Origin: Oscillospiraceae bacterium
GTDB lineage: Bacteria; Bacillota; Clostridia; Oscillospirales; JAAYXM01
Assembly: GCA_017439555.1 (NCBI GenBank)
Contig: JAFSIZ010000050.1
Location: 1 to 64,000, forward strand
Direction of reading: 5' to 3'
DNA: 64,000 bases
A program made the position numbers and the translations under genes. The notes beneath the pieces are model-generated. The model saw only the letters and a list, made by a program, of their open reading frames with translations. It made no database searches and was not told the DNA's origin. This document shows positions 1-64,000 of the stretch, one piece after another (positions within the stretch are counted from its first letter, which is position 1; the number at the start of each line of letters is the position of its first letter).

Positions 1-104
1 ATGAATTAAAGAAATATATTGATTACTACAACAACGAAAGAATTTCTATGAAACTAAAAGAAATGAGTCCGGTACAATACCGAACTCATTCGCAAGCAAG
101 TTAA
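1..104 (+). pseudogene. IS3-family transposase OrfB, C-terminal end only (cut by window edge)
   Basis: Reading from base 3, the frame encodes a 33-residue tail containing YIDYYNNERI and MSPVQYR, ending in TAA at 102-104. This tail is the conserved end of the integrase catalytic domain of IS3/IS150-group transposases, just after the DDE core. The rest lies outside the window, so I cannot say whether the element is intact. The element's right terminal repeat follows directly. The call rests on motif recognition of a short fragment but is strengthened by the neighbouring terminus. Confidence 0.8.
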
Positions 105-112
105 TATTAAAT

Positions 113-140
113 TTTTGTCTGAACTTTGGGGTTCACTTCA
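113..140 (+). repeat. Right terminal inverted repeat of the IS3-type element
   Basis: This AT-poor stretch ends in GAACTTTGGGGTTCACTTCA. It matches the usual right end of IS150-group elements, which finish in a GGGGT(C/T)A-like block and a terminal CA. It sits 9 bases after the transposase stop, as expected. The element ends 22 bases downstream of the minus-strand repressor stop, so the insertion did not break that gene. The target duplication, expected to start at 141, cannot be checked without the left end. Confidence 0.7.
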
Positions 141-162
141 AAAGACGTGGCGGAGCTTGAAA

Positions 163-528
163 TTATTTCTTTGCTGAGTGGCGCTTTATTGCCTCAAACG
201 ATTCATCGCTTATGCAATGCTCAATCCTACAGGCATCGTCTGCCGCAACGATTGGATCAACACCGAGATTGACGAGAAAATCAGTTATATACATATGGCG
301 TTCGTAAATCTTCGTCGCAACCTCGCGTCCCACCTCTGTGAGCGTTATGAAACCATCCTTGTCAACTGTGATGTAACCTCCGTTTTTAAGCAGCCCGACA
401 GCGCGGCTTACACTCGGCTTTGAATAGCCCATATGCTCAACTATATCTATCGAGCGGATGCTTTTACCGCTCTTTGAAAGAACCAGAATTGTTTCGAGAT
501 ACATTTCGCCGGATTCCTGCAAATGCAT
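163..528 (-). CDS. DtxR/MntR-family metal-dependent transcriptional repressor
   Basis: This 121-residue protein starts with the N-terminal winged helix-turn-helix of iron/manganese-dependent repressors (about residues 5-60; RSIDIVEHMGYSKPSVSRAV is the recognition helix region). A short dimerisation/metal-binding helix follows (residues 70-115, with Glu103, His104 and Cys105 in the usual C/E-x-x-H zone). There is no SH3-like third domain, so it is the short MntR-like clostridial form. It probably senses Mn or Fe and represses uptake genes, but none lies beside it. The ATG is preceded by a GGGG-rich ribosome site. It stands alone on the minus strand, between the IS3 end and an unrelated transporter. 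The family call is solid; the metal is unknown. Confidence 0.85.
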   Translation of the reverse strand: MHLQESGEMYLETILVLSKSGKSIRSIDIVEHMGYSKPSVSRAVGLLKNGGYITVDKDGFITLTEVGREVATKIYERHMYITDFLVNLGVDPIVAADDACRIEHCISDESFEAIKRHSAKK

Positions 529-550
529 TTGGCGGCCCCCTTAAACTATT

Positions 551-567
551 GTTATTATAAGGATAAC
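551..567 (-). promoter_or_regulatory. Candidate promoter/operator of the DtxR-type repressor
   Basis: On the minus strand a TATAAT-like -10 box lies inside an inverted repeat with GTTAT/ATAAC arms (17 bp overall), 23 to 39 bases ahead of the start codon. An inverted repeat over the -10 box is where an autorepressor would bind. No clear -35 box lies at the right distance. Confidence 0.35.
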
Positions 568-609
568 ATATTTCGCGTTTTTTTTCAAGTGCAGCGCGCA
601 AATGCCGCC

Positions 610-640
610 AAAAGGCTTCTGCTTATCGCAGAAGCCTTTT
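610..640 (-). terminator. Rho-independent terminator after the AI-2E family gene
   Basis: A perfect 13-bp stem (AAAAGGCTTCTGC and its complement) with a 5-base loop lies 2 bases beyond the stop codon of the minus-strand transporter. The stem itself carries A and T runs at its ends, so it could work in both directions. Confidence 0.75.
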
Positions 641-642
641 GA

Positions 643-1725
643 TTATTCTTCGGTTTTAGGTGTGCGCTTTAAAAAATCAAAATAGCCCCATTCATAGAAT
701 TGCTTTATAAGAGCTATCGGAATCGGCATGAACATACCGATGATGCCGAACATTTTGAGCCCGACATACATTGATATCAATGTGACGAGTGGATGCAGAC
801 CAATGTGTTTGCCGACGATTTTCGGCTCTAAAATATTTCTGACAATGAGAACGACTATATAGATTACGATAAGACCTATAGCAAGGACATAGTTCTGCAT
901 ACACAGCGCGACAATTGCCCAGGGGCCGAGCACCCAGCCTGTGCCGAGAATCGGCATCGCATCGATAAGCGCGATGACAGCGGCGAGGAGAATTGCGCCC
1001 GGCACACGGAGCACTGCAAGCCCGATGGCAAGCTCAACAAAGGTGATGCTTATAAGAACGAGCAGGGCGCGGAGATAGCTGACGAGAGTGGTAGACACCT
1101 GCTCGCGCGTCTGGCGATAGCGGAGCCTCCATTTCATAGGCGTTATGTCGGCGAGCTTTCTGCGGAGAAGCCTATAATCGCAGGCGAGAAAATATGTCGA
1201 GACAATGGCAGCTATGACAAAAAGGATTATCGAGGGGAGTGCAGTTGCAAGGTTGGTCGCAGAGGTAATCATCGGCCCGATAAGATTCTGCAGCGCAGAT
1301 ACGAGATCAGAAAGCCAGGCCTCAACATTGCTGTAGATAAAGTCCTGTGTTTCGAGCGGAAGGCGGGAAAGGACATTCACAAAGGTGTCATTGAGCTTTG
1401 CAACGACAGCGTTTATATTGAGCGCACGCAGATGCTCGAATATATCAACCAGCCCGTTGACGACGGCGGAGGCGACAAAATAGAAAACTGTGCAGATTAT
1501 GCCATAGAACAAAACTGTGAGAAGCCCTGCCGCAAGCGGCCGCGGAAAGCGGAGCTTTTCTTTCAGAAAATCTGTCGGTTTTTCGATTATCTTTGAAGCG
1601 ACAAATGCGATAATAAACGGGGCGAACCACTTCAGAGCATATTTAAAAACAAGCCACACAGCGAGAGCGCCGAGCGCAATATAGAGAAGTGTGAGAAAAA
1701 AACGGACGTGCTTGCTGTATTGCAT
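643..1725 (-). CDS. AI-2E family transporter (YtvI-like permease)
   Basis: This 360-residue integral membrane protein belongs to the PF01594 family. It has an N-terminal pair of membrane helices (residues 8-45), another helix near 60-85, a long amphipathic region (about 90-150) and a C-terminal group of helices. The last group contains the family hallmark around residues 235-330 (ALIDAMPILGTGWVLGPWAI, and EPKIVGKHIGLHPLVTLISM). Family members export or import small signals or ions; YtvI is linked to sporulation in Bacillus, but the substrate here cannot be read from sequence. The start is supported by AGGTGA six bases upstream of ATG. It is a single-gene unit with its own terminator. Confidence 0.88.
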   Translation of the reverse strand: MQYSKHVRFFLTLLYIALGALAVWLVFKYALKWFAPFIIAFVASKIIEKPTDFLKEKLRFPRPLAAGLLTVLFYGIICTVFYFVASAVVNGLVDIFEHLRALNINAVVAKLNDTFVNVLSRLPLETQDFIYSNVEAWLSDLVSALQNLIGPMITSATNLATALPSIILFVIAAIVSTYFLACDYRLLRRKLADITPMKWRLRYRQTREQVSTTLVSYLRALLVLISITFVELAIGLAVLRVPGAILLAAVIALIDAMPILGTGWVLGPWAIVALCMQNYVLAIGLIVIYIVVLIVRNILEPKIVGKHIGLHPLVTLISMYVGLKMFGIIGMFMPIPIALIKQFYEWGYFDFLKRTPKTEE

Positions 1726-1848
1726 AAGCTGTCACCTGCCTTATCATAGTAATTCTTCATTATTATATATCATTTTTTTCTCAAATAAAAGGCTTTTTTT
1801 GGCATAATGATGAAAATTTAAAAAAACTTTAAAACTTTGAAATTTCGC

Positions 1849-1877
1849 TTGAATCTTAATTCGAAGTGTGGTATGAT
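1849..1877 (+). promoter_or_regulatory. Vegetative promoter of the ACT protein-hom-lysC operon
   Basis: TTGAAT and TATGAT are separated by 17 bases. Transcription would begin near 1884, downstream of the longer in-frame start at 1837, which supports choosing the TTG at 1924 as the real start of the first gene. Confidence 0.65.
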
Positions 1878-1923
1878 AATATCCGCACTGCAAAAACAAA
1901 TGACCGTGAGAGGGGGATATTCC

Positions 1924-2367
1924 TTGCAGGACAATCACAAGTATTACATTGTCGAGGATTCGGCTTTGCCCGAAGTGCTTATACGCACTGTCAAGGCAAA
2001 GGAATTGCTTTCTCAGGGGCGTGCAAAAACGGTGAACGAGGCGGCGACGCTTGCGGGGATAAGCAGAAGTGCTTTTTACAAGTATAAAGATCTTATCTCT
2101 CCGTTTAATGATATGTCGCTCGGCCATATTATAACATTCAGTATGCTTCTGCGCGATGAGCCGGGTGTGCTGTCGGGCATTCTCGGTCACTTCGCAGCAA
2201 GCGGTGCCAATATTCTTACAATATATCAGACTATTCCGAGCGGAGGTCAGGCGCCGGTGACGATATCGGCAGAAACCATGGGAATGACAACGAAGATGGA
2301 CAGCTTCATCGAGCGTGCAATGCAGCTTGAAGGTGTTATTTCGTTCGGTCCGCTTGCAGGTCAATAA
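1924..2367 (+). CDS. ACT domain protein, UPF0735/PheB family
   Basis: This is a 147-residue regulatory ACT-domain protein of the UPF0735 (PheB/YszB) family, which typically is about 147 residues. The N-terminal half has a small helical DNA-binding-like region (KAKELLSQGRAKTVNEAA and ISRSAFYKYKD, residues 20-55). The C-terminal half (about 70-145) is an ACT domain that binds an amino acid. I chose the TTG at 1924 because AGAGGGGG precedes it by 7 bases, the protein then has family length, and the operon promoter lies downstream of the alternative TTG at 1837. It is 17 bases ahead of hom, and probably tunes threonine/lysine or phenylalanine metabolism; its exact role in the family is unsettled. 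Confidence 0.82.
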   Translation: MQDNHKYYIVEDSALPEVLIRTVKAKELLSQGRAKTVNEAATLAGISRSAFYKYKDLISPFNDMSLGHIITFSMLLRDEPGVLSGILGHFAASGANILTIYQTIPSGGQAPVTISAETMGMTTKMDSFIERAMQLEGVISFGPLAGQ

Positions 2368-2384
2368 GAAAGGAGATAAATATT

Positions 2385-3599
2385 ATGAAAAAGATTGCTG
2401 TTTTGGGCTACGGCACAGTCGGCTCAGGTGTTGTTGATCTTTTTGAGATAAACGCAGATTCCATCGCGAAGAATGCAGGAGAGGCTATCGAGGTAAAATA
2501 TATTGTCGATATCCGCGATTTCTCAAACGACAAAAACGCCGCAAAGTTTGTAAAGGATTTTGCAATCATTGAAAACGATCCGGAGGTTTCCGTTGTTGTT
2601 GAAACAATAGGCGGAACAAACCCGGCATATGATTTCACAAAGCGTGCGCTTCTTGCAGGTAAGAGCGTTGTAACGTCAAATAAAGAGCTCGTTGCAAAGC
2701 ACGGAGCTGAATTCCTTGCAATTGCAAAGGAAAAGAACGTAAACTATCTCTTCGAGGCATCCGTCGGCGGCGGTATTCCCGTTCTCCGCCCGATAGCTCA
2801 GTGCCTTGCGGCAAATAAGATCGATGAGATCTATGGCATCCTCAACGGAACGACAAACTATATCCTCACCCGTATGATAAAAGCAGGACTTACCTTTGAA
2901 AAGGCGCTTTCCGAAGCTCAGGAAATGGGCTATGCAGAGCGCGACCCGAGCGCAGATATCGAAGGTCACGATGCTTGCCGCAAGATATGCATTCTTGCCT
3001 CTCTTGCATTTGGAAAACATATCTATCCCGAATACATCAAGGCAGAGGGCATAACAAAGGTAACTCTTGATGATGTTCGCCTTGCAGGCAAAGCCGATAT
3101 GGTTATCCGCCTTCTCGGAAGAACAAAGCTTGCGTCTGACGGCAGAGTTTATGCTTATGTCGGTCCGCACCTTGTGAGAAAATCATCTCCGATTGCCTCT
3201 GTTGAAGATGTTTTCAACGGCATTATGGTTCACGGCAATATGGTCGGCGATACAATGTTCTATGGCCCGGGTGCAGGAAAATACCCGACAGCGAGCGCAG
3301 TTTCCGCAGACGTTATCGATGCTGTAATTCATTCCGAAAAGCGCCGCGATATCGGCTGGGAAGATGCAGGAGCAGAGGCTGTTGCTGATATGTCGGAATT
3401 TGTTTCGAAATATTATGTCCGCATAGAGGGCGAGAGCGCAAGGAGTGCTGCAACCCAGAGCTTCAAAAACATTGAATTTATCGATGATAAGGACGCTGTT
3501 GCGTTCATCACGGATGAGCTCACTGAGGCAGAGTTTGAAAAAAATCTCGCAGCTCTTTCGGAAAGAAGCGAGGTTCTGTCACGCATGCGCGTGCTGTGA
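2385..3599 (+). CDS. hom: Homoserine dehydrogenase
   Basis: This enzyme reduces aspartate-semialdehyde to homoserine with NAD(P)H, at the branch toward threonine and methionine. The 404 residues show an N-terminal Rossmann fold (VLGYGTVGSGV, residues 6-16), the NAD-binding SNKELVAKHG block (about 102-111), and the catalytic domain with GGGIPVLRP and ILNGTTNYILT (about 126-160), then the conserved DPSADIEGHDACRK. The C-terminal 75 residues form a diverged ACT-like tail, shorter than in Bacillus Hom. A strong AAAGGAG site precedes the ATG. It lies between an ACT regulator and aspartate kinase, so the operon supplies aspartate-family amino acids; thrB and thrC are not in the window. Confidence 0.95.
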   Translation: MKKIAVLGYGTVGSGVVDLFEINADSIAKNAGEAIEVKYIVDIRDFSNDKNAAKFVKDFAIIENDPEVSVVVETIGGTNPAYDFTKRALLAGKSVVTSNKELVAKHGAEFLAIAKEKNVNYLFEASVGGGIPVLRPIAQCLAANKIDEIYGILNGTTNYILTRMIKAGLTFEKALSEAQEMGYAERDPSADIEGHDACRKICILASLAFGKHIYPEYIKAEGITKVTLDDVRLAGKADMVIRLLGRTKLASDGRVYAYVGPHLVRKSSPIASVEDVFNGIMVHGNMVGDTMFYGPGAGKYPTASAVSADVIDAVIHSEKRRDIGWEDAGAEAVADMSEFVSKYYVRIEGESARSAATQSFKNIEFIDDKDAVAFITDELTEAEFEKNLAALSERSEVLSRMRVL

Positions 3600-3641
3600 T
3601 AATATAATACAGTAGAAAAATCCGGAAAGGAAGAATTATAA

Positions 3642-4844
3642 ATGAGTCTTATAGTACAGAAATTCGGCGGCTCATCTGTTGCAGATACCGAGCGTGTGTT
3701 CAATGTTGCGGATATCGTAACAAGCACATATGCTGCAGGCAACGATGTTGTCGTTGTCGTATCAGCTCAGGGCGATACGACTGATGACCTTATCGAAAAG
3801 GCTAAGGCCATCAACCCCAATCCATCCAAGCGCGAGATGGACGTTCTCCTCGCAAACGGCGAGCAGATTTCAATGTCGCTTCTTGCGATGGCGATTGAAA
3901 AGCTTGGCTACCCTGTAATTTCTCTCACAGGCTGGCAGGCAGGTATTCATACAGGTATGAATTATGGTGCAGCACGTATCAAGAAGATTGAGACCGAGCG
4001 CTTGAAGCTTGAGATTTCAAAGCGCAGAATCGTTATCGTTGCAGGCTTCCAGGGCATCAACAAGTTTGACGATGTGACAACTCTCGGCCGCGGCGGCTCT
4101 GACACAACCGCCGTTGCTCTTGCCGCGGCTCTCGGCGCGGATCTCTGCCAGATTTACACAGACGTTGATGGCGTCTATACAGCGGATCCGAGAAAGATAC
4201 CGACGGCAAAGAAGCTTGATGAAATTACTTATGACGAAATGCTTGAGCTTGCATCTCTCGGTGCACAGGTTCTTCACAACCGCTCTGTTGAGATGGGCAA
4301 GCGCTTTAACGTTGATATGGAGGTTATCTCCAGCTTTACCCGTAATCCGGGCACAAAAATTAAGGAGGCACATAAAGTGGAAAAAATGAATGTTAGCGGC
4401 GTAGCACGCGATATGGATGTAGCTCAGATTTCTCTTGTAAACATGGAGGATGCTCCGGGCATCGCATATAAGGTATTTTCGACTCTTGCAAACAAGGGTG
4501 TAAACGTTGATATCATCCTTCAGTCAACAGGCAGAAACAACGGCAAGGATATCGCATTCACAGTTCCGAGCTCAGCTCTTGACCTTGCAAAGAAGGTTCT
4601 TGAAGAGAATAAGGAAAGCATCGGCTTTGAGTCTATCGCAGTAAGAGAAGACCTCTGCAAGCTCTCAATCGTCGGTGCAGGTATGGTAAATAACCCGGGC
4701 GTTGCTGCAATGATGTTTGAAGCACTCGCAGCAGCAAACGTAAACATCGATATGATTTCCACAAGCGAAATCAAGGTTTCCGTTCTCATCCAGAAGGAAG
4801 ATTCCGAGCGTGCAATGCGTGCAGTACATGATAAGTTCTTTTAA
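3642..4844 (+). CDS. lysC: Aspartate kinase
   Basis: Aspartate kinase phosphorylates aspartate, the first step to lysine, threonine and methionine. The 400-residue protein opens with the diagnostic VQKFGGSSVAD (residues 4-14). The amino-acid kinase domain (about 1-230) contains GRGGSDTTAVALA and TDVDGVYTADPR. Two C-terminal ACT domains (about 260-400) bind the feedback inhibitor, probably lysine and/or threonine. It follows hom by 42 bases with GGAAAGGAAG as ribosome site, and the operon ends in a strong terminator. Length and motifs match the monofunctional clostridial enzyme. Confidence 0.96.
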   Translation: MSLIVQKFGGSSVADTERVFNVADIVTSTYAAGNDVVVVVSAQGDTTDDLIEKAKAINPNPSKREMDVLLANGEQISMSLLAMAIEKLGYPVISLTGWQAGIHTGMNYGAARIKKIETERLKLEISKRRIVIVAGFQGINKFDDVTTLGRGGSDTTAVALAAALGADLCQIYTDVDGVYTADPRKIPTAKKLDEITYDEMLELASLGAQVLHNRSVEMGKRFNVDMEVISSFTRNPGTKIKEAHKVEKMNVSGVARDMDVAQISLVNMEDAPGIAYKVFSTLANKGVNVDIILQSTGRNNGKDIAFTVPSSALDLAKKVLEENKESIGFESIAVREDLCKLSIVGAGMVNNPGVAAMMFEALAAANVNIDMISTSEIKVSVLIQKEDSERAMRAVHDKFF

Positions 4845-4855
4845 TAGGTAAAACC

Positions 4856-4894
4856 AAAAAGCTCGCAGAGATGAGAAATCTCTGCGAGCTTTTT
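4856..4894 (+). terminator. Rho-independent terminator of the hom-lysC operon
   Basis: A 17-bp near-perfect stem (AAAAAGCTCGCAGAGAT with its complement) and a 5- to 6-base loop are followed by a T run. It begins 11 bases after the lysC stop. Confidence 0.9.
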
Positions 4895-4900
4895 ATATAT

Positions 4901-4944
4901 AATCCCCCACTGTGTTGAATTTAGCTTCACCGCAGTGGGGGATT
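4901..4944. repeat. 44-bp hairpin between converging genes (terminator or palindromic repeat)
   Basis: AATCCCCCACTG is repeated in inverted form 20 bases later, and the right arm overlaps the stop codon of the minus-strand regulator. It can end transcription of that regulator. The second hairpin in immediate succession after the lysC terminator, with its long loop, is unusual for a simple terminator. Confidence 0.6.
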
Positions 4945-5185
4945 ATATTATCTCCTGCTCAAGACTGTCAAAATCATCAGTGGAAAAGAACTCACCCAAT
5001 GTGATTTCAAGCCCGTCGCAGAATTTTTTGATTGTGCGGATGGAAATGTCACGGCGGCTCTTGTCCATCATGCTGTACGCAGTTGAGGGAGTTACTCCCG
5101 AAACGTTTGCAAGCTCGTTGATTTTCATATTCCGCTCGTTACAAAGCTCCACAAATCTGCGAACAATTAAGTCTTTGATATCCAT
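4943..5185 (-). CDS. Small XRE-family (Cro/C1-type) DNA-binding repressor
   Basis: This 80-residue protein is almost entirely one helix-turn-helix domain (MKINELANVSGVTPSTAYSM, about residues 21-40, then a scaffold helix RTIKKFCDGLEITLGEFF). The acidic tail is short. The third in-frame start (5185) is preferred over 5194 and 5197 because GAGGTGAT lies 7-8 bases upstream of it, whereas the others overlap the ribosome site. It is divergent from the secreted leucine-rich-repeat protein. The spacer carries two palindromes made of TACGC half-sites, so it most likely represses both itself and that gene. Its inducer is unknown. Confidence 0.85.
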   Translation of the reverse strand: MDIKDLIVRRFVELCNERNMKINELANVSGVTPSTAYSMMDKSRRDISIRTIKKFCDGLEITLGEFFSTDDFDSLEQEII

Positions 5186-5220
5186 AAAGTTCATCACCTC
5201 AAGGATATTTTAAAATGTTT

Positions 5221-5248
5221 TACGCAATGCGTATACGCGCTTGCGTAT
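5221..5248. promoter_or_regulatory. Double palindromic operator between the XRE regulator and the LRR gene
   Basis: Two perfect palindromes sit end to end: TACGCAATGCGTA (5221-5233) and ATACGCGCTTGCGTAT (5233-5248). Together they give four TACGC half-sites in alternating orientation. The second overlaps the -35 box of the LRR gene, so binding would block that promoter. The cognate protein is presumably the adjacent XRE regulator. Confidence 0.65.
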
Positions 5249-5269
5249 ATTTGGGGATTGTGGTAGAAT
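5241..5269 (+). promoter_or_regulatory. Promoter of the secreted LRR protein gene
   Basis: TTGCGT and TAGAAT are separated by 17 bases, 36 bases ahead of the start codon. The -35 box is inside the palindromic operator. Confidence 0.6.
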
Positions 5270-5305
5270 TAAATAGAAATACATTAAGCGGAGGAGAATT
5301 GTAAA

Positions 5306-8233
5306 ATGAAAAAGAGGATTTTATCGCTGATACTTTGCTTTATAATGGCGTTGTTGCTTTTGCCGACAGCGGTATTCGCAGAAGAGTCGGAAGTTACAAT
5401 CGTAGCAAGTGGCACTTGTGGAACAAACCTTACATGGAAACTTGATGATGAAGGAACACTCACCATCTCCGGCACAGGCGCGATGAAGGATTATTCATAT
5501 TCATCTTCATCTACTGCACCGTGGCATTCAAACAAAGGTAGCATCAAAAGTGTTGTTATAGAGCACGGAGTAACAAGCATTGGGAACTATGCGTTTTACA
5601 ATTGCACAAACCTTGCGAGCATAACAATCCCAGACGAAGTAGCGAGCATCGGTGTCAGTGCGTTTTTTGGTTGCAGAAGCCTCACAAGTATAGCAATCCC
5701 AGACGAAGTAACGAGCATCGGTGTCAGGGCGTTTTTTGGTTGTAAAAGTCTTCCAAGCGTAGAAATCCCTAATAGCGTAACGAGCATTGGAGAAGGTGCA
5801 TTTGAGGGGTGCGAAAGCCTTGAAAGAATAACAATTCCGAATAGTGTTACAAGTATTGGATATGGTGCATTTTCTGATTGTACAAGTCTTCCAAGCATAG
5901 AAATCCCTAATAGCGTAACGAGCATCGGAAACTCTGTGTTTCGCGGTTGCACTGCTCTTGAAAACATAACAGTTGACAAAGATAATGCAGAGTATTGTAC
6001 TGAAGATGGCATATTATTTAACAAAGCAAAAACAACTCTTGTTACATACCCCGCGAACAAAGCAAAAACAAGTTATGTAATCCCAGACAGCATAACAAGT
6101 ATCGGTGACTGGGCTTTTAACGGATGTACAAGCCTCACAAGCATAACAATCCCGGACAGCGTGACAAGCATTGGAATCGGTGCGCTTGAGGGGTGCGAAA
6201 GCCTTGCGAGCATAACAATCCCAGACGAAGTAACGAGCATCGATGTCAGGGCGTTTTTTGGTTGTAAAAGCCTAACAAGTATAGCAATCCCAGATGGCGT
6301 AACGAGCATCGGTGGAGGGACGTTTATGTGGTGCAGCAGTCTCACAAGCGTAACAATCCCGGACAGCGTAACAAGTATTGCGGAAAGTGCGTTTTTTGGT
6401 TGCAGAAGCCTCACGAGCATAACGATACCGGACAGCGTAACGAGCATCGGAGACGATGCGTTTGGGTATTGCAGAAGCCTCACGAGCGTAACAATCCCGG
6501 ACAGCGTAACGAGCATCGGAAACTATGCGTTTTACAATTGCACAAACCTCGTTATATATGGTTTTGCAGGTTCATATGCTCAAAGCTACGCAAAGACAAA
6601 TGATATAGCATTCGAGCTTATTCAGGTGCCGGTAACGGGAGTGTCGCTTGATAAGAAAACCCTCTCGCTCTATACGGGCGAGAGTGCAACGCTTACAGCA
6701 ATGATAGCACCGAGCAATGCAACAAACATAAATGTTTTTTGGTCAAGCACGAATGAGACTGCGGTTACTGTAAGCGAAGGAACACTTACGGCGAATGCGG
6801 CGGGAACTGCAATCATAACGGCGCGAACAGAGGATGGAAACAAGGTGGCAACCTGCGTGGTGACAGTTACAGACCGGATTGTGGTTGCGACACTTACACT
6901 TGATAAATCCGTTTTGGATATCAAGAGCGGTAACAGCGAAAAACTCAATGTAATCTTTAATCCCGAATATACAACAGACAAAACCGTGACTTGGTTGAGT
7001 TTGGACGAAAGCATAGCAACGGTTGATGAAAACGGTGTTGTAAAAGGAATCGGAGAAGGTAGTACAACAATTATTGTTATGAGCAATTCTGGTAACAAAT
7101 CGGCAAGCTGTACTGTAAATGTAACGGAGCCTATCACCTATTCCTTCGGGCAGTCTGTGCAGATAGGTCTTATTGAGCCGTGGTTTTTAAAGGCAAATGC
7201 CCGCGTTTACACAGTTGAAAATCCGATAAATATTGATTATTCAACACTTGTTGATTACGGAGCATACTTTATCCGCAAAAGCGAGCTTTCGGATAAAAAC
7301 GCAACGCAGGATACTCTCGCCGTTGAGGACATAATCAACGACTCTGATACCGTCAAGTATTCAAAGTCGGCGGGAACTGCAACGGTTGACGGAAGCTACA
7401 TCACGGCAAGCTACGACAAAGGGCTTTATACCTATGAAATGTCGGATTCAATATTCGTTCTCTTCTATATAGAGGATGAAAGCGGAATGAGCTATGCGCC
7501 AATCCGTGAGCGGAATATGAAAGAGCTTTTGGAGAAAAGAAAGAATGATACAGAAAATTTCGAAAATGTTCTTGAGCGAAATGTATATACCGCGATGGAT
7601 AAGCTTGAGCTTAATATCGGAGTATACAGAGCGCAGTTTGATGAAATAGACGAGCTGCCCGTTATGAGCGCACCGCGGCTTTCGGATTATGTCGCGGAAA
7701 ATGGTGCGTTCGAAGAAGAGACCGCAAAGAGCTATAGCTTTGGAAATTCCGTTCAGATAATTCTCGTCGAGCCGTGGGGACTTAAATTCAATGCGCGAGT
7801 ATATAATGGTGCAAATCCAACCAACATAAACTACGGAAGCATTGAAGAATATGGCGCAATCGTTTATTACGACACTGAAGGAAATGCTGAGTCGATGACT
7901 GCGGAAGAGCTCAGAACAAAGAGCGATGCCTATGTGTTCAGTAGCAAGAACGGCGATGCGACGATTGACGGAAGCTATATCACTGCTCTTTATAACAAAG
8001 GTATATACACATATCAGCTTGACAGCAATGCATACGTAATGTTCTATGTCAAGGATGAAAACGGATATCACTACGGTGATGTCAAGGTGAGAAATGCCTA
8101 TGAGCTTGCAAAGGTAAGAGCACAGGACACAACGGGCAATTTCGGAGAACAGGAAAAGCAAGTATATCTTGATATGGTCGAGATGTATGAAGCCGTCAAG
8201 GCATACAGAGACGATTATTTTGCAAATAACTGA
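5306..8233 (+). CDS. Secreted BspA-type leucine-rich-repeat protein with two Ig-like (Big_2) domains
   Basis: The 975-residue protein has a cleavable signal peptide (residues 1-25, ending VFAEE). About 15 LRR_5 repeats of 23 residues follow (roughly 75-430, consensus SLTSITIPDSVTSIG..AF.GC). They are interrupted once near 210-255 by an insert (YCTEDGILFNKAKTTLVTYP) typical of BspA proteins. Two Big_2 bacterial Ig-like domains occupy about 435-520 and 528-610. The C-terminal part contains two copies of a roughly 140-residue module (starting SFGQSVQIGLIEPW and SFGNSVQIILVEPW) that I do not recognise. There is no SLH, LPXTG or transmembrane anchor. BspA-like repeats mediate binding to host or microbial surfaces. 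The GGAGGAG site and the promoter under the XRE operator are clear. Confidence 0.88.
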   Translation: MKKRILSLILCFIMALLLLPTAVFAEESEVTIVASGTCGTNLTWKLDDEGTLTISGTGAMKDYSYSSSSTAPWHSNKGSIKSVVIEHGVTSIGNYAFYNCTNLASITIPDEVASIGVSAFFGCRSLTSIAIPDEVTSIGVRAFFGCKSLPSVEIPNSVTSIGEGAFEGCESLERITIPNSVTSIGYGAFSDCTSLPSIEIPNSVTSIGNSVFRGCTALENITVDKDNAEYCTEDGILFNKAKTTLVTYPANKAKTSYVIPDSITSIGDWAFNGCTSLTSITIPDSVTSIGIGALEGCESLASITIPDEVTSIDVRAFFGCKSLTSIAIPDGVTSIGGGTFMWCSSLTSVTIPDSVTSIAESAFFGCRSLTSITIPDSVTSIGDDAFGYCRSLTSVTIPDSVTSIGNYAFYNCTNLVIYGFAGSYAQSYAKTNDIAFELIQVPVTGVSLDKKTLSLYTGESATLTAMIAPSNATNINVFWSSTNETAVTVSEGTLTANAAGTAIITARTEDGNKVATCVVTVTDRIVVATLTLDKSVLDIKSGNSEKLNVIFNPEYTTDKTVTWLSLDESIATVDENGVVKGIGEGSTTIIVMSNSGNKSASCTVNVTEPITYSFGQSVQIGLIEPWFLKANARVYTVENPINIDYSTLVDYGAYFIRKSELSDKNATQDTLAVEDIINDSDTVKYSKSAGTATVDGSYITASYDKGLYTYEMSDSIFVLFYIEDESGMSYAPIRERNMKELLEKRKNDTENFENVLERNVYTAMDKLELNIGVYRAQFDEIDELPVMSAPRLSDYVAENGAFEEETAKSYSFGNSVQIILVEPWGLKFNARVYNGANPTNINYGSIEEYGAIVYYDTEGNAESMTAEELRTKSDAYVFSSKNGDATIDGSYITALYNKGIYTYQLDSNAYVMFYVKDENGYHYGDVKVRNAYELAKVRAQDTTGNFGEQEKQVYLDMVEMYEAVKAYRDDYFANN
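5565..6545 (+). repeat. Tandem 69-bp repeats encoding the LRR domain
   Basis: Units of 69 bp encode 23-residue leucine-rich repeats. Several units are nearly identical at the DNA level (for example around GACAGCGTAACGAGCATCGG), so the array can expand or contract by recombination. It is coding, unit spacing is constant, and there are no unique spacers. Confidence 0.85.
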
Positions 8234-8258
8234 AAAATAAAGAAAGGAGAGACGGAAA

Positions 8259-8390
8259 ATGAAGTATGAAACACCCAAAATGCAGGTGATTGAGATTTCT
8301 GCAACCGATGTCATTAAGACAAGCGGAAGCGGAACCACAGGCGGCGATGCCACAGGTAATGTTGGCGGCGGTGGAAACTTAGAGGACTAA
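8259..8390 (+). CDS. Small Gly-rich peptide (43 residues), function unknown
   Basis: A 43-residue open frame begins MKYETPKMQVIEIS, continues with ATDVIKTSGSG, and ends in a run rich in Gly, Thr and Asn, closing NLED. It has a strong AAAGGAGAG ribosome site 7-8 bases ahead and a terminator 13 bases behind, so it is a real translated gene. It follows the LRR gene by 25 bases and probably shares its transcript. Short peptides with a similar opening and a Gly-rich tail are common in gut Clostridia, and none has a settled function to my knowledge. A RiPP precursor role is conceivable, but no modifying enzyme lies nearby. Confidence 0.7.
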   Translation: MKYETPKMQVIEISATDVIKTSGSGTTGGDATGNVGGGGNLED

Positions 8391-8403
8391 TCCGAGAAAC
8401 AGT

Positions 8404-8436
8404 AAAAGAGCTATGGCATCTTGCCATAGCTCTTTT
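8404..8436. terminator. Bidirectional terminator between the LRR operon and thiN
   Basis: A perfect 15-bp stem (AAAAGAGCTATGGCA and its complement, loop of 3) is flanked by A and T runs. It serves the plus-strand peptide gene and the minus-strand thiamine operon, whose last stop codon is at 8437. Confidence 0.9.
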
Positions 8437-9060
8437 CTATTTCCGTATTTTTATCAGCAGTGCTCTTCCTTCTTTGACAGATACCTCGGAAAGCTTTCCG
8501 GGGAGCGGTTCATTGCTTATTCCATATTGGTATTCGACGCTGATTTCCGCGTTCTCAAGCGGGAATTTGGCGTTTTTTTCATACACACCGCGACAGGTGC
8601 CGTCTATGTTCAGAAGAGAAAAGTATGGGTAAGAATCGTCGATATATTTTGTTTCCGAATCGAGGATTTCCATTTCCGAATAATCGTCAATGATTTTTCC
8701 GCGAAGCCCTTTTGAATGAAGCATAAGAAGAATAGAAACATTGCCAAGTGTGTGGTCGAGTCTTCCTCCGCATACGCCGATGAGGAGAAAATCGGAAAAG
8801 CCGCGCCTGATTGCCTCCTTGACAGCAAAGACCGTGTCCGTATCGTCTTTTTCGCGGGGGAGTGTGATCGTCTCGGTGTCGGTATCGGGGGCAGGATGAG
8901 AATCAAAATCCCCGACGATAAGATTTGCAGGGATATTCAAAGCCGCCTGATGACGGAGACCGCAATCGCAGAAAATGTTGAAATCATTTTCTTTGAGATA
9001 TTTGCGGATTGCATCATAATTTTCGATCACGGCACCGCCGATAATCACACATCTGCTCAT
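8437..9060 (-). CDS. thiN: Thiamine pyrophosphokinase
   Basis: ThiN transfers pyrophosphate from ATP to thiamine, giving the active cofactor directly. The 207-residue protein has all the family motifs: FCDCGLRHQ (about residue 30), VGDFDS (about 49-54, metal and ATP site), REKDDTDT (about 69-76) and GGRLDH (about 98-103). The C-terminal beta-sandwich binds thiamine. It is the last gene of the thi operon, and its start overlaps the cytX stop by 4 bases, which implies translational coupling. Confidence 0.95.
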   Translation of the reverse strand: MSRCVIIGGAVIENYDAIRKYLKENDFNIFCDCGLRHQAALNIPANLIVGDFDSHPAPDTDTETITLPREKDDTDTVFAVKEAIRRGFSDFLLIGVCGGRLDHTLGNVSILLMLHSKGLRGKIIDDYSEMEILDSETKYIDDSYPYFSLLNIDGTCRGVYEKNAKFPLENAEISVEYQYGISNEPLPGKLSEVSVKEGRALLIKIRK

Positions 9061-10229
9061 TTTTTGAAACTTCCTTTGATTTTATTTACCGCGACACACA
9101 TCGCAACGGTTATAATCATATCGGGCAAGGTGCTGCCGATTACGATGTCAATATGCATAAGTGCGCGGTATATGATAAAGCCGATAAGCCATATAACGAG
9201 GTTTGAAATATTGAATTTTCCGCTTTCGCCATTCTTTTTCAGAATAAAGAAGTCTGCAATCTGAACAGCGATCATCGGCGCGAATACTGAGCCGATAAAA
9301 TAGAGAAAGCCGGTTATATCATAGAGAGGAAGAAAGATTGCGGCGCATATACCGATTGCTGTTGTTCCGACAGCGAACCATTTGCCGCTGATTTTCGAAA
9401 ACAGTGATTCGCTCGATACACCGGCAGAATATGCGTCAAGAAAAGTGGTTGTGACTGTGGAAAATACAATAATGAGAAGCCCTGCCGTTCCGAGGCCTGC
9501 CTTGAGCATAATGGCGGCGATGTCGCTCTCACCTGTGAATATTGCCGCGCTCATTCCGATGATATACATCCAGCAGCTTACAGCTCCGTAGGTAATTGCG
9601 CTTGCGGCCGTTGCACGGACAGGGGACTGTGCATCTCTTGTGTAGTCGGAAATGAGAGGAAGCCAGGAGAGCGGCATTGCAACCGAGAGCTCAACAGCGG
9701 CATCAAAGCTGATTGCTTCTCCTGTGAGATTGCCTGCACTGTTGCTTGTGAAGATAACAAAGCTTAAGACCAATGTGAGGACAAAAAGCGCTGACATGGA
9801 AAGTGTGTTAAGTCCTCTGAGATTTTTTATACCGACCAGAATCCAGAGGATAATAAGCGCACCGATAATTATGCACCAAAGCCGGTTGCCGATATTGAGA
9901 ACTGAGTTTGCCGCAACTGCTCCGTCATATATCATAATGGACGTCCAGCCGACGAGCTGAAGAATGTTCAGAATTGAGAACAGAAAACCGCCTTGTGTGC
10001 CGAAGCTCAGCTTCACGGTTTCCATAGAGCTTTTGCGCGTTCTGCCGCCTATAAGACCTGCGGCAAAAAGAAGCGCCACACCGATTATATGTCCTATTAT
10101 AATCGCAAAAAGCCCTTTTGTAAAGCCGAGTGGGGCGAAATATGTACCGGTGAGAATCTCGGCGATTGAGACCGCCGCACCAAACCAGATAAGCCCGTTT
10201 TCAAAAACGGAAGTGCCTTTTTCAGTCAT
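9057..10229 (-). CDS. cytX: NCS1-family hydroxymethylpyrimidine transporter
   Basis: This 390-residue permease has about 12 predicted membrane helices and resembles the nucleobase:cation symporter-1 family. The opening ENGLIWFGAAVSIAEILTGT and the conserved PLSWLPLISDYTRDA (about residues 188-202) fit CytX, the pyrimidine-precursor importer found in thiamine operons. The substrate is inferred from context: it abuts thiD, which phosphorylates hydroxymethylpyrimidine. The start codon directly follows the thiD stop (no gap), so the two are probably co-translated. Confidence 0.85.
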   Translation of the reverse strand: MTEKGTSVFENGLIWFGAAVSIAEILTGTYFAPLGFTKGLFAIIIGHIIGVALLFAAGLIGGRTRKSSMETVKLSFGTQGGFLFSILNILQLVGWTSIMIYDGAVAANSVLNIGNRLWCIIIGALIILWILVGIKNLRGLNTLSMSALFVLTLVLSFVIFTSNSAGNLTGEAISFDAAVELSVAMPLSWLPLISDYTRDAQSPVRATAASAITYGAVSCWMYIIGMSAAIFTGESDIAAIMLKAGLGTAGLLIIVFSTVTTTFLDAYSAGVSSESLFSKISGKWFAVGTTAIGICAAIFLPLYDITGFLYFIGSVFAPMIAVQIADFFILKKNGESGKFNISNLVIWLIGFIIYRALMHIDIVIGSTLPDMIITVAMCVAVNKIKGSFKK

Positions 10230-11036
10230 TTATTCCGCCTCCTTTGCATATTCGCCCTGAAGAGAAAAAGCGTGATTTAAGGGCCCTGGGCCGTGCCCGA
10301 GATCAAGCATGGCGGAAAGACAGCCGGATATGTAATCCTTTGCGCGTTGTATGGATGAAGGAATGTCAAATCCCTTTGCGAGGTTTGCAGCTATTGCTGA
10401 GGAGAGCGTGCAGCCTGTGCCGTGGGTGTTAGGATTGTCTATGCGTTGGGACCTGAACCAGAGTGCAGAGCCGCCTGAAAATAAAAGATCGTTTGCGTCG
10501 TTTATGCTGTGGCCTCCTTTTAATAGGATGGCAGCTCCGCATAAGGCGTTTATTTTTTTTGCCGCAACGAGCATATCACTTTCGTTTCTGATGCTCATAT
10601 CGGAAAGTATTTCGGCTTCGGGAATGTTTGGAGTGATAAGCGTTGCGAGGGGCAGGAGCTTTTGCGTGAGCGCGGCTGTTGAGTTTTCCTGCAGCAGCCT
10701 TGAGCCGCTTGTCGATACCATAACCGGGTCAAGAACAATGTTTTTGGCATTGTAGCGGTGCAGACACCCGGCGATAACCCCGATAAGCTCTGTGGAGGAT
10801 ACCATACCGATTTTGACGGCATCGGGGAATATATCCCCGAAGACTGCGTCGAGCTGTTTTTCAAGGAAATCGGGAGTAACCTCGCAGATTTCCGTAACGC
10901 CGGTTGTGTTCTGTGCTGTGAGTGCGCATATTGCGCTCATAGCATAAACACCGTTCATCGTCATCGTCTTGATGTCCGCTTGAATGCCGGCGCCTCCGCA
11001 GGAATCACTTCCTGCAATTGTTAATGCTGTTTTCAT
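10230..11036 (-). CDS. thiD: Hydroxymethylpyrimidine/phosphomethylpyrimidine kinase
   Basis: ThiD phosphorylates HMP twice to HMP-pyrophosphate, the pyrimidine half of thiamine. The 268-residue protein begins with MKTALTIAGSDSCGGAGIQ, the substrate- and nucleotide-binding signature of the ribokinase-like ThiD family. It has DPVMVSTSG (about 107-115) and the catalytic anion hole NTHGTGCTLSSAIA (about 204-217). The start at 11036 is preferred over an in-frame one 27 bases upstream because AAAGGAG lies 8 bases ahead of it and the protein then starts as in the family. Confidence 0.95.
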   Translation of the reverse strand: MKTALTIAGSDSCGGAGIQADIKTMTMNGVYAMSAICALTAQNTTGVTEICEVTPDFLEKQLDAVFGDIFPDAVKIGMVSSTELIGVIAGCLHRYNAKNIVLDPVMVSTSGSRLLQENSTAALTQKLLPLATLITPNIPEAEILSDMSIRNESDMLVAAKKINALCGAAILLKGGHSINDANDLLFSGGSALWFRSQRIDNPNTHGTGCTLSSAIAANLAKGFDIPSSIQRAKDYISGCLSAMLDLGHGPGPLNHAFSLQGEYAKEAE

Positions 11037-11131
11037 AATTTTTTCTCCTTTCGTTTTCAGCACTAATTTTGTATAGCGGCAGAGAGTGGTGCCCCCGGTC
11101 TGTCGCTTTTATGTGTAAACGCATTTTGCGA

Positions 11132-11761
11132 TTACAGTTTCTCTGCTGTTGCCTTGAGCTCCTGTGCGGCAAGAGCGGGATCGTCTGCTTTCATTATCGC
11201 AGATACGGCGCAGATGCCCGATATTCCGATGCCGCGTAAAATATTGATGTTATCCTTGTTGAGTCCGCCGATTGCATTGACGGGAATCGGCACAGCGCGG
11301 CAGATTGCATCCAGTGTATCTGTGGAGGTGAGAACGGTTCTGACTTTTGTTGTCGTCGGGTAAATTGCGCCGACACCGAGATAATCCGCACCTTGCTGAT
11401 ATGCCTCAAGTGCTTGCGGCACTGTCTTTGCCGTTGCTCCGATTATAATATCGTCGCCAAGAATTCTTCGGGCAAGGTCTATGGGCATATCGCTCTGACC
11501 GAGATGCACGCCTTCTGCTCCTGCAGCCAGCGCGACATCGATTCTGTCATCAATGATGAGCGGAACGTTATATTTCCTTGTCAGCGTGTGGACTTTTTCT
11601 GCAAGCGCGAGATATTCTCTCGTGCTCTTGTCCTTTTCGCGGAGCTGAAGAAGCGTCACGCCGCCGATGAGCGCGGCCTCAACTCTTCTTAAAAATTCTT
11701 CTTCTGAAAATCCTGTGCTGTCTGTTATAAAATATAGGCTTGTATCAAAGGTTTTCAACAT
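11132..11761 (-). CDS. thiE: Thiamine-phosphate synthase
   Basis: ThiE joins HMP-PP with thiazole phosphate to give thiamine phosphate. The 209-residue TIM barrel shows LQLREKD (pyrimidine site), IIDDRIDVALAAGAEGVHLGQ, a phosphate loop near GGLNKDN and the C-terminal GISGICAVSAIM. The ATG at 11761 is used rather than the TTG one codon earlier; GGAGGAG lies just upstream, within the end of thiM, which it overlaps by 17 bases. It is third in the riboswitch-controlled operon. Confidence 0.95.
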   Translation of the reverse strand: MLKTFDTSLYFITDSTGFSEEEFLRRVEAALIGGVTLLQLREKDKSTREYLALAEKVHTLTRKYNVPLIIDDRIDVALAAGAEGVHLGQSDMPIDLARRILGDDIIIGATAKTVPQALEAYQQGADYLGVGAIYPTTTKVRTVLTSTDTLDAICRAVPIPVNAIGGLNKDNINILRGIGISGICAVSAIMKADDPALAAQELKATAEKL

Positions 11762-12539
11762 CAATCTCCTCCATTTTCATATATTTTTCAAGCTCGGCAG
11801 GCGTAAGCGTTGAGAGCTTGTCCATAAGCTTTGCGGAAAACGTACCGCAGCCAAGCTCCGATTCGGAAAGCTCTCCGCAAATTCCGAGAAAAGCGCAGGC
11901 GTGAGCCGCGGCGGTGATGCTTTGCGATTCTGTGAGAAAACACGCGACAGCCGCGCCGAGCATACACCCCGAGCCTGTGATTTTACCGAGCTGCATACAG
12001 CCGTTGCTGATATGTATCATTCTCTTTCCGTCGGTTACGATATCGGTTTTTCCGCTTGCGAGGATGATGCAGTTGTGTTTGCGGCTAAGCTTTATTGCAC
12101 AGGTGCTTATTTCCGGGACGGTGAGAGAAGAGTCTGCATCCACGCCGACCCCGAGATATTCAGCATCATACAGCGCTTTTATTTCGGAATAATTGCCCTT
12201 CAGGACTGTCGGCGTGTGTGTTTTTAAAAAATCATATACAAAGCCTCGGCGAAGGGAGGAGCAGGCAACTCCGACTGCATCGAGGACAATGGGAATGCTG
12301 CTGTGCGCGGCCTCATCCGCTGCAAGCGGAATGGACTCCATTCTCGCATCTGTGATATTGCCGAGGTTGAGGAGAAGGGAGGCAGAGGTGCGCGTTATTT
12401 CACGCACCTCCGCCGGATGCTCCGCCATTATAGGGCGGCATCCGATTGCAAGAATAAGATTTGCACACTGGTTTATCGATATCGGGTTTGTTATGCAATG
12501 GATAAGAGGTTTTCTTTGTCTGATAATTTCATGAATCAT
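11745..12539 (-). CDS. thiM: Hydroxyethylthiazole kinase
   Basis: ThiM phosphorylates salvaged hydroxyethylthiazole for ThiE. The 264-residue ribokinase-fold protein has the family opening KPLIHCITNPISINQCANL, the substrate block RPIMAEHPAEV, VLDAVGVACSS and the ATP-site KGNYSEI. The catalytic motif ITGSGCMLGA lies near residues 187-196, with the catalytic cysteine in GSGC. It overlaps thiW by 11 bases and thiE by 17, a tight translational chain. No thiazole biosynthesis gene (thiG, thiS, thiH) is present, so it works in salvage. Confidence 0.95.
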   Translation of the reverse strand: MIHEIIRQRKPLIHCITNPISINQCANLILAIGCRPIMAEHPAEVREITRTSASLLLNLGNITDARMESIPLAADEAAHSSIPIVLDAVGVACSSLRRGFVYDFLKTHTPTVLKGNYSEIKALYDAEYLGVGVDADSSLTVPEISTCAIKLSRKHNCIILASGKTDIVTDGKRMIHISNGCMQLGKITGSGCMLGAAVACFLTESQSITAAAHACAFLGICGELSESELGCGTFSAKLMDKLSTLTPAELEKYMKMEEIDVENL

Positions 12540-13053
12540 AGCTTTTTGTTCCTAACTTTTCCTGAAATTCTGAAAGTTTTCCGTTTCGTGTGAGGGCTTT
12601 GAGCAGAAGGTAAGCGATGCTTCCTCCGATGAGCGTGCCGCCAATGAAGGACGGGACATAAAACAGCCAGGTGAGCCCCTCCTTGCCCCAGAAATATGTC
12701 ATAACGGGATATGAGAGGATTGCGCCGATGATTCCTGTGCCGATAATCTCGCCAATAACAGCGAAAATGAGCTTGCCGCGAGAGAGTCTGTATAGCACAC
12801 CGGAGAGAAAGGCTCCGAATATGGCACCTGTCAGCGCGATTGGCGGAATGCCCATCAGCACCATTCTTATTATGCCTATAAGAAGTGCGCACAGAAGCGA
12901 ATACCACGGCCCGAGAAGTACGGCACACACGATGTTTATGAGGTGGGCCATCGGGCACATTCCCTCAACACGCAATATCGGCGATATGACAACGCCGAGC
13001 GCCACAAGCACCGAAAGCACAATCATCTTCAAAAATTTCCTTGAGTTGTTCAT
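12529..13053 (-). CDS. thiW: ThiW, thiazole-specific S component of an ECF transporter
   Basis: This 174-residue membrane protein has five to six hydrophobic helices and the ThiW signature near the start (PILRVEGMCPMAHLINIVCA, residues 26-45). ThiW captures a thiazole precursor and uses the shared EcfA/EcfA'/EcfT energising module, which is not in the window. It is the first gene after the TPP riboswitch, with GAGGAA ahead of its ATG. Together with CytX it imports both halves of thiamine. Confidence 0.92.
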   Translation of the reverse strand: MNNSRKFLKMIVLSVLVALGVVISPILRVEGMCPMAHLINIVCAVLLGPWYSLLCALLIGIIRMVLMGIPPIALTGAIFGAFLSGVLYRLSRGKLIFAVIGEIIGTGIIGAILSYPVMTYFWGKEGLTWLFYVPSFIGGTLIGGSIAYLLLKALTRNGKLSEFQEKLGTKSYDS

Positions 13054-13220
13054 TTGTTTTTCCTCGTTTCATAATTTAAATACGAAGTCAATGAAACGGC
13101 TTCGCTCGGTCGGAACTCAAAAGCTCCCTCTCACCCCGAAACACGGGTTCCCTCGCAACAGTATACGGACGTCAAGCGCTCCCTTGCCGCCCGGTAAATA
13201 CGCCTCCTTTCGTGTGAAAT

Positions 13221-13254
13221 AAAAAACGGACAGTCCCGATAAGGACTATCCGTT
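13221..13254 (-). terminator. Intrinsic terminator of the TPP riboswitch expression platform
   Basis: On the minus strand a 10-12 bp stem (CGGATAGTCC pairing with GGGACTGTCCG, one G-U) is followed by six T residues. It lies directly 3' of the aptamer, so TPP binding would favour termination ahead of thiW. Confidence 0.88.
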
Positions 13255-13261
13255 ATAAACT

Positions 13262-13359
13262 GAGCTCAATATGACTTCCTACGTTGGCATTATCCAAATC
13301 AGGTTTAAGGGTCGAAGCTCAATTACTTCCTCTCAGCCTGAAAACAAGCTCCCCTGTAT
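13262..13359 (-). ncRNA. TPP (THI element) riboswitch
   Basis: The minus strand carries the conserved thi-box pieces in order: ACAGGGGAGC, the pyrimidine-sensing core GGCTGAGAGGAAG, GACCCTTAAACCTGAT, and the pyrophosphate-sensing GGATAATGCCA with CGTAGGAAGT. Spacing matches a compact TPP aptamer with a short P3 arm. It controls the thiW-thiN operon by transcription termination. Known aptamers of this class bind thiamine pyrophosphate with magnesium. Confidence 0.96.
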
Positions 13360-13374
13360 TTAATTGTCGAGGAT

Positions 13375-13403
13375 ATTATAATACCGTTTTTGTGAAAATG
13401 CAA
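13375..13403 (-). promoter_or_regulatory. Promoter of the thiamine salvage operon
   Basis: On the minus strand TTGCAT and a perfect TATAAT are 17 bases apart. Transcription would start about 10 bases ahead of the riboswitch. Confidence 0.8.
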
Positions 13404-13412
13404 GAGGAATTT

Positions 13413-13442
13413 TGAATATTTTCAAAGGTCGGGCAATATACT
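13413..13442 (+). promoter_or_regulatory. Possible sigma-E promoter of sipL
   Basis: TGAATATT and AATATACT are separated by 14 bases, close to the mother-cell sigma-E pattern (ATATT, 14-15 bases, CATACANT; five of seven fixed -10 positions match). No vegetative promoter is seen here. This fits the known sigma-E control of sipL in Clostridioides. Confidence 0.45.
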
Positions 13443-13479
13443 TTATTGAAATTCGAAAAACGAAAAGGAGAGAGATGGA

Positions 13480-15018
13480 ATGGAGCTGGGACTTGAAAAG
13501 CGGAGAACCGGGAGATATACAGAGCAGTTTTCGGGCGGCGCGGTTTATGAAGAAAATACAGAGATGATAGTGCCGGATAATAGCCCCGATGTCCTGAGAA
13601 TAATCAAAGGATGCGCAAATGTGTTTTTAAAGGACAAGAGCTCCCGCGATGGCAAAACGGACATAAGCGGTATGGTGAAAGGCGCGGTGCTCTATGTCGC
13701 GGAAGGGGAGCGTGGATTGCGCAAGCTCGATATATCAATGCCGTTTGCATATGTGCTTGACACCCCGGGCGTCACGCCTGATTCAAAGCTCGTGGTTGTC
13801 GCGAAGCTGCGCTCGATTGACGTGCGCGAAATAAATCCGCGCAAGATATCCGTAAGAGCAGGCATCGACGTAGCAGTGCGCGCATATGGCGAGGTGGAGC
13901 TTGAGCTGTGCGCGGATGTGAACGATGCGGATAAATACGGTGTGTGCGTGAGAAAGACTGTTGTTTCGACATATAGCCCGATAAATCTCAGGGAAAAGAG
14001 CTTCATCGTCAGTGATGATATAGAGCTTTCGTCGAAGGAATGTGATATGGCGCAGATTCTTGTGTGTGATGCGGCTCTTGTGCCCGGTGATACGAAGATA
14101 ATCGGCAATAAAGCGATAGTCAAGGGCAATGCCGGGATTACCTACATATACGCGCTTGAGGACGGTGAGATCGCGTGCGGAGAATATGAGCTTCCGTTTT
14201 CACAGATAATTGATATTGACGGAATGGACGAATCAAACGACCTGCGCATCGCGCTCAATGTAACGGGAATAGAGCTTGATCCGCAATACGATGCTTCTGG
14301 CAAGGCACGCTATATGACGGCGAGCATAGCTGCGACAGCTGTCGCCGAGGTGTTTGAGCTGACGGATATCGAATCTGTCAACGATGTCTACAGCACAAAA
14401 TATGAGCTTTCCGTCGCCAGCCGCGATGTAAGCTGCAAGAGGCTTTGCGACAGAAAGGAAAAGCGCGTCGCGGTAAATGAAACAGTTGAGACGGGAATGG
14501 GAATCAAACAGGTGCTTGATGCGTCCGTAAATCTGATGCCGTGCACGCGCCGCCGCGAAGAAGGTGGCGAGGTGCTCGGATGCGATGCCGCAATTTCTGT
14601 AACGTATATAGGTGAGGACGATGGTGTATACAGCGCAACGCGCCGCACTGCGGCAATATGTCCGCTTCCGTTGAATTCAAACCTTTGCTATGACGTCAGA
14701 AGTGAGGTGCGCGGCAAGAGCTTTTCCGTCGGCGCAGGCAACGAAATAAATGTACGCTTCTTCACGGATTTTGACATCACCGAAACCGAAGAAATCGCAG
14801 TGCCGGCCATTTTGTCGATAGAAGCAGATCCCGAGCGCGAACGCCGTGACCGCGACACGCCGAGCGTGATCGTCAAGCGGCTTGATTCCGATTGCGATAT
14901 ATGGAGTCTTGCAAAGGAGTATGCGACAACTGTTGAGGAGATAAAGCTTGCAAATGATATAACAGAGGACATAACACTCTCCTGCGGAAGAATGGTGCTC
15001 ATTCCGCGGAAGAGATAA
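13480..15018 (+). CDS. sipL: SipL-like SPOCS (DUF3794) and LysM spore-coat morphogenetic protein
   Basis: This 512-residue cytosolic protein contains successive DUF3794/SPOCS domains (roughly residues 20-150, 170-300 and 310-440) and ends in a LysM domain (about 461-511, IWSLAKEYATTVEEIKLAND and GRMVLIPRKR). That order and length match clostridial SipL. In Clostridioides difficile SipL binds the coat ATPase SpoIVA through its LysM domain and anchors the coat to the forespore. It is a single gene with AAGGAG nine bases ahead of the ATG and a plausible sigma-E promoter. SpoIVA is not in the window. The gene name is given by architecture, not by context. Confidence 0.85.
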   Translation: MELGLEKRRTGRYTEQFSGGAVYEENTEMIVPDNSPDVLRIIKGCANVFLKDKSSRDGKTDISGMVKGAVLYVAEGERGLRKLDISMPFAYVLDTPGVTPDSKLVVVAKLRSIDVREINPRKISVRAGIDVAVRAYGEVELELCADVNDADKYGVCVRKTVVSTYSPINLREKSFIVSDDIELSSKECDMAQILVCDAALVPGDTKIIGNKAIVKGNAGITYIYALEDGEIACGEYELPFSQIIDIDGMDESNDLRIALNVTGIELDPQYDASGKARYMTASIAATAVAEVFELTDIESVNDVYSTKYELSVASRDVSCKRLCDRKEKRVAVNETVETGMGIKQVLDASVNLMPCTRRREEGGEVLGCDAAISVTYIGEDDGVYSATRRTAAICPLPLNSNLCYDVRSEVRGKSFSVGAGNEINVRFFTDFDITETEEIAVPAILSIEADPERERRDRDTPSVIVKRLDSDCDIWSLAKEYATTVEEIKLANDITEDITLSCGRMVLIPRKR

Positions 15019-15021
15019 CCG

Positions 15022-15046
15022 GAGACGGGGGCTTTGCTCCCGTCTC
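15022..15046 (+). terminator. Hairpin after sipL
   Basis: GAGACGGG pairs with CCCGTCTC around a short GGCTTTGCT loop, starting 4 bases after the sipL stop. No T run follows directly, so termination is only likely. Confidence 0.5.
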
Positions 15047-15104
15047 AGCGTGTCGAAGAACCTGAGTATGCGTTAAGCAAACATCGGGTTCTTCGACAGT
15101 CTGA
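15045..15104. mobile_element. Miniature inverted-repeat element, short copy (60 bp)
   Basis: The element begins TCAGCGTGTCGAA and ends TTCGACAGTCTGA; these termini are inverted repeats matching at 11 of 13 positions. Inner arms extend the pairing (GAAGAACC and GGTTCTTC). The same two termini, in inverted order, bound the larger element near 48768-49023, which indicates a dispersed family rather than a simple terminator. Confidence 0.55.
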
Positions 15105-15130
15105 AAGCGAAGGGAAATTTCCCTTCGCTT
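15105..15130. repeat. 26-bp perfect palindrome after the miniature element
   Basis: AAGCGAAGGGAAA is followed at once by its exact reverse complement. It abuts the 60-bp element and may be part of it or a separate terminator-like hairpin. Confidence 0.5.
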
Positions 15131-15168
15131 CGTTTTCATATATACTGTCCTTTTTATTCTGTTGTCAA

Positions 15169-15195
15169 AATACCCACGGCAGTGCCGTGGGTATT
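15169..15195 (-). terminator. Terminator after the solute-binding lipoprotein gene
   Basis: A perfect 12-bp stem (AATACCCACGGC and complement) with a 3-base loop lies 15 bases beyond the minus-strand stop codon, with a TTTTG tail on that strand. Confidence 0.7.
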
Positions 15196-15209
15196 GCTAT
15201 TTCAGAATT

Positions 15210-16790
15210 TTACCAAATAACGTCGCTCTTCATAAGAGAATCATAACGCTCTGTGTAGATTTCGAGGAGACGGTCAACGCCCATATCCTTGACTGTTTCA
15301 ACAAATGAATCCCAGTTTTCCATCGGCTCCTGACCGAGGATGAACTTGCTCATCATTTCTTCAGCATAACGGTTGATTGCAGAATAGAGGTCGCCGCGCT
15401 CTGTTGCAACATCCTCGGGGAAGTCGAGAACGTTGAACGGATTTATACGCTCAGACTGGAACGGACGGCAGAACTCGCCGTTGATGCCCTGCTCTTCTGA
15501 ATAGAGAGCCTCGTTTGCTTCTGTTTCAACAACCTGATAGAGACCGGGTGTACCCATACCGAGGTCGCCATAGGGGCTTCCGAATTCGTCAACAAGCCAT
15601 TTCTTTTCGCCGTCAACGACTTCATAGGTAACGCCTTCCTTGCCCCAGCTCTGGAACTCGATGCCTTCGGGTGAATACATCCAGTCGAGAAGCTTGAGCG
15701 AGTTGTTTATGCCGACTTCGTCGCCCGTGTTGCAGACCATATAACCTGCAAGCTCATAGGACTGGTTGCCAATCTGGTTGAGCCCCTTGCCATTTGTTGC
15801 CTTCGGCGGCATCATGGATGCCCATGTATAATCGGGGTTGTTCTTGCGTGCAGGAACGTTGAAGTGGTCGATGCGGAGGAGGTATTCAAGCATCATAAAG
15901 CCGCGGTCGGTATTTACGAGCTCTTCCCAGCTGAGTGCGGGGATTGTGAGGAAGTTCGGGGGAACGAGCTGTTCCGCAACCATCTTGCGGAAGAATTCGA
16001 CCATTTCCTTTGCTTCCGGCTCAACGATACCGTAGTGCCATGTGTTGTCGTTATAGTCATAATACGGGTTGAGTGCGAAGTGCTCCTTCCACATCGGGCC
16101 CATAAGGTTCATATTTGAGAAGCCTGAGCGCATGCAGAGCGGATAGGAATCGGGATAGAGCTCCTTGAGCTTCTTTGCGACCTCATAGAGCTCGTCTGTT
16201 GTTTCGGGAGTCTTGAGACCGTGTTTTTCGAATATGTCCTTGCGGTACATCCAGGTTCTTGTGTTACCGACAGTCTGGATACCATAGTTCGGCGGAGCAT
16301 AGATGTTGCCGTCGCCGCTTATGCGGAGAATCATATTGTCAGCGCGCTCGCCTGCAGGGAGGCCTTCCCAGAATGCCTTATAGTTCGGCATCTTGTCGAT
16401 GTTTTCCGAGATGGAAACGAGTGCGCCGTCAGGGCCATAGGTGCTGCCTGCGTCCTTTGCCGAGATGAGGAACATCATATCCGGGAGATCGTCCGGGGAT
16501 GTCATCATAAGCGGAAGCTTTGTTGCCATATCTGTCGAAGGAACAGCAAGAACATCGAAGGTTGCGCCTGTTGCTTCTGAGAAGAGCTTCCACATCGGCA
16601 AGTTTTCGTCATACGGCCAGCTTGCGTGTGAGTCAACAACAAGTCTCAGCTCTGTGCCTGCAGGGAAGAGCTTGCCGTCGCCTGCGACAGTGTCGTCTTC
16701 GGGTTCGTTGCCTGTGGTGGGGGCTGTGCAGGCTGCGAGCGCGAAAATCATAACTGCTGCAAGAAGAAGTGCGGTGAGTTTCTTTTTCAT
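15210..16790 (-). CDS. Extracellular solute-binding lipoprotein, carbohydrate ABC type (family 1)
   Basis: The 526-residue protein has a lipoprotein signal (MKKKLTALLLAAVMIFALAAC, lipid-anchored Cys21) and an acidic linker, then a two-lobed periplasmic-binding fold of the large LplA/AlgQ-like type that carries oligosaccharides. Recognisable parts are the substrate-lobe SDLPDMMFLISAKD-like region near residue 95-110 and the hinge YSPEGIEFQSWGKEGVTYE (about 378-396). No permease or ATPase gene lies beside it, so it must use a transporter encoded elsewhere. It sits 26 bases behind the ceramidase-fold hydrolase gene on the same strand and is likely co-transcribed with it. An AAAGGAAG site precedes the ATG. 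Confidence 0.85.
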   Translation of the reverse strand: MKKKLTALLLAAVMIFALAACTAPTTGNEPEDDTVAGDGKLFPAGTELRLVVDSHASWPYDENLPMWKLFSEATGATFDVLAVPSTDMATKLPLMMTSPDDLPDMMFLISAKDAGSTYGPDGALVSISENIDKMPNYKAFWEGLPAGERADNMILRISGDGNIYAPPNYGIQTVGNTRTWMYRKDIFEKHGLKTPETTDELYEVAKKLKELYPDSYPLCMRSGFSNMNLMGPMWKEHFALNPYYDYNDNTWHYGIVEPEAKEMVEFFRKMVAEQLVPPNFLTIPALSWEELVNTDRGFMMLEYLLRIDHFNVPARKNNPDYTWASMMPPKATNGKGLNQIGNQSYELAGYMVCNTGDEVGINNSLKLLDWMYSPEGIEFQSWGKEGVTYEVVDGEKKWLVDEFGSPYGDLGMGTPGLYQVVETEANEALYSEEQGINGEFCRPFQSERINPFNVLDFPEDVATERGDLYSAINRYAEEMMSKFILGQEPMENWDSFVETVKDMGVDRLLEIYTERYDSLMKSDVIW

Positions 16791-16816
16791 TGTAATCTTC
16801 CTTTCTCTGTTTTCCT

Positions 16817-18181
16817 TTATCTATTTTCGATGCGCGTTATCGCATCGTAATAGCCTTTTTTATAAAGCTCGTCGACTCCGGGCTTATATTCGCCCTTGAG
16901 GCGGTATTCATCGATAGAGCGTCCGCCTGCCTCATATCCGCCCTCGCTTATCATCTTGTCGCTCGGAACATATGCGATTGCATCGTTATAGCCAAAGCAG
17001 AGAAGCTGTTTTTCGGGGAAGGCCTCGCGGAGAACGGAGGCGATGTTGATTCCGGGCTCACCGCCCATTGAGAATATGTAGAAATCGGGGTTGATGCGAA
17101 CAACTCCGCAGTTGAGCGGCAGTGCATCGGGAAGCGCATCATAATTATCAAGCACATAATCTGCGCGCGCCCAATGGAACTGTCTGATGTTTTTACCGGT
17201 ATTGTTGAGATCGCCCGGGATCGCCGCAAAATGAGCATCGGCAGATTCTGCATAGTTGAGCTTTGCGTCGAGATAATACTGAGGGGGATTCGGCTCGAGC
17301 GGAAGCTCGATTTTGAATACCTCTGAGCCGAGCTTTACGGGAAGTGTCTGCCAATCGCCGGAGATAAGGTGGTTTTTGATGCGCTGGACCATAGAGAGCG
17401 CGACCTCATCACAGTCATCATAGCTGATGCCGGAGAAGCGCAGCGCAGCTGTTGCGCCTATTCTGAGCTTTGCATCAGAGCCAAAGCCCTGGAAGAAGAG
17501 CGCCGTTGTGCCATAGAATTCGCTCTCGACGCGCTGGCAGAGCCTGCCCGGATATTCCGAGGAGAGAACACTATAGGCACCGAGGTTTGAAGGATGGCAG
17601 GCAAAGTTCATTGCGAGTGCGCGCATTTTGCCCTGTTCATCCTCAAGCTTTAAGAGATAGAGATTCTTGTCGCATTCGCCGTCAGGGCTCGGCTTGAAAT
17701 CGATAATGCCGTTGAGCGGAAGCCTGCGGCTGATATTCCACTCACCCTTGATGCTCGCATATTTGAGCGTGCCGCTCCTCATGCTGACAAGAGCGCGATC
17801 GATGGACGCTTTTGCGCGATCAATGAGGAATTCCTCATATTCATCAGTATACCAGGTGAAATCATAGCCCTTGACAGCAGGCCCGAAATGTGTGTGTGTA
17901 TAGCTGACATGGAGATTGCTTTCGGAAATGCCGTATTTTTCGTTTATATATTTCCGAAGCGCGTTCGGCAGGCTGTCATCGTGGAATAAAAGATCAAAGC
18001 CCATAAGGATGACTGTTTCACCGTCAGCATCGCGTAGCGCAAGTGTTCTGACATAAAGGTCATCGTGGATGTCTGTGAACGGAACACCGAACATTGAGGC
18101 AAAGCCTATCATCGTCGCCGGGATGCATGGAGTGATAATATCCTTTGCCGCGCCGAAGGTGAGCTTGTTGTATGTGCTCAT
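16817..18181 (-). CDS. Cytosolic neutral-ceramidase-fold hydrolase (PF04734), divergent member
   Basis: The 454-residue protein carries the N-terminal catalytic domain of the neutral/alkaline ceramidase family without its C-terminal domain. It has FGAAKDIITP at the start, the metal-site SYTHTHFGP (His-Thr-His), NFACHPSN, a serine-containing FFQGFGSDAKL in place of the usual GDVSPN, and GGYEAGGRS near the end. There is no signal peptide, unlike the secreted bacterial ceramidases. It is the most divergent of four such proteins in this window. It precedes the sugar-binding lipoprotein gene by 26 bases and is divergent from an AraC regulator, so an amide- or ester-linked sugar substrate is more likely than ceramide. 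AAAGGAG lies 7 bases ahead of the ATG. Confidence 0.8.
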   Translation of the reverse strand: MSTYNKLTFGAAKDIITPCIPATMIGFASMFGVPFTDIHDDLYVRTLALRDADGETVILMGFDLLFHDDSLPNALRKYINEKYGISESNLHVSYTHTHFGPAVKGYDFTWYTDEYEEFLIDRAKASIDRALVSMRSGTLKYASIKGEWNISRRLPLNGIIDFKPSPDGECDKNLYLLKLEDEQGKMRALAMNFACHPSNLGAYSVLSSEYPGRLCQRVESEFYGTTALFFQGFGSDAKLRIGATAALRFSGISYDDCDEVALSMVQRIKNHLISGDWQTLPVKLGSEVFKIELPLEPNPPQYYLDAKLNYAESADAHFAAIPGDLNNTGKNIRQFHWARADYVLDNYDALPDALPLNCGVVRINPDFYIFSMGGEPGINIASVLREAFPEKQLLCFGYNDAIAYVPSDKMISEGGYEAGGRSIDEYRLKGEYKPGVDELYKKGYYDAITRIENR

Positions 18182-18277
18182 ATGAAAACTCCTTTCGTGG
18201 TTACATTTAAATTATATAACAAATATTTCGTTTAGTATAGTGCAAATTCTGCCAAATTTCAATAGTTGCAGTTTTTA

Positions 18278-18307
18278 TTGGACAAATGCCCGGGGATACG
18301 CTATAAT
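18278..18307 (+). promoter_or_regulatory. Promoter of the AraC-family gene at 18.3 kb
   Basis: TTGGAC and a perfect TATAAT are separated by 18 bases, 32 bases ahead of the GTG start. Confidence 0.7.
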
Positions 18308-18339
18308 ATAAATAAATCAGATTCAGGGGAGGTGACGCA

Positions 18340-19206
18340 GTGGGCAGAGTGTTGTTTTATGAAAACGACTATCCGATAAAGGTGCACACAAGCCGTGCAA
18401 GAAGCGTGGACAGGCTGCATATGCACAATGTGCTTCAGCTGTTCTGCGTGAAAGAAGGCGTGTGTATTCATGATATCTTCGGTAACGCAGGGAAAATGAC
18501 ACCGGGTGAGATATCCATTGCGCCGCCATATAATGCTCATAGAATAGATGGGCGCGAGGCTGAATATGAAATGTTCGGAATGGACGCCGATTGCAGCTTT
18601 TTCAAGCTGTCGAGGCAGTTCCGTCCGTGGAATTTCTTTGATTCGTGCATAATGCCGCTCTGCGATGCCGTGTCCGAGCGCGGTCACGTGTTCCGCCCAC
18701 GCAAAAATGTGGCTGATGAGGTGTTTGGGCTATATAGCGAGATAAAGACACTCAGCTCGGCGCGTGAAAGCGAAAAGCTTCCTGCTATATATGGAAAAAC
18801 CATAGAGCTTATGACGCTCATTGCAACGGAATATTCAGCGCGTGAGGGAGGTATGGGCAAAGCGAGAACGGCTACAAACTGTGAGCCGATGCACGAGGTC
18901 TTCAAATATATACATAAAAACTTCCGCAACGAAATAAGCGCTGAAGAGATTGCGAAAGAAGCAATGATTTCGGAACGCTCGCTTTATCGTCTGTTTGAAG
19001 AGAGCATGAACACAACTCTGCATCGCTATATTCAGGCTCTGCGGCTTGAGTATTCAAAAGAGCTTCTGCGCGATACCGACAGGACGGTGAGGGATATTGC
19101 CGATGAATCGGGGTTCGTATATCTCGCAAATTTCCATCGCTATTTCCGAAGTCAGATGGGGATTTCGCCGAGCGAATACCGCGACAGCTTCCGCGAATTC
19201 AAATAA
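18340..19206 (+). CDS. AraC-family transcriptional regulator
   Basis: The 288-residue protein has an N-terminal cupin-like sensing domain (about residues 10-140, with the HMHNVLQLFCVKEG strand and EISIAPPYNAHRID) and a C-terminal pair of helix-turn-helices (about 188-285). The HTH part contains ISAEEIAKEAMISERSLYRLF and the AraC signature IADESGFVYLANFHRYFRSQMGISPSEYR. The start is GTG, with GGGGAGGTG 5 bases upstream. It is divergent from the ceramidase-fold hydrolase and binding-protein pair, the probable targets. The ligand is presumably a sugar-derived compound. Confidence 0.92.
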   Translation: MGRVLFYENDYPIKVHTSRARSVDRLHMHNVLQLFCVKEGVCIHDIFGNAGKMTPGEISIAPPYNAHRIDGREAEYEMFGMDADCSFFKLSRQFRPWNFFDSCIMPLCDAVSERGHVFRPRKNVADEVFGLYSEIKTLSSARESEKLPAIYGKTIELMTLIATEYSAREGGMGKARTATNCEPMHEVFKYIHKNFRNEISAEEIAKEAMISERSLYRLFEESMNTTLHRYIQALRLEYSKELLRDTDRTVRDIADESGFVYLANFHRYFRSQMGISPSEYRDSFREFK

Positions 19207-19240
19207 AACGGTCTGTAAACTGATGTTACAGACCGTTTTT
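19205..19240. terminator. Bidirectional terminator between the AraC and EIIC genes
   Basis: A perfect 14-bp stem (AAAACGGTCTGTAA and complement, 7-base loop) ends in five T residues and overlaps the AraC stop codon. The EIIC gene converges on it from the other side. Confidence 0.9.
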
Positions 19241-19260
19241 CATATTAAATTGAACTTATA

Positions 19261-20307
19261 TTAAAGGTCGAGCTTGAGGTCGCCTTCTTTTATCCAGCCG
19301 ATCTTTCTGAAGAAGAGGCCGAGAAGCCAGCAGATGATGGCAGGCAGAACAAAATGGACAAGAAGCATACCGAGCCACTGATATGCACCGATTGAGATGC
19401 CGTCTGCCACCCAACCTGTATATGTGCCGATCTGGCCGACGAGACCGCAGGTGCCCATACCCGAGGAGACAGGTGCGCCATTCATTTCAAGCTTGAATAT
19501 GCAGGTCGATATCGGGCCGACGATGGCGGAGGTGAGAATCGGCGCCGCCCAGATTTTCGGGTTTTTGACGATGTTTCCCATCTGGAGCATACTCGTGCCG
19601 AGACCTTGTGCGAGAAGGCCGCCCCATTTGTTTTCGCGGAAGCTCATAACCGCAAAGCCGACCATCTGTGCGCAACAGCCTGCGAGAGCTGCGCCGCCTG
19701 CAAGTCCTGTGAGAGAGAGGCCGGCGCAGATAGCTGCGCTTGAAATCGGAAGTGTGAGTGCGATGCCGACGATGACTGAGACGAGGATGCCCATCCAAAA
19801 CGGCTGAAGCGTCGTTGCGAGCATTATGAGCTCACCGACATATTTCGCGGCGATGCCTATCGGCTCAGCGATGACGAGCGCAGCGCCTATGCCGGAGCAT
19901 ATTGTCACGATGGGGGTGACGAGGATATCGAGCTTCGTTTCCTTGCTGACAGCCTTGCCGAGCTCGGACGCGATGATTGTGATTATGAGGACTGCAAACG
20001 CACCGCCTGCGCCGCCGAGTTCATTTGCTGCGATGCCGACAGACGTCAGCGAGAAGAGGACGAGCGGAGGGCATTTGAGCGCATATCCGATGGCAACTGC
20101 CATAGCGGCGCCCTGTGCGCCTTTTGCATATGTACCGATGGTGTTGAGAATCTCAATTCCGAGCTGTTGACCGATGGTAGAGATAATTGTGCCGATGAGA
20201 AGCGAGGCGAAGAGACCTTGGGCCATTGCTCCGAGGGCATCGATGAAATAGCGTTTGAGTGAGAATTCGATGTCTTTGCGTTGCAGGAATGCTTTGAACT
20301 TATTCAA
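19261..20307 (-). CDS. PTS EIIC-type membrane protein (PF13303 family), orphan
   Basis: This 348-residue membrane protein has about nine hydrophobic segments and the family blocks YFIDALGAMAQGLFASLLIG (residues 20-39), PFWMGILVSVIVGIALTLPISSAA (about 166-190) and MNGAPVSSGMGTCGLVGQIGT (about 275-296). PF13303 proteins are annotated as phosphotransferase EIIC subunits, but no EIIA, EIIB or HPr gene is here. The start is TTG with GGAG 9 bases upstream; no better ATG lies nearby. It may import a sugar or organic acid for the surrounding catabolic genes. Whether it is PTS-coupled is unknown. Confidence 0.78.
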   Translation of the reverse strand: MNKFKAFLQRKDIEFSLKRYFIDALGAMAQGLFASLLIGTIISTIGQQLGIEILNTIGTYAKGAQGAAMAVAIGYALKCPPLVLFSLTSVGIAANELGGAGGAFAVLIITIIASELGKAVSKETKLDILVTPIVTICSGIGAALVIAEPIGIAAKYVGELIMLATTLQPFWMGILVSVIVGIALTLPISSAAICAGLSLTGLAGGAALAGCCAQMVGFAVMSFRENKWGGLLAQGLGTSMLQMGNIVKNPKIWAAPILTSAIVGPISTCIFKLEMNGAPVSSGMGTCGLVGQIGTYTGWVADGISIGAYQWLGMLLVHFVLPAIICWLLGLFFRKIGWIKEGDLKLDL

Positions 20308-20355
20308 AGAAATCAGCTCCAGTCATATTAATTTATGTGCTTCGGTTTAAAAAAT

Positions 20356-20383
20356 ATTTTAGCACAAATGATGTAAATGTCAA
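20356..20383 (-). promoter_or_regulatory. Promoter of the EIIC-type gene
   Basis: On the minus strand a perfect TTGACA and TAAAAT are separated by 16 bases, about 50 bases ahead of the TTG start. Confidence 0.65.
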
Positions 20384-20482
20384 ATGGCGGAAGTTACAAA
20401 ATCCTCTTGCGTTTTTTGCGTTCTTTTTGTAATATTATATATAGTCGAATATGAAAATTGCAATATATATAAAATAATGCGG

Positions 20483-20538
20483 TTTTTGTATAAGATTTTA
20501 TGGAGACAAAATCCGGGCGTTGTGTTAAAATGTAGCTG
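20483..20538 (+). promoter_or_regulatory. Regulated promoter element, copy 1 (ahead of the glycosidase gene)
   Basis: A 28-bp block (20483-20510) containing GTATAAGATTTTATGG is followed after 10 bases by TGTGTTAAAATGTAGCTG (20521-20538). That last block holds an extended -10 box (TGTTAAAAT). The -35 position is only GAGACA, so an activator is probably needed. The same arrangement recurs ahead of the AraC gene at 22.8 kb with one mismatch in the 28-bp block. Confidence 0.65.
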
Positions 20539-20565
20539 AAATAAAGCAAAAAGAGAGGTATTGCT

Positions 20566-22629
20566 ATGAATGAAATTATAAGAGAAATGAACAATAATAC
20601 CTGGGCAGAAGGTATAACCTGGTATTGGTATAACGATGCCGAGATTTTTGAATATACAGATGAGGACTTTGATCGCAAGGCGAAGGAGCTTGCCGAACGT
20701 GGCGTAACGATGGTGCTGACTTTCAGTCTGACACACTTCCGGCTCGGCTTCTATCCCTATTGGAAGGAAATAAACGCGTGCATCGCAAAAATCGTCAAGT
20801 CCTGCCATAAATACGGAATCCGCGTTGTTGAGCATTCCAGCGCACACCTCACGCATTATCTGCGCACGAAGCTTGGCTGGACACGCTTGCTTGAGGACTT
20901 TGCCTCCTTTGGCCACGGTGATGTTGATATAAACAACTGGGTGAAAATGTTTGAGTTTCTCACCGCAGACCTCACAATCGAGGGGAAGAATCTCGAAAGC
21001 CTCGTTCAGATAGACGGAAGAACAGGAAAACCGGCAGAAAATGTCTATGGTGCATATTCGATGTGCTTCAATAACCCCGACTACCGCGAGATATACTTCA
21101 ACTATATGAAGGATGTTGTCGCAACCGGTATCGACGGAATTATGAACGACGATGTTCAGTGGTTCGGAGACCGCAATTCCTGCACCTGTGAGCATTGCAG
21201 AAAGCTCTTCCGCGAGGAGACGGGCTATGAGATTCCTGGACCCGATGAATGGGACGGCTTTTTTGACAACTATGATAATCCTGCGTATGTTGAGTGGAAA
21301 AAATTTAAATTCAGAAGCACAAACAGATTCTACCGTGACCTTACAAAGCACTATGAATCTCTCGGAGCAAAGCTTCTCCGCCCGAACTACTGCTCGGATA
21401 TCTTAAAGCACAATCCGACCTGTTATTCATTTGACCGTTGCTGCGATATGTGGGACTATATCTTCCAGGAAAACTGCTTCTCTGCAGTTATCAAGCAGTC
21501 ATATCTCGATTTTCAGACAGAGGCAGTCCATCGCTATGCCGCAGGTCAGAGAACGGGTGCGCCGTCAATGTCGATGTTCTATCCCAACCGTGCGGATAAT
21601 GCATATTTCGGTTGGGCGCTTGCACGTTCATGGGGGCAGCTCTATACAGGAACGTTCGAGGGCTTTGATATAACTCACTTTGAAAAGCCATACCGCGATT
21701 TTGAAAGCGAAAATATCCGCTTCTACACAGCTCCGAAGAAGCTTTCGGATGTAAGCTTCTATCTCTCGCTCAAAACACGTGACTTTGTTTCGGCTGACGC
21801 TTTCCCGCGCTACATGAGCAAGATGATGGCAGGAATACAGTCTGCATATATGTCTAATCTCGGAGTTGATATGGTGTTTGAGGAGGATACGCTCGATGAG
21901 CTTTCAAAGCGCGGAGTGATCGTCGCATCCCATGTCGTTATGATAAGTGACGAGGAGCTTTCGCGTCTTTCGGAATATGTAAAGCTCGGCGGAAAGCTTG
22001 TTATCCTCGGCGACTTTGCTGAGTTTGACGAAAAGCGCTCGAAGCGCGATATAAAGGACGTTGAAAAGCTTCTCGGAGCAGCTCTTGAAACAGACAAGGC
22101 GGTAAAGCTCGGGGCAGGCGAGATATTCCGCTCGGGCTTTGTAAGCGTTGAGGATGAATATCAGCCCACAATCTGGGAGAGGCGTCACAGTGCTTGCGAG
22201 GAGGATGTCGAAATGATTCCGTCAAAGCGAGCGCTTCAACGCGCAGGAACGGGCAAGGTGCTCTGCGATGCAGTAAAAGATCCGAAGGTAAAAATTACCT
22301 GCGAAAATAATGATGTTATCGTAACCGCATTTGAGGTCGAAGGTGCACTTGCAATCCACCTTATGAATCTTGCCGATACAATTATTGATGAGCCCACACC
22401 CGTATCTCACGACGATATAATCACAAACTTCACGGAAAACGGCGTGAAGGTTCCGGAGATAAAGCTTTCGGTAAGTATTCCCAAAGCCCTTTCCACATCA
22501 CGTGCTTTCCTTCGCACACCCGAGCGGAATGAGGAGCTTTCCCTTGATATTTGCGCAAACGGCGGCAAGGCAGAGATCACGGTGCCTGCAGATGTTTTTT
22601 CGGGCTATGCACTTGTTGTGGTGGAATAG
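20566..22629 (+). CDS. Putative glycoside hydrolase, GH42-like/GHL6 TIM barrel with trimerisation-like domain
   Basis: The 687-residue cytosolic protein (no signal peptide) has an N-terminal TIM barrel (about residues 10-380). It includes IDGIMNDDVQWFGDRN and the Cys-rich CTCEHCRKLF (about 186-213), a zinc-knuckle-like feature seen in GH42-related hypothetical glycosidases. A glutamine-amidotransferase-like domain follows (about 395-530, with VIVASHVVMISDEELSRL and GGKLVILGDF), resembling the beta-galactosidase trimerisation domain, and then a beta-rich tail. The catalytic pair cannot be assigned; candidates are Asp and Glu in NDD and in the GTFEGFD region. It shares its promoter element with the next gene, an AraC regulator, so it is inducible. 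The substrate is unknown, plausibly an oligosaccharide released by the surface lyase. Confidence 0.7.
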   Translation: MNEIIREMNNNTWAEGITWYWYNDAEIFEYTDEDFDRKAKELAERGVTMVLTFSLTHFRLGFYPYWKEINACIAKIVKSCHKYGIRVVEHSSAHLTHYLRTKLGWTRLLEDFASFGHGDVDINNWVKMFEFLTADLTIEGKNLESLVQIDGRTGKPAENVYGAYSMCFNNPDYREIYFNYMKDVVATGIDGIMNDDVQWFGDRNSCTCEHCRKLFREETGYEIPGPDEWDGFFDNYDNPAYVEWKKFKFRSTNRFYRDLTKHYESLGAKLLRPNYCSDILKHNPTCYSFDRCCDMWDYIFQENCFSAVIKQSYLDFQTEAVHRYAAGQRTGAPSMSMFYPNRADNAYFGWALARSWGQLYTGTFEGFDITHFEKPYRDFESENIRFYTAPKKLSDVSFYLSLKTRDFVSADAFPRYMSKMMAGIQSAYMSNLGVDMVFEEDTLDELSKRGVIVASHVVMISDEELSRLSEYVKLGGKLVILGDFAEFDEKRSKRDIKDVEKLLGAALETDKAVKLGAGEIFRSGFVSVEDEYQPTIWERRHSACEEDVEMIPSKRALQRAGTGKVLCDAVKDPKVKITCENNDVIVTAFEVEGALAIHLMNLADTIIDEPTPVSHDDIITNFTENGVKVPEIKLSVSIPKALSTSRAFLRTPERNEELSLDICANGGKAEITVPADVFSGYALVVVE

Positions 22630-22712
22630 CTGCAGTTGCCTTATAATTGAATGGTTTCCGTGGGCAGAATTCTGCTCTGCTCACGGAGATTTATCTGTAT
22701 AATATTTTACAA

Positions 22713-22769
22713 TTTTTGTATAAGATTTTACGGAGACAAATATAATAGTCGTGTGCTAAAATGTAACTG
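22713..22769 (+). promoter_or_regulatory. Regulated promoter element, copy 2 (ahead of the AraC gene)
   Basis: The 28-bp block at 22713-22740 differs from copy 1 at one base. After 11 bases the block TGTGCTAAAATGTAACTG (22752-22769) again provides an extended -10 box with a weak -35 (GAGACA). It suggests autoregulation by the AraC protein encoded just downstream. Confidence 0.65.
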
Positions 22770-22811
22770 TAAAAATATTTTAAATTTCTGTTACAAATTG
22801 TGGTGAAATTT

Positions 22812-23699
22812 ATGGATAGAACAATTTATAAAAGAAACGACGTAATAAATTTTTTCACAATAGAGAAATTTGCTTTTTTCAATGAAAACAACTTTGATTT
22901 CACGCTTCCTTATCCTATGGAGAGACATGATTTTTTTGAGCTGCAATATATGCGCAAGGGAAGCCGTGTAAGTGTTATCAATGGAAAAGCGCAGACGATA
23001 AGTAAAGGGCAGCTTATGATTGTTCCGCCAAACGTTCCGCATATGCTGACGGAATGTTCGGAGGATGCAAGCTGTTTCCTTGTCGGGTTTACGGTTTTTC
23101 GATCAAATGAGCTTCGGGCATTGAGCTCAAAGCCTATTGAGCTTTCGGAGGATGACAGAAAAAGCTTTGAAACGCTGTTTGAAGACGGCGTTCAGTATTT
23201 CACACAGCTGTCACTTGAGATTCCCGACCGCGGAAGCAGATTCAGCTCAGGGGTATCGCGCGGAAAGATTCAGGCAATCAAGAACAGGGTTGAGATATTC
23301 TTCATAAAGCTTATCGAGTCGCAGCTTGAAACTCTCCCCGATGAGGACTTTATCCCGAAAAGGTTTTCTGTTGCAGAAGCGGTGCTTGAATATCTCAAAG
23401 CTCACATAACCGACAGGGTAACGCTTTCTCAGATTTCCGATTCAATGTCGCTCAGTGTTCCGTATATATGCCGCGAATTTCGCAAGGAATATGAAGCGAC
23501 GATAATCGACTATCTTCTCGATATGAAGATTGAGCGTTCAAAACAGCTTATAGAGGAAACATCGCTGAACTTCACGCAGATTGCGGAATATCTTTCGTTT
23601 GAATCCGAGAGCCACTTTTCCAAAACCTTCTCAAAGCGTGTGGGAATGACTCCGGGGACGTATTTAAAGCGCATAAGAAACGCGGAAAAGCAAAAATGA
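22812..23699 (+). CDS. AraC-family transcriptional regulator
   Basis: The 295-residue protein has an N-terminal cupin sensor (about residues 20-110, with MERHDFFELQYMRKG and GQLMIVPPNVPHML). The C-terminal AraC DNA-binding domain (about 190-290) contains VTLSQISDSMSLSVPYICREF and LNFTQIAEYLSFESESHFSKTF. The ATG at 22812 is used; two GTG codons just upstream have no better ribosome site. It is followed 7 bases later by the cyclase-family gene, so the two form an operon. Its promoter shares a 28-bp element with the glycosidase gene, which marks the probable binding site. Confidence 0.9.
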   Translation: MDRTIYKRNDVINFFTIEKFAFFNENNFDFTLPYPMERHDFFELQYMRKGSRVSVINGKAQTISKGQLMIVPPNVPHMLTECSEDASCFLVGFTVFRSNELRALSSKPIELSEDDRKSFETLFEDGVQYFTQLSLEIPDRGSRFSSGVSRGKIQAIKNRVEIFFIKLIESQLETLPDEDFIPKRFSVAEAVLEYLKAHITDRVTLSQISDSMSLSVPYICREFRKEYEATIIDYLLDMKIERSKQLIEETSLNFTQIAEYLSFESESHFSKTFSKRVGMTPGTYLKRIRNAEKQK

Positions 23700-23706
23700 G
23701 GTAGAT

Positions 23707-24354
23707 ATGAAGGTTTTTGATTTAACACAAAGAATTTCTGAGGGGATGCCCGTATATCCGGGAACGGAAGAGGCAAAGCTTTTGCCTGCAAATACATATG
23801 AAAAAGACGGATTCCGCGAAACGCTCCTTTCGATGACCACCCACACGGGAACGCATATGGATCCGCCGGCACATCTTTTCCCGGAGCTTAAAACACTTGA
23901 TTCGTTTGACGCAGAACACTTTGTCGGACGCGGTGCGGTTATCGATTGCCGGGAGTTGGGGCGTGGCGGAATAATCACAATGGAGCATATAAACCGCGAA
24001 AGAGCCGCGTGTGACGAGGCTGATTTCATTCTGTTCTGCACGGGCTGGAGCAGATATTGGTGCTCACCCGAATATTTCGGAGAATATCCCGTTATAGATG
24101 CCGAGGTTGCGGACTACATAATAAAAACGGGCAAAAAGGGAATAGGCTTTGACACAATCGGGCTTGACCCGATATCGGATGCGAATCTCACACTGCACAA
24201 GCGCATACTCGGTGAGAACAGAACCGTTATAATAGAAAATCTCACAAATCTTGAAAAGCTCATCGGGAAAAGCTTTACGCTGTGCGCCTTTCCGCTGAAC
24301 ATCGAGAATGCAGACGGCTCTCCCATAAGGGCGATGGCAATGTGTGAGGAATAA
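23707..24354 (+). CDS. Cyclase family protein (PF04199; kynurenine-formamidase-like metal hydrolase)
   Basis: The 215-residue cytosolic protein has the family signature THTGTHMDPPAHLF (about residues 45-58), whose His and Asp residues bind zinc. Later come FDTIGLDPISD (about 155-165), HKRIL, and the C-terminal FPLNIENADGSPIRAMAM. Known members hydrolyse N-formylkynurenine, isatin or related amides; without a tryptophan-catabolic context here, another amide or lactone is more likely. It is coupled to the AraC regulator 7 bases upstream. Together with the ceramidase-fold enzymes this adds another amide-type hydrolase to the region. Confidence 0.82.
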   Translation: MKVFDLTQRISEGMPVYPGTEEAKLLPANTYEKDGFRETLLSMTTHTGTHMDPPAHLFPELKTLDSFDAEHFVGRGAVIDCRELGRGGIITMEHINRERAACDEADFILFCTGWSRYWCSPEYFGEYPVIDAEVADYIIKTGKKGIGFDTIGLDPISDANLTLHKRILGENRTVIIENLTNLEKLIGKSFTLCAFPLNIENADGSPIRAMAMCEE

Positions 24355-24426
24355 ACTGCGGTATCAAAAGCTCACAAAGAGCGTTGATATAGATAAAACA
24401 GGTATATTAAATAAGGAGGAAACAAA

Positions 24427-26994
24427 ATGAGAAAAGTATTATCATTCATCCTTGTCTGCGCGATGCTCGTAGGTCTTATGCCGATGACATTTGCACAAGA
24501 TGCTGTAAGAGGCGAAAACGAATGGGTGTTCACGAGAGCATCCCACGGAAAGGCAGCGGATACTTTGGCCTATGACCTCACAAATAAGGTTACGGCTTTC
24601 CCTATGGACGAGACGGTAACTTCCGTTTCCGACAAGTGGGAGTTTGTAAATCAGGTCGGTGGTTCGGGATACAATATCATGTCGGGCTACTTCCATTTCT
24701 ATGGAACAAGCTCTGATGTTCCCAATTTCTCAAATCCGCGCTCGTTTGTCTTCGAGCTTGAAACGGATCTTAACGGAACAGTTTCTCCGTCCATAACGGT
24801 TTCTAAAAATTCTGACGGTGCAAAATGGGAAATCTATCTCATCGAGAAGCCCGCAAATTCCGAGGCGTGGCATTGCAACACTGCGGTTTCGGGAAGAGAT
24901 TACGGAAACCTCGGCAATATCGGTGCATTGACAAAAACGATTGACACAAAATACCGTCTCGGCGTTATTGATGCTTATTCCGCATCGGCAAAGGTTGAGA
25001 CAGATATCTTCCCTGAAATAACGGTCAAGCCCGGTCGCTATTATCTTGTCGGTATAGCAAACGGTGCACACGAGAGCTGGGGAAAGAAATATCAGATGAT
25101 AGACCTTGTCTCCTTCAAGATGAAGAATCGCGCGCTTTCGGATGCAGTACGCTATAACTACAACATCTCCTCGGATGCATTGGCATCAACTGCAATCTCC
25201 GAATATGGAAACAACCACACGAAAAATGGTGCGATAGATAATGGAGAGCTTATTTACATAAGCTGGGAGCTCCTCGACCCGTCTAAGCACGTCGCTCTTG
25301 ACCTTACAAAAACCGATGGCTACAGACTCTATCCGAGACAGACAACATTCAACACAAGCCTTTCATTGCACGATGCGGGTGTATATAACGAATTTAAGCT
25401 TGTCTGGGATGCGGAGAAAGAAAATCCCGTATATTCATATAATTCCGAAAGCATTGCAGACAGAATGCATTATATGATAAAACTCAATGTTCCCGTCGGC
25501 GGAAAATACAATCTTGCTCTTTTGAACAGATATACTCAGAAGAGCTTCGATTATCAGGAGGACGGAAGCAACTCCGATTATCGCGTCGGAAATCTGAACT
25601 ATATGCCGTGTGGCGCGGCGACGACAGTATATGTTATAAACGCAACTGAAGCAGGTGCAATTAAATTCTCAAATACATGGTATTATAACGGTAACAGAGA
25701 AAGTGCGGCGCAGTTTGATTCGCGCCTTACCGATGCTAACCGCCTCGGCATATATAAATCAGGTGTCCTTGCAGCAGACAATAACACTCCTGCAGTAACA
25801 AAGTTTGACAAGACACTTGATCTTGCGGCAGGCGAATACTATGTCCTCTTTGACCTCGATAAGAATAGCTATAATGAGCAGAAGTCATATTGGACAAGAA
25901 CATCGGGAAGCGTTAAATGGTTCTCTCAGTATTTTGTCATTTCGGGAATTCAGCTTACACCGATTGATGAAACAGACTATGATTCTGTTAATGACGCCTA
26001 CGATGCAATCGTAAACGTAAACCCCGGAAATGCAACAGAAGAAAGTGTCGGAAGCACAATTTCAAACGTAAAACTTCTCTGTGAAGCAGACGACAGCACG
26101 ATTGATGCAAAAGAAGTTAATACAGGCTCAAAAATTACCTGCACAGCTCCTGAAAAGAGCGGCTACACGTTCCTTTATTGGGCTCAGGGCATCGGTGAGT
26201 ATAAAAAGATCGTTTCCTATACAAAGGAGCTTGATGTAAAGGCTGAGAAAGGCGCAATGTGGCTTACAGCGGTATATGCTGATGACTCTGCGTCAAAGAC
26301 CGATGTTGTTTTCTACAACGCAAACGGTGATGAGCTTTCGCGCAGCCAATATAATGAAGGCGATGCGATTGTGCTCAGAGACCTTCCGAGTATGGCAGGC
26401 TTTGAGAGTGCAAGCGGCTGGACTCTTGATACAGACGGCAAGACTTATGTCTCGAGCGATGAGGTTGCAGCATCCGGCAAGCTTATGCGCTTTGTTGCGG
26501 CATATCCCGAGACTCCGACGGAAACCTATGATATCACGGTAGTCGGCGGAACGGCGGATAAGGAAAGCGCAACCTATGGCGAGACCGTGACGGTAAGCAC
26601 AACGATTCGTGAGAACCAAAACGGCGCAAAGCTCTTCAACTATTGGATGCGTGACGGAGAGATCGTAAGCTTTGATCTTTCCTACAGCTTCAAGGTATGG
26701 AAGGATACGGAGGTAACGGCGGTCTATAAAGACTATGTGCCTGCGGCAGAGGCTGTACGCAAGATCATTCTCGGAACGAGAACGGTTGGAACAGACACTG
26801 CGATTGTTGCAGAGTTTATCGGCGTTGATAACGCTGTTGAAAAGGGAATTCTTTTCGGAACCGATCTTGACAATGCAACTCATAAGGTTGCGATGTCAGA
26901 GAACGGCGATGCTTTCACAGTCATCGACGATGTAACGGGCGATGGCATCGGATATGCAATCCTCGCGAACGGAAAAGTAATCTACAGCAAGTAA
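24427..26994 (+). CDS. Secreted modular surface protein with InlB-type repeats
   Basis: The 855-residue protein has a signal peptide (residues 1-23, ending MTFAQDA). Two beta-rich modules follow (about 30-240 and 243-520), which resemble modules 325-545 and 548-810 of the next, giant protein. Shared features include the EIYLIEKP strand and the pattern GKYNLAL...GEYYVLFDLD. Two InlB/Listeria-Bacteroides-type repeats (about 545-620 and 700-770; for example SGYTFLYWAQG and AKLFNYWMRDGE) precede a 75-residue tail. No cell-wall anchor is visible. It lies 53 bases ahead of the giant lyase gene with only a weak hairpin between, so the two are probably co-transcribed. I infer glycan binding for the modules; this is not demonstrated. 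Confidence 0.8.
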   Translation: MRKVLSFILVCAMLVGLMPMTFAQDAVRGENEWVFTRASHGKAADTLAYDLTNKVTAFPMDETVTSVSDKWEFVNQVGGSGYNIMSGYFHFYGTSSDVPNFSNPRSFVFELETDLNGTVSPSITVSKNSDGAKWEIYLIEKPANSEAWHCNTAVSGRDYGNLGNIGALTKTIDTKYRLGVIDAYSASAKVETDIFPEITVKPGRYYLVGIANGAHESWGKKYQMIDLVSFKMKNRALSDAVRYNYNISSDALASTAISEYGNNHTKNGAIDNGELIYISWELLDPSKHVALDLTKTDGYRLYPRQTTFNTSLSLHDAGVYNEFKLVWDAEKENPVYSYNSESIADRMHYMIKLNVPVGGKYNLALLNRYTQKSFDYQEDGSNSDYRVGNLNYMPCGAATTVYVINATEAGAIKFSNTWYYNGNRESAAQFDSRLTDANRLGIYKSGVLAADNNTPAVTKFDKTLDLAAGEYYVLFDLDKNSYNEQKSYWTRTSGSVKWFSQYFVISGIQLTPIDETDYDSVNDAYDAIVNVNPGNATEESVGSTISNVKLLCEADDSTIDAKEVNTGSKITCTAPEKSGYTFLYWAQGIGEYKKIVSYTKELDVKAEKGAMWLTAVYADDSASKTDVVFYNANGDELSRSQYNEGDAIVLRDLPSMAGFESASGWTLDTDGKTYVSSDEVAASGKLMRFVAAYPETPTETYDITVVGGTADKESATYGETVTVSTTIRENQNGAKLFNYWMRDGEIVSFDLSYSFKVWKDTEVTAVYKDYVPAAEAVRKIILGTRTVGTDTAIVAEFIGVDNAVEKGILFGTDLDNATHKVAMSENGDAFTVIDDVTGDGIGYAILANGKVIYSK

Positions 26995-27001
26995 AAAACA
27001 A

Positions 27002-27025
27002 CAGGGCGAGAGAAATTTCGCCCTG
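27002..27025 (+). other. Intergenic hairpin, possible attenuator
   Basis: CAGGGCGA and TCGCCCTG form an 8-bp stem with an 8-base loop, 5 bases after the stop of the secreted protein gene. There is no T run, so it more likely protects or processes the mRNA, or attenuates, than terminates. Confidence 0.4.
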
Positions 27026-27047
27026 AAAGTCCCAAAGGAGGAAGCTT

Positions 27048-30000
27048 ATGAAAAAGCGTATATTATCACTTTTACTCGCAATCTGCATGACGGTGTCTTT
27101 GATTCCGAGCATTTCTGCCGAAGTAGTAGCAGATGACACTCGAGAAACACTTACATATCTCATAAACAGCGATTCTTTCGCAGTTGCTTATAACGACCTG
27201 AGATATGTTGATGCACACATTGCATATGATGACGGTTGGCTTGCAACAACTCCGAATATGGATACAGGTATGAACTTTGTTACCTGTATTTCATGGAAAA
27301 AGCAGCTCACCAAAAAGTATGACGGTAGCGGAATTGTCACCTGCGACCCATACACGGTGCTTGATCTTAATAAGACGTCACCTTATCAGATTGAAAACCA
27401 TATCCACAACGGACCTTCTGTTGGAATGAACATGGATAACTACGCACTTTATGCAACACTCAAGTCGAGTTATTACGGAAAGGCAAATCCTGCAGATCGT
27501 CCGTATCTTGCAGTAAGAATCAGTGTTCCTGCAGCGGGAAAATATAGAATCGCAACCTGGTCAAAATACAGCCAGATAGCAGGTTATGGCAACACTAAAT
27601 ACGGCTCTGCAATGAAGGTTTACTTTGGTAAAGCTCCCGCAGACCCCGATTCATCGGTAACAAACCTCAAGGAATATGTAAGCTCAAATATCAATGCAAA
27701 TCTCGGAAGCTATAATTTTATCGGTTGGCACGACACTTCAAATGACGGTTCCGCAACCCCGGGCGAATATATAGCATTTGAGCCGAAGGAAACAGATTCC
27801 GATATCATCGAGGTTCCGTCTGCAGGCGAATACTATATTGTATTTATGGCAGACAGTGACAGTCTCACACGAAATCCGAATAAAAACAGCGACTCATATC
27901 AGACTCAATGGTTTGCGCTTTCGGGAATCAAGCTCTCTCCGGTAAAAGATAAGCCGGAGGCTCCCGTTGTCCCCGAAGAGCCGAGTTATCCCGAGGATGA
28001 AGCGGCGCCGACCAATACTGACGATAAATATGTATTCAATGCCGCATCTCATAATTACTACGCATTGACAAACACCTTCTTCGCCGAGAACGGCGGCTAC
28101 AGCTCCTGCATCACCCTTGCGGATACAAACACAAAAATATCAAGCAGATGGGCAGTTGTCAACCAGGCATCAGGCTCTGACAACAAGCTTGATATAAATA
28201 ACTATCATTGGACGGTAAACGTTCCCGATACTGCAACTCCTGATTATAACGGAACGGCAGGCACTGTAAGAACGGTTGTCTTTGAGCTCCGCACAACGAA
28301 AGAAGGCTCATTCACGCCTACACTTACGTTCCAGACAGAGAATTCGGGCGCAAAATACGATGTATATCTCATAGAAAAGCCTGAAATTCCGTGGCAGGCA
28401 AACGTATATGTTCCTTATGGAGATGCGGCAATAAGAAACAACGTCGCGGCGCTCCCTGCATCTGCAAAGATAGGAAACTTTGATGCATATGGCTCGGGTG
28501 AGTCAAAGACAGTAACCTTTGATAAGGTTAGCGTCAAAGCAAAGAGCAACTATTATCTTATCTTCAATCTCAACGGTGCAAATGCAAAGTGGAAACGTGA
28601 CATTCATTCAACAAAAAGCAGATATTTTGCGACTCTCAAGCCGCAGTCTTTCGCTTTTGCATCTTCTGCACAGACTCCGGAGCCTATAGTGTACGAAATC
28701 AATCCTTCCTCATATAACACAGAGGTTCAGGATAAATATTTCAAGCTTCAGGCATCAACTGCTTCTGTTCAGGGTGATTTGATTGACAACTGTGAGCTTC
28801 CCTATGTAACCTGGAGAACAAAGCTTTCGGGTGTCGCTCCTCTTGTTGACCTTTCAAAGACAGAAGGCTATGAGCTTCTCGGAAGAGTTTCTCTTGATAA
28901 CAGCCCTGCGGTTAACGCAAAAGGATACCAGACTCAGATTAGAATTGCGAGCGATGCGGCCGGAAACTATTATGAAAATCCGAACTATGCCGCTCATCCG
29001 TGGACAGGTGTCAGAATCAATGTGCCGCGTGGCGGAAGATATAAGCTTTCAATCAAAAATGCCTATACTTTCGATGATCCGGTTGTCAAGGGCGTTGTAA
29101 GCCTCGGAACACAGAAGAACGGCGCGGTCAAAGGTGAGTTTGACAAGGGCGCTGTTGCAAAGGTATATTTCGGAAACAATCTCCTTTCGGTAACAAACAC
29201 AAGCAGCGGAACTGTCAATGAAGAAGCAAAAATCGGAGACCTTATTGCAGTTTCCGATGTTGTCGGCTTCTATGATGTCAACAAGCTTGCAACAGACGAA
29301 AATACTCCATATATAACGGATGTCGGTTACATCGATGTTCCGAAGGCAGGCGAGTATTATGTTCTTTTCGATATAGATAAGGATTCAATCGAAAAGAATC
29401 CCAAGTGCTGGTACAGAAGCAGCGCAGATTTCCAGATGTTCCTCCTCTCGGGAATCACGCTCACTCCCGTTGCAGAGGATGAGGTAAGTAACCTCCGCGT
29501 TGACCTTACCGGAACAAACCATCTTATCACGGACAGCTCAAAGCCGAGTACATGGTCTACTTATGGTTGGGAGCTTGTTCCCGGAAAGACTGCTGATGTT
29601 GTCGGCAGAAGGCTCGGAGGAGCGCTTCCCAATAAGCTTGTTCAGATATTCCTCCAGCTCCAGAACTATGGCGGTCTCTGGAAGGATTCTCCTGCAAGCC
29701 AGGCTACCATGTTCACATTCACAAAGTATTTCCCCAAGGCAGGCTACTACAGCATTGAGACTCTCGGATATAAGGTCTCAATAGCAAGTGATGCCGCAAT
29801 ATACGTAAACGGCGAATATGTCGGCGACTATAACTATTATGAGGCTGATGCAAGCTATGCTATCGGCGAAAGAAAGGCTCTCAACACAATCTATATCCCC
29901 GAAGGCGATGTTGAAATTTCTCTCCGTAACCGTGTAAAGAACCACAGCTACGGTCTCTTCTATCCGATGTGGATGGAATTTTCTCCGTCGGAAAAGCCTG

Positions 30001-33000
30001 CAATCGAAAAGGTGGAACACGATCTTGAAGGCCGTAAGGTTGTTGTCGGAACAACGGAAAGCGTTTCCGCAAAGGTTCTTATGAGCGACGGAAGATACCA
30101 AGGTTTCGGCCTTGCGGATAATGGCTCTGCCGATGCAAAGAATACAATCACGGTGACATCGCTTGATGAAAGCATAGCTTCTGTCTCAAATGTCACATAT
30201 GCGGTTCCGGAAACCGAAAGTGATATTCTGATTGATCTGTCGGCAAACAAGGTAGGGCAGACGAGCCTTAAGGTTGCGGTCACGATAGACGGACTTGAAA
30301 CCTACACGGAAACCATCCCCGTTAAGATCCTCCCCGTTCCCGAAATCGAAAAAGTCGAGTTTGAGGCGGAAAAGGATGAACTTCCCGCAACAAGAACCTC
30401 CAAGACCTCGTATAAGCTCATAAGCAATATCGGCGAGGAATGGACAGAGGAGACGGAAATCACCTATGAAAGCGATGATACGGCTGTTGCGGAAGTATCT
30501 GCAGACGGCGTGATAACAGGTGTTTCGGAAGGTGTTGCTGTGATAACGATCAAGGCAACATCAAAAGGAAAGACTGTTACCGCTTCCGTTACGGTTGAAG
30601 TTTTGCCTGAACCCGTCCTTGAAACACTCGTTCTTTCGTCGGATAAGGTTGTCCTTCTTCCCGGAGATTCGGCACAGGTATCTGTTGAGGGTTCGATGAG
30701 CGATCAGATTGCGGCGGATATGAGCAAGTATACGATAAAGTATAAGAGCTCAAATCCTGCGGCTGCAACCGTTGATGAAGCTACAGGTGCGATTACGGCG
30801 CTTGCGGCAGGTATGACTGTTATCAGCGTTGAAGCAAAGAACGAAGATGATGTCAAGGTTGTCGGAAAGACCAATATCACGGTTTATGATTCATACCCCA
30901 GCTTCACGGTTGATATAACAGATGCAGAGTTTCAGGGCGGAACTTGTCCTGCACCTCTCAAGACAAACGGCTATAAGATTGTCTATGAAGAATCCGACAC
31001 AACCTACTGGAGACCCTGGAAACTTGAAGATACAGGTCTTATGGTTGCATATATCGGTGTCAACGGCGGTGCGTGGCCTGCAACTTCAAAGATTTCAAAC
31101 AATGCAATAACGCTTCTTGTTGACGTGCCTTATGAAAACGACTTCAACATAAAGCTTCACGGCGGAAAGTGGTACGCCGGCGGAGTATTCTCCGTGTTCA
31201 TTGATGATCAGTATCTCGGAGATTATAATTTCTATGATCCGGCAATCGAGCGTATGACAGATGCCGGTGAAAAATCCATGAATACTGTTCACCTCACTGC
31301 AGGAGAGCATAAAATCTCCTTCAGAACAAGAATCAAATACCGCTACAACTCCATGGTAACCCTCGGCACAATCAAGTTTGACCCCGTTGCGGCTTCAGGA
31401 ACAACATATAAGCAGATGTCTTATGAAATTCCGTCGGAAATTGCAATCGGCGAAAAGATTGAAGCAAGCGTGTTTGCTGAGATGACAGACGGAAGCGCTC
31501 TCCATTTCGGTATCAAAAACGACGGAAGCGCAGATACGGAGAATTCCGCAAGTGCTGTGTCTCTCAATTCCGATCTTCTTTCGGTTTCGGATTTCACAAG
31601 CTACACGATCGGTAAGACAGGAAAGCTTCCCTTCACATTGACGGGTGTCAAAGCAGGCGATGCTGAGATAAAGCTTGGCGTTAATGTCGGCGGCGTTCCT
31701 GCAGAAGAGATTGTCAAAGTTAAGGTTGTGAATGACCCGATAGCATCCGTTAAGGCAGGAACTGTTGCAGAGGAAGTCTTCCTCGGCGATATTGCAGTTC
31801 TCGAAGGCGAAGTAAAGCTTGCAAGCGGAAGAATTCTCGGAAAAGACAACACGAACATAACCTATAAATCTTCCGATGAAAGCGTCGCAACGGTTTCGGG
31901 AAATCTTCTCACAACCGTAGCACTCGGAAAAACAACAATTACCGCAACCGCTGTCTTCAACGGCGTTGAGAAGTCCTGCGACTTTATAGTCGAAGTTCTT
32001 CCCGAGGGTATGACGGATATCACCGTCACGAGCGGCGGAAGCCCGAGAATCCGTCTTACGGATGATGAAAGCGATAAATATCCGCTCTTTGTCAATGCTA
32101 CAACGAATCTCGGAAACGAGCTTGATCTTTCCGATGCCGAAATAACGGCAGTTGCCCTCACTCCAGAGATTGCGGAGATGAGCTGGGAATGCTATCCCGT
32201 TCTCAACGGAACGTTTGATAACTATATCCGTCCCGTAAGCGAGGGAACGGCAAAGTTTGAAGTCACCGTCAAGGTTGACGGAAGAATAAGAACAAAGGTT
32301 GTCGAGCTTCCGGTAGTCAAGGCAAAAACCGAAGCAAGCCTTATGACAGAAGAAAAGCGCGATATTGTAAGAGAGAATATTTCGAAATACAGCTGGGCAA
32401 AGTCATCGGCTCAGGCGTATATCGACAGAGCGGACAAATATGTTGCTCACCTTGATGAAATATATGCGCTCATCGCATCTCAGGAAGTTCCCAGAAGCTT
32501 TGCGGTAGGTGGGGAAGGCGACCCTGCAATGTATTACTGCCGCTATTGCGGAGAAAACCTCCAGCTTGAATACGGCGGCACGCCTTGGGTACACGATTCA
32601 ATCAACAAACCCTGGAAGATTCAGTGCCCTGATTGTAAGAACTATTTCCCGACAAATGACTTCGAAAGCTTTTATAAGCTCGGTCTCAACGAATACGGCG
32701 AATTTATCTATCAGGATGCTCTTGCAAGACACGCAGAGCTTTTCGGAAATCCCGAAGCAACACCGGGCTCGAGAGAGTTCTATGGCTATGGTAAGGGTTA
32801 TCTCAGAAATGAGCTCTACGGAAATCTTGAAAATGTCGAAACGCTCAACTGCGGACAGGGACTCCGCCCGGGTGAGAGCGCAGAGACGTGGGGCGTTGAT
32901 GACGGTTATGGTTATGTGCCCTATGACGAAAACGGAGAGCCGTATAAATCCGGAACGGTTGTAGAGCGCCACACCTATATTGCAGAATTTATGCACTATG

Positions 33001-36000
33001 GCGTATACGGCCAGCTCAAGGCAAACGACAACGGCTCGGTATATTATGAGGCAGTAAGAAACTGCTCCTATGCATATTTCTACACGGGAGACAAGAAATA
33101 CGGAAGAGTCGCGGCTGTTCTTATCGACAGACTTGCAGATTTTTATCCCGGATTTGATATCTCTGTGTTCGGAGACAATGTCTGGAACTCGGACGGCGGC
33201 TCGAACAAGGGAAAACGCCTCGGATGTATCTGGGAATGCAGTATCATCGACACCGATACAGTCGGCTATGATATGGTATTTGACCTCTATGACGATCCGC
33301 AGGTCATAAAGATGATTCAGGAAAAGAAGGCGCAATACGGAAGCCGCTATTCCAAACAGACCGGCGCACAGATTCGCCAGAACATCGAGGATAACCTCAT
33401 AAGAACAGTTCTTCAAGAAGTTCGCAACCGCAAGATTTTCGGCAACTTCGGTATGTCACAGAGCTCAACTGCAAATGCGGCAATTATTCTCGATTCCTTC
33501 CCCGAAACGGCAGAGTGGATAGACTATCTCCTCGCCCCGGGCTGGGTAAACGCAGTTCCCGTTATCGGCGGCGGTGTTGACGAAGTTCTCATCGAAAAGA
33601 TTTGTGCGGACGGACACAGTAACGAAGCCTCAGACTATGGTCTTCTCTGGATGAGCGGTATGCGCCAGGTCGCAGATGCTCTTTCCGAATATAAGAAATA
33701 TGAAGCGGCAAACCTCAATGCCCATCCGAAATATCAGCAGATGTATTATGCTCTCATTCCGCTCTATGCGGCAAAGAGCTATTCGCCGCAGATAGGTGAC
33801 GGCGGAAACACTGCCGACCTCTCGCATTGGCTCACCTACGGAACAGCGACAACTGCATATAAGATCACGGGAGACAAGGTGTTTGCTCAGCTTGCATATA
33901 TGCTCAACGGCAATTCCACACAGAACCTTCGTTATGGAATAACCGAGAAGGATCCTGAGCGTCTTGCAAAAGAAATTCAGGAAATTGTGGATAAGTACGG
34001 AACGGTTTCTCTTGATTCCGATATCCAGACAGGCTTCGGTTATGCAATTCTCCGCGACGGTCATTATTTTGACGGCACGGTTACAAACGAAACGGCATCC
34101 GAAACAACGAGAAACGTGTGGATGTATTTCGGAAGCAACGGCGGTCACGGCCATAAGGATTCCTTGAACCTCGGTATGACGGCATTCGGTCTCAACTTCC
34201 TGCCCGAGCTCGGATATCCGGAGAACACGGGAAGTGATCCGAACCGCGTACAGTGGGTAAACAACACGATTTCCCATAACACGGTTGTTGTCAATGAAAA
34301 GAGACAGGATGAGGAAGTCGAAGTTCGCGGCAAAGTCAAGCATTTTGACGATGCAGGTCAGGTTCAGGTTCTTGATGTTGAGAGAAATGAAGTATACCCG
34401 GATGCGGATATTTATCGCAGAAGCGTTGTTATGATAAATATCGACGACGCAAATTCCTATTATGTCGACTTGTTCCGTGTACTCGGCGGTGATAGCCATA
34501 TCTACAGCTTCCATGCACAGAGTAACGAAATTGCGGAAACTGCAGGTCTCGAGCTTATTCCGCAGGTAGATGAGAACGGAAACTATAAGGGAACATATGC
34601 GGGAATTGACAGTGAATACGGAAATGACCCGAAGACGAATCCGAATTCATGGAATTATGAGACTATGTACCCGATGGGCTATACGTGGCTTGAAAATGTA
34701 GACCGCGATGAAAATCCGGATGAGAAGTTTGAGATTGACTTCGCAATCAAGGATTTCACCAAAGCAATCAAGGATTCAAAGAATCTTCGTCTCAGAATGA
34801 CGATGCTCAACGGCGCAAACATCCGCGACGGCGCAACTTCAAATGTTGCAATAATGGACGGTTATGCTCCGCGTATGGCACAGAACAAGAATATCGATAA
34901 GCTCAAATATGTCCTTATTGAAAACGAAAATAAGGACGGAGCTCTTGACACGGTATTCACAACGGTTCTCGAACCGTATAAGGGAGAAAGAACGATCAAG
35001 TCAGTTGAAGAGCTTGAAACCGAGATTGCAAGCGGCAAGGAAAAGAAGAAAGATGCTTCCCGAGCAGTCAAGGTCACACTTGCAAGCGGCAGGGTTGACT
35101 ATATCTTCTATGCAACAAACAATGCAGTTACCTACAAGGTAACCGATGGCGAACTTGAGCTTTCCTTCCGCGGATTTGTCGGCGTATATTCCCTCAGCAA
35201 TGGAAATAACACATATAAATATGTCATCGACGGCGATATCATCGGTGAAGCTGTGGAGACAAAGGCTGCAATTGTCGGAACTGTCAGAAACTTCACAAAA
35301 GAGCTTTCTGCAGAAAATACGATAGAGATTTCAACGGAAGAAGCAGTAAGCGATGAAGAGCTCGCATCTCTTGCAAACCGCGTTGTTATCATCGACAATG
35401 AGTCGGGAATGCGCGACGGAGCATATAAGATTCTCTCCGCAGAGCGCAACGGCGAAAACATCGTTCTCAACACGGGCAGAGTATCGATGATAAGAAAGTA
35501 TGTCGATATGTACAAGCCGGAGCTTGGCTATGTATATACAATAGCTGCAGGTCAGGAAGTAACTATTCCGTTGTCGATGAGTGATGACCACGCACCTGTA
35601 TTCGATGCTGTTGCGGATAATCTTTCGACGAGTGCCGGAAGCGTTATAAGTGTAGACCTCAATGCGGTAAGTGATATCGAAGGTGTAGATGTAAGCTACA
35701 GTGAGGAAAGCTTGCCGAGAGGTGCAACTATAGACGAAAACACAGGTGTGCTCACATGGAAGCCGACAGCTTCGCAGGTTGGTAACAACCATATTGCAGT
35801 AAACGCAACCGATTCAGACGGCAGACGCAGCACAGTTCACTTCATAATTGCTGTCTATGGTTCAACAACAGGTGCAGGCTCACAGACACCGAGTGCACCT
35901 TCGACTCCGAGTGAGCCTTCAACCCCGTCAATACCCTCAACACCGAGCACTCCGGGTGGTTCCGGCGGTGCAGGCGGCGGTGGCGGCGGTGGAGCTGCTC

Positions 36001-36641
36001 CGGCTCCGTCAACACCGTCAGACGACAAGACGGATGTAGGGACCGATCTCCCGGGCGGTCCGTCAAATGACGACGGCACAACCTCAGGTGATGATGCAAA
36101 AGTGCGTTTTGTTGACCTTGGCGCTCACGCATGGGCGGCAGATGCAATCAATGCTCTTGCTGATGAAGGAATAATAAAGGGCACAAGCGAGAACACATTC
36201 TCACCTGCTGCAAACATCACGAGAGCTGACTTTGCGCTTCTCCTTGTCCGCGCTTTCAAATTGACAAGCGAGAATACAGAGAACTTCGCAGATGTAGCGG
36301 CTTCCGACTACTTTGCAGCTGAGCTTGCGATTGCAAGAAATACAGGTATTGTAAACGGCATTGGCGATAATAAGTTTGCGCCGAGAAATACAATCACACG
36401 TCAGGATATGATGACGATTGTATACAGAGCACTCACGGCACTTGAGGTTGAACTTGAGACGGGGGATGTTGTATATCCTGATTTTGAAGCTGTTGCAGAA
36501 TATGCAAAGGATTCAGTCAAGGCGCTCATTGCAAGCGGCCTTGTAAACGGAAAGAGCGGCAAGATTGCTCCGACTGATTACACAACACGCGCTGAAGTCG
36601 CAGTTCTCATAAAGAGAATTCTCGTCTATACACAGAGATAG
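27048..36641 (+). CDS. Giant SLH-anchored surface polysaccharide lyase (heparinase II/III family)
   Basis: The 3197-residue protein has a signal peptide (1-24), four beta-rich modules (about 30-305, 325-545, 548-810, 811-980; the last recurs at 1281-1450) and Big_2 Ig-like domains (about 1098-1188, 1188-1281, 1565-1650). The catalytic part (about 1760-2700) opens with a helical toroid that contains two Cys-pair knuckles (CRYCGENL, CPDCKNYFP). It continues with the heparinase II/III block GGHGHKDSLNLGMTAFG and NNTISHNTVVVNEKR, carrying the expected His and Asn residues. A cadherin/He_PIG-like domain (2832-2938), a Pro/Ser then Gly-rich linker and three SLH domains (3018-3197) follow. It should sit on the S-layer and cleave a uronic-acid polysaccharide by beta-elimination. 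AAAGGAGG precedes ATG. Substrate unknown. Confidence 0.88.
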   Translation: MKKRILSLLLAICMTVSLIPSISAEVVADDTRETLTYLINSDSFAVAYNDLRYVDAHIAYDDGWLATTPNMDTGMNFVTCISWKKQLTKKYDGSGIVTCDPYTVLDLNKTSPYQIENHIHNGPSVGMNMDNYALYATLKSSYYGKANPADRPYLAVRISVPAAGKYRIATWSKYSQIAGYGNTKYGSAMKVYFGKAPADPDSSVTNLKEYVSSNINANLGSYNFIGWHDTSNDGSATPGEYIAFEPKETDSDIIEVPSAGEYYIVFMADSDSLTRNPNKNSDSYQTQWFALSGIKLSPVKDKPEAPVVPEEPSYPEDEAAPTNTDDKYVFNAASHNYYALTNTFFAENGGYSSCITLADTNTKISSRWAVVNQASGSDNKLDINNYHWTVNVPDTATPDYNGTAGTVRTVVFELRTTKEGSFTPTLTFQTENSGAKYDVYLIEKPEIPWQANVYVPYGDAAIRNNVAALPASAKIGNFDAYGSGESKTVTFDKVSVKAKSNYYLIFNLNGANAKWKRDIHSTKSRYFATLKPQSFAFASSAQTPEPIVYEINPSSYNTEVQDKYFKLQASTASVQGDLIDNCELPYVTWRTKLSGVAPLVDLSKTEGYELLGRVSLDNSPAVNAKGYQTQIRIASDAAGNYYENPNYAAHPWTGVRINVPRGGRYKLSIKNAYTFDDPVVKGVVSLGTQKNGAVKGEFDKGAVAKVYFGNNLLSVTNTSSGTVNEEAKIGDLIAVSDVVGFYDVNKLATDENTPYITDVGYIDVPKAGEYYVLFDIDKDSIEKNPKCWYRSSADFQMFLLSGITLTPVAEDEVSNLRVDLTGTNHLITDSSKPSTWSTYGWELVPGKTADVVGRRLGGALPNKLVQIFLQLQNYGGLWKDSPASQATMFTFTKYFPKAGYYSIETLGYKVSIASDAAIYVNGEYVGDYNYYEADASYAIGERKALNTIYIPEGDVEISLRNRVKNHSYGLFYPMWMEFSPSEKPAIEKVEHDLEGRKVVVGTTESVSAKVLMSDGRYQGFGLADNGSADAKNTITVTSLDESIASVSNVTYAVPETESDILIDLSANKVGQTSLKVAVTIDGLETYTETIPVKILPVPEIEKVEFEAEKDELPATRTSKTSYKLISNIGEEWTEETEITYESDDTAVAEVSADGVITGVSEGVAVITIKATSKGKTVTASVTVEVLPEPVLETLVLSSDKVVLLPGDSAQVSVEGSMSDQIAADMSKYTIKYKSSNPAAATVDEATGAITALAAGMTVISVEAKNEDDVKVVGKTNITVYDSYPSFTVDITDAEFQGGTCPAPLKTNGYKIVYEESDTTYWRPWKLEDTGLMVAYIGVNGGAWPATSKISNNAITLLVDVPYENDFNIKLHGGKWYAGGVFSVFIDDQYLGDYNFYDPAIERMTDAGEKSMNTVHLTAGEHKISFRTRIKYRYNSMVTLGTIKFDPVAASGTTYKQMSYEIPSEIAIGEKIEASVFAEMTDGSALHFGIKNDGSADTENSASAVSLNSDLLSVSDFTSYTIGKTGKLPFTLTGVKAGDAEIKLGVNVGGVPAEEIVKVKVVNDPIASVKAGTVAEEVFLGDIAVLEGEVKLASGRILGKDNTNITYKSSDESVATVSGNLLTTVALGKTTITATAVFNGVEKSCDFIVEVLPEGMTDITVTSGGSPRIRLTDDESDKYPLFVNATTNLGNELDLSDAEITAVALTPEIAEMSWECYPVLNGTFDNYIRPVSEGTAKFEVTVKVDGRIRTKVVELPVVKAKTEASLMTEEKRDIVRENISKYSWAKSSAQAYIDRADKYVAHLDEIYALIASQEVPRSFAVGGEGDPAMYYCRYCGENLQLEYGGTPWVHDSINKPWKIQCPDCKNYFPTNDFESFYKLGLNEYGEFIYQDALARHAELFGNPEATPGSREFYGYGKGYLRNELYGNLENVETLNCGQGLRPGESAETWGVDDGYGYVPYDENGEPYKSGTVVERHTYIAEFMHYGVYGQLKANDNGSVYYEAVRNCSYAYFYTGDKKYGRVAAVLIDRLADFYPGFDISVFGDNVWNSDGGSNKGKRLGCIWECSIIDTDTVGYDMVFDLYDDPQVIKMIQEKKAQYGSRYSKQTGAQIRQNIEDNLIRTVLQEVRNRKIFGNFGMSQSSTANAAIILDSFPETAEWIDYLLAPGWVNAVPVIGGGVDEVLIEKICADGHSNEASDYGLLWMSGMRQVADALSEYKKYEAANLNAHPKYQQMYYALIPLYAAKSYSPQIGDGGNTADLSHWLTYGTATTAYKITGDKVFAQLAYMLNGNSTQNLRYGITEKDPERLAKEIQEIVDKYGTVSLDSDIQTGFGYAILRDGHYFDGTVTNETASETTRNVWMYFGSNGGHGHKDSLNLGMTAFGLNFLPELGYPENTGSDPNRVQWVNNTISHNTVVVNEKRQDEEVEVRGKVKHFDDAGQVQVLDVERNEVYPDADIYRRSVVMINIDDANSYYVDLFRVLGGDSHIYSFHAQSNEIAETAGLELIPQVDENGNYKGTYAGIDSEYGNDPKTNPNSWNYETMYPMGYTWLENVDRDENPDEKFEIDFAIKDFTKAIKDSKNLRLRMTMLNGANIRDGATSNVAIMDGYAPRMAQNKNIDKLKYVLIENENKDGALDTVFTTVLEPYKGERTIKSVEELETEIASGKEKKKDASRAVKVTLASGRVDYIFYATNNAVTYKVTDGELELSFRGFVGVYSLSNGNNTYKYVIDGDIIGEAVETKAAIVGTVRNFTKELSAENTIEISTEEAVSDEELASLANRVVIIDNESGMRDGAYKILSAERNGENIVLNTGRVSMIRKYVDMYKPELGYVYTIAAGQEVTIPLSMSDDHAPVFDAVADNLSTSAGSVISVDLNAVSDIEGVDVSYSEESLPRGATIDENTGVLTWKPTASQVGNNHIAVNATDSDGRRSTVHFIIAVYGSTTGAGSQTPSAPSTPSEPSTPSIPSTPSTPGGSGGAGGGGGGGAAPAPSTPSDDKTDVGTDLPGGPSNDDGTTSGDDAKVRFVDLGAHAWAADAINALADEGIIKGTSENTFSPAANITRADFALLLVRAFKLTSENTENFADVAASDYFAAELAIARNTGIVNGIGDNKFAPRNTITRQDMMTIVYRALTALEVELETGDVVYPDFEAVAEYAKDSVKALIASGLVNGKSGKIAPTDYTTRAEVAVLIKRILVYTQR

Positions 36642-36643
36642 CC

Positions 36644-36677
36644 AAAAACCGTTCGGGTTTTTCCCGAACGGTTTTTT
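36644..36677 (+). terminator. Terminator after the giant lyase gene
   Basis: A 14-bp stem (AAAAACCGTTCGGG and complement) with a 5-base T loop and six T residues begins 2 bases after the stop codon. It separates the surface-protein unit from the catabolic operon. Confidence 0.93.
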
Positions 36678-36747
36678 ATATTTCAAGAAAGATGGGAAAT
36701 TACAAATGTAATTTATATGTTTTTATCTATATGGAAGCTACATTCGA

Positions 36748-36776
36748 TTGACAAAAACGGCAAATAGCTATATAAT
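36748..36776 (+). promoter_or_regulatory. Consensus promoter of the nine-gene catabolic operon
   Basis: A perfect TTGACA and a perfect TATAAT are exactly 17 bases apart. The start codon is 130 bases downstream, leaving a leader with TTTCGATT-type motifs (near 36833) resembling half of the LacI operator at 57.4 kb. A promoter this strong implies tight repression when the substrate is absent. Confidence 0.8.
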
Positions 36777-36906
36777 AAAAACGAAAGCAAAAGAAAGTGA
36801 AACGAAAACAATCGGCAAATTTCACAACGGCTTTCGATTGAAGATAACACAGCAATGTGATATTATGAAATCTCACAGCTATTTTAATGAAAACAGAGGG
36901 AAGAAT

Positions 36907-38310
36907 ATGGCTTTTTATCTTGCGATAGACTTGGGCACAACGGGATGCCGAAGCATTTTATTTGATGATTCGCTGGAGATTGTGTCATCGTCATATGAAG
37001 AATATGGGCTGATAACGCTTCGCGAGGGCTGGGTTGAACAGGACGCTGAGCTTTGGTGGAGCCTGACTGTCAAGACCTCGAAGAAGGCGATATGCGATGC
37101 AAAGGTTTCACCTTCGGAAGTGAAGGGAATATCGATAAGCTCACAGGGCATAACGATAGTTCCGGTGGATAAGAATTTCAGTGCCATATACAATGCAATC
37201 AGCTGGCTTGATCTGCGCGCAGAAAAGGAGACACTGCAGATTGATTCCGATTTCGGAGAGACTGAAATCTTCGAGCACACAGGCAAGTCGGTAAATGCTG
37301 CATATACGCTGCCGAAGCTTTTGTGGATAAAGGAAAACCTTCCGGAAATCTGGAGCTCTGCAGAAAAGTTCCTTATGCCGATGGATTTTCTCCTTGCAAA
37401 GCTTACGGGTAAGTGTGTGACAGACCACAGTATGGCGTCAGGAACGCTTCTGTATGATATTGAAAAACGTTGCTGGAGCAAAAGGCTGCTTGACCATTAT
37501 GAGATTGACGAGAATAAGCTTCCGGAAATCAGATGGAGCGGCGAATGTGTCGGCAAGGTACTTCCTTCGGTTGCGCAGGAGCTTGGCGTCAGTGAGGATT
37601 GCGTTGTTGCGGTCGGTGCGCAGGATCAGAAGTGTGCGGCTCTCGGTGCAGGGCTTCGCAATGGCACGATGACGATTTCTCTCGGCACTGCGGCAGCTGT
37701 CACAAAGCTCTGGACTGAGGTCAATACCAAGGAAAACAAAAGTGTTGGCTGGTGCGGTTATACAGAACAGGGAACATGGGTCACGGAAGGCGTTGTCAGC
37801 ACAGCGGGAACCTGTCTTCGCTGGGTGCGCGATATGATGTTCCGCGGCGAGGAATACAGCGTTATAGATGATGAGGCAATGCAGGCAAAGCTGCGCGGAA
37901 GCTCGCTCCTTTTTTACCCATATCTCGGTGAGGATGCCTGCTTCTATGGCGCAAGCCTTGCGACGGAACGAGGTGATTTTGCTCTGGCGGTAATGCAGGG
38001 AGTAGCTTTTGAAATACGCAAGCTTCTTGAAAAGATGGAGGCAGATAAAGGGATAGACAGGCTTGTTATGTTCGGCGGCGGCGCAAAGGGCGATTTGTGG
38101 TGTCAGATGATTTCGGATATAACGCAAAAAGAGCTTGTTGTTCCGACGACGGCAGAAGCTGCAGGTGCAGGAGCTGCAATGCTTGCGGCACGCGCGGCCG
38201 GAAGTGAGCTGGCTCCGCTTGCGGCGGCAAAGAAATTCACGCCGCAGGAAAACTGCGATGAAAAGTATGAAAAATACATATCGTTAGAAAGAAAAATTTG
38301 GGAGAGATAA
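36907..38310 (+). CDS. FGGY-family carbohydrate kinase
   Basis: The 467-residue kinase starts with the phosphate-1 motif YLAIDLGTTGCRSILFD (residues 4-20). It has WVEQDAELWW, the substrate region QGITIVPVD and AISWLDLRAEKE, GAQDQKCAALGAG (about 239-251), and the ATP-binding GGGAKGDLWCQMISDI (about 381-396) with the catalytic Asp in the AQDQ block. Length and motifs resemble xylulose/ribulose-type kinases, but the sugar cannot be assigned. The ATG at 36907, preceded by GAGGGAAG, gives the conserved start; an upstream in-frame start would overlap the promoter. It is the first gene of the operon, probably phosphorylating the entering sugar or polyol. Confidence 0.9.
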   Translation: MAFYLAIDLGTTGCRSILFDDSLEIVSSSYEEYGLITLREGWVEQDAELWWSLTVKTSKKAICDAKVSPSEVKGISISSQGITIVPVDKNFSAIYNAISWLDLRAEKETLQIDSDFGETEIFEHTGKSVNAAYTLPKLLWIKENLPEIWSSAEKFLMPMDFLLAKLTGKCVTDHSMASGTLLYDIEKRCWSKRLLDHYEIDENKLPEIRWSGECVGKVLPSVAQELGVSEDCVVAVGAQDQKCAALGAGLRNGTMTISLGTAAAVTKLWTEVNTKENKSVGWCGYTEQGTWVTEGVVSTAGTCLRWVRDMMFRGEEYSVIDDEAMQAKLRGSSLLFYPYLGEDACFYGASLATERGDFALAVMQGVAFEIRKLLEKMEADKGIDRLVMFGGGAKGDLWCQMISDITQKELVVPTTAEAAGAGAAMLAARAAGSELAPLAAAKKFTPQENCDEKYEKYISLERKIWER

Positions 38311-38312
38311 AA

Positions 38313-39599
38313 GTGGTATCTTCACAGAATATATATAAAGACATCTATCATCTTACAGAAACGATAGGTACAAGAATTGCAGGAACGAAGCAGGAACGCG
38401 AGGCTGCTGAATACCTGCAGAAGCGCTTCCTTGAATATGCTCCGTCGTGTGTGATTGAAGAATTTCAGACGATGGTGCGCGATGTCAAGGATGAAAAGCT
38501 TGAGGTGTATGTTGGCGGCGAATGGAAGAGGATCAACGCAAAGCTTTTCAATATGTCAACGACAACAGAAGGCAAAGATGTTGAAGCAGAGATTGTTTTC
38601 TTTGATGGACACACAGACTATCAGAGGGCAGATATTTCCCACATAACAGGCAAGGCTGTTGTCCATTTCGGTTTCATACCGAACGAAGAGGCGTTTTGCC
38701 GCCTTCTTGAAGCAAAGCCCGCTTTTATGATGATGGTTGACACGCGATATACAAGCGAACTTCCGATAGCAAACAGCTTCTTGCCGGCATATGTCGAAAA
38801 ACACGGCGCGGTAACTGCTGTTGATGTCGCGTTCTATGATGCTTGGGCTTTCCTCAAGGCAGGGGCAACAAGGGCGAGACTCAATGTTTCCGGCGGTACA
38901 TATAAAGGCGTTTCGCAGAATGTCATTGCTGAGATTCCGGGCACAGACCCGGATGCTCCATGCATTTATGCAGGCGGACATATAGATTCCGTGGCAGGAA
39001 GCTCGGGCGCAGATGATAACGCTGTCGGCTGTGCGATAATCGTTGAGCTTGCGCGGCTTCTGTCTCAGAAGCCACATAGGCATACAATCAGGCTTATAGC
39101 ATATGGCTCTGAGGAGCAGCTTTCGGTCGGAAGTGCGATGTATGTAAAACGCCATCGTGAGGAGATTGAGAAAAAAGGTGCATTTATGTGCAACTTTGAT
39201 TCCTGTTCATCTGCTATCGGCTGGAACCGTTTTGTCATAAATGCAAACGCAGCGCTTCGCGAGAAGATGAAAAGTGTATATAACGGCGAGGACATATATT
39301 ATGTCGAGTTCACACAGCCCGATCCGTGTAACGATCTGTTTCCGTTCACGGTGTGCGGCGTGCCGGGTGTAACGCTTATGCGCAACAACTGTGAAGTCGG
39401 AAAGTTCTATCATCATCGCCCTGATAACAACCTTGAAAATATTTCGTGCGATATTGCGGCAAAGCTTGCAAAAGCCTCGGCGAAGCTCATTGAAGAGCTC
39501 GCGGACGGCGACGATACAAGAGAATTATATACAGTGGATAAGGCTATGTGCGCTGCTGTTGACAGCCTTTGGCTGGAAAACTACGGCGGCTGGGAATAA
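38313..39599 (+). CDS. Cytosolic M28-family zinc aminopeptidase-like hydrolase
   Basis: The 428-residue protein has the two-zinc site of peptidase family M28. His223 and Asp225 lie in GGHIDSVAG, Asp234-Asp235 in GADDNAVG, the Glu pair in YGSEEQLSVG, Asp in CNFDSCSS, and the final His in FYHHRPDNN. A PA-type insert domain (about 95-190) is visible. There is no signal peptide, unusual for the family. The GTG at 38313 was chosen: GGAGAG lies 6 bases ahead, and it follows the kinase stop by 2 bases. In this sugar operon it more likely cleaves an amide of an amino sugar or peptide-linked sugar than bulk protein. Confidence 0.85.
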   Translation: MVSSQNIYKDIYHLTETIGTRIAGTKQEREAAEYLQKRFLEYAPSCVIEEFQTMVRDVKDEKLEVYVGGEWKRINAKLFNMSTTTEGKDVEAEIVFFDGHTDYQRADISHITGKAVVHFGFIPNEEAFCRLLEAKPAFMMMVDTRYTSELPIANSFLPAYVEKHGAVTAVDVAFYDAWAFLKAGATRARLNVSGGTYKGVSQNVIAEIPGTDPDAPCIYAGGHIDSVAGSSGADDNAVGCAIIVELARLLSQKPHRHTIRLIAYGSEEQLSVGSAMYVKRHREEIEKKGAFMCNFDSCSSAIGWNRFVINANAALREKMKSVYNGEDIYYVEFTQPDPCNDLFPFTVCGVPGVTLMRNNCEVGKFYHHRPDNNLENISCDIAAKLAKASAKLIEELADGDDTRELYTVDKAMCAAVDSLWLENYGGWE

Positions 39600-39624
39600 A
39601 AATTATTAAGAGAGGAAGATGAAT

Positions 39625-40959
39625 ATGTTAAGAGCAGGTATGGCCCGTGCGGATATCACACCGCCGAAGGGGCTTGAGCTTGCGGGATACCCTCATTATC
39701 CGAGATATAATGAAGGTGCCCACGATCCGCTTATGGCGGCTTGTATGTATATTGAAAACGAAGATGCAAAAATTGCGATGGTAACCCTCGATTTGCTTTT
39801 CTTCTCCAAAAAGCATACGACTGAGGTGCGTCGCCGCGTAGAGGCAGAGTGCGGCATCCCGGGAAAGAATGTTATGATCAGCTGTTCACACACCCATTCA
39901 GGTCCGTGGGCTTCGGGAAGGCTTGATATCGAAAGCCTTGAAGCAGGAAAAGAGCAGCCGAAGGAATATGTCGAAGATCTCATTTCAAAGATAGTCTCGA
40001 TTATAAAGGAAGCAAAAGAGGGTGCTTTCCCGGCATCGTTCGGTGCAGGAGTTGCTCTCTGTGGCGCTGAATCAGGTGTCGGTGGCAACCGCCGCATTCC
40101 GGGTGGCCCCCATGATCCGCTCGTCAGCGTTATGGCTGTCAAGGATGCAGAGGATAAGATCCGCGGTATTTTTGTCAACTATACGCTTCATCCGACATTC
40201 ATTCACGAATGGAGCAACGTCTGCACAGCAGATTATCCTTGCTATCTCAGAATGCAGCTTGAAGAGCTTGAACCGGGCGTTATCGTCGGATTTGCACAGG
40301 GCGCATCGGGCAATCAGTCCTCGCGCTACTATCGCCAGGGCGAGAGCTATGATGAGGCAGAGCGCGTAGGCCGCATTCTCGGCCGTGCCGCTCATTCCGT
40401 TCTTGCGAAGATGGAATGGACAAACGATATGCCGATAGCTGTCGCAAATTCTGAGCTTCCGTTTGAGCTTCGCGATTTCGGAACAGAAGAGGAGCTTATG
40501 GAAAAGGTTGCTCATGATGAAGCAGTCTATAAAGAGCTCTATGCAAAATACGGTGACTCAACAAACCGTGAGGAATATTATCTCTGGCAGAATGCAAACC
40601 TCAAGCTTCTCGGCTCTGAGGATCAGCTCGGCTATATCAGAATGCAGAAAAAGGGCATCAAGATCGAGCTTCTGGATGATGAAGGCCCGATGGAGATCCA
40701 GATTATAAAGCTTGGCGGAACTTGCGTTGTCGGTATTCAGGGAGAGGCATTTGTCGAATTTGCGCTCTATGTAAAGGCGATGGCAGGATTTGGTATGGTC
40801 GTGTTCAACGAGCTTACAAACGGCGTTCTTCCGGGCTATCTCTACACACCGGAATCTCTTGTAACAGGCGGATATGAAACAGATACATCAATGCTTGGCG
40901 AAAACTTCGGTAAGCATATGGTGGAAAAAGTTCTTGAAACTATTGAAGAGGTGAAGTAA
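39625..40959 (+). CDS. Cytosolic neutral-ceramidase-fold hydrolase, paralogue 1
   Basis: This 444-residue protein is the N-terminal catalytic domain of neutral ceramidase (PF04734) alone, without a signal peptide. It starts AGMARADITPPKG. The expected metal and catalytic positions are kept: His89 and His91 in SCSHTHSGP, His189 in YTLHPTF, Ser228 in GASGNQSSRYY, Glu374 in QGEAFVEF and Tyr417 in TGGYETD. Known family members cut the amide of ceramide outside the cell; a cytosolic copy in a sugar operon probably acts on another N-acyl or ester compound. The ATG at 39625 is preferred over 39619 because of ribosome-site spacing and alignment with its paralogues. It is coupled to the NagA-like gene by a 1-base gap. 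Confidence 0.85.
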   Translation: MLRAGMARADITPPKGLELAGYPHYPRYNEGAHDPLMAACMYIENEDAKIAMVTLDLLFFSKKHTTEVRRRVEAECGIPGKNVMISCSHTHSGPWASGRLDIESLEAGKEQPKEYVEDLISKIVSIIKEAKEGAFPASFGAGVALCGAESGVGGNRRIPGGPHDPLVSVMAVKDAEDKIRGIFVNYTLHPTFIHEWSNVCTADYPCYLRMQLEELEPGVIVGFAQGASGNQSSRYYRQGESYDEAERVGRILGRAAHSVLAKMEWTNDMPIAVANSELPFELRDFGTEEELMEKVAHDEAVYKELYAKYGDSTNREEYYLWQNANLKLLGSEDQLGYIRMQKKGIKIELLDDEGPMEIQIIKLGGTCVVGIQGEAFVEFALYVKAMAGFGMVVFNELTNGVLPGYLYTPESLVTGGYETDTSMLGENFGKHMVEKVLETIEEVK

Positions 40960-40960
40960 T

Positions 40961-42109
40961 ATGGTATGTATTAAAAATGCTAAGGTAGTGCTTGAAGGCG
41001 GAATCATATGGGACGGTGTTGTTCTCGTTGACGGCGACAGAATTGTTGCAGCAGGCGAGGCAGGCGCGGTTGAAATCCCTGCAGGAGCAGAGATTGTTGA
41101 TGCAAACGGCGCATATGTAGGCCCCGGCTTTGTTGATATCCATGTCCACGGCGGAAACGGATATTCCTTCAATAAGGATCCTTATGAAGCGGCAGAGCAT
41201 TTTCTCGCACACGGCGAAACCACAATTCTCGGAACATTCTATTTCGATCTCGGAAGAGACGAATACATAGCTGCAGCAGAGCGCGTGCGTGAAGCGATGA
41301 ATCGCGGCGGCGCAGGTGATGCTCTTGCAGGTATCTATATGGAAGGCCCGTATATGAACCCGAAATACGGATCAAACCCCCAGGGTAACAAGTGGAAGGG
41401 CGACATCTGTGCGGAAGACTATGAAGCGATAGTAGACAGCTTTGGCGATATCGTCCGTATGTGGGCTATTGCGCCTGAGCGTGAAGGCCTCGTTCCCTTT
41501 ATGCAATATGTAAAGAAAGTGAATCCTGAAGCAGGCTTCGCTTTCGGTCACTGTGAAGCAAACGCTGAGGAAATCAGAAAAGTCAAGAAATACGGCCTCA
41601 TAACACAGACACATTGTATGGATGCAACAAACAGCGTCTCAAAATGGTTTGGCGTCCGCGGCAACGGCCCTGATGAGACTTGTCTTGCTGATCCGGAAAT
41701 TTATGCAGAGCTTATTTCCGATTCACTTGGTGTTCACGTCAATTCCGATAACCAGCGCCTTATCCTAAAGGCTAAAGGTGTTGACCGCGTTGTCCTCATT
41801 TCCGACAGCGTTGTCAGTGATGAAAAGGCGCCGGACGATCTTGCACACGTTAAGGACCTCGTTTTCGATTCAAACGGCTGGCTTGGCGGAAGCAAGCTCA
41901 CAATGGATGCTGCCTGCCGCAACATTATGCATCATACAAACTGCGGTATCGCACAGGCGTTCCTGATGGCATCTCGCAATCCTGCAAAGGTTCTCGGAAT
42001 GTATGATGAGATCGGCTCGATCGAAGAAGGCAAGCGCGCAAACCTTGTTTTCGTTGACGATATGTTCAATGTCAAAAAGGTTATGCTGAACGGAAAGTTC
42101 GTCGGATAA
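40961..42109 (+). CDS. NagA-like N-acetylglucosamine-6-phosphate deacetylase family amidohydrolase
   Basis: The 382-residue amidohydrolase has the NagA metal and substrate residues in order: His61 and His63 in VDIHVHGG, Glu128 in MEGPY, His in FGHCEANA, His in TQTHCMDATN, and the catalytic Asp in LISDSVVS. GGSKLTMD and the C-terminal IGSIEEGKRANLVFVD complete the family pattern. Canonical NagA removes acetate from GlcNAc-6-phosphate. All catalytic positions appear intact, though the substrate may be a different acylated amino-sugar phosphate. It lies between two ceramidase-fold genes, 1 base after the first and 12 bases before the second. Confidence 0.85.
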   Translation: MVCIKNAKVVLEGGIIWDGVVLVDGDRIVAAGEAGAVEIPAGAEIVDANGAYVGPGFVDIHVHGGNGYSFNKDPYEAAEHFLAHGETTILGTFYFDLGRDEYIAAAERVREAMNRGGAGDALAGIYMEGPYMNPKYGSNPQGNKWKGDICAEDYEAIVDSFGDIVRMWAIAPEREGLVPFMQYVKKVNPEAGFAFGHCEANAEEIRKVKKYGLITQTHCMDATNSVSKWFGVRGNGPDETCLADPEIYAELISDSLGVHVNSDNQRLILKAKGVDRVVLISDSVVSDEKAPDDLAHVKDLVFDSNGWLGGSKLTMDAACRNIMHHTNCGIAQAFLMASRNPAKVLGMYDEIGSIEEGKRANLVFVDDMFNVKKVMLNGKFVG

Positions 42110-42121
42110 CGGAGGTAAGCG

Positions 42122-43459
42122 ATGTTAAAGGCTGGAATGTCGAAAAGAGATATCACACCGCCTCTCGGCATCGGGCTTACGGGGTATCCCCATTATCCGA
42201 GACCGAACACAGGCGCACATGACCCGCTTTGGGCGGCTTGTATGTATGTGAGCGACGGCAATTGCGAAGCTGCGCTTGTAACGCTTGATATTCTCTATTA
42301 TTCAAAAAAACACGTTGCTGAAATCCGCAGGAGAGTAGAGGAAGAGTGTGGTATTCCCGGAAGAAATATAATGATAAGCTGTTCACACACTCATTCCGCA
42401 CCTCTTTGCTATACGCCGTTCACTATGGACGACCTCGAGGGCGGAGATTCCGGTCAGCCGAGGGAATATGTACAATTTACAATCAAAGCAATTACTGAGG
42501 CGATTGAAGAGGCGAAAGCAAATGCGTTTCCGGCAAAGTTTGGCGCAGATGTTGCGATGTGCGGCGCTGAATCAGGTGTCGGAGGAAACAGGCGCATACC
42601 GGGAGGCCCCCACGATCCTCTTGTCAGTGTAATGGCTGTTAAAGATATGGATGACAAAATCCGCGGTGTATATGTCAACTATTCGTTGCACCCGACTTTT
42701 ATCCACGAATGGAGCACGCTTTGCACTGCTGACTATCCGTATTATACACGCCTTGAGATCGAAGAAAATGAAGGTAATCCTGTTGTTTGCTTTGCTCAGG
42801 GCGCATCGGGCAACCAATCGAGCCGCTACTACAGAAACGGTGAAAGCTATGACGAAGCTGAACGTGTCGGAAGAGCGATAGGTAAGGCGGCAAGACTTGC
42901 GCTCTCGAAAATGGATTGGAAATCAGAGCTCTCGATTGATGTGGTAAGCGAAGATATTCCGTTCGAAATCCGTGATTTCGGAACCATTGAAGAGCTTGAA
43001 GAAAAGTGCGCCCGTGATACAGCGGTCTACGAAGAGCTTTATGCAAAATACGGCAATTCGACAAACCGCGATGAATATTATCTCTGGCAGAACGCAAATC
43101 TCAAACATCTCGGCTCAGAAAATCAGCTTGCCTTTGTCAAGTTCATTTCCAAAGGCGGAAAGGTTCCTGCGTTTGAGGAAGAAGCACCTGCTGAGATTCA
43201 GATCATCAGAATCGGCGATGCTTGCATTGTCGGTGCACAGGGCGAGATATTCATTGAGTATGCGCTGTATATAAAGGCAATGGCAGGATTTAAGACAGTT
43301 GTATTCAATGAGCTTGCAAACGGTATCCTTGCAGGTTACCTTTACACACCGGAATCGCTTGTAACCGGAGGTTATGAAACAGACACCTCAATGATGGCGG
43401 CAAGCTTCGGTAAATCCATGGTAGATAAAGCCTTAGAGCTTATAGAAAAAGTAAAATAA
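42122..43459 (+). CDS. Cytosolic neutral-ceramidase-fold hydrolase, paralogue 2
   Basis: The 445-residue protein is closely related to paralogue 1 along its whole length, with shared blocks such as GAESGVGGNRRIPGGPHDP, LHPTFIHEWS and QGASGNQSSRYYR. The His-Thr-His (SCSHTHSAP), serine and GGYETDTSM sites are conserved. A notable difference is the loop after the first metal site (LCYTPFTMDDLEGGDSGQPR), close to the likely substrate cleft, so the two copies may have different acyl or sugar specificities. GGAGG lies 7-8 bases ahead of the ATG. There is no signal peptide. Confidence 0.85.
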   Translation: MLKAGMSKRDITPPLGIGLTGYPHYPRPNTGAHDPLWAACMYVSDGNCEAALVTLDILYYSKKHVAEIRRRVEEECGIPGRNIMISCSHTHSAPLCYTPFTMDDLEGGDSGQPREYVQFTIKAITEAIEEAKANAFPAKFGADVAMCGAESGVGGNRRIPGGPHDPLVSVMAVKDMDDKIRGVYVNYSLHPTFIHEWSTLCTADYPYYTRLEIEENEGNPVVCFAQGASGNQSSRYYRNGESYDEAERVGRAIGKAARLALSKMDWKSELSIDVVSEDIPFEIRDFGTIEELEEKCARDTAVYEELYAKYGNSTNRDEYYLWQNANLKHLGSENQLAFVKFISKGGKVPAFEEEAPAEIQIIRIGDACIVGAQGEIFIEYALYIKAMAGFKTVVFNELANGILAGYLYTPESLVTGGYETDTSMMAASFGKSMVDKALELIEKVK

Positions 43460-43477
43460 AGAAAGAGGGAAAATGTA

Positions 43478-44428
43478 ATGAGCTTCAAAGAAACTTTCAG
43501 TCACGATTTTTACCCATTCAAGGATCAGGCGGAAATTGACCGTGTGCGCAAGATAACCTATGAGGATATCATTGCTATGGGAGGCAAGCATCCGACAGCG
43601 AAGAGCGCAAGCGTAAACGTTGTCCGCGGAGATATGGTTGAGACAATCATGATTTCCGATATGGTCAGCAGAATTGTCGCATCAGACCGCGAGGATAAGC
43701 TTTGCGTTATGATTATGTGCAATCCCTGCCCGACATATGCAAAGGTTGCATATATGCTCCAGGAAATGAAGGTAAACTGCCGCAACGTAAAGTTCTATAT
43801 GATGGACGAGTGGGCAGACGAGGATGGAAACATCGCTCCGCTTTCCTATAAGGCAGGCTTCGGCTATGCATTCAACAAGTTTATGATTTCAAACCTTGCA
43901 GGTCTTGGTTTCCGTGAAGAGAACTTCATCTATCACAGCAACAAGACAACACCTGACTTCTCAAAGATGCTTGAGCAGGACGGCGAGGCAGATATCGTAT
44001 ATTCAGGTCCGGGCTGGCCGGGACATCTCGCATTCATCGACCCGGTTGAAGATTGGTATAAGCCGACGATGGAAGAATATCTCGAGCAGGGCGCAAAGGT
44101 TGCAACACTCCATCCGCTCACAATCGCACAGAATTCTCTCCATGGTGGATTCGGTCTCTCCGGCGATATTTCAAAGGTACCGCCGAAGGGCGCAATGATG
44201 GGTCCGCGCGATGCTATGAAGGCAAAGAATGTTCTCGACATCCATTCGATAACAACAGCCGGCTCACAGGTTTCCTGGCAGCGCCTCACATCACGTCTCT
44301 GCGTATTCGGAAAGCCTGCACAGGAAGTTCCGGCATCCATTCTCCAGCTTCGTGACAAGCCGACACGCATCATCTTCAGCGAAGTCGCAGCTGCCACAAT
44401 AAAGGATGAGGAAATCTTCCAGTATTAA
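43478..44428 (+). CDS. NagB/RpiA-fold protein resembling glucosamine-6-phosphate deaminase, altered active site
   Basis: The 316-residue protein is longer than NagB (about 266). It keeps the general base Asp110 in MMDEW (Asp72 of E. coli NagB) and His183 in GPGWPGHLAF (His143). At the positions of NagB Asp141 and Glu148 it has Pro181 and Asp188. The region SLHGGFGLSGDISKVPPKGA replaces the usual allosteric/phosphate loop. It therefore probably does isomerase or lactonase-type chemistry, or deaminates a different amino-sugar phosphate. It is placed after NagA-like and ceramidase-fold genes, 18 bases from the latter, with AAAGAGGGA as ribosome site. Confidence 0.75.
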   Translation: MSFKETFSHDFYPFKDQAEIDRVRKITYEDIIAMGGKHPTAKSASVNVVRGDMVETIMISDMVSRIVASDREDKLCVMIMCNPCPTYAKVAYMLQEMKVNCRNVKFYMMDEWADEDGNIAPLSYKAGFGYAFNKFMISNLAGLGFREENFIYHSNKTTPDFSKMLEQDGEADIVYSGPGWPGHLAFIDPVEDWYKPTMEEYLEQGAKVATLHPLTIAQNSLHGGFGLSGDISKVPPKGAMMGPRDAMKAKNVLDIHSITTAGSQVSWQRLTSRLCVFGKPAQEVPASILQLRDKPTRIIFSEVAAATIKDEEIFQY

Positions 44429-44447
44429 TTCGGAGGTTCTGACGGCA

Positions 44448-45053
44448 ATGATAAAGAATGAAGCGATAGAAGCCGCTCTTGCAGCATATGACATAGAGGC
44501 GGAATGTATCCGCGACATGAAGTCGTATGTTGACGTTGAGCAGTTTAAAAAAGCAGTTGAGCTTCTTTGCAATGCACCGAGAATCGGTGCAGCCGGAAGC
44601 GGACATTCAGGCATTATATGTCAGCATTTCGCACATCTTATGTGCTGCATCGAGCGCCCTGCGAGATTCATATCTCCGGCAGAGGCAGTCCACGGTGCGA
44701 CAGGATTTTTGCAGAAGGGCGATGTGATGGTATTTGCATCGCGCGGCGGCAAGACAAAAGAGCTTTTGCCGATAGTTGATATCTGCAAGGCAAAGGGTGT
44801 GTCGATAATAACCGTAACGGAGAATATGGAATCTCCGCTTGCAGAGGCGGCTGACGTTGTCATCAAGCAATATGTCAACCGCGAAACCGACAAGTGGAAC
44901 GCTCAGGGAACAACGAGCACAACAGCACTTTGTATGATTTTCCATGCATTGCAGGCTGCTATGATTGAGCAGACCGGTTATCAGGCAGAGCAGTTTGCTC
45001 TTATCCATCCGGGCGGAGCTGTCGGCGAGCGCCTGAACAATAAAGCGTTATAA
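44448..45053 (+). CDS. SIS-domain sugar-phosphate isomerase (GutQ/hexuloisomerase-like)
   Basis: The 201-residue protein is a single SIS domain. It has the phosphosugar site GAAGSGHSGI (about residues 50-59), the second serine block VFASRGGKTKELLPI (about 95-109), ITVTENMESPLAEAADVVI, and the C-terminal HPGGAVGERL typical of KdsD/GutQ and 6-phospho-3-hexuloisomerase. It should interconvert aldose and ketose phosphates. No CBS domains follow, as in the short forms. The ATG at 44448 is chosen over one 42 bases upstream, which would overlap the preceding gene; GGAGG lies 11 bases ahead. Confidence 0.85.
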   Translation: MIKNEAIEAALAAYDIEAECIRDMKSYVDVEQFKKAVELLCNAPRIGAAGSGHSGIICQHFAHLMCCIERPARFISPAEAVHGATGFLQKGDVMVFASRGGKTKELLPIVDICKAKGVSIITVTENMESPLAEAADVVIKQYVNRETDKWNAQGTTSTTALCMIFHALQAAMIEQTGYQAEQFALIHPGGAVGERLNNKAL

Positions 45054-45083
45054 TTAAAAATCCAGAAAGTGAGTGAATGAAAA

Positions 45084-45782
45084 ATGGCAAATTGCAAGAT
45101 TAAAGCTCCGTTTTTCGAAATCGGACCGAAGTCCTATCTCTTCGGTGACGAAATTCTTGAGCTTGCCCTTGCGGCGGATAAGGCATCAGAGAAATATGAT
45201 GTTGACATCATTTTCACCTGCCCTGTAGTTGATATCCGCAGAGTAGCGGAGGCAACAAAGCGCATCCATGTATTTGCACCGCATATGGACCCGATCGTTC
45301 CGGGCCGCGGACTTGCAGACATTCTTCCTGAATCTCTTGTTGCGGCAGGTGCAGAGGGCGTTATGCTCAATCACGTTGAAAAGCCGCTCGAGTTTGAGGT
45401 TCTTGCCGATACAATAAAGCGTGCAGACGAAGTCGGTCTTACAACGATTGTATGTGCAGATTCAATGGCCGATGCATCGAAGATTGCAGAGCTTCATCCC
45501 GATATCATCGTTGCAGAGCCGTCTGAGCTTATCGGCACAGGCGTCAGCGTAGGTCCTGAGTATGTCGCTGCAGCAACGGAATCTGTCAAGAAGGTTGATG
45601 AAAACATCCTCGTTCTCACAGCTGCAGGCATCGCAGGCGGAGAGGATGTATACAACACAATGATCGCCGGTGCTGATGCAACGGGATCTTCGTCAGGCGT
45701 GGCCAAGGCAGCAGACCGCCCGGCAATGGTCGATGAAATGATCGCCGCTTGCCGCAAGGCCTGGGACGAAAAACATTCTTAA
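45084..45782 (+). CDS. Archaeal-type triose-phosphate-isomerase-like TIM barrel
   Basis: The 232-residue protein matches the short archaeal form of triose-phosphate isomerase rather than the bacterial TpiA. It has an N-terminal lysine region (CKIKAPFFEIG), His97 in LNHVEKPL (the archaeal INHSE(R/K) motif), Glu145 in VAEPSELIGTG, and the phosphate loop GADATGSSSGVAKAAD near 200-215. All three catalytic residues appear present. A cell with glycolysis should have TpiA elsewhere, so this copy probably isomerises a pathway-specific aldose/ketose phosphate such as a tetrulose or related compound. It is 30 bases after the SIS gene. Confidence 0.8.
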   Translation: MANCKIKAPFFEIGPKSYLFGDEILELALAADKASEKYDVDIIFTCPVVDIRRVAEATKRIHVFAPHMDPIVPGRGLADILPESLVAAGAEGVMLNHVEKPLEFEVLADTIKRADEVGLTTIVCADSMADASKIAELHPDIIVAEPSELIGTGVSVGPEYVAAATESVKKVDENILVLTAAGIAGGEDVYNTMIAGADATGSSSGVAKAADRPAMVDEMIAACRKAWDEKHS

Positions 45783-45817
45783 GTCAATATTTTTTAAAAT
45801 ATAAGGAGGAAACAAAA

Positions 45818-46438
45818 ATGGAATTCAAAGTTTATCAGAAAGAGTTAGAGCTCCAGTCAAGAGGCTGGATCCCGACTTTCCACGATGTCTCCAAGGAGAT
45901 CATGGAAATCGTTAAGGCATCAGGTGTCAAGAACGGCACAGTATGCATCGCATCTCACCACACAACCTGCTCGGTTATGATTCAGGAATGCTCACACGAC
46001 CTCGATTCTTTCGACCTCGAGTATCTCCAGCATGACCTTCTCGACATCATGCGCAAGCTCATCCCGGATTATACAAACGAGGGTGACTACCGCCATCCGG
46101 GTCCGCTCCACGCACAGTTCGGCCGCTATGTAAACGAGCCTGGTAACTACACATCAATGAACACAGACGGTCATCTTCGCTCCGTATTCTTCGGCAGAAG
46201 CGAGACAATGACAATCAAAGACGGTGTTCTTGATGGCGGTGAGTTCGCTCACATCTATTTCATCGACTGGGATCACGTTCGTGCACGCCGTCGCCAGCTT
46301 AATGTAACCGTTATGGGTACAACTGACGAGGTTGAAGATCGCAAGTGGAACGGCGGCGAGGTTATCGACACTCTCCGCAAGTTCACACCTGACGAAAAGG
46401 CATATGACGAGCGCTACGACCTCCAGCTCAAGAGATAA
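45818..46438 (+). CDS. UPF0047/YjbQ family protein, extended form
   Basis: The 206-residue protein belongs to the YjbQ family but is about 65 residues longer than usual. Family features are ITASHHTTC-like IASHHTTCSVMIQE (about residues 45-58), the acidic DLLDIMRKLIP, the histidine-rich YRHPGPLHAQFGRY (about 90-103), and RSVFFGRSETMTIKDG with FIDWDHVRARRR. The extra length lies in an insert around 95-115 and a 35-residue tail. E. coli YjbQ was reported to have weak thiamine-phosphate-synthase activity, and its true role is unsettled. It is last in the operon, with AGGAGG 8 bases ahead of ATG. I would expect a sugar-phosphate role here. Confidence 0.82.
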   Translation: MEFKVYQKELELQSRGWIPTFHDVSKEIMEIVKASGVKNGTVCIASHHTTCSVMIQECSHDLDSFDLEYLQHDLLDIMRKLIPDYTNEGDYRHPGPLHAQFGRYVNEPGNYTSMNTDGHLRSVFFGRSETMTIKDGVLDGGEFAHIYFIDWDHVRARRRQLNVTVMGTTDEVEDRKWNGGEVIDTLRKFTPDEKAYDERYDLQLKR

Positions 46439-46452
46439 TAAAAAATGTCCTC

Positions 46453-46485
46453 AAAACAGCTTCCTGAAAAGGAAGCTGTTTTCCT
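46453..46485 (+). terminator. Terminator of the nine-gene operon
   Basis: A perfect 12-bp stem (AAAACAGCTTCC and complement, 6-base loop) lies 15 bases after the UPF0047 stop. Confidence 0.88.
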
Positions 46486-46506
46486 GCTTTTAAACGCTTT
46501 AATGTC

Positions 46507-46535
46507 TTGCGATTTTTCTTATAAAATGGTATACT
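46507..46535 (+). promoter_or_regulatory. Promoter of tex
   Basis: TTGCGA and TATACT are separated by 17 bases, 39 bases ahead of the start codon. Confidence 0.6.
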
Positions 46536-46573
46536 TAATATATAAAACAAAGTAAGAAAAGGAGAAAGACAGA

Positions 46574-48727
46574 ATGTCTTATGCAGCCATAATCGCGGAG
46601 GAATTTTCCGTCCGCGAGGAATATGTAAACAACATAATTGCTCTGCTTGACGAGGGCAATACGATTCCGTTCATCGCGCGCTACAGAAAGGAAATGCACG
46701 GCACGATGGACGATCAGCTCATACGTCAGATAGCTGATAAGCTTGAATATCTCAGAAACCTTGATGCGCGCCGCGAGGAAGTGCGCTCTCTCATTGATGC
46801 TCAGGGCAATCTTACAGAAGAGATAGGTGCGGCTCTCGATGCGGCGGCAACGCTTGCTGAGATTGACGACATATACCGCCCGTTCCGCCCGAAGCGAAAA
46901 ACACGTGCCTCTGTTGCTCGCGAAAAGGGGCTTGAGCCTCTCGCAGAGGCGATTATGCAATCGCAGCAGACAGCTGAAGACCCGGAAACAATGGCAGCGG
47001 AATATGTCGATGCCGAAAAGGGCGTTGAAGATGTTGCGGCGGCAATCGCAGGAGCGCAGGATATCATTGCCGAAAACGTATCGGATGATGCCGAGGTAAG
47101 AAAGCGTGTCCGCAACCTTGTTCGATTCCATGGCATCGTTACCTCATCTGCGGCAAAGGAAGAAGAGGAAGAGGAGAGCGTTTATGCAACCTATTATCAG
47201 TTCTCTCAGCCCGTTGAAAAGCTTGTCGGTCATCGCGTGCTTGCTCTTAACCGTGGCGAGAAGGAGGGCTTTCTGAAGGTGTCTGTGGACACAGACCCGA
47301 CACGTCCGCTCAACTCTATCCGTTCGCTTTACGTGCAGGGAACATCTGCCTGTGCGGCTGTTGTTCAGGCGGCCTGTGAGGATGCATATACAAGGCTCAT
47401 CTATCCTTCAATCGAGAGGGAAATACGCGCAGAGCTCACAGAGGCTGCGGCTGAGGATGCAATAAAGCTGTTTGGTGTAAACCTTCGCCAGCTTCTTATG
47501 GCTCCGCCCGTAAAGGGGAAGATTGCGATCGGTCTTGACCCCGGCTATCGAACAGGCTGTAAGCTTGCCGTGGTTGACCCGACGGGCAAGGTGCTCGATA
47601 CATCTGTCATTTATCCGACCCACGGCGCGGCTCAGGAATCGCGCTCGGCGGAGATATTGAAAGACAAAATAAAGCGCTGGGGTGTTGAGGTTATTGCAAT
47701 CGGCAACGGCACAGCTTCTAAGGAAACAGAGCTTTTCTGCGCAAAGGTTCTGCGTGAAATTCCTGAAAAGGTCGCATATATGGTTGTTTCGGAGGCAGGC
47801 GCATCGGTATATTCAGCTTCAAAGCTTGCGGCAGAGGAGATGCCTGATTTCGACCTCACGCTTCGCTCCGCGGTGTCAATTGCAAGAAGACTGCAGGATC
47901 CGCTTGCAGAGCTTGTCAAAATAGAGCCGAAGGCTATAGGCGTCGGTCAGTATCAACACGATATGCCCCAGAAACGCCTTGAGGGCGCGCTTGACGGCGT
48001 TGTTGAAGATTGTGTAAACAGCGTAGGCGCTGATGTGAATACGGCATCTGCAGCTCTGCTCAGCCATATTTCCGGTCTCACATCGACAGTATGCAAGAAC
48101 ATTGTTGCATATCGCGAGGAAAACGGAAGCTTCACTTCGCGTTCTGAGCTCAAAAAAGTTCCGAAGCTCGGTGCAAAGGCGTTTGAGCAGTGTGCAGGCT
48201 TTTTGCGCGTGCCGGGAAGTGCCAACTTCCTCGACAACACAGGTGTTCACCCTGAAAGCTATAAAGCTGCAGAGGGGCTTTTGAAGCATTTCGGCATAGA
48301 TAAGAAGGATTTTGCAAAGGCAGGAGCTTTGCTTTCCGAGAAGGCGACAGAGGAAAGCCTGTCTGCGCTTGCAGAGGAGCTCGGAATCGGTGTTCCGACT
48401 TTGCAGGACATTCTGCGCGAGCTCGCAAAACCGGGGCGCGATCCGCGTGATGAGCTGCCGCCGCCGCTTCTGCGCGAGGATGTGCTCGATATGAAGGATC
48501 TCAAAGAGGGGATGATTCTTCAGGGCACAGTCAGAAATGTTATAGATTTCGGCGCATTTGTCGATATCGGTGTGCATCAGGACGGGCTCGTTCACATTTC
48601 GCAGATAAGCGAGAAGTTTATCCGTCATCCGTCAGATGTTCTCAAAGTGGGTGATGTTGTCAAGGTCAAAATACTTGGTGTGGACCTTGCGAAAAAGCGA
48701 ATCAGCCTCACGATGAAGGAAGCATAA
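46574..48727 (+). CDS. tex: Tex-family S1 RNA-binding protein
   Basis: Tex is a cytosolic nucleic-acid-binding protein that affects transcription and elongation recovery. The 717-residue sequence shows the Tex N-terminal helical domain (NTIPFIARYRKEMHGTMDDQ, about residues 28-47; DIYRPFRPKRKTRA), the YqgF-like RNase H fold (IGLDPGYRTGCKLAVVDPTG, about 317-336) and SVGQYQ-type IGVGQYQHDM (about 455-464). Helix-hairpin-helix repeats (about 490-560) and a C-terminal S1 domain (GMILQGTVRNVIDFGAFVDI, about 645-710) complete it. It is a single gene and unrelated in function to the operon upstream. Confidence 0.96.
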   Translation: MSYAAIIAEEFSVREEYVNNIIALLDEGNTIPFIARYRKEMHGTMDDQLIRQIADKLEYLRNLDARREEVRSLIDAQGNLTEEIGAALDAAATLAEIDDIYRPFRPKRKTRASVAREKGLEPLAEAIMQSQQTAEDPETMAAEYVDAEKGVEDVAAAIAGAQDIIAENVSDDAEVRKRVRNLVRFHGIVTSSAAKEEEEEESVYATYYQFSQPVEKLVGHRVLALNRGEKEGFLKVSVDTDPTRPLNSIRSLYVQGTSACAAVVQAACEDAYTRLIYPSIEREIRAELTEAAAEDAIKLFGVNLRQLLMAPPVKGKIAIGLDPGYRTGCKLAVVDPTGKVLDTSVIYPTHGAAQESRSAEILKDKIKRWGVEVIAIGNGTASKETELFCAKVLREIPEKVAYMVVSEAGASVYSASKLAAEEMPDFDLTLRSAVSIARRLQDPLAELVKIEPKAIGVGQYQHDMPQKRLEGALDGVVEDCVNSVGADVNTASAALLSHISGLTSTVCKNIVAYREENGSFTSRSELKKVPKLGAKAFEQCAGFLRVPGSANFLDNTGVHPESYKAAEGLLKHFGIDKKDFAKAGALLSEKATEESLSALAEELGIGVPTLQDILRELAKPGRDPRDELPPPLLREDVLDMKDLKEGMILQGTVRNVIDFGAFVDIGVHQDGLVHISQISEKFIRHPSDVLKVGDVVKVKILGVDLAKKRISLTMKEA

Positions 48728-48743
48728 AAGATATAGAAGAAAA

Positions 48744-49052
48744 ACTGCAATGGCTTGTCCATTGCAGTCAGACTGTCGAAAAAGGCATGAGACCGCAAGC
48801 AGAGAAAATATATTGTAGGGGCGGATATTATCCGCCCGCAACTTTTGCGTTTGAATTAAAGTTTGACAAAATCCCTTGAAACATCGAGTTTCAAGGGATT
48901 TTCCGCTTGTTTTGCCCGAATGTCACCTCTCGGAGTATTCATATACACCTTCGAGTTCCATTCTGCCAATCTCACGTCTTTTTGGACAGCCCGTCAGCGT
49001 GTCGAAAGTTTTTCGACACGCTGCTGCAATGGCTTGTCCATTGCAGTTTTTT
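48744..49052. mobile_element. Composite intergenic repeat: terminator split by a 256-bp inverted-repeat element
   Basis: A 23-bp hairpin sequence (CTGCAATGG core) occurs identically at 48745-48767 and 49024-49046. The first copy has an A run before it, the second a T run after it, so together they look like one terminator opened by an insert. The insert (48768-49023) begins TCAGACTGTCGAA and ends TTCGACACGCTG, the same termini as the 60-bp element near 15.05 kb. Inside are a GGGCGGATA palindrome (48819-48837), a CCCTTGAAAC hairpin (48868-48902) and a terminal hairpin (48994-49023). I see no gene in it. Confidence 0.6.
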
Positions 49053-49055
49053 TGT

Positions 49056-49832
49056 TCAGAGCTGTTTTTTTATACGGTCAATGGCGCTCTTTTCAAGGCG
49101 TGACACCTGTGCCTGACTGATTCCAATCTCCCCGGCTACCTCGGTTTGAGTCTTGCCGTCGAAAAAACGCAGTGATAGAATGTGGCGCTCACGCTCGTTG
49201 AGATGTGAGATTGCCTCTTTGAGAGCTATGCGCTCAAGCCAGTTTTCGTCTGTGTTCTTGTTGTCGCCGACCTGATCCATAACGCAGATTGTGTCGCCGC
49301 CTGAATCTGAATAAACAGGCTCATAGAGTGAAACGGGCTCCATAATGCCGTCGAGTGCAAATACGATATCCTCGCGCTTCATATCCATCGCCTTTGCGAT
49401 TTCGTCAACGCTCGGTTCGCGCTGAGTTTCGTTCATAAGCCTTTCTTTTGTCTGCAGTGCGCGATAAGCCGTGTCACGCATGGAGCGCGAAACGCGTATT
49501 GCGCTGTTGTCGCGCAGGTAGCGGCGTATTTCGCCGATTACCATCGGAACGGCATAGGTGCTGAGGCGAAGACCGAGCGTTATGTCAAAGTTGTCTATTG
49601 CCTTGATGAGCCCGACGCATCCGACCTGAAAAAGATCATCAACAGCCTCTCCGCGGTTTGCGAATCTCTGGATAACGCTCAGAACGAGTCTCAGATTACC
49701 TGAGATAAGCTCGTCTCTTGCGGAAACATCTCCCGCCCGATATTTCTTGAGGAGCTCATAGGTTTCGTTGCTCGACAAAACCTTGAGCTTTGATGTGTTC
49801 ACACCGCATATTTCGACTTTTCCGTGTATCAA
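49056..49832 (-). CDS. sigG: Sporulation sigma factor SigG
   Basis: SigG directs late forespore transcription. The 258-residue protein opens HGKVEICGVNTSKLKVL, the SigG-specific N-terminus, followed by region 2 (NLRLVLSVIQRFANRGEAVDDLFQVGCVGLIKAIDNFD), region 3 and the region 4 HTH (TQTEVAGEIGISQAQVSRLE). The start is the TTG at 49832: GGGAGG lies 8 bases upstream, the length then equals the family's, and the next in-frame upstream codons are in the leader hairpin. The preceding hairpin buries the ribosome site. Gene order spoIIGA-sigE-sigG is the standard one. Confidence 0.95.
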   Translation of the reverse strand: MIHGKVEICGVNTSKLKVLSSNETYELLKKYRAGDVSARDELISGNLRLVLSVIQRFANRGEAVDDLFQVGCVGLIKAIDNFDITLGLRLSTYAVPMVIGEIRRYLRDNSAIRVSRSMRDTAYRALQTKERLMNETQREPSVDEIAKAMDMKREDIVFALDGIMEPVSLYEPVYSDSGGDTICVMDQVGDNKNTDENWLERIALKEAISHLNERERHILSLRFFDGKTQTEVAGEIGISQAQVSRLEKSAIDRIKKQL

Positions 49833-49841
49833 ATGTAAAAC

Positions 49842-49882
49842 CTCCCAAAGCAATAAGACTATTATCATTATTGCCTCGGGAG
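49842..49882 (-). promoter_or_regulatory. sigG leader hairpin sequestering the ribosome-binding site
   Basis: In the minus-strand RNA, CUCCCGAGGCAAUAA pairs with UUAUUGCUUUGGGAG in an unbroken 15-bp stem with two G-U pairs and an 11-base loop. The right arm contains most of the Shine-Dalgarno GGGAGG for the TTG start at 49832. The G-U pairs exist only in the sense RNA, which argues for function in the sigG message. A similar hairpin plus non-AUG start tunes sigG in Bacillus subtilis. Confidence 0.7.
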
Positions 49883-49934
49883 TTTTTTTTAATACGGTAT
49901 AAAAACTTTAATATCGGGCACTTGTGCTTATATT

Positions 49935-50642
49935 TTAAAGAAGCCGCATTATTTCATTTTTGAGCCGCGTGATTATGCGCTTTTCAAGCCTTGATATGTA
50001 AGACTGCGAAATGCCGAGAATATCTGCGACCTCCTTCTGCGTTTTTTCACTTTCGCCATAAAGCCCAAAACGCATTTTGATTATTGTGCGCTCTTTTTCC
50101 GGCAGCGAGTCAAGTGCGTTGAGAAGCAGCTCCCGATCTGTTTCGTCCTCTATCGGGCGGATGACACTGTCAGGCTCCGTTCCGAGAATGTCGGAAAGCA
50201 AAAGCTCGTTTCCGTCCCAATCCGTGTTGAGCGGCTCATCAAAAGAGATTTCTGTTTTCTGTGCTGAGGACTTGCGCAGATACATAAGTATTTCGTTCTC
50301 GATACAGCGGGATGCATAGGTTGCGAGCTTTATTTTCTTTTCCGGCTTATAGGTGTTGATCGCCTTGATGAGCCCTATCGTGCCGATTGAAACAAGATCC
50401 TCGATCCCGATGCCTGTGTTTTCAAAACGCTTGGCGATATAGACGACCAGCCTCAGGTTGTGCTCTGTGAGCGTCTTTCTGACGTTTTCCGTATCAATTT
50501 CAAGGCGTGCCATAAGATATTCCTCCTCTTCGGGGGAAAGCGGTGGAGGAAGCGTGTCGTTTCCGCAGATATACATTACAGAGGAAGGGGAAATAATTCC
50601 GATACGGGCGAGCAGTTTAAAAATCGTAAGCTTGAATTTCAT
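49935..50642 (-). CDS. sigE: Sporulation sigma factor SigE
   Basis: SigE is the early mother-cell sigma factor, made as an inactive precursor. The 235-residue protein has the hydrophobic pro-sequence (about residues 1-30, [15 protein letters not shown]), with a [13 protein letters not shown] region just after it. Region 2 ([36 protein letters not shown]) and a C-terminal region 4 HTH ([22 protein letters not shown]) follow. The pro-peptide is removed by SpoIIGA, encoded immediately upstream. AGGAGGT lies 6 bases ahead of the ATG and overlaps the spoIIGA stop, so translation is coupled. Confidence 0.97.
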
Positions 50643-50653
50643 ATATATACCTC

Positions 50654-51499
50654 CTAAATAAGGGCGTTGTATGCGTTGCCGTCCGATATTGCAAACGGGC
50701 TTATGGCGACAAGAGTGCTCTCGCTTACCTTTCCGTTGACGGTTATTTTCTCAGGAGTGAAGGCGAGCATAAGAGAAAACGGAACGCCGACTGTTTTATA
50801 TGGAAGAAGCCTGAATTGACCTTGCGGAGAAAGGCGGTCGAGCAGTGTCGGATATGCGTCCTTTGGCGTAAGGTCAAGCAGAGTCTGAACTGAGGGGGAA
50901 AGGAGAGAGCGTATGCAATCATAGTTTGCGATGACGACAGCTGTATTATCCTTTGGATTGCGAAGAGAATTTCCGGTATCGTGGAGCGCGGAAAGCTCTG
51001 CCGAATGTCCGTTTGCAAAGATGGAAACCTTGCTGATTTTTCGCTCAGCGCGGGCTGCACCTCTTCGGAATACGAGCGTGAGAAGCGCATATGCCGCAAA
51101 GGTTGAAGACAGAAGAGGCAGGGCTGATATATGTATATAATATATGCCGTTGTGAATTTCAATAAAGCGCCCGAGCCCGGCGAGTGAAGCGATGAAAACC
51201 GCACCTGCAAAAATAAGTGATATGCCAAAGAAGAGAAGCAGAGTTTTCAGGTGAGACTTAAAGCCGAATGCTGCAAGAAGCATAAGTGAAGAAATGCCGA
51301 GCTTAACAAAAAAGGATGTCAACACCTCAAGCTGTGGAATAAAAACCGCGACTCCATATACAGCGCCGATAAACGCGCCTGAAAGCAGGCGTCTCCTTCG
51401 CAGAGGCAGAGCGCTTATTTGCGCAGTTGCGAATAATATGAGATAGTTGATAATAAAATTTATGAGAAAGAGCACATCGGGATAGATTGTCTTTGTCAC
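50654..51499 (-). CDS. spoIIGA: Pro-sigma-E processing peptidase SpoIIGA
   Basis: SpoIIGA is a septal aspartic protease that activates SigE after a signal from the forespore protein SpoIIR. The 281-residue protein has five N-terminal membrane helices (starting [19 protein letters not shown]). The C-terminal protease domain contains the catalytic Asp in [14 protein letters not shown] (about residues 164-177). I chose the GTG at 51499, where the family sequence begins, in place of a longer frame running antisense into the lipoprotein gene. GGCGGTGAG lies upstream. It is first in the spoIIGA-sigE unit. Confidence 0.93.
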
Positions 51500-51527
51500 A
51501 CACGGCTCACCGCCTTTCGCGAATATT

Positions 51528-51561
51528 ATTCTACAGGATGCTGCGTGTGAAAAAATGTCTA
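51528..51561 (-). promoter_or_regulatory. spoIIG-type promoter with 22-base spacer
   Basis: On the minus strand TAGACA (51561-51556) and TAGAAT (51533-51528) are separated by 22 bases. The B. subtilis spoIIG promoter, used by vegetative RNA polymerase with Spo0A, is known for the same long spacer. A TGTCTAAA resembling a Spo0A box (TGTCGAA) overlaps the -35 box on the other strand. Confidence 0.55.
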
Positions 51562-51602
51562 AAGCTGTTAAGTGCCCAAAATTTTGCAGAGGTGAGGTTT
51601 TG

Positions 51603-51956
51603 ATGAAAATGAAAAACAGAGTGCTTTTGTTGCTTATGGTGATTGCTGCAGTATGCGTTTTTTCGGCGTGTGAAATAGCAAAGCCGCCTGCGGCGGAAAT
51701 CAAAATGCGTGCGGAACGTGAGCGGATTATATCGCTTCTTGAAAAGGATGTCGAGAAAATTGCGCCCATAAAGCCTTTTTTGCGCCTTCTCCCGGAAGAG
51801 GTGGAAATAGTGTGCAGACTTGAATATACGGGTGATGAAAACGCTTGTATAAGGGTTTCTGAGGTACTTGTAAACGGAAACAGAATTCCTGATGAAATTT
51901 TGCGGAATATAAGCGAAAATTACCTTGATTTTAGCTGTTCTTTAGTCTATAATTAG
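51603..51956 (+). CDS. Small lipoprotein of unknown function
   Basis: The 117-residue protein has a lipoprotein signal ([23 protein letters not shown], with Cys23 as the anchor) and a short charged domain, rich in Glu, Arg and Lys, with no recognisable fold. Its start region is divergent from spoIIGA; the ATG at 51603 follows GGTGAGG by 4-5 bases, and the longer frame starting at 51555 overlaps the spoIIGA promoter. The aconitase-family promoter lies within its last 32 bases. No function is proposed. Confidence 0.65.
51925..51953 (+). promoter_or_regulatory. Promoter of the aconitase-family gene, inside the lipoprotein 3' end
   Basis: TTGATT and a perfect TATAAT are 17 bases apart. They overlap the last coding bases of the lipoprotein gene and lie 26 bases ahead of the next start codon. 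Confidence 0.65.
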
Positions 51957-51979
51957 ACACAAAGAAAGGATGTTTACAA

Positions 51980-54226
51980 ATGGTTTCTGTAATTAAAAAC
52001 GGCGTTTATTTAAAAGACGGTTGCTTGCTCTCAATGAAGGATGCAAGCGTGCTCGGGCTTGATGCTCCGAGCGAAGCAAAGAAGAAAACTATGGCATATT
52101 CCATATTGAAGGAGCATAACACCTCCGACACTATGGAAAACCTCAGAATCAAATTCGATGCAATGGCATCACACGACATTACATATGTCGGAATTATCCA
52201 GACTGCGCGCGCATCGGGGCTTGAGAAGTTTCCGTTGCCCTATGTGCTCACAAACTGCCACAACAGCCTCTGCGCTGTCGGCGGCACAATAAACGAGGAC
52301 GACCATATCTTCGGCCTTTCCGCAGCAAAGAAATATGGCGGTGAATTTGTGCCTGCACATCAGGCGGTTATCCATCAATATATGCGTGAGCGCTATGCCG
52401 GCTGCGGCAAGATGATTCTCGCATCCGACTCCCACACACGCTATGGTGCTCTCGGCTCAATCTCAATCGGCGAGGGCGGCCCTGAGCTTGCGCGTCAGCT
52501 TCTTTCAAAGACATATAATATCGCATATCCGGAGGTTGTCTGTGTATATCTCGAAGGTGCTCCGCGTCCCGGCGTCGGCCCGCAGGATATTGCGATTGCA
52601 ATAATCGGCGCAGTATTCAAGGATGGCGCAGTAAAGAACAAGATTATGGAATTTGTCGGCCCGGGCATTGCAAACCTGAGCATGGATTTCAGAAACGGCA
52701 TAGATGTTATGACGACAGAGACCTCGTGCCTCTCGTCCATCTGGGAAACTGACAGGACAACGTGTGAGTTCCTCACAGTTCACGGAAGACCGGAGGATTA
52801 TAAGCCGCTTCATCCGGGCGCCGGTGCATATTATGATTGCGCTGTGCGTGTCGATCTCTCTGAGATTGAGCCGATGATCGCGCTTCCGTTCCACCCGTCA
52901 AATGCATTCAGAATTTCCGAGCTCAAGAAAAACCTCGGCGATATTCTCGCTCAGTGTGACCGCGATGCAAAGGAAATGCTCGGCATTGATGACAAGAAGG
53001 TATCACTTCTCAATAAAATCCGAAATGGCAAGCTCTATGTTGATCAGGGCTTTGTCGGCGGTTGCTCCGGCGGTCTGTTCCAGAATATCCATAGAGTGCG
53101 CGATATCTTAAAGGGCAATACGACCGGTGACGGCGCATTCTGGCTCTCGGTTTATCCGGCAAGCACTCCGATGTCTATGGAGCTTATGCGCGACGGAACT
53201 CTTGCAGACCTGACGGCATCGGGCGTCAGCATCCGTTCCTGCTTCTGCGGTCCGTGCTTTGGCGCGGGCGATGTTCCTGCAAACGGTGCGCTTTCAATAC
53301 GCCACGCAACGCGCAACTTCCCGAACCGCGAAGGCTCAAAGCCGGGCGATGGGCAGATATCATATGTTGCGCTTATGGATGCGCGTTCAATTGCCGCAAC
53401 AGCGGCAAACGGCGGCGAGCTGACAAGCGCATTTGAGCTTGAAAATATTCCGCAGGATCCGCAGGATGAAAAGTATGCATATGATGCAACTCCATATAAG
53501 AGCCGTATCTACTATGGCGTTGGCAATCCTCAGCCTCAGGAGGAATTGAAGTTCGGACCGAATATCGCAGACTGGCCGAAGATGATAGGAATGACAGATA
53601 ACCTCCTCATATCTGTTGCAAGCGCGATTTACGATCCTGTCACAACAACGGACGAGCTTATCCCGTCGGGTGAGACATCTTCCTACCGTTCAAATCCGAT
53701 AAAGCTTGCATCCTTTGCACTTTCAAGAAAGGATCCCGAGTATGTCGGGCGTGCAAAGGCTGTCTATGCAGCAGAGCTTGCGCGCCGCGAAGGAGACAAG
53801 AACGCATTTGATATGTTTGCAATCGACGGTATCGATCTTTCAAAGACCTCTGTCGGCACGGCTGTCTTTGCGCTCAAGCCCGGTGACGGCTCTGCGCGTG
53901 AGCAGGCAGCTTCCTGCCAGAGGGTTCTCGGCGGCGTTGCAAACATCGCAAGAGAATATGCAACAAAGCGTTATCGTTCAAATGTTGTAAACTGGGGAAT
54001 GCTTCCGTTCATCCTCGACGATGCTGACAACAGCGGAATCGAAGCAGGCGACCTCATCTATATCGAGGGCATCCGCGATATTCTTCTCGGCGACGGCGAA
54101 GAGGTCAAGGCAAGCCTCATAAAGAGTGGTGATAAGAAGGATATTACACTCCGGCTCCCGGCACTCACACGAGAAGAGCGCGATATCATCCTCGCAGGAT
54201 GTCTTATTAATTTCTATTCAAAATAA
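51980..54226 (+). CDS. Aconitase-superfamily hydratase (YbhJ-like)
   Basis: The 748-residue enzyme has the aconitase iron-sulfur cluster cysteines: one in [11 protein letters not shown] (about residue 359) and two in [11 protein letters not shown] (about 419-425). It also has substrate motifs [24 protein letters not shown] (about 154-177) and a C-terminal swivel domain (about 620-748). The length and the opening resemble E. coli YbhJ, a predicted hydratase of unknown substrate, rather than citrate-cycle AcnA/B. It has its own promoter and a strong AAAGGA site. It probably dehydrates or hydrates a hydroxy acid. A 26-base piece of its 3' end is duplicated near 60.16 kb. Confidence 0.85.
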
Positions 54227-54248
54227 GATTCACCTAAGACATAGCGAA

Positions 54249-54290
54249 AAAACTGACCTCGGATTTTCGGGGTCAGTTTTGCTTTTTGTC
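54249..54290 (+). terminator. Terminator after the aconitase-family gene
   Basis: AAAACTGACC and GGTCAGTTTT form a 10-bp stem around a 12-base loop that itself pairs (CGGATTTTCGG), followed by GCTTTTTG. Confidence 0.82.
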
Positions 54291-54344
54291 GGCTTTTGAT
54301 ACAGATAAGTCATTGGAATATCAGGCGATTTTCCGGAAAGAGCA

Positions 54345-54373
54345 TTGCTATAAAACTTTCTCCGTGATATAAT
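54345..54373 (+). promoter_or_regulatory. Promoter of the DUF4838 gene
   Basis: TTGCTA and a perfect TATAAT are separated by 17 bases, 33 bases ahead of the start codon. Confidence 0.7.
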
Positions 54374-54406
54374 TATCTCGAAATCAAAACAAGGAGAACT
54401 TTCAAG

Positions 54407-56284
54407 ATGATTGTCAATAAGGAATGTAATATAAATATAGTAATTCCGGAGAATGCGACTGAGCGCGAAATATTTGCGGCAGAAGAGCTTCGTAAGTATA
54501 TCAAAAAAATCTGCGGTGCAGAGCTCGGAATTACGACAGAGACAAAGAAAAATAATGTGATTGCAATCGGCGGACCTGAGCGGAACGCGGTAACGGCAAA
54601 ATACATATCCGAAGCTGAATTTGATAAAGCTGTCCCGGGGCCTGAGGGGATTTTCATAAAATCCTATGAAGATTGCATTATCCTTGCAGGAAGCACCAAA
54701 AAGGTCAATGAATTTGAACGCGGAACGGTATATGCAGTGTATGAGTTTCTTGAAAGATTTCTCGGCTGCTCTCTTGCGGCATACACAAAGGCTGATGTAG
54801 CAGGCGGAGAGCTCATTCCCGAAACGGATAGCATCGAGCTTGGGGATATTTTCTATGCAAAAGCATCCTCGGATATTCCCTACAGAGCAGCGGTTGCTCA
54901 GTATTCGGTACACGGCGTCGGCGCGGAATATGAGCTTGACCATGCATTTCTTGACTGGCTTTCAAAAAACAGATATAACTACATCTACACCTGGAACAAG
55001 GTGTATGAAAACTTCAAGACAAACGGAATGCTTGATGAGTGCAAAAAGCGCGGCATTCTCTTCAAGGTCGGCCATCACGATGCAATAGATACGCTTCTTC
55101 CGCAGCGCGGAAACAAGTATTTTTCCGAGCATTATTTTGAAACACATCCCGATTACTATAAAATGAACGAGGACGGAAGCCGCTTTGAGATGGTGGATGA
55201 TTGGGGGCAGATGGTTCTCTGCTCGAGAAATGAGGCTATGATTGAGGAGATTTCAAAGAATCTTATTTCGTGGTTCTCAAAGAATCCCCAGGTAAAGAGC
55301 TTTGCTCTTCTCAACAAGGACGGCACAGCACCTCAGTGTTGCTGCGAGAAGTGCAAGGGATATTCAAAGGCTGAAAACTATGTGTATATGATAAACGAGA
55401 TCGCAAAGAGATTGAAAAAAGCGCATCCCGATGTAACTCTCAATATGATGTCATACACAGACCTCTGGAATCCGCCCGAGAATGTATCGCTTGAGGATAA
55501 CGTCTCCGTCACGGAAGCCACCTGGCACATTTCAGGGCTTCGCACAATCGGAAAGCCTGACGGTTCCTGCCTTGCAGGCACGTTCTATGAGGAAAATCTT
55601 CTCAAATGGAAGGCAATCGGCGCATCCGTCACATATTATGATTATTTCATGGGCGTATACCCCGGAAGACAGAGATATGTCCCTATGGCAGATGAGATGC
55701 AGGCAATGTGCAAAAGATTCATCGAAATGGGAATTGACGGAACCGAAACGCAGATAGAGGTATATAACCACTGGAACAATATCTTCAATTTCTATTCTTA
55801 TGGAAGATGTGCCTATGATACTGAAAATTCGCTTGAGAAAAACCTCGGCCTTTTCTGCCGCATCTTCGGCAAGGGTGCCGAATATATAGCAGGTAATATC
55901 CGATATGCGGAATGCATTCTTGACGGACAGAGTGAGATAATGCGCGCAGGCATATATCTTATGGAGCATATCGACAAGGAGCGTATGTATAAAGGCTTTG
56001 AAGATGCTCTTGAAGCTGCGGAAACTCCGACGGCGCGCAATAACGTACGCCTTATGCGTATGGCGTTCCGCTATTCGGATATCGAATGCAGAGAGGAGTA
56101 TGAAGCTGATGAGTCGGGCTACAGAGACCTCAAGCATTATGACATCCCCGAGCGCGGAGAGCTTTTGTATATGCAGAAGCACTTTGATACATATGTAAGC
56201 CGCAAGGGCTACGGTATTATGATTCCTGTAGAGGGCGAGGACAACGGCTTTACACCGACAGACAGCTGGTATGATTTTGAATAA
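54407..56284 (+). CDS. DUF4838 glycosidase-like protein with alpha-glucuronidase-type N-terminal domain
   Basis: The 625-residue cytosolic protein begins with a GH20/GH67-type accessory domain (about residues 1-125; ENATEREIFAAEELRKYIKKI and FERGTVYAVYEFLERFLGC). A DUF4838 TIM-barrel region follows (about 150-450), containing KGRGILF-type CKKRGILFKVGHHDA, MVLCSRNEAMIEEI and a double cysteine block CCCEKCKGY (about 309-317). A helical C-terminal part completes it. The family is considered a glycoside hydrolase clan member; the catalytic residues and substrate are not established. Its GH67-like N-terminus and the nearby GH88 relic suggest uronic-acid glycans. It has its own promoter and shares a bidirectional terminator with lacI. 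Confidence 0.75.
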   Translation: MIVNKECNINIVIPENATEREIFAAEELRKYIKKICGAELGITTETKKNNVIAIGGPERNAVTAKYISEAEFDKAVPGPEGIFIKSYEDCIILAGSTKKVNEFERGTVYAVYEFLERFLGCSLAAYTKADVAGGELIPETDSIELGDIFYAKASSDIPYRAAVAQYSVHGVGAEYELDHAFLDWLSKNRYNYIYTWNKVYENFKTNGMLDECKKRGILFKVGHHDAIDTLLPQRGNKYFSEHYFETHPDYYKMNEDGSRFEMVDDWGQMVLCSRNEAMIEEISKNLISWFSKNPQVKSFALLNKDGTAPQCCCEKCKGYSKAENYVYMINEIAKRLKKAHPDVTLNMMSYTDLWNPPENVSLEDNVSVTEATWHISGLRTIGKPDGSCLAGTFYEENLLKWKAIGASVTYYDYFMGVYPGRQRYVPMADEMQAMCKRFIEMGIDGTETQIEVYNHWNNIFNFYSYGRCAYDTENSLEKNLGLFCRIFGKGAEYIAGNIRYAECILDGQSEIMRAGIYLMEHIDKERMYKGFEDALEAAETPTARNNVRLMRMAFRYSDIECREEYEADESGYRDLKHYDIPERGELLYMQKHFDTYVSRKGYGIMIPVEGEDNGFTPTDSWYDFE

Positions 56285-56342
56285 AAACGTATTTCGCAAC
56301 CAAACACAAGGCGACAACTCTGCTTTGTTGGCATAAAACAAT

Positions 56343-56375
56343 AAAAACGCTGAACTTTTCGTTCAGCGTTTTTTT
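56343..56375. terminator. Bidirectional terminator between the DUF4838 gene and the LacI gene
   Basis: A perfect 13-bp stem (AAAAACGCTGAAC and complement, 5-base loop) and seven T residues. The LacI stop codon is inside the right arm. A near-identical copy lies at 60194-60227. Confidence 0.92.
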
Positions 56376-57331
56376 ATCTCTGTTGATTTCCTGAATATGA
56401 CTTCGGGCAGTACGGTAATCCGCTTTTCCGATATTGTGCCGGAAAGATATTCCATAATAGCGTCTGCTGTTTCGTTGCAGACCTTATCAAGATGCGTGTT
56501 TATGCTTGAGAGCGGAGGATTCAAATATCCCGAGCCGCCGATATCGTTCATTCCCATAACGGCAATATCTTCGGGAACTCTCAGGCCGTGCTCGCAAATA
56601 CAGCTTATTGCGCCCGTTGCCATATGATCATAGGCACAGATAATGGCACGCGGATATTTTCCGTTTTCAAAAAATTTTTCCATCGCATCAAAGCCGCCTT
56701 CCTCAAAACGGAGATCGGTCACGCTTATGAGTAAGCTATCCGTTTTGCCGAGCTTTTCTTCGATTACACCGCACACCATTGCAAGCTTTGTGTCGGTGTT
56801 GGTTTCTCCGATAAAGCCGATGTCAGTGACTCCGTTTTCAACAAAATAGTCAACTGCTTCACGAATGCACGGAATAAAATTACTTGTAACAGAAATTACG
56901 CCGCTGTTGTATGCCGAGTCGATTGTTGCGACCGGAATTTCCATATCCTCGGCGACCTTTGTTTTTCCGTTTATGATGATAATACCGTCAACGCTTGTGT
57001 AGCGGTTGTAATATTCAAGAAGCTCTGCCTCCGTTGATTCGGAAAAGTCTGTTGAGGCGACACATATTTCACAGTTGTATTCCGAAAGTCTCTTTTGAAT
57101 GAAGTAGAGTGCGACGGAATAGTAGCGGCTGCGAAATTCGGGGCAGATAACCGCAATGACGAGCTTTGGGTATTTTGCTTTATAGAATTTTTTGAAGCAC
57201 CCGAGTTTCTTTGCTGCCTCGAATATCATCTCACGCGTTTCGGGATTTACTTCACTGCTCATCGAAAACGCCTTTGAAACAGTCGAGACTGAAACGTGTG
57301 TGAGCTTTGCAAGCTTACTTAATGTTATCAT
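56363..57331 (-). CDS. LacI-family transcriptional regulator
   Basis: The 322-residue protein has the LacI helix-turn-helix and hinge (ITLSKLAKLTHVSVSTVSKAF at residues 2-22; SSEVNPETREMIFEAAKKLG). A periplasmic-binding-type sensor domain follows (about 60-320; VDYFVENGVTDIGFIGETNT, RAIICAYDHMATGAISCI, PEDIAVMGMNDIGG). The ATG at 57331 starts the protein exactly at the HTH; the longer frame would add 20 residues that overlap its promoter. It is divergent from ceramidase-fold paralogue 3, with a perfect 19-bp palindrome between them, so it most likely represses that gene and itself. The effector is presumably a sugar. Confidence 0.93.
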   Translation of the reverse strand: MITLSKLAKLTHVSVSTVSKAFSMSSEVNPETREMIFEAAKKLGCFKKFYKAKYPKLVIAVICPEFRSRYYSVALYFIQKRLSEYNCEICVASTDFSESTEAELLEYYNRYTSVDGIIIINGKTKVAEDMEIPVATIDSAYNSGVISVTSNFIPCIREAVDYFVENGVTDIGFIGETNTDTKLAMVCGVIEEKLGKTDSLLISVTDLRFEEGGFDAMEKFFENGKYPRAIICAYDHMATGAISCICEHGLRVPEDIAVMGMNDIGGSGYLNPPLSSINTHLDKVCNETADAIMEYLSGTISEKRITVLPEVIFRKSTEIKKR

Positions 57332-57352
57332 TCGCTTCACCGCCTTGATTAA

Positions 57353-57381
57353 ATTATATAACATAACAATAAAACTTTCAA
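57353..57381 (-). promoter_or_regulatory. Promoter of the LacI-family gene
   Basis: On the minus strand TTGAAA and a perfect TATAAT are 17 bases apart, about 22 bases ahead of the start codon. Confidence 0.75.
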
Positions 57382-57390
57382 TGCAGGTCA

Positions 57391-57409
57391 AATCGAAAAA
57401 TTTTCGATT
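57391..57409. promoter_or_regulatory. LacI-type operator palindrome
   Basis: AATCGAAAA, one central A, then TTTTCGATT: a perfect 19-bp palindrome. It lies 10 bases upstream of both divergent -35 boxes (57381 and 57419), a position from which one dimer could control both promoters. Confidence 0.7.
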
Positions 57410-57418
57410 CGTTTTTGG

Positions 57419-57446
57419 TTGACTTGTCGGCTGTATCAGATATAAT
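57419..57446 (+). promoter_or_regulatory. Promoter of ceramidase-fold paralogue 3
   Basis: TTGACT and a perfect TATAAT are 16 bases apart, 31 bases ahead of the ATG. Confidence 0.75.
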
Positions 57447-57477
57447 GAAGGCAGACAGAAAAGAAAGGATGATATTT

Positions 57478-58815
57478 ATGTTGAAAGCAGGTATGTCAAA
57501 GCGCGATATAACACCGCCGCTCGGTTTGCCGCTCGTCGGATATCCGCATTATACAAGAGCAAACGAGGGAGCACACGATCCGCTCCTGTCATCGGTTATG
57601 TATATCTCAAACGGTGAGTGTGAAACAGTTCTTGTCACGCTCGATGTCCTCATTTTCTCAAAGAGACACGTTGCCGAAATCCGCAGACGCGTTGAGAAGG
57701 AATGTGGAATTCCGGGTAAGAATATTATGATAAGCTGTACGCATACCCATTCGGGCCCACTTACATTCTCTCCGTGGGATCTTGAAAGTATCGTATCGGG
57801 GAACACAGACCAGCCGTGGGAATATATTGAAGATGTTATCTCAAAGACAACAGAAGCCATTGTTGAAGCTAAGAAAAATGCATTTGCGGCATCGTTTACC
57901 TCAGGTGCAGCAATGTGTGGAGCAGAGTCGGGCGTTGGCGGAAACCGCCGCATCCCGGGTGGACCTCACGATCCGTTTGTCGGCGTGCTTGCAGTAAAGG
58001 ACGAAACGGGAAGGGTGCGCGGTATGTATGTAAACTATGCCCTTCATCCGACGTTTATCCACGAATGGAGCAACGTCTGCACATCTGACTATCCATATTA
58101 TGTAAGGCTCGAGCTCGAGGAGCAGGAGAAGGATATTGTTGTCTGCTTCGGTCAGGGTGCATCGGGCAACCAGTCAAGCCGCTATTATCGCAACGGCGAA
58201 AGCTATGATGAGGCAGAGCGCGTCGGGCGTGCAATCGGCCGTGCAGCGCATACAGTGCTTGACAATGCAGAGTGGAAGACAGATATGCCGATAAAGGTTG
58301 TAAGCGAGGAAATTGAGTTCGTTATCCGCGAGTTTGCGTCAGTTGAAGAGCTTGAGGCACAGTGTGCACACGATACTGCGGTATATAAAGAGCTCTATGC
58401 AAAATACGGCGATTCCGAAAACCGTGATGAATATCTGCTCTGGCAGAATGCAAACCTCAAATGCCTCGGTTCGGAAAATCAGCTGCAGTATGCAAAGCTC
58501 AGAATGCAGGGTATCAGAATACCTGTTGTCGAGGAAGAAAACCCTGCAGAAATTCAGGTTATCCGTCTCGGAGATGCCTGCGTTGTCGGTGTTCCGGGTG
58601 AAAATTTTGTTGAATATGCTCTCTATATAAAGGCGATGGCAGGCTTTAAAACCGTTATTTACAACGAGCTTGCAAACGGTGCGCTTGCAGGATATCTTTG
58701 CACACCCGAATCGATGGTGCTCGGTGGCTATGAAACAGACACCTCGTGGATGGATGTGCAATATGGAAAAAATATGGTCAACAAGGCAATCGAGCTTATT
58801 GAAAACGTGAAGTAA
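57478..58815 (+). CDS. Cytosolic neutral-ceramidase-fold hydrolase, paralogue 3
   Basis: The 445-residue protein matches the two operon paralogues along its length: KAGMSKRDITPPLGLPL at the start, SCTHTHSGP (His-Thr-His), LHPTFIHEWSNVC, GASGNQSSRYYR and GGYETDTSW. No signal peptide is present. The ATG at 57478 has GAAAGGATG 6 bases upstream and begins as the paralogues do. It stands under LacI-type control, separate from the operon copies, and is followed by a terminator and a sugar isomerase gene. As with its relatives, ceramide is an unlikely substrate for a cytosolic enzyme in this setting. Confidence 0.85.
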   Translation: MLKAGMSKRDITPPLGLPLVGYPHYTRANEGAHDPLLSSVMYISNGECETVLVTLDVLIFSKRHVAEIRRRVEKECGIPGKNIMISCTHTHSGPLTFSPWDLESIVSGNTDQPWEYIEDVISKTTEAIVEAKKNAFAASFTSGAAMCGAESGVGGNRRIPGGPHDPFVGVLAVKDETGRVRGMYVNYALHPTFIHEWSNVCTSDYPYYVRLELEEQEKDIVVCFGQGASGNQSSRYYRNGESYDEAERVGRAIGRAAHTVLDNAEWKTDMPIKVVSEEIEFVIREFASVEELEAQCAHDTAVYKELYAKYGDSENRDEYLLWQNANLKCLGSENQLQYAKLRMQGIRIPVVEEENPAEIQVIRLGDACVVGVPGENFVEYALYIKAMAGFKTVIYNELANGALAGYLCTPESMVLGGYETDTSWMDVQYGKNMVNKAIELIENVK

Positions 58816-58823
58816 AAGATGAA

Positions 58824-58864
58824 AGCACCCCTTTGAAACTTAATGTTTCAAGGGGGTGCTTGCT
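58824..58864 (+). terminator. Terminator after ceramidase-fold paralogue 3
   Basis: AGCACCCCTTTGAAAC pairs with GTTTCAAGGGGGTGCT around a 5-base loop (one G-U or bulge). The T run is short. The CCTTTGAAAC/GTTTCAAGG core also appears in the hairpin at 48868-48902. Confidence 0.75.
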
Positions 58865-59001
58865 TTGAGCGAAGGAGGGGGCAGAAATGTTCTGAGAAGT
58901 ATATTGCTTGCGGAAATCAGCAAAATTTCATAAGTTTATATTGAGATTGACTCTGTTGTCCGGATAAATATTGTGGTATAATAAAAAAGAGGTGGCTTTT
59001 T

Positions 59002-59862
59002 ATGAAGATTGGAACAATGATAAAATATGGAAACAGCGCGGATAAAACAGTATCAATAACAGAGATCGAGCGCAAGTTCCGCGAGCTTTCCGAATGTGGG
59101 ATAGATAATTGTCAGCTTTGCAGCTGGGCGCCTGTGTTGTGGACGGATGAAAACGCAGAAAAAATAAACGGCTTTTCGGAAAAATATAATGTAAAAATAT
59201 CATCCTTCTGGTGCGGATGGGAAGGGCCGATGAGATGGGATTTTTATGAAGGTCAATATTCGCTCGGACTTGTTGCTCCGGAATACCGCGAAATGAGAAT
59301 TAAAAACCTCTGTGACGGTGCGGATTTTGCAAAGAAGCTCGGGGTTGTGGATGTTGCAACACATATGGGCTTCATTCCTGAAAATCCTTATGACGCAAAT
59401 TTTGTGCCGATGTGCATAGCAATACGCACTGTTGCAGAGCATCTTGAAAAGAATGGGCAGTTTCTTCTGTTTGAAACAGGGCAGGAAACTCCGGTAACGA
59501 TGCTGAGATGCTTTGAGACTGTCGGCTGCGACAATCTCGGCGTAAATCTTGATACTGCAAATCTTATTCTCTATGGAAAGGCAAATCCTGTCGATGCGCT
59601 CGATGTGTTTGGTAAATATGTTCGTGCAATTCATGCAAAAGACGGATTTTATCCGACGAACGGACATGATCTTGGCCGTCAGGTCCGCATAGGGGAGGGG
59701 AAAGTCGATTTTCATGGCGTTTTAAAAGGATTACACAAGCTCGGTTATAACGGATATGTGACTATTGAACACGAAATAGACGGTGACAACGAAAAAGAGG
59801 CGATACTCGCTGCGCGTGATTATCTTGAAAAGATTATAGCTGATGTCTGCGGAGAAAAATAA
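59002..59862 (+). CDS. Sugar-phosphate isomerase/epimerase (xylose-isomerase-like TIM barrel)
   Basis: The 286-residue protein is of the PF01261 family. It has the expected metal-site pattern across the barrel: SFWCGWEGP (about 73-81), ATHMGFIPE (His, about 118-126), LFETGQETP (Glu, about 155-163), GVNLDTANLILYGKANP (Asp, about 177-193), IHAKDGFYP (His/Asp, about 212-220) and YVTIEHEIDGD (Glu, about 252-262). Members isomerise or epimerise ketoses, inosose and sugar acids. A TATAAT-like -10 box (58976-58981) and GAGGTGG site precede the ATG. The context (LacI, ceramidase-fold hydrolase, GH88 relic) suggests a sugar-catabolic step. Confidence 0.88.
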   Translation: MKIGTMIKYGNSADKTVSITEIERKFRELSECGIDNCQLCSWAPVLWTDENAEKINGFSEKYNVKISSFWCGWEGPMRWDFYEGQYSLGLVAPEYREMRIKNLCDGADFAKKLGVVDVATHMGFIPENPYDANFVPMCIAIRTVAEHLEKNGQFLLFETGQETPVTMLRCFETVGCDNLGVNLDTANLILYGKANPVDALDVFGKYVRAIHAKDGFYPTNGHDLGRQVRIGEGKVDFHGVLKGLHKLGYNGYVTIEHEIDGDNEKEAILAARDYLEKIIADVCGEK

Positions 59863-59871
59863 GATGCTTAA

Positions 59872-60143
59872 AGTTATAATCGCAAGAGCTGGAGATAGTT
59901 ATCGACATAGTGAAAGGCTTTGATAAAAAACGGCAACCGATTTTGCAATTTCGATGAGACCGCAGACAGCGATTGCAGCTGCGGAGGAGTCATAGTAGAC
60001 GGGCTCTTCGGGTGCGCGGAGTTGCAAGCATATCACCTGTTTCCGGATCAAACTCAACGATAAGGTTTGAAGAGCCGTCAACGCGGATAAAGCTCTTTGC
60101 AACGGTGTCTGCGTGTGACTCTGCAATCTGTGCAAAACGAGGG
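59872..60143 (-). pseudogene. Remnant of a GH88 unsaturated glucuronyl hydrolase gene
   Basis: Read on the minus strand, one frame (about 60141-60021) gives RFAQIAESHADTVAKSFI, then VDGSSN, IVEFDPETGD and MLAT, which matches the middle of GH88 enzymes. A shifted frame (about 60016-59935) gives EEPVYYDSSAAAIAVCGLIE, the later GH88 block that holds the family's conserved SSAAAIA. The family normally has a long stretch between these blocks (containing a GSxWSRGQAW motif). Here they are joined directly with a frameshift, and both ends of the gene are missing. GH88 enzymes remove the unsaturated uronic acid left by polysaccharide lyases. The remnant is certainly non-functional. Confidence 0.75.
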
Positions 60144-60154
60144 CCATCCTGCAC

Positions 60155-60290
60155 GGATGTCTTATTAATTTCTATTCAAACAATTAAAACGATAAAAAAC
60201 GCTGAACGAAAACGTTCAGCGTTTTTTATCGTTGTTGATTTTTCGAATATGACATCGGGTAGTGTTGTAATGTGTTTTTTCAACAGAGTT
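60155..60290. pseudogene. Scar of joined gene ends: aconitase-family tail and LacI-family tail
   Basis: Bases 60155-60180 are an exact 26-base copy of 54197-54222, the 3' end of the aconitase-family gene. Bases 60194 to about 60275 are a diverged copy of 56343 to about 56425, the terminator and last codons of the LacI gene on the minus strand (residues like TLPDVIFEKST). In the intact locus these ends flank the DUF4838 gene, which is missing here. So this looks like a decayed duplicate of that locus with its middle lost. Confidence 0.65.
60194..60227. terminator. Terminator after the AraC gene at 60.3 kb (copy of the LacI terminator)
   Basis: AAAAAACGCTGAACG and CGTTCAGCGTTTTTT form a 15-bp perfect stem with a 4-base loop. 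It lies downstream of the minus-strand AraC gene and was apparently inherited with the decayed LacI tail. Confidence 0.85.
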
Positions 60291-61227
60291 ATTTCAGTTG
60301 TTGTTTCTGACTTGAAGTCGGTGTGTATTCAATGGGGGGATGCGTAGCTCTTTCGGGGGATGTAAAAATATCAATGCAAAATTTTGAGGGGGAAACACCA
60401 AAATGTCTTGTGAAAAGCCGTGTGAGATTTGTGCGATCTCCAAGACCGCAAAGCTTTGCAACATTGTCAAGGAGTATTTTTGAATGATGTTGGCTTAAAA
60501 GCAGGTTGCGCACGGCTGTAAGTCTGCGGGAAAGCAGATATTGAGAAAAGGTGAGATTTGTTATTTCTTTAAAATGTGTGGTGAAAGTGCTGCGAGACAT
60601 TCCGGCTATTGGGCAAACACTATCTATTGTGAGCTTTTTTTGATAGTTGAAATCTATACAATTCACAGATCTTTTTATTGCGCGAACGCGCTCTAAAACA
60701 GCTTGTCTGTTATACTCGACACGCTCTTTTGTGCATAGCAACGTGAAAATCTTACCTAACAATACAGCAGTTTTTTTCGGAGACAGATTTTCTTTTTTTG
60801 AGAATTCAACGGTTAACCCCTCAAAGAGAGCTTTTGCATCATCCTTTTCACTCTCTTTGAAATTATAAATCTGAGGAATGGCGTAATTCTCAAAATAAGA
60901 GAGTCTTCCGCAGTATGGGAAAAAACTATATCCATTATCCGACATAAAGTTATCAATAAAAGAAATAAAGATAACAATCGGAGTGTCATCTGATTGGGAA
61001 AGATCCGTTATGTGATCGATAAAGGGGAGAATGACGGAACAGGAATCGGGCTCCTGAATATATTTTTTGCCGTTGATTGTATGATGAAGAGTACCTGACT
61101 TAACATAGCATAGTTGGATGTGATCATGCATATGCAGATAGGCCTTTGCTCGCTGATATTGTGTTGAAATTCTTATGGGTAGATTCTCGAAATGCTGCGT
61201 AGACACAATAGGAGGAACAATCTTCAT
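60289..61227 (-). CDS. AraC-family transcriptional regulator
   Basis: The 312-residue protein has a cupin-like sensor (about residues 20-110, KAYLHMHDHIQLCYVKSGTL and SVILPFIDHIT). The C-terminal AraC domain (about 195-295) contains LTIDSVCPIAGMSRSTFTTHF, and the second helix-turn-helix DNVAKLCGLGDRTNLTRLFTRHFGVSPSKF. The tail beyond it is about 20 residues of low complexity. It is divergent from the large surface protein at the right edge, which it probably controls. A perfect consensus promoter lies ahead. The stop codon falls next to the decayed LacI remnant. Confidence 0.9.
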   Translation of the reverse strand: MKIVPPIVSTQHFENLPIRISTQYQRAKAYLHMHDHIQLCYVKSGTLHHTINGKKYIQEPDSCSVILPFIDHITDLSQSDDTPIVIFISFIDNFMSDNGYSFFPYCGRLSYFENYAIPQIYNFKESEKDDAKALFEGLTVEFSKKENLSPKKTAVLLGKIFTLLCTKERVEYNRQAVLERVRAIKRSVNCIDFNYQKKLTIDSVCPIAGMSRSTFTTHFKEITNLTFSQYLLSRRLTAVRNLLLSQHHSKILLDNVAKLCGLGDRTNLTRLFTRHFGVSPSKFCIDIFTSPERATHPPIEYTPTSSQKQQLK

Positions 61228-61270
61228 AAATCAGAGTTCACCTCAATTTCGGAAAGCGATTATTGAATAA

Positions 61271-61299
61271 ATTATATCATTGTGTACAAGCCCTGTCAA
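61271..61299 (-). promoter_or_regulatory. Consensus promoter of the AraC gene at 60.3 kb
   Basis: On the minus strand a perfect TTGACA and a perfect TATAAT are separated by 17 bases, about 43 bases ahead of the start codon. Confidence 0.85.
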
Positions 61300-61333
61300 A
61301 TGAAAAAATCATTCGATTTGCAACGTTTTTTTC

Positions 61334-61363
61334 TTGTCTTACTTAAAAATGATATTGTATACT
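61334..61363 (+). promoter_or_regulatory. Promoter of the right-edge surface protein gene
   Basis: TTGTCT and TATACT are 18 bases apart, 49 bases ahead of the ATG. The weak -35 box and the divergent AraC gene suggest activation. Confidence 0.55.
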
Positions 61364-61412
61364 TGTCATAGACAATATATATACTGGAAGTATAAGATTG
61401 GAGGAAAAATAA

Positions 61413-64000
61413 ATGAAGAAGATATTGTCGCTTATTCTTGTATTGGTGCTTGTTGTCGGCATGATACCGGATATTATCCCAAATGTTTCTGCGGCATCAG
61501 GGAGCGTAACATATACATTTACATATACAGCTCGCTCTGATGCCGGCAGGTCGACAACTCTTGAAGCGGCGGACGGAACATGGAGTTCTGTATACAAGCA
61601 GTTTCCGGTAAACCCTGCAAATCCGGGCGAAAACTGGGCATATCTCGGATCTGGTGTCGGAAGAGCTGTAAAACCCGGAACAGCGTATGTTCAGATCGCC
61701 AGATATGTAGGTACAAACAGATGGTACGCCGATGAGTGGACAGCATTCAAAATAAAGGTTCCCGAAACGGGGAAATATATACTTTCAAAAGCGACAGGTT
61801 TTGCGTATTCAAACGGTTCGCAGGATCTTGGCATATATCTCGTTCCGCTTGATGAGACGTATTCAAATCTTTTTCAAGAAGGGAATACATCAACCTACGG
61901 AACTATATCTGATGGAGAGTATCGCAAGGGACACAAGACGTTTACTCAGCTTGGAATTCCCGAAAACACAAAAATAGGTTTTACAACAGATCTCAGAGCA
62001 TCCTCTTCTACCTATGATTGTGAACTAGGATTAACCGATACCACTGTGCGTGAATTGGAGTCAGGCGTAGAGTATGCGCTTGTTTTGAGAACAACGACGG
62101 CAGGCGCACAGACTATTACGAGCTTGACATTTGATTACGAAAAGGAAGAAACGAAGCTTACAGATATTGAAGTAAGTTTCGGCGATGAGGTGATTGTCGG
62201 AACGAAACTTGAACCTGAAATAATCTGGAAAAGCGGAGAAAATGTGATTGAAAATGCTTCCGGTGAAGTATCGCTTGAAATTATTGAAAATGAAAGCGAT
62301 GCCCTTATTGATGCGGGAAGCGGAAGTATTTATGCGAGAGGCGAAGGAAGTGCGATTGTGCAGGTTACCGGAACTCTCAATGGAGTATCTGTGTCGGTAA
62401 ATGCAGAGGTGACTGTCACAAAGGGCATAGCCTATTCCGGCGTGGATCAGCAATATTTATTTTATCTGAATGCATATCCGGGACTATCTGCTGTTGGTTT
62501 CAAAGCATCTGAGATAAACGAAGAAACCTTCACAAGCGGATGTGCTTGCCTTGAATACAATGATAGCCGCCCATGGGCTTTTGTTGCGGCGAAAGCTTCA
62601 AGACCGGATAATAGCGGAGTGTATTTCAAGCTTTATGCAAAATATCTGGATCTTTCAGCAAGAATCGGGGAGTGGGCAGCTTTCAAGGTCAAAGTGCCTG
62701 CACCGGGAAAGTATATGGTGGACGTCGGCGGCTATACATATGCCTCAGGCGGAAAGGCCAATATATATATGCTTCCGTATGAAGAGAGTATGAGTTTTTC
62801 CGAAATTTCCGCAAATATTGACAGCTATATATCAGAGGACAATTACATAGCTTCGGCAGACTTTAACGGAACCGTCACGGATTCCGTGGTGCAGAAAGCA
62901 GTCGGTTCTTTTGTCGCTGCGGATAATCTCGACTATAGCAAAGGATATGCAGATTATCTGATGGTAGTAACAACAAATCGCAGTGATATAAAATCGAGTG
63001 CATATGCAGTGTTGCTTCATTCTGTAAGCCTTATAGGAAGCGGAGGGATAGACGAGTTAGATATTACAATGTCTGATACGGAGATCGGAATCGGAGAGAG
63101 CACAGTCGTAGAGAATGTATCAGCGTTTTATCCCGGTGGCGGAAAGATGAATCTTGAGGATGCATTTATAAGGCACAGCATATCCAATGGAGCTTCGGAT
63201 ATACTTGAGATTTCGGAAGATGGCAAAACCTTTACGGCCATCGGAGAAGGGACTGCAGAGATTGAAACACTTGTCATCGCTGAAGGAAGCGTAGCTTCTG
63301 AGAAAACAACGATTACTGTTGATGACAGCCAGGGGGTTATGAATGCATTCCTTTATGGCGAGGATGAGGTATATGTCGGAGAGGAATTGGCTCTTGCAAC
63401 CGGAATTGAGCTCAACAACAGAAAACTTGTTGACATCGGAGAGGTTGTTCGATACGATGTTGTAAGTCAGTCTGAGGAAGGTGTGCTGATTCTTTCTGAA
63501 GACGAAAAGAAAGTTGTTGCAGAAAAGAGCGGAACAGCACAACTGAGAGCGGAGATTAGCGTAAGAGGAAAGCTTATCTATACAGATACAATAACAGTAA
63601 ATGTTGTCGAATCAAAGCTTGCCTATAGCTCATACCCAACAGATTTCTCGATAGATCTGCGTCAGGGTACATATAGCGGAGATGCTTTTTCGACGCTTCC
63701 TGAAATAACTGAATACAGTGAACATCGCAATTGGATATATCACGACTTTACTAATCCGAATCCTCAATATAAAGTGATAGAGCTTCCTGCGAAGACAGCA
63801 AAGTATTCATATATACTGTGGTCATCAGCTACCGCGGAAGGGTATCTTGCGTTCAAGGTAATCTTCCCTGCTGCAGGCAAATATGTTGCGGAATCATATG
63901 GATATTGCAGAGACAGAACTCCAAATATTGAAATGTATGTAATTCCGGCAACTGATGAAAACGCTGCAGCATTAGGCGAGCTGATTGTTAAAGATAATGA
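61413..64000 (+). CDS. Large secreted modular surface protein, partial (continues past the window)
   Basis: An uninterrupted frame of 862 codons runs to the window edge. It has a signal peptide (MKKILSLILVLVLVVGMIPD, cleavage near VSAAS, residues 26-30). Beta-rich modules follow (about 30-245, 345-550 and from about 730), with the pattern WTAFKIKVPETGKYILS and LGIYLVPLD. The same pattern appears in the secreted protein at 24.4 kb and the giant lyase. Between them lie Big_2 Ig-like stretches (about 248-340, 550-630 and 640-730). The end is unknown; SLH domains and a catalytic domain may follow. GGAGG lies 8 bases ahead of ATG. It is divergent from an AraC regulator. Confidence 0.88.
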   Translation, partial: MKKILSLILVLVLVVGMIPDIIPNVSAASGSVTYTFTYTARSDAGRSTTLEAADGTWSSVYKQFPVNPANPGENWAYLGSGVGRAVKPGTAYVQIARYVGTNRWYADEWTAFKIKVPETGKYILSKATGFAYSNGSQDLGIYLVPLDETYSNLFQEGNTSTYGTISDGEYRKGHKTFTQLGIPENTKIGFTTDLRASSSTYDCELGLTDTTVRELESGVEYALVLRTTTAGAQTITSLTFDYEKEETKLTDIEVSFGDEVIVGTKLEPEIIWKSGENVIENASGEVSLEIIENESDALIDAGSGSIYARGEGSAIVQVTGTLNGVSVSVNAEVTVTKGIAYSGVDQQYLFYLNAYPGLSAVGFKASEINEETFTSGCACLEYNDSRPWAFVAAKASRPDNSGVYFKLYAKYLDLSARIGEWAAFKVKVPAPGKYMVDVGGYTYASGGKANIYMLPYEESMSFSEISANIDSYISEDNYIASADFNGTVTDSVVQKAVGSFVAADNLDYSKGYADYLMVVTTNRSDIKSSAYAVLLHSVSLIGSGGIDELDITMSDTEIGIGESTVVENVSAFYPGGGKMNLEDAFIRHSISNGASDILEISEDGKTFTAIGEGTAEIETLVIAEGSVASEKTTITVDDSQGVMNAFLYGEDEVYVGEELALATGIELNNRKLVDIGEVVRYDVVSQSEEGVLILSEDEKKVVAEKSGTAQLRAEISVRGKLIYTDTITVNVVESKLAYSSYPTDFSIDLRQGTYSGDAFSTLPEITEYSEHRNWIYHDFTNPNPQYKVIELPAKTAKYSYILWSSATAEGYLAFKVIFPAAGKYVAESYGYCRDRTPNIEMYVIPATDENAAALGELIVKDN

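Follow-up and report, generated by a model that had tools for sequence, protein, structure and literature searches.

Among described systems, the classical GlcNAc pathway (NagK or PTS, NagA and NagB) shares with the operon presented here a NagA-type deacetylase followed by a NagB-fold deaminase, encoded together in one operon. The two differ in the phosphorylating component (a ROK kinase or PTS there, an FGGY kinase here), and the present operon departs further from the classical one in having a NagB-like protein devoid of the phosphate pocket, additional ceramidase-fold amidases, and additional SIS, triosephosphate isomerase (TPI) and UPF0047 genes (hereafter the lower module). The step logic that we propose below is the same as that of the oxidised-chitin (ong) pathway found in a marine bacterium that degrades chitin, in which deacetylation, deamination and phosphorylation succeed each other in the cytosol (PMC9537276); the ong pathway differs in acting on an amino-sugar acid by means of a D-aminoacylase-type deacetylase, a PLP-type deaminase and KdgK (PMC9537276). 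By family matches only, sister clusters of the lower module resemble the sulfoquinovose transaldolase (SftI/SftT) pathway, as they encode SftI-like isomerases (scoring below the curated SftI cut-off) and FSA-type aldolases; genes of both types are absent from the operon described here, whose kinase, TPI, SIS and UPF0047 are in turn extra with respect to SftI/SftT. Tetritol and erythritol pathways, which employ a TPI-like isomerase and RpiB, likewise combine an FGGY or other kinase with a TPI-like protein and an aldose-ketose isomerase, whereas the present operon has no polyol dehydrogenase, a SIS protein instead of RpiB, a TPI homologue of the archaeal type, and UPF0047. The literature (in which few subscription journals were covered) was searched for the gene set, for YjbQ, for related pathways and for the deamination of unphosphorylated amino sugars, and yielded no description of the set, in line with the first-pass annotation, which knew of no pathway with these genes; the set is apparently undescribed, and is best placed as a variant of Nag-type amino-sugar catabolism.

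The analysed window (the whole stretch of 64,000 nucleotides) belongs to a draft Clostridia bin (2.68 Mb, 200 contigs, 84% complete), and within it nine co-directional open reading frames on the plus strand (36907-46438) are bracketed by a promoter and terminator-like hairpins (Table 1). The promoter is situated approximately 130 bases 5' of the first gene, directly past the hairpin of the upstream gene, and the successive intergenic gaps measure -13, 19, 1, 12, 18, -23, 30 and 35 bases. Collectively, promoter-like and terminator-like sites occur no more often than in shuffled sequences, and those at the operon borders are the best in the region. For the UPF0047 gene, the start was placed at the ATG at 45818 (the resulting length being kept in homologues) and not at the TTG further 5' (45749). 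All nine reading frames and their family calls, the consensus promoter, the downstream terminator and the short spacing (mostly 1-40 bases) had been put forward in the first-pass annotation and were borne out (the measured gaps ranging from -23 to +35 bases), and the nine genes may be regarded as a putative single transcription unit on the basis of their layout.

Table 1. Coordinates of the operon genes and of the predicted border elements within the window.
Feature	Position	Strand	Remarks
Terminator-like hairpin, 14 pairs	36644-36676	+	closes upstream gene
Promoter TTGACA-17-TATAAT, sigma-70-type	36748-36776	+	12/12 match to consensus
FGGY sugar kinase, XylB-like	36907-38310	+	core; family matches, kept across core loci
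M28 zinc hydrolase	38298-39599	+	Pfam match; here only, outside core
Ceramidase-fold (PF04734) amidase A, single-domain	39619-40959	+	core family
NagA-like N-deacetylase	40961-42109	+	core
Ceramidase-fold (PF04734) amidase B	42122-43459	+	core family
NagB-like protein without phosphate pocket	43478-44428	+	core
SIS sugar-phosphate isomerase, KpsF-like	44406-45053	+	lower module
Archaeal-type triosephosphate isomerase homologue	45084-45782	+	lower module
Long UPF0047/YjbQ protein, 206 aa	45818-46438	+	lower module
Terminator-like hairpin, 13 pairs	46453-46482	+	3' of operon

A search for the NagB-like protein in one genome per species (84,980 species) recovered 31 loci, nearly all of them in Clostridia from ruminant or other animal guts. 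Across the 28 loci whose NagB-like protein is 65-81% identical to the query (several of which are cut by contig ends), we found PF04734 genes nearby in 26, NagA-like genes in 23 and FGGY kinase genes in 22, usually in the order kinase, NagA, ceramidase-fold and NagB and with typical gaps of -16 to +132 bases. Four loci have approximately 0.8 kb between the NagA-like and PF04734 genes, with a DeoR regulator gene in the gap; in two others (L056 and L074) the ceramidase-fold and NagB-like genes are both doubled, and in L075 the NagB-like one is. A NagA-like gene also adjoins the NagB-like one in 15 of the 19 loci with distant NagB-like proteins (approximately 37-46% identity; L181, a repeat of L060, is left out of the count), and other zinc hydrolase families (M20, PIG-L and creatininase) adjoin NagB-like proteins elsewhere. 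Congruence of the distances among the core proteins is moderate (Spearman 0.24-0.75). The operon is real and conserved: the four core families are each present in 22 to 28 of the 28 loci, and this conservation, together with the co-occurrence of the two modules (see below), rules out chance neighbours and speaks for the single pathway proposed in the first-pass annotation, which had made joint conservation in other genomes the test of that idea. In L069, L072 and L077, a ribose-type ABC importer is encoded 5' of the core (none is adjacent in the present operon), which is consistent with import of the sugar in free form.

No Pfam family matches the NagB-like protein; it is assigned by weak NCBIfam and solved-structure matches and by its predicted fold. 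Against the curated NCBIfam model of GlcN6P deaminase it scores 38.6 bits, below the cut-off of 247, while its predicted structure (mean pLDDT 83) finds GlcN6P deaminases as the closest folds (E ~1e-13; TM 0.65 for the query and 0.78 for the target), a match that places it within the NagB fold and leaves lactonases well behind (6e-8). For this and the following comparisons the alignments were computed, and the roles of the quoted residues of NagB, NagA, XylB and neutral ceramidase are taken as background. In an alignment of 44 NagB-like proteins (43 of them independent) to E. coli NagB, D72, E73 and H143 are kept in all 44, and the 6-phosphate pocket is gone in all 44 (the GGT loop is absent, R172 is replaced by Leu and K208 by Gln). 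Moreover, D141 has become mostly Pro in the core proteins and Ala, Thr, Ser or Pro in the distant ones, and E148 is nearly always Asp across the family. These patterns suggest that deaminase chemistry may persist in a protein that would not hold a 6-phosphate in the usual way, with the caveat that the altered ring-opening triad (D141 and E148) makes deamination uncertain; the classical GlcNAc-6-P pathway was rejected on account of the missing pocket.

The substitutions of D141 and E148 may be taken to indicate that no amino sugar is involved, the NagB-like protein being an isomerase or lactonase, and the NagA-like and ceramidase-fold proteins other kinds of hydrolase, that act on an acylated, branched or lactone-forming sugar. 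We consider this improbable: the NagB superfamily does include lactonases and isomerases, and the creatininase and amidohydrolase families do include enzymes other than deacetylases, but the structural ranking above favours deaminases over lactonases, the DE motif and the His are preserved, and hydrolase families unrelated in fold (amidases among them) recur beside the NagB-like gene.

Within the NagA-like proteins, the metal ligands E131, H195 and H216 and the catalytic D273 are conserved (21/21), and the substrate residue H143 is mostly replaced by Pro; the score against curated NagA (171.4 bits) lies below its cut-off (225.65). The phosphate contacts R227 and H251 may be retained as well, as judged by alignment, which would suit a phosphorylated substrate and therefore leaves the NagA-like protein neutral as to the order of steps. 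The ceramidase-fold protein, for its part, yields a predicted structure (mean pLDDT 88) for which neutral ceramidases are far ahead of any other match, and these proteins keep the equivalents of the neutral ceramidase zinc ligands (H97, H204, E411 and Y448) and of its active-site Arg and Tyr (R160 and Y460). A pathway of sphingolipid or ceramide degradation, to which the PF04734 match and the conserved zinc site might point, is nevertheless scarcely credible and was rejected on score, length and partners, given that the proteins reach just 17-20 bits against the curated neutral ceramidase model (cut-off 1200), consist of a single domain (445 aa as compared to 636 model positions) and are accompanied by sugar enzymes. 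The M28 gene was found in none of the 28 related core loci, and on these grounds its product was ruled out as a step of the pathway.

The kinase is nearest to XylB and possesses the FGGY fold and the catalytic Asp; it scores below the curated XylB cut-off (343 versus 380 bits), and the alignment shows the xylulose-contacting Met77-His78 of XylB to be replaced (QMHG by QGIT). FGGY kinases are known to act on ketoses, polyols and aldonates, and are not known to act on N-acyl aldoses. This bears on an alternative in which phosphorylation comes first, that is, in which the kinase phosphorylates the N-acyl amino sugar (but not at O6), the NagA-like and ceramidase-fold proteins then deacylate it and the NagB-like protein deaminates the product, in accordance with the classical Nag logic and with the phosphate merely placed elsewhere. 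Phosphorylation does precede the other steps in the known Nag pathway, the kinase gene often heads the gene order, and the possible persistence of the NagA phosphate contacts would agree; on the other hand, such a substrate lies outside the known range of FGGY kinases, all three NagB phosphate contacts are missing throughout the family, and AraA-like isomerases occupy the place of the NagB-like protein beside FGGY kinases in sister clusters. Known AraA-like isomerases act on free aldoses. We therefore hold this phosphate-first order to be rather unlikely, even if it deserves more attention than a substrate that is not an amino sugar.

Regarding the lower module, the TPI homologue exceeds the cut-off of the curated archaeal-type model (183 versus 132 bits) and keeps the catalytic Lys, His and Glu (alignment to 1hg3), and it has lost the Asn of the Asn-x-Lys motif (NFK to GPK). 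The SIS protein falls short of the curated KpsF/GutQ arabinose-5-phosphate isomerase cut-off (118.6 versus 203.7 bits), its best solved relative being a SIS protein of unstated function (3fxa). The UPF0047 protein scores above the Pfam cut-off for its family (86.6 versus 27 bits) and slightly below that of curated YjbQ (65.6 versus 67.75), and is considerably longer (206 aa) than the 117-132 model positions of typical YjbQ; the solved structures that match it are all of unknown function. Since the genome encodes a separate canonical TPI (G000:C116) and an ordinary UPF0047 (in a 142-aa frame) elsewhere, the operon copies are extra ones.

Only 6 of the 28 loci have the SIS, TPI and long UPF0047 genes next to the core, and most relatives carry the lower module apart from it in the genome. 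A long UPF0047 (at least 75% identity) is nonetheless encoded somewhere in 23 of the 26 core-bearing genomes, usually adjoining a TPI homologue, and in an evenly drawn, unselected background of 391 Clostridia-class genomes it occurs in 33, the NagB-like protein in 20 and both in 16 (i.e. in 16 of the 20 with NagB-like; Fisher p = 4.5e-16, uncorrected for phylogeny). In other Clostridia, the partners of the long UPF0047 are an FGGY kinase (14/20), an AraA- or SftI-like aldose isomerase (12/20), an FSA-type aldolase (7/20) and a DeoR regulator (7/20). Adjacency of the two modules also arises independently: in L196, FSA-NagB-NagA is next to TPI-SIS; in L182, AraA-like, kinase, TPI and short UPF0047 genes are followed by DeoR, kinase, creatininase, NagB, NagA and ceramidase-fold ones; and in L128 a NagB-like gene (38% identity) and an M20 hydrolase gene take the aldose isomerase slot. 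That the transcript joins two unrelated modules, with kinase, NagA, ceramidase-fold and NagB serving one compound and SIS, TPI and UPF0047 another, would account for the low number of linked loci and for the occurrence of the second module without the first; the strong co-occurrence within genomes, even when unlinked, and the independent adjacencies make this very unlikely.

The reading to which we lean, if only slightly, is that of a two-module operon for the catabolism of an N-acylated amino sugar, in which deacylation and deamination come before phosphate. An importer would bring the free N-acyl amino sugar into the cell, where the NagA-like and/or ceramidase-fold zinc amidases would deacylate it in the cytosol; the NagB-like enzyme would then convert the free amino sugar into a ketose and ammonia (deamination-isomerisation), the FGGY kinase would phosphorylate the ketose, and the SIS protein, the short TPI homologue and the long UPF0047 may rearrange the ketose phosphate towards central metabolism. 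This order is favoured by the lack of the phosphate pocket in the NagB-like protein, by the exchange of aldose isomerases with it beside the same type of kinase, and by the repeated presence at its side of zinc hydrolases from unrelated families (NagA, PF04734, M20, PIG-L and creatininase), three patterns that are visible at the sequence level and from which we infer, conditionally, the succession of steps. The first-pass annotation had already named N-deacylation, sugar phosphorylation and aldose-ketose isomerisation as the content of the pathway, and N-deacylation, deamination or isomerisation, and sugar phosphorylation are supported; its suggestions that M28 takes part or peptide groups are removed, and that the sugar is isomerised after the kinase has phosphorylated it, do not hold up equally well, the former being unsupported, as M28 is absent from all related loci, and the latter being doubtful in view of the lost NagB pocket and of the aldose isomerases that replace the NagB-like protein in sister clusters.

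We consider that the operon, whose core is found together in dozens of gut bacteria, probably serves to degrade an amino sugar along an unfamiliar path. A more far-reaching proposal, which we advance tentatively and regard as possible but on the doubtful side, is that it represents a second amino-sugar route, widespread in gut Clostridia, with deacylation and deamination to a ketose prior to phosphate, the ceramidase-fold protein removing acyl groups from sugars in the cytosol, and the long UPF0047 acting as a novel isomerase or epimerase of sugar phosphates within a lower module common to other sugar pathways. If true, a catabolic role would be gained by two widespread families that have no clear one (single-domain PF04734 and UPF0047), the NagB fold would be shown to accept amino sugars that carry no phosphate, and what ordinary annotation presents as use of GlcNAc or breakdown of ceramide would turn out to be a nutrient route common among Clostridia of the ruminant gut; the predictions are sufficiently specific for tests with a few purified proteins.

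Picking the sugar from neighbouring genes failed, as the hints disagree between loci: sialidase-like BNR and DUF386 genes are found in L059, a GH20-like gene in L128, a GH10-like gene in L060, and members of the DHDPS family in L060 and L079-L081.

The TPI-SIS-UPF0047 cluster, which corresponds to the lower module of the operon, is conserved in many Clostridia (loci L117-L136), where its partners are an FGGY kinase, an AraA/SftI-like isomerase and an FSA-type aldolase, and where a second, shorter UPF0047 gene is often present. We regard this cluster as a sugar pathway, possibly an undescribed one too.

Clusters akin to the operon were observed within the same genus and family (L039, on contig C186 of the own genome, and L045, L046, L047 and L049); their NagB-like proteins are distant (27-30%) and partnered by a GFO/IDH oxidoreductase, while a PIG-L deacetylase, PF04734, a PfkB kinase and ROK vary by locus. 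Second copies of the NagB-like gene were found at L079-L081, beside an oligopeptide-type ABC importer and a DHDPS-family aldolase gene, which replace the kinase and amidases. Furthermore, a protein family of ~311 aa (L059:6687-7622 and nine others) lies near the core in ~10 loci; it matches nothing in Pfam or NCBIfam, and its members share conserved Cys and His residues.

The whole-genome inventory of PF04734 (ceramidase-fold) proteins revealed 10 in the own 2.7 Mb genome and none in any of 14 well-known control genomes.

PF04734 genes located in the window
Feature	Position	Strand
PF04734 gene	16817-18181	-
PF04734 gene, within operon	39619-40959	
PF04734 gene, within operon	42122-43459	
PF04734 gene	57415-58815	

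A further patch of catabolic appearance (54230-61227) contains a DUF4838 protein and PF04734, together with a regulator of the LacI type and a TIM-barrel protein resembling xylose isomerase. Upstream of the operon, a surface protein of 3197 aa (27048-36641, + strand) carries three SLH repeats, Ig-like domains and one heparinase II/III-like domain; its gene stops shortly before the operon and is closed by its own hairpin.

Follow-up and report, generated by a model that had tools for sequence, protein, structure and literature searches.

The DNA between a xylose-isomerase-like gene and an AraC-type regulator gene near the end of the window raises the question of whether a GH88 gene has decayed there and, if so, whether its decay tells of a changed pathway. 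The window is the whole stretch of DNA analysed, 64,000 nucleotides of contig C169, which belongs to a genome assembly of 2.68 Mb (200 contigs, 84% complete). We compared it with the rest of its own genome (G000), with four genomes of the same genus (G001–G004, hereafter the sisters) and with the related genome SIG445. On these comparisons, a minus-strand strip of the window is, with a probability that we put at about 0.9, the non-functional remnant of a once complete GH88 gene of the unsaturated glucuronyl hydrolase type.

Two blocks match sister GH88 genes

GH88-derived DNA spans about 59935–60161 on the minus strand and consists, as a preliminary description of this DNA had reported, of two blocks in different frames (Table 1), with FDPETGD in the frame counted from 60289 and DSSAAAIAVCGL in the frame counted from 60288. 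Both blocks match sister GH88 genes, which supports GH88 ancestry by homology. Specifically, block 1 matches the G004 gene as DNA over 148 nt (80.4% identity, E 2.6e-35) and block 2 over 86 nt (77.9% identity, E 3.2e-15), while residues 169–220 of the G004 GH88 protein match 60011–60166 (75% identity, E 5.8e-20) and residues 275–308 match 59926–60027 (68% identity, E 2.5e-9). The interval first given for the remnant, 59872–60143, does contain GH88 DNA, but it stops short of the true span, and its first ~60 bp belong to a decayed Gfo/Idh/MocA gene.

Sister proteins and DNA were used as queries because a Pfam hmmscan of the remnant pieces alone gave no GH88 match, even at E values up to 10. PF07470 is too insensitive for such fragments, since the complete sister GH88 protein itself scores just 34.9 bits against a curated cut-off of 26.6; NCBIfam assigned no family to the GH88 proteins of G004 and of contigs C166 and C175 of the own genome (n = 3). 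The preliminary description had held that a profile search without similarity to GH88 would speak against its reading; the Pfam search of the pieces did come back empty, but the matches to sister protein and DNA hold.

Relative to the G004 gene, 179 nt are absent between the blocks and the reading frame is broken. The missing stretch includes WSRGQAW, within the motif GQGYxSGSSWSRGQAW that complete genes carry there, in agreement with the earlier proposal that the blocks are joined across a deleted middle. In the complete G004 gene the 7-mer TCCGCGC occurs twice, at nt 651 and nt 830, bounding the stretch that is missing. Because this 7-mer stands at both ends in the sister gene and only once in the fossil, the internal deletion probably arose by slippage between these short direct copies. 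At the junction, the repeat measures 7 nt in G004, 5 in the C166 gene, 4 in G002, 3 in G001 and 2 in SIG445; the 7-bp repeat, whole only in G004, fits best with the closest relatives and is presumed for the fossil's own ancestor.

Table 1. Positions of the remnants, junctions and intact genes discussed in the text
Feature	Position	Strand	Basis
Intact aconitase-like hydratase gene, 6 kb upstream	51980–54226	+	NCBIfam NF008503, 1194 bits
3′ end of aconitase-like gene, parent of the 26-bp copy	54197–54222	+	Sequence identity
Intact xylose-isomerase-like TIM-barrel gene	59002–59862	+	Pfam PF01261, E 3.2e-30
Gfo/Idh/MocA 5′-end remnant (MLKVxIA), directly after isomerase	59864–59884	+	Same place as G002 gene P0001
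Gfo/Idh/MocA 3′-end remnant, QELEIVIDIVKGF	59882–59921	+	Match to G002 gene nt 864–903
GH88 remnant block 2, RAPEEPVYYDSSAAAIAVCGLIEIAKSV, in a frame other than block 1	59935–60020	−	Equivalent to G004 gene nt 830–915
Deletion junction, single TCCGCGC left	60014–60020	−	Two copies in G004 gene
GH88 remnant block 1, TSVQDGPRFAQIAESHADTVAKSFIRVDGSSNLIVEFDPETGDMLATPR	60014–60161	−	Equivalent to G004 gene nt 510–657 (sister gene 1143 nt)
Codon CTT (Leu) in place of active-site His (UGL His193 equivalent)	60062–60064	−	Alignment of compared genes
Exact 26-bp copy of aconitase-like gene 3′ end	60155–60180	+	26/26 identical
Strong bidirectional terminator-like hairpin, 21-bp perfect arms	60188–60233	+	Between convergent isomerase and AraC genes
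Probable LacI-type regulator gene tail remnant, LPDVIFEKSTTIK	60222–60279	−	Likeness to intact LacI-type tail
Intact AraC-type regulator gene	60289–61227	−	Divergent from heparinase-II/III-type SLH lyase starting at 61413

Active-site positions are lost or changed

Among the functional residues of UGL, PMC4528949 names Asp149, His193, Asp88 and Phe46. The G004 GH88 protein aligns with UGL (1vd5) over 54–370 (E 2.8e-65), and the structure matches listed for it are UGL/GH88-type chains only; the related family GH105 is marked by a gate loop and by rhamnogalacturonyl activity. The equivalents of Asp149, Asp88 and His193 are present in this protein, as Asp at residues 159 and 102 and His at residue 203 (counted from the alignment). 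Both active-site Asp positions fall in the lost 5′ part of the remnant, and the His, which is found in nine of nine compared genes (including one truncated where its contig stops), is replaced by Leu. With these three positions lost or changed and the frame interrupted, the strip does not pass as a working GH88 gene. Set against the complete orthologs of its relatives, it instead has the marks of a bacterial pseudogene, namely a frameshifting 179-nt deletion, the loss of both ends of the gene (509 nt at the 5′ side and 228 nt at the 3′ side) and a changed active site.

Scraps of other genes adjoin the GH88 blocks

The GH88 scrap is one of several gene scraps within about 430 bp. On one side lies what is left of a Gfo/Idh/MocA gene. 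The isomerase has a 76% ortholog in G002, where a complete Gfo/Idh/MocA gene (P0001) directly follows; in the window, the same place holds two short ends of such a gene, which overlap by GCA at their joint, with about 840 nt deleted in between. The 3′ piece agrees with the G002 gene at 24 of 40 nt, and no other offset does better. In an anchored test, framed after the match had been seen, none of 20000 shuffles and none of 945 other ORFs did as well, while a looser version without anchoring gave weak evidence, being equalled by 15 of 2000 shuffles and by 9 of 774 other templates. Isomerase-like and Gfo/Idh-like genes are adjacent at seven places among the matches listed (G000:C164, G001:C40, G002:C78, G003:C20, G003:C58, G004:C104 and G004:C122). 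Because such genes adjoin at those seven places, the Gfo/Idh loss removes the usual partner of the isomerase, and this is probably a more telling change for the function of the cluster than the loss of GH88.

On the other side, the GH88 blocks meet a duplicate of the aconitase-like gene's 3′ end. With up to three mismatches allowed, a search of the 2.68-Mb assembly places the 26-bp sequence at 54197 and 60155 and nowhere else, and at the joint the 7 bp GGATGTC are common to the copy and to GH88. The LacI-type remnant is 78% identical over 58 nt to 56370–56427, the tail of the intact LacI-type gene at 56363. As a separate observation, the two 26-bp direct repeats bracket a cluster of 5.9 kb, which is not seen at that place in the sister genomes.

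Complete GH88 genes and their neighbours

The preliminary description had proposed looking for an intact GH88 gene elsewhere in the genome, and a GH88 search of five genomes found two in the own genome, on contigs C166 and C175, as well as a fragment at the edge of contig C140. The C166 gene is 91% identical to the G004 gene and the C175 gene 65%, while the remnant pieces are 79% identical to the G004 copy, 78% to C166 and 62% to C175. A change of pathway, as had been suggested, does not follow from the fossil, because two complete GH88 genes survive and the loss of a redundant copy suffices as an explanation. Furthermore, the loss of this GH88 copy should not be taken to mean that unsaturated-uronide use is gone, because the two complete copies lie near lyases.

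Specifically, a heparinase-II/III-type lyase is found near both complete genes of the own genome. On C166, lyase, glucuronyl esterase and GH88 follow one another on one strand; on C175, the order is GH88 (−), AraC (−), lyase (+), which is the gene order around the fossil itself, with its lyase at 61413. In a homology scan of 187 long frames at up to 17 loci, lyases were found only at these two loci (L013 on C166, L017 on C175) and at the isomerase locus of G002 (L052). No lyase homologue was found in the available flanks, unequal in length, of the GH88 genes of the five related genomes (the sisters and SIG445), and two of the four sisters (G003, G004) carry GH88 just downstream of the aconitase-like gene with no lyase beside it. 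The statement that this enzyme normally follows a polysaccharide lyase is thus partly borne out: as to proximity it is fair for the own genome, but it does not hold generally in the genus.

Two giant SLH-domain proteins, of 3197 and 2556 aa and each with a heparinase II/III-like domain, are encoded at 27048–36641 and from 61413 onward (on C169 to 69083), and relatives of these giants are encoded on C166 (2529 aa) and C175.

Along the G004 locus come, in turn, an aconitase-like gene (+), Gfo/Idh (+), GH88 (−) and a probable Hsp33 gene (+), the last of which is present in all five genomes. In G003, GH88 (−) ends 47 bp past the aconitase-like gene, whereas in G001 and G002 the GH88 and aconitase-like genes lie on separate contigs. 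Two G003 contigs, C82 (L048) and C6 (L016), share an exact 49-bp end; if this overlap is a true join, it suggests that G003 carries three GH88 genes in tandem. What lies beyond the conserved aconitase-like gene is different in each of the five genomes G000–G004: it is the cluster of the window in G000, a small secreted-looking ORF in G001, an ORF that is presumably SmpB-like in G002, GH88 in G003, and Gfo/Idh followed by GH88 in G004.

Origin and mode of decay

In a tree of 228 nt, the fossil stands next to but outside the pair formed by the G004 and C166 genes, with modest support (76). We rejected the idea that the fossil derives recently from the C166 gene, as the tree groups G004 with C166 and sets the fossil apart at that support. 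By gene order, the parent may have been either an aconitase-linked or a lyase/AraC-linked GH88 copy, and we prefer neither. Over the same 228 nt, the fossil differs from G004 at 9, 7 and 32 sites in codon positions 1, 2 and 3, and the complete genes of G004 and C166 differ from each other at 4, 5 and 34. The differences from G004 are mostly third-position ones, which implies that coding selection acted on the fossil through most of its history and that its decay is recent.

In our reading, several genes in the strip were cut back, chiefly through deletions with short direct repeats at their ends. Comparison with complete genes shows that the GH88 copy has undergone the 179-nt deletion at the 7-bp repeat, which shifted the frame, and lacks its 5′ 509 nt, with both active-site Asp positions, and its 3′ 228 nt, while its His is replaced; that the adjoining Gfo/Idh/MocA gene is cut down to its two ends; and that the exact 26-bp end of the aconitase gene is joined to GH88 at the 7-bp common sequence. 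This 26-bp piece may be a templated insertion or a duplication scar. The GH88 copy was presumably dispensable given the other GH88 genes, and any order among these events is one that we only infer. The GH88 remnant is a case of ordinary pseudogene erosion.

Alternative explanations

The most plausible competitor concerns the origin of the fossil, is compatible with its fossil status, and seems to us possible though unlikely. It takes the GH88 scrap as what was left when a tandem duplication, reaching from the aconitase gene end to mid-GH88, later lost most of its second unit; the GH88/aconitase joint would then mark the junction of the duplication. GGATGTC is common to GH88 and the aconitase end at the joint, in the order expected for such a junction, and a terminator and a LacI tail come next, as they do at 56334–56427; but the aconitase piece is identical at 26 of 26 positions and the LacI piece at just 78% of 58 nt, a difference that fits one event poorly. 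We give distinctly less weight to the idea that the 26-bp repeats at 54197 and 60155 flank a 5.9-kb island inserted at the aconitase 3′ end in the manner of integrative elements. The repeats are exact and occur nowhere else in the assembly, and genes between them are without close sister relatives (LacI at most 28%, DUF4838 at most 52%). However, an integrase was not found among the genes examined between the repeats, no second aconitase tail lies downstream in the four sisters (334 to 12097 nt examined), a 76% relative of the isomerase occurs in G002, and the position of GH88 next to aconitase in G003 and G004 points to a resident gene. The broader proposal that catabolic genes of this genus recurrently enter and erode at the aconitase-like gene's 3′ end, with the cluster an integrase-less island attached there and GH88 and Gfo/Idh eroded at its edge, is likewise improbable.

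An assembly artefact, a chimera of GH88, Gfo/Idh, aconitase and LacI-type reads, might be suspected in a metagenome assembly this fragmented, with several joints inside 430 bp. It is very improbable, because the GH88 pieces diverge by ~20% from the closest complete copies and, at the identities given above, did not derive from any of the complete copies compared; moreover, the internal deletion joint sits on a direct repeat, and the Gfo/Idh ends lie at the place of the sister's complete gene. Hardest of all to credit is a remnant that still functions as a short ORF, a frameshifted protein or an RNA. An 82-codon frame does run through it at 60147–59899 on the minus strand, but only block 2 is read in frame there, the active-site Asp positions are missing and the His is altered, and an Rfam scan of 58800–61300 matched no family.

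Relation to known systems

Compared with UGL (PDB 1vd5 and 2fuz, with streptococcal relatives such as 3ani), to which its complete sister protein is clearly related, the fossil is reduced to about 76 of 380 codons, spread over two frames, with all three active-site residues absent or changed. Among the matches listed in a literature search for 'unsaturated glucuronyl hydrolase' and 'pseudogene', neither term stands in a title or abstract. In the account that Kuo and Ochman 2010 (PMC2916853) give of Salmonella, young pseudogenes are removed fast by deletion, and the fossil is similarly a broken gene under erasure by deletions; unlike that work, ours concerns a single case in an uncultured gut lineage, without a strain series for dating. 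For Haloquadratum walsbyi, PMC3119063 describes deletions at direct repeats of 4–20 bp between two strains, and the deletion endpoints of the fossil likewise lie at short direct repeats, although here they are read from one genome and its sisters rather than from a two-strain comparison.

The remnant matters little beyond annotation, where gene callers should not name the 82-codon ORF, but it is a clean case in which comparison with sister species reveals where the deletions in gene remnants begin and end. Elsewhere in the window, three proteins, encoded at 39619–40959, 42122–43459 and 57415–58815, carry PF04734, the alkaline-ceramidase N-terminal domain.
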